This document shows positions 1-32,196 of a stretch of 32,196 nucleotides of DNA, piece by piece (position 1 is the first letter of the stretch; each line of letters begins with the position of its first letter). The notes beneath the pieces were generated by a model. The model saw only the letters and a list, made by a program, of their open reading frames with translations. It was not told the origin of the DNA and ran no database searches. Both the position numbers and the translations under genes were made by a program. Source of the stretch: Candidatus Omnitrophota bacterium (lineage in GTDB: Bacteria > Omnitrophota > Gorgyraeia > Zapsychrales > JAHFFX01); assembly GCA_023247755.1 (NCBI GenBank), contig JAHFFX010000008.1, forward strand, positions 1-32,196, written 5' to 3'.

Positions 1-573
1 TATCATCACACCCAGGTTGATGTTGGCGATGCGCAGCAAGTGCGGGCCTGGGTTCGCGCAATAAAAGATGATCTTAAACGGATCGATGTTCTGGTTTGCA
101 ATGCCGGTTCCGTACAGTCGGCCCTTTTGATGGCCGTCACCCCGGACGAGGTTCTTCAGACCTTCCTGCGTACTCATGTCGCCGGGACGTACTATGTGTG
201 CCGTGAGGTTGCCAAAGTTATGGTCCCCCGGAAATATGGGCGGATTATTACGGTGTCGTCCTTGGGGGTGCCTTTGCATCTGGAAGGCACGTCGGCCTAT
301 TCGGCCACGAAAAGCGCGATTGTCGAGATGACCAAAATTCTGGCCAAGGAGTTGGCGCCCGCGGGGATCACCTGCAATGTATTCTCTCCGGCGCTTTTTA
401 TGACGGAATCCGCTCAAGCAATGGGACGGGAGTGGGCGGTTCGTCTTCTGGAAAAACAGACCATTAAACGTGTGGTGACCGCAGAGGAGATCTGTAATGT
501 AATCGCATTCTTTGCTGCCGCGGAAAGCGGTTGTGTTACCGGACAGGTGATCAATATGGGATTGGTCAGTTGA
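1..573 (+). CDS. SDR-family oxidoreductase (FabG-like), 5' end truncated by window edge
   Basis: Frame is open from base 1; NAG motif (VCNAG), YSATK catalytic Tyr-Lys, SSL serine, C-terminal VTGQVINMG typical of FabG-like SDRs. Confidence 0.9.
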   Translation, partial: YHHTQVDVGDAQQVRAWVRAIKDDLKRIDVLVCNAGSVQSALLMAVTPDEVLQTFLRTHVAGTYYVCREVAKVMVPRKYGRIITVSSLGVPLHLEGTSAYSATKSAIVEMTKILAKELAPAGITCNVFSPALFMTESAQAMGREWAVRLLEKQTIKRVVTAEEICNVIAFFAAAESGCVTGQVINMGLVS

Positions 574-586
574 AGCGGAGGATAGG

Positions 587-1267
587 ATGGGCCGTCGAAT
601 TGGCGATTATGAAGTCGTAACCATTGTGACAGATGAACCTTGGTCGGAGAATTGCTATTTAGTGCGGCAGATCTCGTCATCGCAGATGGTCATCATCGAT
701 CCGGGGGGAGCCGCAGATCGCATTGCACAGGCGGTGCGCGACAACGGCGGCGATCCGAAAGCGATTTTGATCACGCACGCGCATCATGATCATGTCGGGG
801 CTGTGGCAGAATTGCAGCGGCATTTCAGCATACCTTGTTTTTTGCATCGCGCGGACAACCGCCTATTGCGACAAGCCCATACGTATGCATTGGTATTTGC
901 CGCGCGGAACATGGAGCCGCTTTCGGAGGTTTGCTTATTTGAGGGAAGCAGCAGCCCGAAGATAGATCATTGGCCTATTCAAACTATCCATACACCCGGG
1001 CATAGCCCGGGAAGCGTATGTTATTGTTTTGGGGGGTTCGTTTTCACCGGGGATACACTTTTGTACCAACATGTGGGACGCGCGGATACCCCCGGATCTG
1101 ATCCGGCTCAGGTGTGCTTATCGGTGGACCGTTTGTTGCATGAATTAACCGAGGAGACGGTCATCCTGTCGGGTCATGGGCGGAGCTGGACCATTGGAGA
1201 GGCTCGGGTCTGGTGGCTGGATGTGCGCCAGTCCCCGCCGCAGTACAAGCGATTCGGCGGAATATGA
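587..1267 (+). CDS. MBL-fold metallo-hydrolase (glyoxalase II-like)
   Basis: THAHHDH metal-binding motif, HTPGHSPGS, FTGDTLL, SGHG; ggagg-type RBS upstream of ATG 587. Confidence 0.9.
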   Translation: MGRRIGDYEVVTIVTDEPWSENCYLVRQISSSQMVIIDPGGAADRIAQAVRDNGGDPKAILITHAHHDHVGAVAELQRHFSIPCFLHRADNRLLRQAHTYALVFAARNMEPLSEVCLFEGSSSPKIDHWPIQTIHTPGHSPGSVCYCFGGFVFTGDTLLYQHVGRADTPGSDPAQVCLSVDRLLHELTEETVILSGHGRSWTIGEARVWWLDVRQSPPQYKRFGGI

Positions 1268-1289
1268 GAAGGCAATAACCAAAGGCGAT

Positions 1290-2291
1290 ATGGTCAACAA
1301 TGCTATGGGTGGCGTCGGTGTGCTGGGCGCGGGGAGGTATGTCCCCGGAAAACTGATCACCAATCAAATGTTGGAAAAGTGGACCGGGGTTCCGGCTCAG
1401 CAAATCGTTGAGCGCATAGGCATTGAAACGCGATATGTGGCCGAAGAACATGAGACGGCCTCGGGCATGTCCGCAACCGCAGCCATGGAAGCAATCGCAA
1501 TGGCGGGCATTGATGCCTCACAGATCGGATTAATCATCGTCTGCAGCTTTACGGGGGATTATGTCTACCCGGCTATGGCTTGCAAGGTCCAGGAACTCAT
1601 CAATGCCAAGAACGCGGGGGCCTTTGATTTGATGGCCAACTGCACCGGCTTCCAGGTCGGATTGAGCGTCGCATCGGACCGCTTGACTTGTGATCCGACG
1701 ATCGCGTATGCACTGGTGATCGGTACGGCATTGCAGTCGCGATATATCAATTGGTCCGACCCCAACAGCGCTATTTATTTTGGGGATGGCGCAGGGGCGG
1801 CCATTCTGGGACGGGTTCCGTCCGGGTATGGGGTTTTGGCAAGCGAGGTTTTTTCCAACGGTAAGGTGTTCGAGGCGGTCCGCATGCGCGGCGGCGGGTC
1901 GAGCTACCCGCTTCGCGCCGAGAATGTGAATGAGGGCTTGCAGTACTATGAGTTGAACGGGCTGGAGGTTTGGAAGCAGGTTATCCAGTATCAGCCCCTG
2001 GCGATTGACCGGTCGCTGGAGAAGATTGGCAAGAAAGTTGCGGATGTGGATTTTTTTATTTTTCATCAAGCGAATCTGCGATTGATCGAGTATCTGATGG
2101 GGAAGATGAAACATCCGATGAATAAGACATATAACAATGTAGCTGCCATTGGGAATACCGCAGATGCTTCCCTGGCGATCGCTTTGTGCGACGCCCTTCG
2201 GGCGGGCTGTATCAGACGCGACCAGCTGGTGGTCATTTCGGGGGTCGGGGCGGGTTTTACTTTTGGTTCGACGGTCGTGCGCTGGTATTGA
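1290..2291 (+). CDS. 3-oxoacyl-ACP synthase III (FabH-like ketosynthase)
   Basis: Catalytic triad readable: NCTGF (Cys), FHQAN (His), GNTADAS (Asn); C-terminal GVGAGFTFGSTVVRW. In-frame ATG 1290 preferred over ORF-track start 1176, which overlaps the previous gene. Confidence 0.92.
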   Translation: MVNNAMGGVGVLGAGRYVPGKLITNQMLEKWTGVPAQQIVERIGIETRYVAEEHETASGMSATAAMEAIAMAGIDASQIGLIIVCSFTGDYVYPAMACKVQELINAKNAGAFDLMANCTGFQVGLSVASDRLTCDPTIAYALVIGTALQSRYINWSDPNSAIYFGDGAGAAILGRVPSGYGVLASEVFSNGKVFEAVRMRGGGSSYPLRAENVNEGLQYYELNGLEVWKQVIQYQPLAIDRSLEKIGKKVADVDFFIFHQANLRLIEYLMGKMKHPMNKTYNNVAAIGNTADASLAIALCDALRAGCIRRDQLVVISGVGAGFTFGSTVVRWY

Positions 2292-2326
2292 ATGATGACA
2301 CCGTGAATTAACCGGACGGAACGCTC

Positions 2327-3544
2327 ATGGCATATCGCAATGGCGACATAATAATACGTATGCCGCACTTCGATGACATCAAAGTCGGGGATGTGGCGGA
2401 ATTAAAGCATTTCCTGACTAAAGAGGATGTGCAGGCGTTCGCCGCCTTGACCGGCGACTTTAATCCCTTGCATGTTGACGAGGAGTTTGCCAAAAGGACG
2501 CTGTTTCATAAACCGGTTGTCCACGGAATGCTTTCCGCATCTTTTATATCAACGATCATCGGGACTTTGCTGCCCGGGGGCGGAGCGTTGTGGATGAGTC
2601 AGACCTTGGATTTTCTTCGCCCGGCGCATGTGGGCGATACGCTCCGCGTCCTAGCCAGCGTCAAACAAAAATCGCCGGCGACAAGGGTTATGTTGCTGAA
2701 GATTGTTGTAAGTAATCAGTTGGGGGAGGAGCTTATCAGGGGTGAGTCTTCGGTCAAAGTTCTGGAACTAAGAAATGAGGTGAACGTCATGGATTCTAAT
2801 GCCCAAAAGACCGTTCTGATCACCGGTGCAAGCCGTGGGATTGGAGCCGCGACCGCCGTGAAATTGGCTGAGGCGGGGCATGCAGTTGTGGTCAACTACC
2901 ATTCTTCTGAAGGCGCAGCGCAGCAAGTGGTGGCAAAGATCACCCAGGCTGGTGGACGGGCCATCGCCTTGAAAGCCGACATCACCGACCCGGAGGGTGT
3001 GAACAGTTTATTTTTGTCGGCGGAGAAGGCCATGGGCCCGATCCATGCGGTGGTTCATTGCGCGGCTCCGAATAATGCGCCGCGACCTTTCGAGCAGTTG
3101 AATTGGGGATCATTTCAGGAGCAGTTGGATGTGCATCTGAAGGGGGCGTTCCATTGCGCCAAGGCCGCTCTTCCCAAAATGCTGGAAGCAAAATCCGGGG
3201 ATTTGATTTTCCTGGGGACAGTCTACAATGATGGGGCGCCCCCGGTCCAGCAGGCGCGCTATGTCGTCGCCAAATCGGCTTTGGCTTCCCTGGCCCGTTG
3301 CCTTGCGGTGGAATATGGCCCCATGGGCGTTCGGGTGAATGTTGTCGCTCCCGGCATGACCCAGACGGAAATGATCGCGGACCTGCCGGACAAGGTGAAA
3401 ATGCTGACGAAAATGCAAACGCCGCTTCGTCGTCTGGCGGAGCCGGGCGAGATCGCGGATGCCATGGTTTTTTTGTTAAGCCCCGGGGCAAGACATATCA
3501 CGGGACAGACCCTTCGTATTTGCGGGGGGGCGGTAATGGCATGA
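2327..3544 (+). CDS. Fusion: N-terminal MaoC-like hotdog hydratase domain plus C-terminal FabG-like SDR
   Basis: LTGDFNPLHVDEEFA...VVHGML (MaoC/R-hydratase motif), then VLITGASRGIG, RYVVAK and VNVVAPGMTQTEM (SDR) in one uninterrupted frame. Confidence 0.88.
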   Translation: MAYRNGDIIIRMPHFDDIKVGDVAELKHFLTKEDVQAFAALTGDFNPLHVDEEFAKRTLFHKPVVHGMLSASFISTIIGTLLPGGGALWMSQTLDFLRPAHVGDTLRVLASVKQKSPATRVMLLKIVVSNQLGEELIRGESSVKVLELRNEVNVMDSNAQKTVLITGASRGIGAATAVKLAEAGHAVVVNYHSSEGAAQQVVAKITQAGGRAIALKADITDPEGVNSLFLSAEKAMGPIHAVVHCAAPNNAPRPFEQLNWGSFQEQLDVHLKGAFHCAKAALPKMLEAKSGDLIFLGTVYNDGAPPVQQARYVVAKSALASLARCLAVEYGPMGVRVNVVAPGMTQTEMIADLPDKVKMLTKMQTPLRRLAEPGEIADAMVFLLSPGARHITGQTLRICGGAVMA

Positions 3545-4467
3545 TGAACGATTATCCCGAGTTCATGCGGATGGTGGAGCTGGTATCAAGCCTGAATCCC
3601 CTGCAAAGGAAAAGGATCAATCATTTCATCAGCCGGCAGGATCAGGAGTATTGGGAATATGCAGAAGACATATGCCGCACGCTTGGCCGTTCTTTTTTGA
3701 AAACCAATGCAGGGCGAGTGACCGCGGCCAGTGCCTATAACCGGATGACCTTGGATTTTCTGGCCGAACAGATCCGGTTTAAAAAGACAGGCGTGTATCT
3801 TTTGAACGACGCTAAGGTGGCCCGGGCTAATGTTTATGATCAGCCCGAGGTCATGCGTTATTACATGGTTGGACTTTTCCTATCCTATTTATTATGGCCT
3901 AACCATTTTAAGATGCTGCAATTTTTCAAGACATATATCCAGGGGTCTCCCACGGTAGAGCGCTATCTTGAGATAGCGCCGGGGCATGGATTATTCGCCG
4001 CGGAGACCCTGCGGCGATTTCCCGGCCTAAGGGCCACGCTATTGGATATCAGCAAGACATCCATTCAGGTGACCAGTGAGATCCTGGCAACTTTTCAGAT
4101 CGATTCGTCCCGTTTCGATTTCATCCACGGGGATTTCCTGACCGTGCCAATGGAAGGCGGGGATTTTGATTTTATCTCCATGGGGGAAGTCCTGGAACAT
4201 GTCAATGACGCACTGGGATTCTTGGAGCGTGCCTGCCGCCTGCTTAAAGATGATGGCCGGATCTTCATGACAACCTGTACCAATTCACCGGCGCTTGATC
4301 ATATCTACCATTTTCATAATACGAATGAGATCCGGGATTTGATTCATCAGGCGGGCTTGCGGATTCTCAGGGAGAAGGCGTTGCCGGCTGAGGCGGTTCC
4401 GGAAGAGCGCTGTGAGGCGGAGCTCATCACTATAAATTATTGCGCCATTCTGGCGAAACGCGCATGA
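3541..4467 (+). CDS. Class I SAM-dependent methyltransferase
   Basis: YLEIAPGHGLFAAETL (motif I), FDFISMGEVLEHVNDALGFLERACRLLKDDGRIFMTT. Start 3541 gives ATGA overlap with the upstream stop. Confidence 0.85.
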   Translation: MMNDYPEFMRMVELVSSLNPLQRKRINHFISRQDQEYWEYAEDICRTLGRSFLKTNAGRVTAASAYNRMTLDFLAEQIRFKKTGVYLLNDAKVARANVYDQPEVMRYYMVGLFLSYLLWPNHFKMLQFFKTYIQGSPTVERYLEIAPGHGLFAAETLRRFPGLRATLLDISKTSIQVTSEILATFQIDSSRFDFIHGDFLTVPMEGGDFDFISMGEVLEHVNDALGFLERACRLLKDDGRIFMTTCTNSPALDHIYHFHNTNEIRDLIHQAGLRILREKALPAEAVPEERCEAELITINYCAILAKRA

Positions 4468-6308
4468 GCAAAGAAAAACTGGACGCCGCTATCCGGCGAT
4501 TATCCCAAGAGCCGTCATATAGCGCTTACGCGGCCGTGGCCAATCTGCTGGATCGGTTGGACTCCCGTGCAAGCGGCTTTCCTCTCTTGAAGGTGGCTGT
4601 CCTGCGGAATTTTACGCTGGAGCCGTTGTTGCCGGTGATTAAGGGAGAGGTCGCTCTGTCCGGATTCCATCCCAAGGTGCAGGTGGGGGGCTTTGACACC
4701 ATCGCTCAAGATGTGCTGGATCCGACAAGCGAATTGTATGCCTTTGCGCCGAATTTAATCTTTCTGGCTCAGTGGCTGGAGGGCCTGTCGCCGGCTTTGG
4801 TTACACGATTTACTTCGTTGTCTTCTGCGCAGGTAACCGATGAGATGGAGCGGGTTTTGACCATGATTGGTCATTTCATCACTGTTCTCCGTCGACACTC
4901 GAAGGCGCCGATAGTGATTAATAATTTTATGTTGCCTTTGTTCCCCGCCCTGGGGATACTCGATGCCCAGTCAGAGAGTCATCAGACACATGCGTTCTTG
5001 AGACTGAACAGGGAGCTGCGGGATCGACTGGAACAGTTCCCGGATGTTTATTTGATGGACGTGATGGGGTTGATGGCGCGCATCGGTGGCGCTCAGGGCA
5101 TGGATGAACGTTACTGGCAGGTGGGCCGTGCCCCGATCGGAAGCAATGCGCTCCTTCCCTGGGGACGGGAATATGGGAAATTTGTGCGCGCCCTGGGCGG
5201 TAAGGCCCGTAAGTGCTTAGTGCTGGATTGTGACAATGTTCTTTGGGGGGGGATTGTCGGTGAGGATGGCCTCAAAAACATCCATTTGGGCAAGACTTAC
5301 CCGGGCTCATGCTATCAAACATTTCAGAGCGAGATTTTGAACCTTCATGACCGCGGGGTGATCCTGGCGTTATGCAGCAAGAACAACGAAGCGGATGTTT
5401 TGGAGGTGCTTAAGGACCATCCGGATATGATTCTGCGGGAGGACAACTTTGCCACCTGGCAGATCAATTGGGAGGACAAGGTCGCAAATCTGATGCGCAT
5501 TGCACAGGATTTGAACATCGGTCTGGACAGCATGGTGTTCGTGGATGACAGCCAGTTCGAATGCGGCCAGGTGCGCGAACGATTGCCCCAGGTGGCGGTG
5601 CTGTGTTTATCCGGGGATCCCTCTTTGTTCCGGACCAAATTGCAGGAACAGGGCTATTTTGATACTTTGGCACTTTCCCAGGAAGATAAGCGGCGAAATC
5701 AAATGTATCGGGATGATGCCGACCGCAAGCGCCTGGTTGCCTCGGCGGGATCCCTCGAGGAGTATCTGACCAAACTGAAAATGGTCGCACAGATCGGGCC
5801 AGTCGATGAACTGATGATCCCCAGGGTTGCGCAATTGACCCAGAAAACCAATCAATTCAATCTAACGACACGGCGCTATACCGAGTCTGATATTCGTGCG
5901 TTCATTGCTAATCCCGCAACGGACGTGTTCTTTCTCAAACTTTCGGATTGTATTTCTGATATGGGTTTAGTCGGGGTCATGATCATCAGATACCAGGACC
6001 AGCAGGCGGTCATCGATTCTTTCTTGTTGAGTTGCCGGGTCTTGGGGCGGGGCGTTGAGGACATGTTTATGACGCAGGTGTTGGCCCTGGCGCAGGCCCG
6101 AGGGTGCCACACTATTTTGGGACAGTATATAGCCACGGCAAAGAACTCACCGGTGGCAGATTTCCTGGGGCGTTTTGGATTTCAAATGGTCGCTGAACAC
6201 GCAACCGGCCGTGATTGGAGTCTTTCCTTGACAAAAGCAATCAGCGTAGGGCCGAGTTGGGTCAGGGTTGAATGCATTCAACAAAGGGGTAAATATGCAG
6301 ATAAGTGA
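4464..6308 (+). CDS. FkbH-like HAD-IIIC family protein (putative glyceryl-ACP-forming type)
   Basis: CLVLDCDNVLWGGIVGEDG, ALCSKNNEADV, MVFVDDSQFECGQVRERLP, QLTQKTNQFNLTTRRY are FkbH hallmarks; ATGA overlap at 4464. Confidence 0.92.
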   Translation: MSKEKLDAAIRRLSQEPSYSAYAAVANLLDRLDSRASGFPLLKVAVLRNFTLEPLLPVIKGEVALSGFHPKVQVGGFDTIAQDVLDPTSELYAFAPNLIFLAQWLEGLSPALVTRFTSLSSAQVTDEMERVLTMIGHFITVLRRHSKAPIVINNFMLPLFPALGILDAQSESHQTHAFLRLNRELRDRLEQFPDVYLMDVMGLMARIGGAQGMDERYWQVGRAPIGSNALLPWGREYGKFVRALGGKARKCLVLDCDNVLWGGIVGEDGLKNIHLGKTYPGSCYQTFQSEILNLHDRGVILALCSKNNEADVLEVLKDHPDMILREDNFATWQINWEDKVANLMRIAQDLNIGLDSMVFVDDSQFECGQVRERLPQVAVLCLSGDPSLFRTKLQEQGYFDTLALSQEDKRRNQMYRDDADRKRLVASAGSLEEYLTKLKMVAQIGPVDELMIPRVAQLTQKTNQFNLTTRRYTESDIRAFIANPATDVFFLKLSDCISDMGLVGVMIIRYQDQQAVIDSFLLSCRVLGRGVEDMFMTQVLALAQARGCHTILGQYIATAKNSPVADFLGRFGFQMVAEHATGRDWSLSLTKAISVGPSWVRVECIQQRGKYADK

Positions 6309-6549
6309 GGATAAGCTTAAAAGGATCATGGCGGATATTTTTGATATTGATGTTTCAACGATCGATGACTCGACCTCTGTTGATACGGTCAGCGCATGGG
6401 ACTCCTTGAACCATTTGAACCTTGTGCTGGCGCTTGAGCATGAATTCAACATCACTTTTTCCGTCGAACAAACAGTGCAGATCCTGAACTATCCCTTGAT
6501 CAAAGCTATTTTGGGCGAACATGGGGTTAGCATCGGTCAGGGGCAATAG
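6295..6549 (+). CDS. Acyl carrier protein
   Basis: About 84 aa with a phosphopantetheine-site-like WDSLNHL motif; small acidic protein; RBS aaagggg upstream of ATG 6295. Confidence 0.88.
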   Translation: MQISEDKLKRIMADIFDIDVSTIDDSTSVDTVSAWDSLNHLNLVLALEHEFNITFSVEQTVQILNYPLIKAILGEHGVSIGQGQ

Positions 6550-6802
6550 TCAAAGGACGCTTCTCTGGGGATATACGCTTTTCTCGCTTTGGGTGAGCCG
6601 TACGCTGCCGTCTCGGGTCTTTGGGACGGTCCAAGGTGATGATTATGAACGTTCTTGCCGTGCGGGCCGATGGAGAACTTCAGCCGTTTCTCAACGAGAT
6701 GATCCATCGGGAGTACTTCCCTGCTGCATTTGGTTCCTTGAGAATGAAGCGGATATAAGATAGGAAATAATCATGTGGTGAATTCTCTCCGGTGGGGGGC
6801 CA

Positions 6803-8875
6803 TTGCACTCCGAACCGGTGCGATCATTTGCGATTAAAATGTTCAATATGAACCGCTTTTCTCATCAAAAAAGAATCGTCATTTTTGAATCACCTGGCGC
6901 GTGGCAGACCGGGGTGCTAAAGCTATATCTTAGTCTGGGGATCGAAGTTGCCGTGCTGGAGCCTTTTCATGCTTATCATCACCGCCAGGGAATACGGTTT
7001 TTTCCGCCGCAACTTTCGCCAGAGGTCAAAGGCCTAATCGGCGAGGGCAAGGTCCGTTTGATCACGGTCCGGGAGCTCAATGCCGCCGAGATCTATCTGC
7101 TTGCGGGGGATCGGGCGTTAAACGCGATGGAGTCTGCTTTTGCGCGCTATCGCCGTCGCATCGGAAAACTTCTGCGGTTTGTCGTTCATACGACCGGCTC
7201 GCCTCTGGGGGAAGACGTTTTCCGGATCAATCTCTGTTTCCGTCTGGCCGAATTTTATTCGATCAATCTGCTCGCCGCCCGCATCGCCGGATTTCTCCCC
7301 GGGCGAAAAATCGTATTTTATCCGGAACGGATAGAGTTTCCCTATTTCTTTTTCCAGGCCTTGCTTAAAGACGCGCAACGGTCCGTTGAGGAGCACGAAC
7401 CGCTGGTCTTTTCCGCGGCGGCTAAAGTCTTCGGAACGTGCGTGCGCCTGAAAGAGGATGTCGGGGAATTCTTCCAACTGACGGTACGGGTCATCTTGAG
7501 CTTGTTGTTATCATGTAAGCCCGTCCGGCAGGAGCCCGATCGCTCTTTTAAGTTCGGGATGGGAGTGATTGCGCCGGCGCGCCAACTGCGCGGCACGCAG
7601 CGCGGCGCGGATTTTCTCGTTGATGAGAAGCTCCTGCGCGCCTCCGAGGTCGCCTATTTCCCGCTGGCCCGCTTGACGCCGCAGCATAAACAAAAACTTT
7701 CGGAGGTTTCGGGTAACGTTTATTTCGTTCCCAAGGAGGAAAGCTATCGCGGCCGCTTCTTAAGTTGGCTGAACTTATGGGGACTTGCGCTGCAGGGATG
7801 GCCGGCGCCTACGGCTGCGGACATCCGCAGCGCGTTCATTCTGTTCGATAATTATTTTAAATGGCAGAGCGTTCTCAAACGGGTTCACCTCCAACATTTC
7901 ATCACCCACTGTGATTTCGGCGAGCCGCACATTGGACGCAACATCGCGCTCAAGGCGGCCGGGGTCGAGACCTGGCACTTCACCGACTCGATGAACCAAA
8001 TGTGCACCGTCGCCGAACCCGCTCGGGGGATCACCGGCTGCCATCCGTTTTGGGCCTACATGTATTACGATCATTTCGTGACCTGGAACGAATTCCTGAA
8101 GCGCAACTATGAACGGCACCACTGTTCGGTGGGACGTTATCATGTCGTTGGGTGCCTCTGGAGCGGGCACATCCAATCCAAGGCCAAATCCGATTGGTCC
8201 TTCCTGGGGAATGTCCCAGCGGAGGTCGCGAACCGTTTCGTGGTGGCCGCGTTCGATTCGACCTATTCGTGTCACGGGATCACTTCCTATGAAGAAGGCA
8301 TCACTTTTGCTCGGGACCTCATCAAACTCGCGGATGCCGATGAACGGATCTTCATTTTTCTTAAAGAGAAGAAGGACCGCAGTATTCATCTCAAGCTAGA
8401 TCCCAATGGCGGCCGGGAATTGTTGGAAGTGTACAAGTTGATGGATTCTCATCCGCGGATTTCGGTGATCGGGAACGACGTGGATACCGCAAAATTGATG
8501 TCGGCGGCGGACCTCTGCATCTCCTTTCCTTTTACCTCAACTACCCTTGAAGCGCTCAGCGCCGGCAGGCCAGCGCTCTGGCATGACCCGTTGAATTTAT
8601 ATGCCCGGTGCCCCTATGGCAGCGTGAGTGGCGTAGTGAGCCACGATTTTGCTCAATTGAAGGCGCTTGTCGCGGCGGTGCAGGAAAGGGGAGCGGACGC
8701 CATCATCGGCAAGCTGGATAAGAACAGTCCGCTGTGGGACCCGTTTTCCGACGGCAATGCGATTGAGCGGTTCCGGGAACTTCTGGCCAATGGGAAGGCC
8801 GCTTCGGGATTGCACGAGGCTTTGCCGGTCCCCAACCGGTCGATAGAAATGACCGGTTCGAAAAAAAGAGTATGA
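6803..8875 (+). CDS. Polysaccharide biosynthesis PFTS-motif-type protein (GT-B-like)
   Basis: C-terminal ADLCISFPFTSTTLEALSAGRPALWHDP carries the PFTS motif. Start codon uncertain (alternatives ATG 6839 or 6848). Confidence 0.75.
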   Translation: MHSEPVRSFAIKMFNMNRFSHQKRIVIFESPGAWQTGVLKLYLSLGIEVAVLEPFHAYHHRQGIRFFPPQLSPEVKGLIGEGKVRLITVRELNAAEIYLLAGDRALNAMESAFARYRRRIGKLLRFVVHTTGSPLGEDVFRINLCFRLAEFYSINLLAARIAGFLPGRKIVFYPERIEFPYFFFQALLKDAQRSVEEHEPLVFSAAAKVFGTCVRLKEDVGEFFQLTVRVILSLLLSCKPVRQEPDRSFKFGMGVIAPARQLRGTQRGADFLVDEKLLRASEVAYFPLARLTPQHKQKLSEVSGNVYFVPKEESYRGRFLSWLNLWGLALQGWPAPTAADIRSAFILFDNYFKWQSVLKRVHLQHFITHCDFGEPHIGRNIALKAAGVETWHFTDSMNQMCTVAEPARGITGCHPFWAYMYYDHFVTWNEFLKRNYERHHCSVGRYHVVGCLWSGHIQSKAKSDWSFLGNVPAEVANRFVVAAFDSTYSCHGITSYEEGITFARDLIKLADADERIFIFLKEKKDRSIHLKLDPNGGRELLEVYKLMDSHPRISVIGNDVDTAKLMSAADLCISFPFTSTTLEALSAGRPALWHDPLNLYARCPYGSVSGVVSHDFAQLKALVAAVQERGADAIIGKLDKNSPLWDPFSDGNAIERFRELLANGKAASGLHEALPVPNRSIEMTGSKKRV

Positions 8876-9015
8876 AGATACTCCAGCTCATTACCTCCGA
8901 GGTGTGGATTGGTTCGGGTATCCTTCGGTCTGGACAGCCCGGTCGGACCGGTCATTGTAGGAGGATAGCGGTTACTTGCAAAGATCATCGGCAAAAATGG
9001 CGTGTGCATAAATGA
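8873..9015 (+). pseudogene. 47-codon ORF beginning MKILQLITSEVWIGSG; possible remnant of a group 1 glycosyltransferase
   Basis: ATGA overlaps with both neighbours; N-terminus resembles that of GT4 enzymes but the frame ends after 47 codons. Confidence 0.35.
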
Positions 9016-10484
9016 GCAAAGAACGCCAGATCCAAAACAGTTTTATCTACCTGATCCCCACGCTGGTAGATAACCTGCTCCCGTTCCTGACCCTGCCCAT
9101 CTTTTCGCGGATCCTTCTGCCGTCGGATTACGGTCTTTTGGCCTTGGTGCAGGTGTTTGCCACCTTCGGGTGCGGATTGTCGAACCTGGCCTTGCTGGGG
9201 GTGTATGACCGAAGTTACTTTCAGTACCGGCATGATGCCCGGCAGTCGGTGCAGCTGTTGTTCTCCGTGACCGGACTGGTCGTCGTCAATTCTCTGGCGC
9301 TGCTGGCCATCACCTATTTGATCCAAAACCCCCTGTCGCGGCTTTTCACGCAATCGCCGCAGCATGGGGATCTCTTGCTCGCCGCGCTCGCGGCAGAGTG
9401 CGCGCTTTGCCTGCGACAGTATTATCTGTTCTTTTTCAAGAACCGGGAGGAGGCCAAGGTCTATGTGAAGAATTACCTGATCAGCAGCGGGCTGACGTTC
9501 GTTCTGTCGCTTCTCTTCGTGGGGGCCCTGCGGACCGGGATCATCGGGATCATTTACGGCCGGCTGATCGGCCACGGGGCGGCGCTGGTTTCGCTGCACC
9601 GCAGGGTGTTGCGCGTGGCTCCTTTTTCCTGGAGCCGGGCCATGGTGGGAGAATTGCTCAAGATCAGCCTTCCCCTGACCCCGCCGATCTTTTACAGTTC
9701 GATCTCCAAACAGTTCGATAAGTACATGCTGGGGCTGCTTTCGACGATCGACAGCGTCGGGGTCTATAGCATCGGCCAGAAGATGTCCTACATGATCTTT
9801 GTTTATATGACTTCGCTGCAGAACGTCTTTCAGCCGCAGGTGTACCAACGCATGTTCGAGCGGGAGAAGGCCGGGGAAGACGTGGGGAAATATCTCACCC
9901 CGTTCATCTACATTTCCATCTTCGTCGGTTTGCTGGTGTCGTTGTTCGCCGAGGAAGTGATCGGGCTGCTCACGCCGGTGGAGTATCACGGCGCCATTCC
10001 GGTGGTGATGATCCTCGCGATGTATTACGGGTTCCTCTTCTGGGGAAAGATCAACAGCGTCCAATTGCTGTATAAAAAGCGGACGGGGATCATGTCGTTA
10101 TTGACGTTCTTGACGATCGTTCTGAACATACTTCTGGGGATCCCCATGATCAGATATTGGGGAGCCCAGGGGGCCGCCTGGAGCATGCTCATCGTCGGCG
10201 TTCTTAGCGGAGGGGTGGCCAATGTCGTCGCCCAGAAGAGCTATCTTATTCGTTGGGAGAACGGCAAGGTCTTCGCCATCTATGCGGTGTTCTTCGGGGC
10301 TTCGCTGGTGATGGTCCTTTTTTGGAATCTCCACGTTAACCCCGTCCTCCGGGCGGTCGCCAAATTAGCCGGTCTTGCCGTGTACTTGGCCTTGGGAGTG
10401 CAATGGCACATCGTTAAGAAGAAGAACTTTGATCTGGTCTTGAGCGTTCTCCGTCTGAAGGCGCTGGCCAAGGCCGCGCCCTGA
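9012..10484 (+). CDS. wzx: Oligosaccharide flippase (Wzx-type, MOP superfamily)
   Basis: 490 aa polytopic protein; N-terminal NSFIYLIPTLVDNLLPFLTLPIFSRILLPSDYGLLAL typical of polysaccharide exporters. Confidence 0.9.
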   Translation: MSKERQIQNSFIYLIPTLVDNLLPFLTLPIFSRILLPSDYGLLALVQVFATFGCGLSNLALLGVYDRSYFQYRHDARQSVQLLFSVTGLVVVNSLALLAITYLIQNPLSRLFTQSPQHGDLLLAALAAECALCLRQYYLFFFKNREEAKVYVKNYLISSGLTFVLSLLFVGALRTGIIGIIYGRLIGHGAALVSLHRRVLRVAPFSWSRAMVGELLKISLPLTPPIFYSSISKQFDKYMLGLLSTIDSVGVYSIGQKMSYMIFVYMTSLQNVFQPQVYQRMFEREKAGEDVGKYLTPFIYISIFVGLLVSLFAEEVIGLLTPVEYHGAIPVVMILAMYYGFLFWGKINSVQLLYKKRTGIMSLLTFLTIVLNILLGIPMIRYWGAQGAAWSMLIVGVLSGGVANVVAQKSYLIRWENGKVFAIYAVFFGASLVMVLFWNLHVNPVLRAVAKLAGLAVYLALGVQWHIVKKKNFDLVLSVLRLKALAKAAP

Positions 10485-10523
10485 TCGACCGTCGGCTTCG
10501 GCGGCGTTCCTTCTCCGAACTCA

Positions 10524-12356
10524 ATGAAAGCTATGCGAAAGAATGTCATTTTCATAGATCAGGAAGCGGCGTTAAAGCGGCAGTTGCTGTCCTTGGCTAA
10601 TACCGCCGGCCCGAGAAGGCGGTATGTGCTCCTGAGCGAACCGCAGCCGAAACTCGAGCGCGGGCTTGCGGACGCCGGGTTTGTCGGGGCACAGACGCCG
10701 GAACTCCTTAAGGATCCGCGGCGATTCGTTCAGGCGTACATCGACGTCATCGGCCTGCTGGGGCGACAACAGAATAAACTGGAATGGTGGGCGACCGACA
10801 TCGCATCCAAGAACCGGTTCAATACGAAGCTGCCCGAATTATTGGAACAATTTCTGAAGGCCGCCGACGCGATCGCTCGGGAATCCGCTGATTGTCTCTT
10901 GGTCGTAGGCGCGCCCTGGCCCTTGCGGTCTTCTTTGGAAAAACTCGCCAGCCTTGGGGCCGGCGCGGGTTTACAAATTCAACGGGCCCTTCAGCGGCTG
11001 GGGTTGTGGGTCCGCGGATTCTGCCGGCGGGTCATTGTTGTGGTCTATCACGCGTTCCTGACCTGGCGTAAGGGACGTCTGGCCCGGCGCTGTCTCACAA
11101 CGAAGGTGCAGGCGCTCGACCGAAGCCGGCGCTGGTACGTCGTTAAAACCTTTTTCTACGACCATTCATTCACGAAAGCGGGGCAATACCAGGACGCTTT
11201 TTTCGGCCCGCTGCCGGATTTTCTCAAGAACCGCAAGAACGTCCTGATCGTCGGGACCGTTCTGGGGGATTTCGGGACCTGTCTTAAAGGGATCAGCGCC
11301 GGTCAGGGCACCACCCCGATCGTCCCGATCGAATATTTCATCGGATTGAAAGATCTGATAGCCGCCTGCCTGCGATTGATATTGTTCCGGGCCAGGGTCC
11401 AGGGGCCGGTCGATTTTGCCGGTTATGACGTGGGCGAAGTCGTTTCGCAGGAATTATTGAGGAGTTTCTTTAAGGTCCAGCCCTATCAGTATTTTCATTA
11501 CGCGGGCGCGGCGCGGCTCGCCCAAACCTTCCCGGTAGAGACTTTCCTGATGACTTACGAGAATAATCCTTGGGAAAAGATGTGCACCGCGGCCTTCCGG
11601 CGGTTTTCTCCTTCGACCGTTGTCCTCGGTTATCAGCATACGGTCGTTCCGCAATCCTCCGCCAATATGTTCGCGAGTGAAAGAGAAGCGAACACCGTCC
11701 CCGATGTCGACCGGATCATCACCGTCGGAGAAATTCCAAAGGAGATCATCGGGCGGTATCGGACCAGCGACAAGGTGATCGTTTCGGAAGGCTGCGCTCT
11801 GCGCTATGAATACTTGAAAGATCAGCCCGCGGCGGCCCCCGGCCGAGGCGGACGCATTCTGGTCGTGCTGGAAGGCATTTATGACGTTTACCGCATGGTC
11901 AATTATGTCCTGGAACAATTGAAAGAAGAAGCCGCCTGGGAGGTGGTCATCCGGACCCATCCGGTCCTGCCGTTAGAGAGGATCCGTTCCCAGTTGCGGG
12001 TGGACCCCAACAGCCTGGCGCACGTGAAGATCTCCAGGAATCTCCAGGTCAAGGCCGATATCGAGTGGGCGGACATCGTTATCTATTGGGGAACGACCGT
12101 GGCCTTGGAAGCCTTGAGCCTGGGCAAGCCCCTGATCCATTTTGATATGGGGGGCGTCCTCAGCTATGATCCGTTGTTCGAATGCCCGCACCTTAAGTGG
12201 AAGGTCACACCCAACGATTCCTTGCCCCAGCGGATCCGCGAGATCTTCGCCTTGCCGCGGGAAGAATTTTGCCGGCAACAGGCGCAGGCCAAGGCCTATA
12301 TGGAACGCTATTTTCATCCCGTTTCCGAGGCCGGTCTGGCGAAGTTCCTGGGCTGA
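10524..12356 (+). CDS. Surface carbohydrate biosynthesis protein, GT-B-like (possibly related to the TIGR04326/LIC_13510-type family)
   Basis: VLGYQHTVVP, WEVVIRTHPV, ADIVIYWGTTVALEALSLGKPLIHFD read as a GT-B C-terminal domain; family assignment is by eye and tentative. Confidence 0.6.
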   Translation: MKAMRKNVIFIDQEAALKRQLLSLANTAGPRRRYVLLSEPQPKLERGLADAGFVGAQTPELLKDPRRFVQAYIDVIGLLGRQQNKLEWWATDIASKNRFNTKLPELLEQFLKAADAIARESADCLLVVGAPWPLRSSLEKLASLGAGAGLQIQRALQRLGLWVRGFCRRVIVVVYHAFLTWRKGRLARRCLTTKVQALDRSRRWYVVKTFFYDHSFTKAGQYQDAFFGPLPDFLKNRKNVLIVGTVLGDFGTCLKGISAGQGTTPIVPIEYFIGLKDLIAACLRLILFRARVQGPVDFAGYDVGEVVSQELLRSFFKVQPYQYFHYAGAARLAQTFPVETFLMTYENNPWEKMCTAAFRRFSPSTVVLGYQHTVVPQSSANMFASEREANTVPDVDRIITVGEIPKEIIGRYRTSDKVIVSEGCALRYEYLKDQPAAAPGRGGRILVVLEGIYDVYRMVNYVLEQLKEEAAWEVVIRTHPVLPLERIRSQLRVDPNSLAHVKISRNLQVKADIEWADIVIYWGTTVALEALSLGKPLIHFDMGGVLSYDPLFECPHLKWKVTPNDSLPQRIREIFALPREEFCRQQAQAKAYMERYFHPVSEAGLAKFLG

Positions 12357-12385
12357 CCCGGCCAGCCCGCGGGCAAGCCCAACAA

Positions 12386-12414
12386 TTGATTATTCAAGGC
12401 GATTCTGGTACAAT
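12386..12414 (+). promoter_or_regulatory. Candidate sigma70 promoter with extended -10
   Basis: TTGATT (12386-12391), 17-bp spacer, TACAAT (12409-12414) preceded by TGg (12406-12408); about 60 bp upstream of ATG 12474. Confidence 0.6.
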
Positions 12415-12473
12415 AAAAACCAATTTTTCCAGAAGGAATCTTGGTCTCTATCAAGGAGTTAGGGAATCTTTCT

Positions 12474-13529
12474 ATGTCATCTGCCGCTAAAAAGTACCGC
12501 TGTGGGATCATCGGATACGGTTACATGGGCAAGATCCGCCAGGCCGTGATCGAACGCCATCCGCAATTGGAGCTGGCCGGTATCTTGGATCCCGAGGAAC
12601 AAGCGAAACCCCAGTCCGGAGACGCGCGTTTCTTTTCTTCCTTCGATGAACTTATCCGGCAGGTCGATATCGTTTTTGTCTGCACCCCCAACAGCTTTTC
12701 CCCCGATTTTTGCGTCCGCAGCCTGAATGCGGGCAAGCATGTCTTTTGCGAGAAACCTCCGGGCCGCAACCTCAGCGATATCCGCAGGATACGTGAGGCG
12801 GAAACCGGCGAGGTGAAGCTCATGTTCGGGTTCAATCACCGTTTCCATCCCGGCATTCTCAAGGCCAAGTCCCTGGTGGCCGGCGGCCGCATGGGGAACA
12901 TCATCACGTTGCGCGGCGTTTACGGAAAATCCGGCGGGAAGAACTTCCAGAAATCCTGGCGCAACGACAAGGCGATCTCGGGCGGCGGGATCCTCCTCGA
13001 TCAGGGGATCCATATGCTGGACCTTTTTTGCCATTTTTGCGGCGACTTTGAAAACGTGAAATGTTTTGCCAACAACACTTACTGGAAATTTGACCTCGAG
13101 GACAACGCCGTCGTCATTCTGCAGAACAAGGCGACCCAGATCGCCTGCTGCACGTCCTCGGCGACCTTATGGAAGCACACGTTCTTTCTGCACCTGACGC
13201 TGGAAGAAGGGTACCTCGTCGTCGAAGGGCTGCTTTCCAAGACCGGCAGTTATGGCCGGGAGAAGCTGATCGTCGGCAAGCGGCAATTCGAGGATGAGGC
13301 CGACGCCCTGGGCAATCCTTCGGAAGAGGTGACCTATTTCGACCGGGACCTTTCCTGGGACCTGGAGGTGGAGGAGTTCGTCAAGTGCATCGAGGAGAAC
13401 CGCAAGGTCACCCTCAGTTCTTCCGCGGACGCGCTCAAGGTGATGGAGATCATCGAACGGGCTTATGCGGATGCGGGTTTAAGCGCCCAAGAAGGGAATT
13501 ATAATGAAGAACATTGTCGTATTCGATGA
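12474..13529 (+). CDS. Gfo/Idh/MocA-family oxidoreductase
   Basis: CGIIGYGYMGKIR Rossmann motif, HVFCEKPPGRN (EKP), SGGGILLDQGIHMLDL. ATG 12474 preferred over 12441. Confidence 0.92.
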   Translation: MSSAAKKYRCGIIGYGYMGKIRQAVIERHPQLELAGILDPEEQAKPQSGDARFFSSFDELIRQVDIVFVCTPNSFSPDFCVRSLNAGKHVFCEKPPGRNLSDIRRIREAETGEVKLMFGFNHRFHPGILKAKSLVAGGRMGNIITLRGVYGKSGGKNFQKSWRNDKAISGGGILLDQGIHMLDLFCHFCGDFENVKCFANNTYWKFDLEDNAVVILQNKATQIACCTSSATLWKHTFFLHLTLEEGYLVVEGLLSKTGSYGREKLIVGKRQFEDEADALGNPSEEVTYFDRDLSWDLEVEEFVKCIEENRKVTLSSSADALKVMEIIERAYADAGLSAQEGNYNEEHCRIR

Positions 13530-14520
13530 GTATCAAGAGGGCGACCTCAAGCCCTCGGGGCTTTTGCACAAGTATATCGAGCTGACCGGGATCGACGTCG
13601 AGAAGTATTTTCTGAAAGCCCAGAAACTTGAGGCCTGCAGCTGCCCGGCGTGTTTCCATTCCCGCAGCGCCGCCGCCTTCGGGAAGTTCGGGCTCGGTTA
13701 TCAGGAATGCGGCGCCTGTCACACGTTATTTGTTTCGCCGCGCCCGAGCGACCACGCTTTGAACGAATTCTATCGCAGCGCTCCCTCGCGGATCTTCTGG
13801 CGCGAGGAACTGTCCCGCGCCACCAGCCAAAAGCGCAACGAGAAGATCGTCCAGCCCCGCTTTCAGTGGATCCTCGATTCCACCCGGGAGTATCATCCCC
13901 GCGCCCGGCACCTGGCGGACATCAACACGAATCAATTCGCTTATATCGAAGAGATCGCCCGCGTCGAGGATTTCGACCAGAAGACCCTGGTGTCGCCTTT
14001 CCTGGGGCCGGCGGAGCTTAAGACGCTGCGGGGGGTGGAGATCGTCCCGGGACCGTGGTGGGAGGCGGGACTGAAGAACGTCGTGGACGTCGTTACGCTG
14101 TTCGAGGTCGCGGACCACACGGCGGATCCGGAGGCGCTGTTCAAAAAGGTACGCGAGATGCTCAAGCCCGGCGGCCTGGTTTTCATGACGGCCATCGTCG
14201 CTTCGGGATTTGACGTCCAGGTGCTTTGGGAAAAAGCGGAGAACCTGTACCCGCCGGACCGGCTGAATGTTTTTACCGTCGATGGCTTGAAGATCCTGTT
14301 CGAGAGGCTTGGCTTTGAGTGCCTTGAATTGAGCACGCCCGGGGTCCTGGATGTTGACATCGTCCTGAAGGCCCTCAAGGAGAACCCCGGGATCCCGCTG
14401 CCGCGTTTCGTGCGCGGCCTGCTCGAGCATAAAGATCCCGAGATCAAACGGGCCTTTCAGGAGTTCTTGCAGACGGGCCTGATGAGTTCTTACAGCCGGA
14501 TCATTCTTAGGAAGAAATAA
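13504..14520 (+). CDS. Zinc-ribbon plus SAM-methyltransferase-like protein with degenerate motif I
   Basis: CSCPACFHS...YQECGACHTLFVSPRP zinc ribbon; DVVTLFEVADHTADPEALFKKVREMLKPGGLVFM methyltransferase core. Confidence 0.75.
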   Translation: MKNIVVFDEYQEGDLKPSGLLHKYIELTGIDVEKYFLKAQKLEACSCPACFHSRSAAAFGKFGLGYQECGACHTLFVSPRPSDHALNEFYRSAPSRIFWREELSRATSQKRNEKIVQPRFQWILDSTREYHPRARHLADINTNQFAYIEEIARVEDFDQKTLVSPFLGPAELKTLRGVEIVPGPWWEAGLKNVVDVVTLFEVADHTADPEALFKKVREMLKPGGLVFMTAIVASGFDVQVLWEKAENLYPPDRLNVFTVDGLKILFERLGFECLELSTPGVLDVDIVLKALKENPGIPLPRFVRGLLEHKDPEIKRAFQEFLQTGLMSSYSRIILRKK

Positions 14521-14549
14521 GCCAACGAAGAAAAAGAAAGAGGAATGTC

Positions 14550-15170
14550 ATGTCGCATGTGGAGCAATATATCCGGGATGCCATCACGATCCTGGAAGGG
14601 ATGGACCCTTTACCGATCGACAAGATCGTGAAGCTGCTTTTGGAGATCCGTGAGAAGAAGGGACGGTTGTTCTTTCTGGGGGTGGGCGGCAGCGCCGGCA
14701 ACTGTTCGCACGCCGTCAATGATTTCCGCAAGATCGGCGGTTTCGAAGCGTACACTCCGGTGGACAATGTCTCGGAGCTCACGGCGCGCACCAACGATGA
14801 AGGCTGGGAAACGGTATTCGCCGGATGGCTCAAGACTTCGGGGTTGAACGAGAAGGACGGCGTGTTCGTTTTTTCGGTGGGGGGAGGCAGCAAGGAAAAG
14901 AACATCAGCGCCAATCTGGTGTACGCACTGGAATACGCCCGGCAGCAAAAGGCGAAGATTTTCGGAGTGGTGGGCCGCGACGGTGGATTTACCGCCAAGG
15001 TGGCGGATGTCTGCGTCATCGTTCCGCCGGTAAATCCGGCGACGGTCACGCCGCACGCGGAAAGTTTTGCGGTCCTGGTCTGGCACCTGATCGTTTCCGA
15101 CCCCCGGATCATGCAAATGCGCAACAAGTGGGAATCCACCGAGGCGAAGCAAGCGGCGACTAAAGTTTAA
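14550..15170 (+). CDS. SIS-domain phosphosugar isomerase (GmhA-like)
   Basis: LFFLGVGGSAGNCSHAVNDFRKI, FSVGGGSKEKNIS, TPHAESFAVLVWHLI. Confidence 0.85.
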   Translation: MSHVEQYIRDAITILEGMDPLPIDKIVKLLLEIREKKGRLFFLGVGGSAGNCSHAVNDFRKIGGFEAYTPVDNVSELTARTNDEGWETVFAGWLKTSGLNEKDGVFVFSVGGGSKEKNISANLVYALEYARQQKAKIFGVVGRDGGFTAKVADVCVIVPPVNPATVTPHAESFAVLVWHLIVSDPRIMQMRNKWESTEAKQAATKV

Positions 15171-15199
15171 GCGAACTTGAAATCAATTTGGAGAGACCT

Positions 15200-15922
15200 A
15201 TGGCAATTTTTTTGGACACCGGCAAGATCAGCGACATCGAAAAATATCTCAAGATGGGCATTATCCGCGGAGTGACGACCAACCCCACCATCCTTTTGAA
15301 AGAAGGGATCACCGGCGGCATGAAAGGCATCAAGGACCGCACGATCAAGATCGCGGAGTTGATCGACCCCTATCCTTTGTCCGTCGAGGTGACGACCAAC
15401 GACCGGGAAGGGATGTTCCGGCAGGCCAAGGACATCGCCCGCTGGGCCAAGAACATCGTCGTCAAGATCACGATCCACGGCCCGAAAGGGGAACTCGACA
15501 ACCTGGAAGTGGTCCACGAACTGGAAACCAAGCACGATATCCGCATCAACGTGACGGCCATGATGAGCGCCCAGCAATGTTTCCTGGCGGCCATGGCCGG
15601 AGCGTCCTACGTTTCCCTGCTGGGCGGTCGCGTCAATAACATGGGTTACAACGTGATCGAGGACATCAAGTGCCTGCGCTCTCTGTTGGATACCTACAAA
15701 CTCAAGGCGCAGATCATCCTGGCCTCGACCCGCGAAGTGCTCAACGTCATCGAATGGCTGCGCGCCGGGGCGCATATCGTGACCGTTGTCCCGTCCTTCC
15801 TGGATGGAATGATCATCCATCCTTATTCCAAGGAAACGGTCCAGATGTTCTTGGATGATGCGGCCCGGGGGGAGATCAAGGCAGAGCCGCTGGCCGTGGC
15901 CCGGAAAAAGGGGAAAGCATGA
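15200..15922 (+). CDS. Transaldolase / fructose-6-phosphate aldolase-like protein
   Basis: MAIFLDTGKISDIEKYL...GVTTNPTILLKEG; candidate Schiff-base Lys in NIVVKITIHG; NVTAMMSAQQCFLAAMAGASYVSLLGGRV. ATG 15200 has ggagag upstream. Confidence 0.88.
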   Translation: MAIFLDTGKISDIEKYLKMGIIRGVTTNPTILLKEGITGGMKGIKDRTIKIAELIDPYPLSVEVTTNDREGMFRQAKDIARWAKNIVVKITIHGPKGELDNLEVVHELETKHDIRINVTAMMSAQQCFLAAMAGASYVSLLGGRVNNMGYNVIEDIKCLRSLLDTYKLKAQIILASTREVLNVIEWLRAGAHIVTVVPSFLDGMIIHPYSKETVQMFLDDAARGEIKAEPLAVARKKGKA

Positions 15923-16710
15923 AGGACCTTATTTCCCGGCGTCTGGCCTTGCGTACGAAGTTCAAAAGGAATCAGCGGATCTTCGGGGCGTGGACATCCT
16001 TCGCCCATCCTTCGATCAGCGAGATCTTCGCCGGCGCCGGCGTCGATTTCGTCGGCATCGACATCGAACACAGCACGATCAGCCAGGAACAATCCCAGCG
16101 CATCATCGCCGCCTGTCAGGCGAGCCGCACGCCGTGCCTGCCGCGGGTCGCTTCCCACAACATGGAAATGATCAAGCGGCTCCTTGATTCCGGGGCGGAC
16201 GGCATCATCGTGCCGATGGTCAATAATCTTTCCGAGGCCGAGGAGATCGTCTCCTGGGTCAAGTATTCCCCCGTCGGTAAACGCAGTTTCGGGGTGGCGA
16301 GGGCCCAGGGCTACGGCAAGAATTTCGATGAATATACCCGCAGTTGGAACAGGTCCTCAACGCTCATTATCCAGATCGAGTCGATGGAAGGGGTGGAGAA
16401 CATCGAACAGATCCTTTCCCTTGCCGAGATCGACGGTGTGATGGTGGGGCCGTATGACCTTTCCGGTTCGTTGCGCATTCCGGGCCAGCTGGACCACCCG
16501 AAGGTGAAGGCGGCGTGTCAGCGGGTCATCAAGGCGTGTACCGCGCTGGGGAAATCCTGCGGCACCCAGCTCATCGAGCCCGACGAGCCGGGCATCCGCC
16601 GGGCCTTCAATTCGGGATTCAACTTTGTGGTGCTGGCCTCCGATGTGTTCATTCTTTGGAAATGGGCCGAGCGGATGCAAAACAACATCAAGCGTTTCAG
16701 AAAAGCTTAG
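15919..16710 (+). CDS. HpcH/HpaI-family (class II pyruvate-type) aldolase
   Basis: FVGIDIEHST, ADGIIVPMVNNLSEAEEIV, IIQIESMEGVENIEQIL, VMVGPYDLSGSL align by eye with HpaI active-site motifs; ATGA overlap with 15200 gene. Confidence 0.9.
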   Translation: MKDLISRRLALRTKFKRNQRIFGAWTSFAHPSISEIFAGAGVDFVGIDIEHSTISQEQSQRIIAACQASRTPCLPRVASHNMEMIKRLLDSGADGIIVPMVNNLSEAEEIVSWVKYSPVGKRSFGVARAQGYGKNFDEYTRSWNRSSTLIIQIESMEGVENIEQILSLAEIDGVMVGPYDLSGSLRIPGQLDHPKVKAACQRVIKACTALGKSCGTQLIEPDEPGIRRAFNSGFNFVVLASDVFILWKWAERMQNNIKRFRKA

Positions 16711-16714
16711 CCCC

Positions 16715-17380
16715 ATGAGTTTCAAGGTCGTGGTTCTCGATTTTGATGGTGTCATCGTCGATTCCGTGGGCATCAAGGACGATGCCTTCCGGGCGCTTTT
16801 TGCGGACCGGCCGGATGAGCTCGATGCGATCATGTCTTATCATCGCGCCAACAACGCCACGATCCGTTTCGAAAAATTCAAATTTATCACCGAGAACATA
16901 CTGCGGCAGCCCTTCAGCGAAACGGCCCAAGAGAAGCTTAACGTGCGGTATTCGCAATTCGTCGTTGAGAAAATAATCGCTTGTCCGTTCATCGAGGGCG
17001 CGCCGGATTTTCTGGAACATTTTAGCAAGCGAAGTTCTCTGTACCTGGCTTCGATCAATCCCAAGGAGGAGCTGGCCGGGATCCTTAAGGCCAGGGAGCT
17101 CGGGAAATACTTCAAGTCGGTCTACGCGCATCCTTGGCCAAAGGCCGATGCCTTGCGCGACATCCTGCAGAAGGAGAATATAGCGGCCTGCGACGCGGTT
17201 TTTATCGGGGACAGTCCCGAAGATCATGCGGCGGCCGTTTCGGCCGGGATTCATTTTATCGGCCGGGATGACGGCAAGCGGTTTACGGGTCTTCCGGTCC
17301 GCTGCTATCAAAGCCTGAATGAAGTTCGAAAGCACATGGAAACGATCGTCTCCGAATCTTCTGCGGGAAAAATGCGATGA
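16715..17380 (+). CDS. HAD-superfamily hydrolase (phosphatase)
   Basis: VVLDFDGVIVDS motif I; DAVFIGDSPEDHAAAVSAG motif IV. Confidence 0.9.
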   Translation: MSFKVVVLDFDGVIVDSVGIKDDAFRALFADRPDELDAIMSYHRANNATIRFEKFKFITENILRQPFSETAQEKLNVRYSQFVVEKIIACPFIEGAPDFLEHFSKRSSLYLASINPKEELAGILKARELGKYFKSVYAHPWPKADALRDILQKENIAACDAVFIGDSPEDHAAAVSAGIHFIGRDDGKRFTGLPVRCYQSLNEVRKHMETIVSESSAGKMR

Positions 17381-18159
17381 ACGGATATCTCTCAAAAGTT
17401 TTCAGCCTCAAAGGCAAGGTCGCGGCAGTGATCGGCGGGGCGGGGCATCTGTGCAGCGAAATGGCCTTGGGGCTGGCCTCAGCCGGAGCTTCCGTCGCCA
17501 TTCTGGACCGCAATGAAGCACCGATGCGTTCCGTGGCGCGCGCGATCCATCGCAAGACCGCCGGCAAAGTGCTGACCTATACGTTCGATGCGTCCGAGAA
17601 AGCGGGCCATGAAGCGGCCCTGGATGCCGTGCTCAAGGACTTGCGGCACGTCGATATCCTTATCAATGGGGCCGGGATCAACGCCCCGACCCCGTTCTTT
17701 GACATTTCCGTTGATGAATGGCAGGCGATCCTGGACAGCCACATCACGGCGACGTTCCTCGCCTGCCAGGTCTTTGGCCGGCATATGGTGAAGCGCCGGC
17801 GGGGATCGATCATCAACCTGTCTTCCGCATCTTCCGGCCCGCCGTTATCCAAGGCGTTCACCTATTCGGTGGCCAAGGCCGGCGTCAAGAACCTGACCCA
17901 GAACCTCGCGCGGGAATGGGCGCCCTATAATGTGCGGGTCAATGCCTTGCGCCCCGGATTCTTCCCGACGGCGTGGAGCATGAAGAATTTCATCGATAAG
18001 AAAAGGGAGCGGGCGATCCTGGGCCATACGCCGATGGGGCGATACGGCCGGCCGGAGGAATTGGTGGGCGCCGTATTGTGGCTCTCCTCGGATTCGGCCA
18101 GTTTTGTCACCGGTTCCGAGATCGCCGTCGATGGCGGGTTTACGTGTATGACAATTTAG
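17377..18159 (+). CDS. SDR-family oxidoreductase (gluconate 5-dehydrogenase / mannonate oxidoreductase-like)
   Basis: AAVIGGAGHLCSEMA, INGAGIN, YSVAK, VNALRPGFFPT, FVTGSEIAVDGGF; ATGA overlap with HAD gene. Confidence 0.88.
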   Translation: MNGYLSKVFSLKGKVAAVIGGAGHLCSEMALGLASAGASVAILDRNEAPMRSVARAIHRKTAGKVLTYTFDASEKAGHEAALDAVLKDLRHVDILINGAGINAPTPFFDISVDEWQAILDSHITATFLACQVFGRHMVKRRRGSIINLSSASSGPPLSKAFTYSVAKAGVKNLTQNLAREWAPYNVRVNALRPGFFPTAWSMKNFIDKKRERAILGHTPMGRYGRPEELVGAVLWLSSDSASFVTGSEIAVDGGFTCMTI

Positions 18160-18186
18160 TGTCAAGTGTCAGGTGTTAAGTGTCAA
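18159..18186 (+). repeat. Four degenerate heptamers GTGTCAA-GTGTCAG-GTGTTAA-GTGTCAA, inverted relative to the array at 18220-18282
   Basis: Direct reading; unit 3 is the exact reverse complement of TTAACAC; the first unit begins on the last base of the SDR stop codon. Confidence 0.9.
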
Positions 18187-18219
18187 GAGCGTTCCGGTAG
18201 CTCATGACAAAAGTTTTTC

Positions 18220-18282
18220 TTAACACTTAACACTTAACACTTAACACTTAACACTTAACACTTAACACTTAACACTTAACAC
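18220..18282 (+). repeat. Tandem array of nine perfect TTAACAC heptamers
   Basis: Direct count of nine identical contiguous units; array ends 3 nt before ATG 18286. Confidence 0.97.
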
Positions 18283-18285
18283 CCT

Positions 18286-19044
18286 ATGGCCTCTATCCGA
18301 AAAACAGTGATCATCGTCGGCGCAACCGAAGGCCTCGGCGCCGCCATCGCCCGCGTTTTTTATGCGCAAGGCAACACGGTCATCATCGCGGCTCGCAAGG
18401 ACAACGGCTTCGCGAAGAAATTGGGGAAGCGGGCGTTCTTTGCCCACGCCGATGCCCGCCAGGAAGCGGACCATAAATCGCTCGCGGAACTGGCCCGTCG
18501 CAAGACCGGCCGGTTGGATGTTTACATCAATTGCGCCGGTTTTTCCTTGTGGTCGCCTCTGTCCGAAGTGGACGAACTCTTCTTTCAGGAAATGATCGAC
18601 ACCAATTTGAAGGGGACCTTTTGGGGCTGCAAGACGGCGGCGGGCCTGCTGCGCCGCGGCGGGTGCATCATCAATGTGGCCAGTCTCGCCGGAAAAAGGG
18701 GCAGCGCCAACAATTCCGTTTACTGCGCCTCCAAATTCGGGGTCATCGGTCTTACCCAGGCCCTGGCCAAGGAACTGGGTCCGCGAGGGATCAGGGTGAA
18801 TGCCGTTTGTCCCGTTTATGTGGAAACCCCGGGCTTAAAGCGGGCGCTCGCGCAAAAGCACGCCCCGCCGCAGGGGAAAAGCGTGAGCGAATACTTGAAG
18901 AATTTCAGCAACCAGCAAAGCGCTCTGGGAAGATTGCCCACGGCCGATGAGGTCGCGCAGGTCTGCGTTTTCCTGGCATCGGACGCCGCTTCGGCGATCA
19001 CCGGCCAGTCGCTCAATGTGGATTGCGGCGTGCTTCCTTCTTAG
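18286..19044 (+). CDS. SDR-family oxidoreductase
   Basis: VIIVGATEGLGAAIA, INCAGFS, INVASLAG, YCASK, AITGQSLNVDCG. Confidence 0.88.
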   Translation: MASIRKTVIIVGATEGLGAAIARVFYAQGNTVIIAARKDNGFAKKLGKRAFFAHADARQEADHKSLAELARRKTGRLDVYINCAGFSLWSPLSEVDELFFQEMIDTNLKGTFWGCKTAAGLLRRGGCIINVASLAGKRGSANNSVYCASKFGVIGLTQALAKELGPRGIRVNAVCPVYVETPGLKRALAQKHAPPQGKSVSEYLKNFSNQQSALGRLPTADEVAQVCVFLASDAASAITGQSLNVDCGVLPS

Positions 19045-19128
19045 GAATCCCAATCCGTCGTACGTGTCACGTGACCCGTGCCCCGGATCACAATTTTGTG
19101 GAACGTAAGACATACCGTAGAAAGAATC

Positions 19129-19914
19129 ATGAAAAAAATCAAGCAGCATGAAAAAATCGTCGCCATTATCCCGGCGCGCATGGCGGCTTCCCGGTTCCCG
19201 GGCAAGCCCTTGGCAAAGATCCTGGACCTGCCGATGATCGAACATGTCCGTCGGCGCGTGGCGCTGTGCGAGATCCTCAGCGACGTGTATGTCGCGACCT
19301 GTGACCAGGAAATTATGGAGGAAGTACAAAAGCACGGCGGCAAGGCGGTCATGACCGCCAATACCCACGAGCGCTGCACCGACCGGGTGGAGGAGGCGGC
19401 GCGTTCCATCGACGCGGACATCGTGGTCATCGTGCAAGGCGATGAGCCGCTGTTCGTGGCGCGGACCATCGAAGCACTCGTTGCCCCCATGCTGCGGGAT
19501 GAAACGATCCCCTGCACGAACATCCTTTCTCCGATCACGAAGGAATCCGACCAGCAGGACATCAATATCATCAAGACGGTGCTCAACAAAGATCAGGACG
19601 TGCTTTATTTTTCCCGCTCGCCGATCCCTTTCCTGCGGGTCAAGTCCGATGCGCCCTTGTATCGTCAGACCGGTCTTTCGGCTTTCACGAAACCATTTTT
19701 GCGGCAGTTCGCTAAGCTTGCGCCGACCCCGCTCGAAGTGGCGGAATCGATCGATTTCCTGCGGATCCTGGAACACGGGTTTACGGTGCGCGGCGTCATT
19801 TATGATCAACCTACGATCGGAGTGGACCGGCCACCCGACGTCGCCAAGATCGAAAAGGCCATCAAAGAAACCCCGCAGCACTGGGATATTTATCAAACCA
19901 TTCTGAGAACATGA
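19129..19914 (+). CDS. KdsB-family cytidylyltransferase (CMP-ulosonate synthetase-like)
   Basis: IVAIIPARMAASRFPGKPLAKI, VIVQGDEPLF, VLYFSRSPIPF, PLEVAESIDFLRILEHG, IGVDRPPDVAKIEKAI parallel KdsB. ATG 19129 preferred over 19078. Confidence 0.85.
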   Translation: MKKIKQHEKIVAIIPARMAASRFPGKPLAKILDLPMIEHVRRRVALCEILSDVYVATCDQEIMEEVQKHGGKAVMTANTHERCTDRVEEAARSIDADIVVIVQGDEPLFVARTIEALVAPMLRDETIPCTNILSPITKESDQQDINIIKTVLNKDQDVLYFSRSPIPFLRVKSDAPLYRQTGLSAFTKPFLRQFAKLAPTPLEVAESIDFLRILEHGFTVRGVIYDQPTIGVDRPPDVAKIEKAIKETPQHWDIYQTILRT

Positions 19915-20831
19915 AAAAACTTTTTGTGGCCTTATCAACCTTCGGCGAATACGGGTCCGAACCCATTGAGTTGCTCAGATCGAGCGGCCTGGATTTCTCC
20001 GTCAACCCAACGGGCAAACGCCTCACCCCCGAGCAGATCGTTGAACTGGCCGCGGATTGCGAGGGCATCATTGCCGGCGTCGAGCCTTATAACGCTCCGG
20101 TCCTGGAACGATTGCCGCAATTGCGCTGCATCAGCCGTTGCGGCGCGGGCATCGACAATGTCGACCAGCAGAAGGCGAAAGAAATGGGAGTGGCGATCCT
20201 CAACACTCCCGATGTGGTCATTCGACCGGTGGCGGAGCTGACGGTGGCCATGATCCTCGATCTCATGCGGAATTTAAGCGTCCATGCGCAACTCATGAAG
20301 AACAGGTCCTGGCAGAAGCAGGGCGGGCATTTGCTGTCCGGGAAACACGTCGGCATCATCGGGTTCGGCCGCATCGGCCAGAAGGTCGCGCAGCTTTTGA
20401 AACCTTTTGACGTCAAGATCGGTTACTTCGATCTGCGGCAGGTCTGGATCATGATCTCGAACCGGTTCGAAGATCTGAACTCGCTTCTGGAATGGGCCGA
20501 CATCATTACCGTGCATGCCTCCATCGGGGCCCAGGGAAAACCCTTGCTGGGACGCGATGAACTGCGCCGGATGAAACCCGGCAGCTGGATCGTCAACACC
20601 GCGCGCGGCGGTCTCGTCGATGAGGACGCTTTATATGAGGCTTTAAAGAGCGGCCATTTGGCCGGGGCGGCCTTGGATGTTTTTCTTGAGGAACCTTACA
20701 CGGGAAAATTATGCGAACTGGATAACGTCGTGCTCACGCCGCATGTGGCGACGCTCACCGGGGAATCGCGTCTGGCCATGGAGATCGAGGCCAGTGAGAA
20801 TATCATCCGTTTCTTCAAGAATGGACGCTGA
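19911..20831 (+). CDS. D-isomer-specific 2-hydroxyacid dehydrogenase (phosphoglycerate dehydrogenase-like)
   Basis: HVGIIGFGRIGQKVAQ, NTARGGLVDEDAL, DVFLEEPYTG, LTPHVA; Arg/Glu/His catalytic positions readable. Confidence 0.9.
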   Translation: MKKLFVALSTFGEYGSEPIELLRSSGLDFSVNPTGKRLTPEQIVELAADCEGIIAGVEPYNAPVLERLPQLRCISRCGAGIDNVDQQKAKEMGVAILNTPDVVIRPVAELTVAMILDLMRNLSVHAQLMKNRSWQKQGGHLLSGKHVGIIGFGRIGQKVAQLLKPFDVKIGYFDLRQVWIMISNRFEDLNSLLEWADIITVHASIGAQGKPLLGRDELRRMKPGSWIVNTARGGLVDEDALYEALKSGHLAGAALDVFLEEPYTGKLCELDNVVLTPHVATLTGESRLAMEIEASENIIRFFKNGR

Positions 20832-21756
20832 CCCCATGATCTGTCCGGCCTGTTCAAACCGTTTTGATGAACAAACCGTTCCCCGCCGGGAATACCCGCT
20901 GCGGGGCAAGGAACAGGACGGCCGGCATCCGTCCTCGATCGTGTTCTGCCCGACGTGCGAACTGGGAATGGCCTGGCCGGCCCCGGTGGCCGAACAGATG
21001 GACGAGTACAATGCCGCATTTTGGGAAACGGCACAGGAACTGACGTTCGAACCCAAACGGTATCCCAACTATTACGCGCTGGCCAAGGCGCGCTGGGCCC
21101 AGATCGAAAGGAATTTGATCGAAAAGTCCGGTGAACATTGCGAGCTCGCCCTGCTCGACATCGGGGCGGGGCATGGGTTCCTGGGATGGGCGGCGGCCCG
21201 CAGCGGAAAAGTTCAGTTGAAGGAATACACGGCGGTCGAACCCGATCATACGTTCCGGCAATCCCTGGAGAATACCTGGCGGCGATCCTGGCCGTCCGTT
21301 AAATTCTTTGCCTTTGCCTCGCTGCCGCAGGTCCCGGGGCGGTTTGATCTGGTGGTCCTTTCGCACGTTTTGGAGCATCTCCCGGATCCCCGCCCGACCC
21401 TCGAATCGGTGCGGGAAAAACTTTCGCCCAACGGGATGGTGTTCATTGAAGTCCCCAACCAGGACTACCGGTTCAAACAATATCTTTTCCCGCATGTCCT
21501 TTTTTTCAACCGCCAGAGTCTGGAGACCCTCGTGCGGGGCAGCGGTCTTATGCCGGCCTTCCTGGGAGGTTTCGGCCGCCGGGTCGCCGGCCAGCCGTCC
21601 TGGGACAGCGAGCGGCTGGGGCTTCTCACCAAATCCGTTCTGAAATTAAAGGGGATCCTTCCCGTGGACCTGGTGGCCGATTTTTTGAATCGTGATCTTT
21701 GTGCCGACCGGCGCAACGAGGAAGGAACGTGGCTGAGACTTCTGGCCGGCAGGTGA
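20821..21756 (+). CDS. Zinc-ribbon SAM-dependent methyltransferase
   Basis: MICPAC...FCPTCELG zinc ribbon; [15 protein letters not shown] motif [40 protein letters not shown]. Start may be 20821 or 20836. Confidence 0.85.
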
Positions 21757-21757
21757 T

Positions 21758-22360
21758 ATGAAGATCTTGAGATTGATCGGTGCGGAGATAGCGGAGTGGT
21801 TCGGGCAGGTGTTGATCTGGATGCCGGGCCGGATCGGTTACCGTTTGCGCAGCGCGGTCTACCGTCGGTGTTTGGCCCGTTGCGGCAGAGGGGTCGTGAT
21901 TTCCCCCGGTTGCTTCCTGCGGGATAAAAAGAACATCAGTCTGGGCGATCACGTCACCATGGGGTCGCAGGCGCAGGTGTACGCCGCCGGGACGGGAAAA
22001 GAGCGCATTGAGATCGCCGATCACGTGCATTTTAATTCCAACGTCATGGTGAATGCCGACATGGGGGGCGAGATCTTCATCGGCCGGGATGTCATCATCG
22101 GGCCGAACGTCGTTCTGCGGGCCAGCGACCACCGGTTTTCCGATCCCCGGGTGCCGGTGCGCACGCAAGGCCACGCGGCCGGGACCATTCGGATCGGGGA
22201 TGATGTGTGGATCGGCGCGAATGTTGTGGTCTTGCCTGACGTTAACATCGGCCGGGGAGCGGTTGTCGCCGCGGGGGCGGTTGTTACTAAAAGCGTCTCG
22301 GATTACACGATCGTCGGCGGGGTGCCGGCCCGGGAGATCGGCAAAAGGGGCCGTTCATAA
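21758..22360 (+). CDS. Left-handed beta-helix O-acyl/acetyltransferase
   Basis: Hexapeptide-like repeats ([72 protein letters not shown]). Confidence 0.88.
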
Positions 22361-22385
22361 TTCTTTTAGCGAAGTCGGAGAGGAC

Positions 22386-24251
22386 ATGCGGATATTGGGT
22401 GTGAATTTCGGCCATTCGGCCGCGGCGGTGTTGCTGGTGGATGGGAAGCTCGTGGCCGCCATCGAGGAAGAGAAACTTTCCCGGATCAAGGGTGCCGCGA
22501 CGTTCCCGCATCGCGCCATTGCTTTCGTTCTGCAAAAGGGCGGGCTCTTGCCGGCGCAGGTCGACCGGGTGGCCGTCGGCTGTGAACGCATCATGGAGTT
22601 CGCGTACGGTTACCGCAACCTTAATAAATATTTCTCTAGAACTTCGCCCCTTGATAAATTCCGAGGGGTTTTTTATGACGGCCTGAAAAGGGTGTTCCCT
22701 CGCGCGGATATTACCGGCGCGCTGGAAGGATTGTTCTATGAATCGCTGGGAGCCATGGGGTTTCCCCGTTCCAAGGTCAGCTTGGTCAATCATCACCTGG
22801 CCCACGCCGCCAGCGCCTATTACGCCTCTCCCTGGAAGGAGGCCTTGATCTTCACCAGCGACGGAAAAGGAGATGGTCTCTGCGGCGGCTGTTATGTCGG
22901 GCGGGGAGGAACGCTGCGCTGTGTCGATACGATCGAGGACCGCAATTCGCTGGGGCAATTCTACCAGTCGGTGACGAAATTCCTTGGTTACAAGGTCAAC
23001 CGGCATGAGGGCAAGATCACCGGACTGGCCGCCTTCGGGGATTCGGACAAGACCTTCGCCCTTATGAACAGCCTCTTGCGTTTCGACGGCGGCAGGTTTC
23101 ACAACACCTTTCATGATATTAAAGAGTTCCGCAAGGACCCGCTGGGCTATTTTCAGCGGAAGGTCGACCGCCAGGGGTTCATTCACCTTAATTACGTCAA
23201 GTCGCTGCACGGGACACTCATCGATTATGCCGTCGCCTACCAGATGTATCTCAACTTCATGGAGGATTCCATGAAGGCCTTTGAGCCCAAGGACATGGCG
23301 GCCGGGATCCAGAAGCTGGCCGAGGAGGCGACGGTCGCGTATGCGAAAGAACAGCTCAAAAGGAATCCCTGTCCCGTCATTTGTCTCGCCGGGGGCGTTT
23401 TCGCCAACGTCAAGATCAATCAGCGGGTGCGCGAAATCCCCGGGGTGAAGAATATTTTTGTCCAGCCGGCGATGGACGACGCGGGGACGGCGTTGGGCGC
23501 GGCGCTGATCGTTGCGATGAAATCGTCGGGCGGAAAACCGTGGCAGCCGCCGGCCACCGTCTATCTGGGGCCGTCGTTCACCGATCAACAGATCGAAGCG
23601 AGCCTCAAGAGATATGGTTTGAAATACCGCCGGGTCGACGACTACGAGGAAGTGTTGGGCAAGCTGATCTATGAAGGCAAGGTGATCGGCCGATTCAACG
23701 GCGGGCTGGAATGGGGGCCGCGCGCCCTGGGAAACCGTTCCATCATCGCGCGGCCCATCAAAAAGGACATCAATGACATCCTCAACGAACGCCTGCGCCG
23801 CACCGAGTTCATGCCGTTCGCGCCTTCGATGCTCGCGGAGGATGCCCCCGAATTTCTGGAAGATTATGCGCCCGAGCACGCCGCGGCGAAATATATGACC
23901 ATCACCTACAATGTCAAGAAGGAGCGGATCGACCAGATCCAGGCGGCGGTCCACGTCGACGGTACCGCGCGTCCGCAGGTTGTCTTTAAGGAGGACAACC
24001 CGTCTTTTTACAACATCATCAAATCTTATAAGAAATATTCCGGCTTCGGGGTCGTGATCAATACCAGTTTCAATATGCACGAGGAACCGATCGTTTCTTC
24101 TCCCGACGATGCCATCCGTTCCTTTCTGATCGGCGCCGTCGATGTGCTGAGCCTGGGCGCTTATATCGTGGAAGAGCGGCCAACGGGCAATCCGGAGAGG
24201 GTGGAGCTGAACTACCTCAACGAGGAGAGCAAGCAGGGAGCTTTGATCTGA
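22386..24251 (+). CDS. NodU/CmcH-family carbamoyltransferase
   Basis: MRILGVNFGHSAAAVLLVDGKLVAAIEEEKLSRIKG, NHHLAHAASAYYASPW, CLAGGVFANVKINQ, GGLEWGPRALGNRSIIARP. ORF-track start 22053 lies inside the upstream gene. Confidence 0.93.
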   Translation: MRILGVNFGHSAAAVLLVDGKLVAAIEEEKLSRIKGAATFPHRAIAFVLQKGGLLPAQVDRVAVGCERIMEFAYGYRNLNKYFSRTSPLDKFRGVFYDGLKRVFPRADITGALEGLFYESLGAMGFPRSKVSLVNHHLAHAASAYYASPWKEALIFTSDGKGDGLCGGCYVGRGGTLRCVDTIEDRNSLGQFYQSVTKFLGYKVNRHEGKITGLAAFGDSDKTFALMNSLLRFDGGRFHNTFHDIKEFRKDPLGYFQRKVDRQGFIHLNYVKSLHGTLIDYAVAYQMYLNFMEDSMKAFEPKDMAAGIQKLAEEATVAYAKEQLKRNPCPVICLAGGVFANVKINQRVREIPGVKNIFVQPAMDDAGTALGAALIVAMKSSGGKPWQPPATVYLGPSFTDQQIEASLKRYGLKYRRVDDYEEVLGKLIYEGKVIGRFNGGLEWGPRALGNRSIIARPIKKDINDILNERLRRTEFMPFAPSMLAEDAPEFLEDYAPEHAAAKYMTITYNVKKERIDQIQAAVHVDGTARPQVVFKEDNPSFYNIIKSYKKYSGFGVVINTSFNMHEEPIVSSPDDAIRSFLIGAVDVLSLGAYIVEERPTGNPERVELNYLNEESKQGALI

Positions 24252-25378
24252 TGTCGAACCCCGCCGTCACCGTCCTCATGACCGTTTACAACGGCAGCCG
24301 GTATTTACGGTCGTCCCTGGAGGCGGTCCTGGAGCAGACCTTCCGGGATTTTGAGTTTCTGATCATCGACGACTGCAGCAGCGACGATTCGGTGGCGGTC
24401 GTGCGTTCTTATCCGGACCCGCGGATTCGGCTGATCTGCAACGAAAAGAACCTCGGCCAGACAGCGAGCCTCAACAAGGGATTGCGGTTCGCCCACGCTC
24501 CCTGGGTGGCGCGCATGGACGCCGACGATCTCGCTTTCCCAACGTGGCTGGCGCGGCAGTATGAATTCGCCCAGCGGCATCCCGAACATGCGGCCGTCAG
24601 CGCCCAGGCGGTGGTTATCGACCAGGACAACCGGATCAAGAAAACTCTCGAAGCCGGTGTCTCGCCGGAAGCGGTCATGGTCAAGGCGTTGACGGCCTCT
24701 CCGGTCAATCACGTCGGGAGTCTTATGCGCAAAGACACGGTCCTTGCCGCCGGCGGTTATGACGAACGCTACAAGATCGCCGCCGATTACGATCTGTGGT
24801 GCCGGCTTTTGGCACAAGGCGAGAAATTGATCAGTACCCCGGACACTTTGGTCGCCATCCGTTTTCACCTGAGCTCGATCAGCATCCGGGAAAGCAAAAG
24901 TGTCATGTATTTTGAGCTGGTCGAGGTGATCCGGCGTAATTTTGAACGTTTGTCAGGACATCCCATAGATGCTGTTGAGGCCAATCTGGTGGCATCCTTG
25001 TTCTATGATCTGGCCGCTCTGTCGGATGCGGAGTTCATCTCGGCACGCAAGATTCTCGCTGAAGGATACCAAGGACTGTCCTCGAAAGCCGGATTAAAGG
25101 CCGAGGCCCTTTCTGCGGCGGTCGAACTGGCCTTGCGCAAACTTGACGTCAAAAGGATCTTTCTCTGCATCGAAGCCGGGACCGTGGAACCGGTCCGGCA
25201 GATCGCGAGGGAACAGATCGGCGCGAAGGGGGCGCTAAATCTGTTTTCGCTGTTATGGCTTCTGTCGTTTTTGGGGCCGGGGGGTCTGCGCACCGTGCCG
25301 GCCGTCTATGAACGTACGGTCCAGAAAAGGGCCAGGCAACGCGCCGCAGGCGACACCAACCGCCTGAAGCTCGGGTAA
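24251..25378 (+). CDS. Family 2 glycosyltransferase
   Basis: VTVLMTVYNGSRYLRSSLEAVLEQTFRDFEFLIIDDCSSDDS, ARMDADD; start overlaps upstream stop (TGATG). Confidence 0.93.
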   Translation: MSNPAVTVLMTVYNGSRYLRSSLEAVLEQTFRDFEFLIIDDCSSDDSVAVVRSYPDPRIRLICNEKNLGQTASLNKGLRFAHAPWVARMDADDLAFPTWLARQYEFAQRHPEHAAVSAQAVVIDQDNRIKKTLEAGVSPEAVMVKALTASPVNHVGSLMRKDTVLAAGGYDERYKIAADYDLWCRLLAQGEKLISTPDTLVAIRFHLSSISIRESKSVMYFELVEVIRRNFERLSGHPIDAVEANLVASLFYDLAALSDAEFISARKILAEGYQGLSSKAGLKAEALSAAVELALRKLDVKRIFLCIEAGTVEPVRQIAREQIGAKGALNLFSLLWLLSFLGPGGLRTVPAVYERTVQKRARQRAAGDTNRLKLG

Positions 25379-25408
25379 ATCGAATTTAAGGAGAGGGTCC
25401 CACCACCG

Positions 25409-27424
25409 ATGTTCCTGGTTCAGAAAAAATATAATGAGCTGCCCTGGATCGAGCTGGTGATCGTCAGCTCGATCGCATTGTTCTCGATCGGGTATGTGAC
25501 CCTCATATCGGATTTTGCCGAACAGCACATGACCTTCAGCTTCCTGAATTTTCCGATCTTCATCGGGGAAATTCTCCTGTTCGCCTGTCTGGTCATGTCC
25601 CTGGTTCTGGTCAAGCGTGGAACGATTGCGATTGAAAGATGGCATTACGGGCTGCTGATCTATATCCTTTGGCTTCTGGCGAAGGTGCTCTGGGGCTATT
25701 ACACCTTCGGGCCGCTCGCGTTTCGGAACGCGGCGCTCTTTTACTATCCGCTTTTTGCCGTCTTTTCCTACTATTCTTTCCAGCGTCTCGTCTTTGGCCA
25801 GAGAACCTTGACGGTCTTATTCTTCCCGCTGGCGCTCCTTGCGGGGGCGAACAAGGTCAACGATTATTATCTATGGGGCTACCTGGCGATCTTATTCCTG
25901 ATATCGTTCTATTCCGGACAACGCTGGATCCGCCGGGGCGGGTTCGCCCTGATCTTATGGCAATTGTATGCGCACCACTTCCTTCTGGTGGGCAGCCGAT
26001 CCCATATGGTAGGCCAGCTTGCAACGATCCTGTTCCTGACATTCTTTCTGGGGGCGATCTTCATCCCTCAACGGGCCAGTCGGTGGCTCGGGCCCTTGAT
26101 CGGGCTGGGGGTCCTGGGCATCCTGGCGCTGGGACTATGGAAATGGTCCGACGCCAATGCGGTCAAATCCATGCTCAATATCGCGAAACTCCGGGATAGA
26201 TACGCGGAATTTGATGCGGAGATCGAACAGAAGCGGGCTGATTTCAAAAGTGAGGAGCTCCATGCACAGCTCTATCACAGCAACACCTTGGGCGCGGACG
26301 GGATCAGCGCTGACAAAATCGAGGCCTTCCGAAAAGCCCTCGCGGATCAGATCGTCGTGGAATTGGTCGATTATTCGGATCAAGTGTCCCTGCATACGCG
26401 GATGACCTTTGCAAGAGATATTCAGTCCATCCTCGCGCAGGCCGAAACGGCCATCGAGGAACGCCAAAAGGAACTTTTAGGGCAAGCGAAGGCTTCCGTT
26501 GAACGCTTCGCCCAGGCGACACTGGCCGATACCTCCAGCCTTTTGCTGAATATCGATAAAGTGGACATGAAGGATTTTAAGGTTGACCTGCGCCGCAAAG
26601 GGGATCTGGCGCTGGCCAATTTCAAGGAAACGCTGAAAAGCGGAACGGTGCCGGAGTTCCCGGTCCCTGCCGAGCCCGTCAAGATGTCCGCCTACGCCCG
26701 TCAGGTCATGCTGGGCCGGGAAGCCGTGGCCAAACCGACGGCCCTTCAGGCCCAGGCTTGGATCAAGATCAATATGGATGACCTTGTTTCGGCGGCCTCG
26801 CAGAACGCTCAGCAGGCCGTTTCGAAGTTCAAAAGCGATGAAGCGGGCAAATCTTTCTCTCGGCAGGTCCAATTCGATGAATCCCTCAAGCCGAGGAATT
26901 ACCGGAATCTGGAGAATATCAGCACTCTGGTGAGCTTTCGTTCTCTGGAAACAGCGGAGAATAATATATTCTTCCGGATATTTATCTGGCGGGACATGAT
27001 CCGGGAGATGCTGGAGGAGAGGGCTTTATTAGGGATGAATTTTGGAAAACCTCAGCGTTCTATTTCACTGGAGATCCTGGGCTGGGCGGCGATCGAATGG
27101 CGCCGCGACGGCTGGATAACCCCGCATAATTCCTATTTGGATCTGATTTACCGGTCGGGGATCATCGGGGTGCTCTTGGTATTGGCTTTGATCGTTTTAT
27201 TTGTTCATTTGGTCCGGGTTTTCCTCGTCACCCGCTCTTGGGAGGGGGGATTGCTGATGAGTGCCATCCTTTACTGGATGGTGATCGCCAATTTTCTCGT
27301 TTTTCTGGAATTACCCTATAATGCGATTCCCTTCTGGAGTTTTTTGGGGGCCACCGTGGCTTTTGCGAATCGCAAACGGGCGGAAAGACGGCCAGGGAAG
27401 AAAGAACCGGTATATCACTTATGA
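25409..27424 (+). CDS. Wzy/WaaL-like O-antigen polymerase/ligase with long hydrophilic insertion
   Basis: Polytopic N-terminus, FFRIFIWRDMIREMLEERALLGMNFGKP and PHNSYLDLIYRSGIIGVLLV Wzy_C-like motifs; about 260 aa charged segment in between; RBS aaggagag. Confidence 0.8.
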   Translation: MFLVQKKYNELPWIELVIVSSIALFSIGYVTLISDFAEQHMTFSFLNFPIFIGEILLFACLVMSLVLVKRGTIAIERWHYGLLIYILWLLAKVLWGYYTFGPLAFRNAALFYYPLFAVFSYYSFQRLVFGQRTLTVLFFPLALLAGANKVNDYYLWGYLAILFLISFYSGQRWIRRGGFALILWQLYAHHFLLVGSRSHMVGQLATILFLTFFLGAIFIPQRASRWLGPLIGLGVLGILALGLWKWSDANAVKSMLNIAKLRDRYAEFDAEIEQKRADFKSEELHAQLYHSNTLGADGISADKIEAFRKALADQIVVELVDYSDQVSLHTRMTFARDIQSILAQAETAIEERQKELLGQAKASVERFAQATLADTSSLLLNIDKVDMKDFKVDLRRKGDLALANFKETLKSGTVPEFPVPAEPVKMSAYARQVMLGREAVAKPTALQAQAWIKINMDDLVSAASQNAQQAVSKFKSDEAGKSFSRQVQFDESLKPRNYRNLENISTLVSFRSLETAENNIFFRIFIWRDMIREMLEERALLGMNFGKPQRSISLEILGWAAIEWRRDGWITPHNSYLDLIYRSGIIGVLLVLALIVLFVHLVRVFLVTRSWEGGLLMSAILYWMVIANFLVFLELPYNAIPFWSFLGATVAFANRKRAERRPGKKEPVYHL

Positions 27425-28413
27425 ACCTTAAGAACAAACGAGTTCTGGTGACCGGAGCCGACGGGTTCATCGGCAGCCACCTCGCCGAACGGCTCATCGC
27501 CCGAGGCGCGAAGGTGCGGGCGTTCGTTTACTATAATTCGTTCAATTCCTGGGGCTGGCTGGATCATGTGCCGGCGCCTCTCGCCCGGAAGATGGAGATC
27601 TTTAGCGGCGACATCCGCGACCCCAACGGGGTGTGGGAGGCGGCCCGGGACATCGACGTCATCTTTCATCTGGCGGCCCTCATCGGGATCCCGTTCAGCT
27701 ATCACTCGCCCGACAGCTATATCGACACCAATGTCAAGGGAACGCTCAACGTCCTGCAGGCGGCGCGCAAACGCAAGGTGAACAAAGTGGTGCATACCTC
27801 CACCAGCGAGGTCTACGGCACCGCGCAATACGCTCCCATCGATGAGAAACACCCCATCAATCCTCAGTCGCCGTATGCCGCGAGCAAATCGGCGGCCGAC
27901 AGTCTGGCGCTCGCCTTTCACCGTTCTTTCGGCCTGCCGGTGGCGGTGCTGCGCCCATTCAACACCTACGGTCCGCGCCAGTCCGCTCGCGCCGTGATCC
28001 CGACGGTCCTGGCCCAGGTATGCAACGGGAAGAGATCGGTCAAAGTGGGGAATCTGGGCGTCACCCGGGATTTCAACTTCGTTGATGATACGGTCGAGGC
28101 CTTCTTGAAGATCGCGGAGTCCGACGCCGCGGTGGGCGAGGTCTTCAATGCCGGCTCAGGGCGCGAGGCGTCGCTGCACGAGGTCATCGCTGTGATCCGC
28201 AAGATCACCGGGATCAATTTCAAGGTGGTCATTGAAAAGGAGCGGCTGCGTCCCGCGAAAAGCGAAGTGGAGCGGCTCATCTGTGACGCCGAAAAGCTTC
28301 GTATGGTCTGCGGCTGGGCGCCCCGGGTCTCCCTGGAGCAGGGCCTGAAGCAGACCTGCGAATGGGTCCGCAAGAACCGGCATCAATTCAAAGAGGGGAT
28401 CTACAATGTCTAA
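27421..28413 (+). CDS. NAD-dependent epimerase/dehydratase (extended SDR; NDP-sugar 4,6-dehydratase-like)
   Basis: VLVTGADGFIGSHLAERLIARGAKVRAFVYYNSFNSWGWLD, TSTSEVYG, YAASK; resembles the LLPSF_EDH_00030/LegB-type family by eye. Confidence 0.85.
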   Translation: MNLKNKRVLVTGADGFIGSHLAERLIARGAKVRAFVYYNSFNSWGWLDHVPAPLARKMEIFSGDIRDPNGVWEAARDIDVIFHLAALIGIPFSYHSPDSYIDTNVKGTLNVLQAARKRKVNKVVHTSTSEVYGTAQYAPIDEKHPINPQSPYAASKSAADSLALAFHRSFGLPVAVLRPFNTYGPRQSARAVIPTVLAQVCNGKRSVKVGNLGVTRDFNFVDDTVEAFLKIAESDAAVGEVFNAGSGREASLHEVIAVIRKITGINFKVVIEKERLRPAKSEVERLICDAEKLRMVCGWAPRVSLEQGLKQTCEWVRKNRHQFKEGIYNV

Positions 28414-29125
28414 GGTCCAAGCGGTCATTCTGGCGGGCGGACAAGGGTCGCGCCTGCGCCCTTATACTACCATCCTGCCCAAGCCCCTGATGCCGGTGGG
28501 CGAGCTTCCGATCGCCGAGATCATCGTGCGGCAGCTGGCGCGCGCGGGTCTTACGCACATCGCGATTTCCACCGGCCACCTGGCCGAATTGATCGAGGCC
28601 TATTTCGCCGATGGCAAACGCTGGGGCGTCCACATCCAATATATTAGAGAAGACCGTCCCATGGGCACGGCGGGAGCCTTGCAGTTCGTTGAGAACCTCA
28701 CCAAGGATTTCCTGGTGATCAACGGAGATATCCTCACCGACCTTGATTTCGGCAAGCTCATGAAGGTCCACGCCCAGAAGCGGGCGGCCGCCACGATCGC
28801 CATCGCCGAGCGGATCGTGAAGACCGACTTCGGCGTCATCGAGACCGGGCCGGACGGCGCGCTGCAGGATTATATCAAGAAACCGGCGCAACGGTTGTGG
28901 GTGAGCACCGGCATCAATGTCCTCAGTTCCCGCTGCCTGAAATTCCTTAAAAAGAACGAACCCCTGGGCATGCCGGAGCTGATGCTGCGTTTGAAAGCGG
29001 CAGGCGAGCCGGTCCGGTGCTTTAAGACCCGCGGCTATTGGCTTGATTTGGGGAGACGCGAGGACCTGGACCTGGCCCAGGAGGTCTTTGAGCAGAACCA
29101 GAAGAAATTCTTAAAGGGGTCATGA
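28406..29125 (+). CDS. Sugar-phosphate nucleotidyltransferase
   Basis: AVILAGGQGSRLRPYTTILPKPLMPVGELPIAEI, MGTAGAL, VINGDIL, GYWLDLGR. Confidence 0.92.
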   Translation: MSKVQAVILAGGQGSRLRPYTTILPKPLMPVGELPIAEIIVRQLARAGLTHIAISTGHLAELIEAYFADGKRWGVHIQYIREDRPMGTAGALQFVENLTKDFLVINGDILTDLDFGKLMKVHAQKRAAATIAIAERIVKTDFGVIETGPDGALQDYIKKPAQRLWVSTGINVLSSRCLKFLKKNEPLGMPELMLRLKAAGEPVRCFKTRGYWLDLGRREDLDLAQEVFEQNQKKFLKGS

Positions 29126-30060
29126 AAAAGCGGATACTGATCGCCGGGGTCACCGGGTTCCTCGGCGGCGCGCTAAAAGAATACATTGCGCGCCGGGAGC
29201 CGGGGATTGAGGTCCTGGGGCTCACGCGCCGCCGCGGCGGAAGCTCGGGCCTCTTGCCAGCCGACCTCACCGACCCGGTGAAGACGGCCGCGCTCTTGCG
29301 GCGGGTCCGCCCGGATTATGTTTTCCAGTTCTGCGGCGGGGACCGCGGCGATCCGGCCCAGCTTTTTTCGTCACAATTTCTCGCCACACGCGGCCTTTTG
29401 GATGCTATTCTGAAAACAGGTTTGCTCCGGATCCGCGTGGTCATCCCTGGCTCGGCCGCCGAATATGGAAGGCCGGCCGCCAAGCACCGCTTGATGACGG
29501 AAACCGATGCCCTTCGGCCGGAGAGTTGGTACGGCTTCATCAAATGGATGCAAACTTCCCTGGGACTGTTCTATGCCAGACGATCCGGGCTCGATGTGGT
29601 GGTCGCGAGGATCTTCAACGTGGCCGGCGCCGGGACCCCCGAACGGCTGGTCGCCGGGCAATTCGCTTTCCAGATCGCCCGGATAGAAGCGGGCCGGCGG
29701 TCCCCGGTCATCGAGACCAACGGCCTTTCCTCCCGAAGGGATTTTATCGACGTGGCTGACCTGTGCGCGGGTTTGCTTACGGTCGCGCGCCAAGGCCGAA
29801 AAGGGGAAACCTATAATATCTGCAGCGGCCGGGCGCACTCGGTGCGCGAGCTTCTGCAGCGGTTGCTTAAAGAAGCCGGAAAAAAGAATATCAAGGTCCG
29901 GGAACGCAGGGATAAGGGCAGCGGCTCTTTTGATGTCATCGGTTCCAATGCGAAGATCCGAAAGGAATTGGGTTGGTCGCCGACGATCAGTCTGGCGGAA
30001 AGCCTGCGGCAGACGCTCGAGGATCATCGGCGCCGGATGGGGGGAGGAGGGGGCTCGTGA
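29122..30060 (+). CDS. NAD-dependent epimerase/dehydratase (GDP-4-keto-6-deoxyhexose reductase-like)
   Basis: ILIAGVTGFLGGALKEYIA, IPGSAAEYG, YGFIK, ARIFNVAGAGTPERLVAGQFAFQIA, RRDFIDVADL. Confidence 0.85.
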   Translation: MKKRILIAGVTGFLGGALKEYIARREPGIEVLGLTRRRGGSSGLLPADLTDPVKTAALLRRVRPDYVFQFCGGDRGDPAQLFSSQFLATRGLLDAILKTGLLRIRVVIPGSAAEYGRPAAKHRLMTETDALRPESWYGFIKWMQTSLGLFYARRSGLDVVVARIFNVAGAGTPERLVAGQFAFQIARIEAGRRSPVIETNGLSSRRDFIDVADLCAGLLTVARQGRKGETYNICSGRAHSVRELLQRLLKEAGKKNIKVRERRDKGSGSFDVIGSNAKIRKELGWSPTISLAESLRQTLEDHRRRMGGGGGS

Positions 30061-31229
30061 AGGTCCTCGTCGTCCACAATCATTATCAGCAGGCCGGCGG
30101 AGAGGACGCGGTCGTAAGGGATGAGGTGGCGCTGTTGCGCCACTTCGGTCATGAGGTCCTGCTGCACGAACGCAGCAACGAAGAGCTCAACGCTCTGCCC
30201 GCTTTCGGGAAGGTCTCGCGGATGTTGCGCATGGATTGGTCGGACCAGTCTTGCCGGGAGATCCGCGGCCTTATCCGGGAATTCAAGCCGCAGGTCGTTC
30301 ATTTCCATAATATTTTCTTTATGCTGACCCCTTCGGTCTATTATGCCTGCCGGGAGGAGAAGGTCCCGGTGGTCCAAAGCCTGCATAATTTCCGTATGCT
30401 GTGCGCCAACGGTCTCTTGTTCCGCGACGGGGGGGTCTGCGAGGACTGCCTGACCAAATCCCGCTGGGAAGGGGTCAAGCACGGTTGTTATCGCAATTCT
30501 CCGGTGCTGTCCTTCCTGGTGGGCCGCATGTCGCAGGAGCACCGCCGCCGCAAGACCTGGGAGCGTTGCGTTGACCGGTATGTCACGGCCACGGAATTCA
30601 CCCGGCGAAAATATATCGCGAACGGCCTGGCGGCGGACAAGGTCCTGGTCAAGCCGCACTTTGTTTATCCCGACCCCGGGTTGAGCGCCCAACATGAAGG
30701 GTACGCGCTCTTTGCCGGCCGCTTAAGCGAGGAGAAGGGCGTAGCGATGTTGCTCGCGGCGTGGGAGAAGATCAAGGATTTCCCGCTGCGTGTCCTGGGC
30801 GACGGTCCTTTGTCCGGGAAGCTCAAGGACCTTGCCCGGCAGCGGGACATCAAGAACGTGGAATTTCTCGGGTTCCTTTCACCGGAAGAATATGGAGCGG
30901 CGCTTGCGAAGGCCAGTTTCGTTGTCATCCCGTCCATCTGTTACGAGAACTTTCCCCGCATGGTCGTAGAAGCTTATTCCCGCGGTATTCCCGTCGTTGC
31001 GAGCCGTCTGGGAAGCATGGAGGAGATCGTCAAGGACGGCCGGACCGGACTGCTCTTTGAACCGGGGAAGCCCGAGCAGTTGATCGATCGCTGCCGGTTC
31101 CTTATCGACAACCCTGCCGAGCTGGTTCGCCTGCGGCGATCGGCCCGGCAGGAATACGAAGAGCGATACACGATAGGAAAGAATCACGAACAGCTCATGC
31201 ACAGCTATCAGCAGGCCATTCATTCTTAA
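30057..31229 (+). CDS. Family 4 (group 1) glycosyltransferase
   Basis: GTG start with GTGA overlap; VKVLVVHNHYQQAGGEDAVVRDEVALL, SLHNFRMLCANGLLFRDGGVCEDCL, YALFAGRLSEEKGV, VVIPSICYENFPRMVVEAYSRGIPVVASRLG. Confidence 0.93.
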   Translation: MKVLVVHNHYQQAGGEDAVVRDEVALLRHFGHEVLLHERSNEELNALPAFGKVSRMLRMDWSDQSCREIRGLIREFKPQVVHFHNIFFMLTPSVYYACREEKVPVVQSLHNFRMLCANGLLFRDGGVCEDCLTKSRWEGVKHGCYRNSPVLSFLVGRMSQEHRRRKTWERCVDRYVTATEFTRRKYIANGLAADKVLVKPHFVYPDPGLSAQHEGYALFAGRLSEEKGVAMLLAAWEKIKDFPLRVLGDGPLSGKLKDLARQRDIKNVEFLGFLSPEEYGAALAKASFVVIPSICYENFPRMVVEAYSRGIPVVASRLGSMEEIVKDGRTGLLFEPGKPEQLIDRCRFLIDNPAELVRLRRSARQEYEERYTIGKNHEQLMHSYQQAIHS

Positions 31230-31247
31230 AGCAATAAGGGGCAATCG

Positions 31248-31352
31248 GTGAGAACGCGTTTTAAAATAAACGGCTGGGACTGGTATTGGATCATCATCAC
31301 GGTGCTTTATATCCTATGGAGAGCGATCGTCCTGTTGAAAAGAAATTATTGA
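31248..31352 (+). CDS. Small single-span membrane protein or leader ORF (34 aa)
   Basis: GTG 31248 with aagggg RBS; MRTRFKINGWDWYWIIITVLYILWRAIVLLKRNY; overlaps the next CDS out of frame. Confidence 0.4.
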   Translation: MRTRFKINGWDWYWIIITVLYILWRAIVLLKRNY

Positions 31353-32196
31353 CGTTGGCGCATCTGCCGACGGTCATGCTGGCAATCGGTTATCCGCTGT
31401 ATTGGATCGAACTGTATCTTGTGAACCACAAGAACGGTCGGACCCTCTGGCTGGGCTGGATCCTGTTCGCGGTGGCGGCCGCATGGCTGGTCTGGTCCCA
31501 CCGCAGGTTCATCGCCCAGGCGATCCGCGAGATGAAGGTGCGGTTCGAGGAGCTGGATCTTTTCTGGAAATGCTGGCTGCTGCTGGTCAAGATCTTCGTC
31601 CTGCTCATCTTCATGGTGGGTTTTTACGCGGCCTTGCTCCCGCCGCATCTGATCCAGGAAACGGACGCTCTCAACTACCACATCACGATCCCCAAACAGC
31701 ATCTGCTGCTCAACTCCTTCCAGCACATCCCCTGGTCGACGGCGGACCTGTATCTCATGCCGGTGGATTTCGCCCTGGCGCCGTTCTGGCTGGCGACCCA
31801 TCTTCCCAACAAATTCCCGCAGTTCATTTTCCTGCTGGGACTGGTCGGGGTCTCGCTCAACTTGGTCGATTATTTCAGCCGGCGCAATTTCAAGGCCGGA
31901 AGTCTCATCGTGGCCGCTTTGCTGGGGTCGCATTTCCTGGGGATCCAGATCGGGACCGCGATGCTCGATGTGGTGCTCTGCTATCTGGCGCTGGCCGCCC
32001 TGGACAGTCTCCTGCGCGGCTCGGTGATCCTCTCCGCCTTCGAGTTCAGTTTTTACCTTTGGTCCAAATCGTTCCTGCCGCTTTCGACGGCATTGGCGCT
32101 CGCGGTCTTTCTCGGGCTGGTTTTCTTCCTTAAACGGAGAGGTTTTGTGGAATTGAGCTGGGGCCGGGAAAGGGTCGTGGAATCGGTCTTTTTCTC
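31316..32196 (+). CDS. Polytopic membrane protein, GT-C-like, truncated by window end
   Basis: Open frame from ATG 31316 to the window edge: MESDRPVEKKLLTLAHLPTVMLAIGYPLYWIELYLVNHKNGRTLW...LLPPHLIQETDALNYHITIPKQHLL; multiple hydrophobic spans. Not in the supplied ORF track, presumably because it has no stop in the window. Confidence 0.75.
   Translation, partial: MESDRPVEKKLLTLAHLPTVMLAIGYPLYWIELYLVNHKNGRTLWLGWILFAVAAAWLVWSHRRFIAQAIREMKVRFEELDLFWKCWLLLVKIFVLLIFMVGFYAALLPPHLIQETDALNYHITIPKQHLLLNSFQHIPWSTADLYLMPVDFALAPFWLATHLPNKFPQFIFLLGLVGVSLNLVDYFSRRNFKAGSLIVAALLGSHFLGIQIGTAMLDVVLCYLALAALDSLLRGSVILSAFEFSFYLWSKSFLPLSTALALAVFLGLVFFLKRRGFVELSWGRERVVESVFF

Follow-up and report, generated by a model that had tools for sequence, protein, structure and literature searches.

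A widespread gene cassette that appears to make a CMP-activated acidic surface sugar by way of a pyruvate-type aldolase

A ten-gene cassette in the genome of a Candidatus Omnitrophota bacterium appears to make an acidic surface sugar by means of a pyruvate-type aldolase, followed by activation with CMP. We posit, with a probability of roughly 55%, that these genes form a dedicated pathway, spread by horizontal transfer, whose product is a CMP-activated 3-deoxy-2-ulosonic acid distinct from Kdo. An aldolase-built CMP-ulosonate is supported by the co-conservation of the genes, the intact active sites of the HpcH/HpaI (HpaI below), transaldolase, HAD, SDR, and KdsB-like proteins, the loss of the Kdo-type histidine from KdsB, and the absence of a KdsA homologue from two archaeal genomes with HpaI-KdsB. 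To our knowledge, CMP-activated ulosonic acids are made in the described routes by way of PEP-dependent enzymes, either KdsA or of the NeuB type, and a search of the open-access literature yielded no paper joining HpcH, transaldolase, cytidylyltransferase, and O-antigen. A cassette so widely spread, with its apparent use of a pyruvate aldolase, suggests that an acidic surface sugar awaits description.

Gene content of the cassette

The window, that is, the whole stretch of DNA analyzed, comprises 32,196 nucleotides of contig JAHFFX010000008.1. The cassette and the gene before it are as follows.

10524..12356, plus strand: TIGR04326-like surface carbohydrate protein, predicted GT-B-type glycosyltransferase (NCBIfam TIGR04326, AlphaFold/Foldseek)
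12474-20831, plus strand: the cassette, made up of the ten genes below
12474..13529, plus strand: Gfo/Idh/MocA oxidoreductase (PF01408, PF22725)
13504..14520, plus strand: methyltransferase-fold protein MT1 (PF13489, match confined to the C-terminal part)
14550..15170, plus strand: GmhA-like SIS-domain sugar phosphate isomerase (NCBIfam TIGR00441, solved-structure matches)
15188..15922, plus strand: transaldolase-family aldolase, TAL (PF00923; probable ATG start at 15200)
15919..16710, plus strand: HpcH/HpaI class II pyruvate-type aldolase (PF03328)
16715..17380, plus strand: HAD-family phosphatase (PF00702, PF13419)
17377..18159, plus strand: SDR1, like D-mannonate oxidoreductase, gluconate 5-dehydrogenase, and KduD (NF006132)
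18286..19044, plus strand: SDR2 (PF13561)
19129..19914, plus strand: KdsB-family CMP-ulosonate synthetase with altered sugar site (PF02348, NF009905)
19911..20831, plus strand: D-2-hydroxyacid dehydrogenase, 2HADH, PGDH-like (PF02826, PF00389), overlapping the end of kdsB

Profile searches with each protein recovered, all on the plus strand, every enzyme family named in the first-pass annotation (Gfo/Idh, SIS, transaldolase-like, HpcH/HpaI, HAD, two SDRs, and KdsB-like), a list that had left out MT1 (13504-14520), between Gfo/Idh and SIS, and 2HADH (19911-20831). The strong promoter candidate that it had placed ahead of these genes did not hold up: the best nearby candidate is TTGATT-17-TACAAT (12386-12414, 9/12), and the region has 5 promoter-like sites versus 4.4 +/- 2.2 in shuffled sequence. 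Glycosyltransferases, a flippase, and polymerase-like genes surround the cassette, and FkbH, KAS III, and MaoC/SDR acyl-type genes lie upstream in the same locus.

The active-site residues of HpaI, TAL, HAD, and the SDRs are retained. The catalytic His and Arg and the metal-binding Glu and Asp of HpaI (H51, R76, E154, and D180) are invariant in 80/80 homologues; the Schiff-base lysine (Lys93) and the Asn of TAL are kept in 23/23, the HAD DxD motif is kept in 26/26, and the YxxxK motif is kept in 59/59 SDR1 and 53/53 SDR2 homologues. HpaI reaches none of the named equivalogs (score/cutoff in bits: HpaI, 154.8/368.8; GarL, 143.2/406.75; RhmA, 128.1/441), and the best NCBIfam match of SIS, TIGR00441 (GmhA), is also under its cutoff at 52.5 bits. 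Since both proteins fall below every NCBIfam equivalog cutoff, their substrates cannot be read from names. Every solved-structure match of SIS is a phosphoheptose isomerase, and SIS forms a separate family at an identity of at least 44%. TAL, whose best solved-structure match is transaldolase 3s0c, scores 150 bits against a TalC/FSA cutoff of 245.95, and the best NCBIfam match of SDR1, NF006132, reaches 235 bits against 281. In MT1 the glycine-rich SAM motif I is absent, with HLADINTNQ in the window protein and no GxGxG across 11 aligned members; its predicted structure (pLDDT, 81.5) has as its top TMq among the matches listed the sugar enzyme MtmC (4rv9, 0.54).

Might HpaI simply be catabolic? 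This is unlikely because a genome-wide profile search returned a single match, making the window protein the only HpcH/HpaI family member, and its gene sits among glycosyltransferase, flippase, and polymerase-like genes. A plasmid search with HpaI gave, among the matches listed, only generic relatives below 38% identity and no cassette.

Conservation across 80 loci

We surveyed 80 loci, chosen by HpaI sequence alone and drawn from many bacterial phyla and archaea. The grouping of the cassette genes is not chance. The pairing of aldolase and cytidylyltransferase proposed at first pass is borne out, the two being strongly co-conserved across phyla: a KdsB homologue occurs in 62/80 loci and in 52 of the 61 with at least 5 kb on both sides. 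Gene order is conserved in Omnitrophota and beyond: SIS and TAL, adjacent in the window (14550-15922), are adjacent in 14 loci, Gfo/Idh lies immediately 5' of MT1 in 24, SDR2 lies immediately 5' of KdsB in 45, and 2HADH starts inside the final kdsB codons in 16. Genomes with the cassette include Omnitrophota, marine proteobacteria, and an archaeal MAG; Prochlorococcus and SAR11-related genomes have a sister version that contains KdsA. One apparent oddity, a very long open reading frame containing SDR1 in locus L049, is in fact a run of N.

Could the cassette instead serve two products, an NDP- or CMP-sugar made by SIS, TAL, and HAD and an acyl- or lactyl-type substituent made by HpaI, the SDRs, and 2HADH, while KdsB activates an ulosonate from elsewhere in the cell? 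The acyl-type genes upstream would fit, as would the other ulosonate synthases of this genome and the occurrence of SIS and TAL without HpaI in NDP-heptose-like clusters. A plasmid search with SIS found Rhizobium and Lawsonia loci, neither with HpaI or KdsB; in Lawsonia, SIS and a transaldolase accompany a HAD protein and an HddA/HddC-like kinase and nucleotidyltransferase, a context that fits production of a heptose or octose phosphate and so speaks for our preferred reading. The split nevertheless runs through the tightest block of all, HpaI, SDR1, SDR2, and KdsB (40 to 45 direct adjacencies each), and some loci have stand-alone HpaI-KdsB pairs; we thus consider two products quite unlikely.

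Hydroxypyruvate can serve HpcH/HpaI enzymes as a substrate. Does 2HADH supply it as the donor, so that the product is a 3-hydroxy (Ko-like) rather than a 3-deoxy ulosonic acid? The translational coupling of 2HADH to KdsB in those 16 loci and a glycerate 2-kinase adjoining 2HADH in locus L150 are in line with this idea, but 2HADH is present in only 3/36 loci of type C (described below), though HpaI is shared, and we hold this donor to be very improbable.

Source and identity of the ulosonate

The first-pass annotation had seen neither KdsA nor NeuB in the window, and this was confirmed: contigs C122 and C192 hold the PF00793 matches of the genome, and C134 and C122 hold its PF03102 matches. The window's own contig has no PF00793 match, so its cluster has no KdsA-type PEP synthase. 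Housekeeping kdsA is adjacent to a canonical kdsB on C192, and the NeuB genes belong to a separate cluster, which lies on another contig and has a cytidylyltransferase of its own. Supply of the cassette KdsB by housekeeping KdsA is judged unlikely, as that KdsA has a KdsB of its own beside it.

Type C loci (36/80) complicate the picture: here the HpaI-SDR1-SDR2-KdsB core lies beside a variant KdsA (KDCRS for KANRS) and a CBS protein, usually in the order KdsA-CBS-HpaI-SDR1-SDR2-KdsB and sometimes with KdsC. HpaI, SDR1, and SDR2 are common to types A and C, and the type C HpaI proteins form one clade, closely related to the window HpaI, which makes a common activity probable. A type A locus is present in the cultured species Kiloniella laminariae. 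In type C the ulosonate would be expected to come from the PEP-type enzyme, leaving the role of HpaI unexplained, and this counts against our preferred reading. The further claim that an HpaI route replaces the PEP synthase therefore survives only in part: co-conservation, KdsA-less archaeal genomes, and the separate location of KdsA and NeuB favor it, and the 36 loci with variant KdsA show that HpaI is not simply, or generally, a KdsA substitute.

Is HpaI, then, a tailoring enzyme? In such a scheme, HpaI would cleave an ulosonate between C3 and C4 and rejoin it with C4 inverted, or would add a second pyruvate unit; SDR1 and SDR2 would invert C5, and KdsB would activate the resulting epimer or extended Kdo. 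The ulosonate would come from variant KdsA in type C and from housekeeping KdsA or some other enzyme in type A. The gene set of type C, the HpaI and SDRs shared by the two types, and the absence of the Kdo-type His from all 62 cassette KdsBs speak for it. On the other hand, SIS and TAL occur together with KdsA in 0/80 loci, variant-KdsA loci never having SIS or a transaldolase, and with housekeeping Kdo as the precursor there would be nothing for the pair to do. HpaI-KdsB pairs also occur without adjacent SDRs or KdsA (L145, L147, L148, and L152), and no PF00793 match, hence no KdsA homologue, is present in two archaeal MAGs, G384 (type A) and G385 (HpaI-KdsB). On balance, tailoring seems rather unlikely. 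The G384 contig carries archaeal-looking genes, e.g., topoisomerase VI subunits recognized by eye. Both archaea do have NeuB genes (in G384 about 10 kb away on the KdsB contig), a point against the aldolase-built ulosonate. In some other loci, HpaI is paired with KdsB or a PseF-like CMP synthetase, and neither KdsA nor NeuB adjoins them; in L143 and L146, HpaI, 2HADH, and HAD accompany a non-KdsB CMP synthetase, PseF-like in L146 (the one tested).

The KdsB-like protein scores over the cutoff for NF009905 (278.7 versus 255 bits) and PF02348 and just under that for TIGR00466 (153.6 versus 155.2). In Aquifex KdsB, Mg-A is bound by D95 and D219 (PMC3149649). The window protein retains both metal Asp residues (D105 and D233); Asn takes the place of the second in 27/27 aligned type C and 10/22 type A proteins. 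In place of KHxGIYAYR the window protein has RQTGLSAFT, which departs from the Kdo-type motif (K/R)HxGxYAYR found intact in KdsBs of solved structure and in the separate KdsB of this genome. The His of this motif, whose conservation suggests a role in the sugar site, is kept in 0/62 cassette homologues, replaced by Q, I, V, S, or L, and the product is thus probably not Kdo. As for the "Kdo-like" product first proposed, the KdsB-family assignment holds and Kdo itself is improbable; we read the product as a different ulosonic acid.

Taken together, we favor an aldolase-built ulosonate, for which we infer the substrates, products, and order of all steps. The ketose phosphate made by transaldolase would probably be sedoheptulose 7-phosphate or an octulose phosphate, and the GmhA-like SIS protein would convert it to an aldose phosphate. 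HpaI would then condense the aldehyde, in its open-chain form, with pyruvate. The 3-deoxy-2-ulosonate phosphate so formed, which would be C10-C11 with a heptose or octose as acceptor, would lose its phosphate to HAD. SDR1 and SDR2, with Gfo/Idh and 2HADH, may then set or invert hydroxyl centers; the likeliest is C5, given that SDR1 is similar to sugar-acid C5 dehydrogenases. The KdsB variant would form the CMP sugar, and the TIGR04326-like protein, a candidate transferase, would move it onto polysaccharide. That protein scores 54 bits against a cutoff of 250, and a sequence search of solved structures yielded no useful match; its AlphaFold model (pLDDT, 88) has GT-B-type Foldseek matches (E, ~1e-8; TM, ~0.35-0.57), and its gene lies immediately upstream of Gfo in 14 loci and immediately downstream of KdsB in 10. 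This minimal scheme does not account for what 2HADH, Gfo/Idh, and MT1 do, which weighs against it, as do the below-cutoff scores of SIS and HpaI. We speculate further, as a possibility that we ourselves regard as doubtful, that the product represents a new class of 3-deoxy-2-ulosonic acids with longer carbon chains (C10-C11), made from pyruvate and a transaldolase-derived heptose or octose phosphate with a repurposed KdsB and spread between bacteria and archaea. Type A, type C, and minimal HpaI-KdsB loci are distinguished only by defined blocks, so that expressing a few proteins could show what each block does.

Comparison with known pathways

YfaU, GarL, and HpaI are class II pyruvate aldolases that catabolically cleave 2-keto-3-deoxy acids; the window HpaI is like them in family and catalytic residues but falls under all equivalog cutoffs and lies in a biosynthetic surface-sugar locus. 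With the nonulosonic acid pathways (NeuB/PseI/LegI with NeuA/PseF/LegF) the cassette shares a CMP-activated ulosonic acid for surface glycans, yet it has neither a NeuB-type synthase nor amino-sugar steps. The Kdo pathway (KdsD, KdsA, KdsC, and KdsB, then a Kdo transferase) likewise has an isomerase, chain extension to a 2-ulosonate, a HAD phosphatase, and CMP activation by a KdsB-family enzyme; the cassette differs in having HpcH/HpaI and a transaldolase instead of KdsA in the cluster, a changed KdsB sugar-site motif, and additional enzymes (two SDRs, Gfo/Idh, and 2HADH).

The lincosamide octose module consists of the LmbR transaldolase, LmbN isomerase, LmbK phosphatase, LmbP kinase, and LmbO nucleotidyltransferase, and the GDP-heptose pathway consists of GmhA, HddA, GmhB, and HddC. 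Common to these systems and the window are a transaldolase and SIS protein for a higher-carbon aldose phosphate, and the Lawsonia pair is of that form. No GHMP kinase was found among the window open reading frames scanned, and a nucleotidyltransferase at 28406 adjoins a LegB dehydratase rather than the cassette. The window SIS-TAL pair would instead feed the HpaI/KdsB block, where the known modules lead to a sugar kinase and an NDP-sugar synthase.

Gene content and distribution of the cassette

Pfam and NCBIfam scans place the Gfo/Idh oxidoreductase, SIS isomerase, transaldolase/FSA, HpcH/HpaI aldolase (HpaI), HAD phosphatase, two SDRs and KdsB homologue on the plus strand where the first-pass annotation had put them, together with two genes that it did not list:

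13504-14520, plus strand, methyltransferase-like gene (MT1)
19911-20831, plus strand, D-2-hydroxyacid dehydrogenase (2HADH), its start overlapping the end of kdsB

As for the strong promoter proposed ahead of these genes, the 5 sites seen do not stand out from chance (4.4 +/- 2.2 expected). The largest gap in the cassette, between SDR1 and SDR2, holds a perfect (CTTAACA)x9 tandem repeat (18219-18282) flanked by an imperfect 7-mer array (18158-18187).

The source genome is a 2.4-Mb draft (91% complete) whose nearest named relatives are Candidatus Omnitrophota MAGs, and its only HpcH/HpaI protein is that of the window, on contig C232. The cluster itself contains no KdsA or NeuB, as had been claimed; both PEP synthases lie elsewhere, each locally partnered, since KdsA adjoins another KdsB, one that has the Kdo-type motif (contig C192), and the NeuB genes sit apart in a nonulosonate-type cluster that includes a cytidylyltransferase (contig C134).

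With SIS as the first seed, a search of 384 genomes of the phylum returned a distinct family (44-81% identity), well separated from generic SIS proteins, in two kinds of neighborhood: type A, with the recurrent order Gfo-MT1-SIS-TAL-HpaI-HAD-SDR1-SDR2-KdsB-2HADH (TAL, transaldolase), and type B, in which SIS and a transaldolase accompany NDP-sugar genes. With HpaI as the sole seed, a scan of 84,980 species genomes yielded 80 loci, and the predicted co-conservation of aldolase and cytidylyltransferase was borne out: a KdsB homologue is present in 62 of the 80 and in 52 of the 61 having at least 5 kb on each side. The commonest direct adjacencies are SDR2-KdsB (45 loci), SDR1-SDR2 (40), HpaI-SDR1 (40) and variant KdsA-CBS (33), followed by KdsB-2HADH (24), Gfo-MT1 (24), MT1-SIS (19) and SIS-TAL (14). 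Hosts include Omnitrophota, Chloroflexota, Alpha-, Gamma- and Deltaproteobacteria, Bdellovibrionota, Bacteroidota, Nitrospirota, Spirochaetota, Cyanobacteria and archaea; because phyla are mixed inside well-supported groups of both the HpaI and KdsB trees, the phylogenies indicate that the cassette moved by transfer.

Catalytic residues and the type C loci

HpaI residues His51, Arg76, Glu154 and Asp180 are kept in 80/80 loci, type C (below) included, so the aldolase is probably live in every locus. Transaldolase Lys93 is kept in 23/23, and the HAD DxD and the YxxxK of both SDRs are intact. No cassette KdsB homologue has lost the catalytic Lys or the first Asp. The other metal Asp, equivalent to D219 in Aquifex (PMC3149649), persists in the window KdsB and is Asn in 27/27 type C and 10/22 type A proteins aligned. 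What, then, does this enzyme activate? Solved KdsBs and the genome's own KdsB carry the sugar-site motif (K/R)HxGxYAYR, whose His, judging from its conservation, would contact Kdo; the window protein reads RQTGLSAFT. Given that this motif is changed and its His replaced in every cassette KdsB, the substrate is probably not Kdo.

SIS and/or TAL occur in 27 of the 80 loci and a KdsA homologue in 36, never together (0/80), and a stand-alone CBS-domain protein is found in 36/36 KdsA loci and in none of the SIS/TAL loci. The KdsA-containing loci (type C), mostly ordered KdsA-CBS-HpaI-SDR1-SDR2-KdsB, have HpaIs forming one clade (support 100/99) near type A. The classical KdsA motif is KANRS; the genome's canonical KdsA has KANRT, versus KDCRS, almost invariant, in the aligned type C proteins. 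The KDCRS protein scores above KDO8P synthase equivalog cut-offs, which makes it a KdsA relative whose acceptor may be altered. In type C loci such as L083, L114 and L129 it adjoins the CBS protein, and the hosts of the pair are Prochlorococcus, SAR11, SAR116, Bacteroidota and Devosia; for L114 (Prochlorococcus) and L119 (Devosia), the variant may be the sole KdsA-type gene.

A smaller divergent group (L145, L147, L148, L150, L152), with KdsB adjacent to HpaI or one gene away, has no cassette-type SDR1-SDR2 pair and no nearby KdsA. In L150 (9989-17959), HpaI-KdsB is followed by glycerate 2-kinase, a 2-hydroxyacid dehydrogenase, a xylose-isomerase-like TIM barrel and two SDRs, which hints at the involvement of glycerate or hydroxypyruvate. 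In L143 and L146 another CMP synthetase (PseF-like in L146, the one tested) takes the place of KdsB, accompanied by HpaI, 2HADH, HAD and an epimerase.

Proposed pathway and the role of HpaI

We posit the scheme that uses most genes, each step drawn from family chemistry. The transaldolase would form a ketose phosphate, which SIS would convert to an aldose phosphate; HpaI would add pyruvate and HAD remove the phosphate; SDR1, which resembles dehydrogenases acting at C5 of sugar acids, and SDR2 would adjust a hydroxyl center; and KdsB would activate the product for transfer by the TIGR04326-like protein encoded directly upstream (10524..12356, plus strand), for which a predicted model has weak GT-B similarity. 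MT1, without a SAM motif, is by TMq closest to the sugar enzyme MtmC among the matches listed, and is a candidate unrecognized sugar enzyme or pseudo-methyltransferase. Its family has a methyltransferase fold, no SAM motif I, and invariant SGFD, PPDRxN and STPGxLD.

The main obstacle is type C: with KdsA there, HpaI should be unnecessary as a synthase. It may instead be a tailoring enzyme that inverts C4 through reversible aldol cleavage or attaches a second pyruvate, and this alternative lowers our confidence in the scheme. A CMP-activated ulosonic acid pathway centered on a pyruvate-type aldolase is well supported, but HpaI as a simple replacement for KdsA is not established. The reported finding is genuine, and stronger than a reader of the sequence alone could know; a search of the open literature, which excludes subscription journals, gave no description of a pathway with this gene set.

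Could a PEP synthase supply the archaeal loci? In two archaeal MAGs, a Methanomicrobiaceae genome with a type A locus (G384) and a Hadarchaeum genome with HpaI-KdsB (G385), a PF00793 search gave zero matches, with 11/14 controls positive and the MAGs possibly incomplete. The G384 contig is probably not bacterial contamination, since genes of archaeal type, those for topoisomerase VI subunits among them, were identified on it by eye. Both genomes encode NeuB, so NeuB-type supply of the ulosonate is possible, but NeuB is located outside the cassette and close to another cytidylyltransferase-like gene.

Neighboring genes and related sugar pathways

Upstream acyl-type genes (587-6308: KAS III, MaoC-SDR fusion, methyltransferase, FkbH domain) possibly provide an unusual acyl substituent on the same glycan; FkbH and MaoC-SDR homologues recur close to the cassette in L082, L077, L106 and L131. 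A PFTS-motif polysaccharide biosynthesis protein (TIGR04417) adjoins a Wzx-like flippase at 6803-8875, a pair seen again beside cassettes in L094 and L106. Downstream, a NodU-type carbamoyltransferase (22053-24251) suggests a carbamoylated sugar, and a LegB-type 4,6-dehydratase (TIGR04180, 475.7 against a cut-off of 475) precedes a sugar-1-phosphate nucleotidyltransferase (27421-29122), as also beside cassettes in L060, L101 and L147.

The type B locus of Lawsonia intracellularis plasmid 3 (L040, 11995-20346) is likely a higher-carbon NDP-sugar cluster: besides SIS and transaldolase, it encodes HAD, a nucleotide-sugar dehydrogenase, an SDR, Gfo/Idh, an HddA-like kinase and an HddC/MurU-like nucleotidyltransferase. 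Because this arrangement resembles the GDP-heptose pathway and the lincosamide octose pathway, in which LmbR is a transaldolase and LmbN an isomerase (PMC12945683), the analogy suggests that the SIS/TAL product would be a higher-carbon aldose phosphate.
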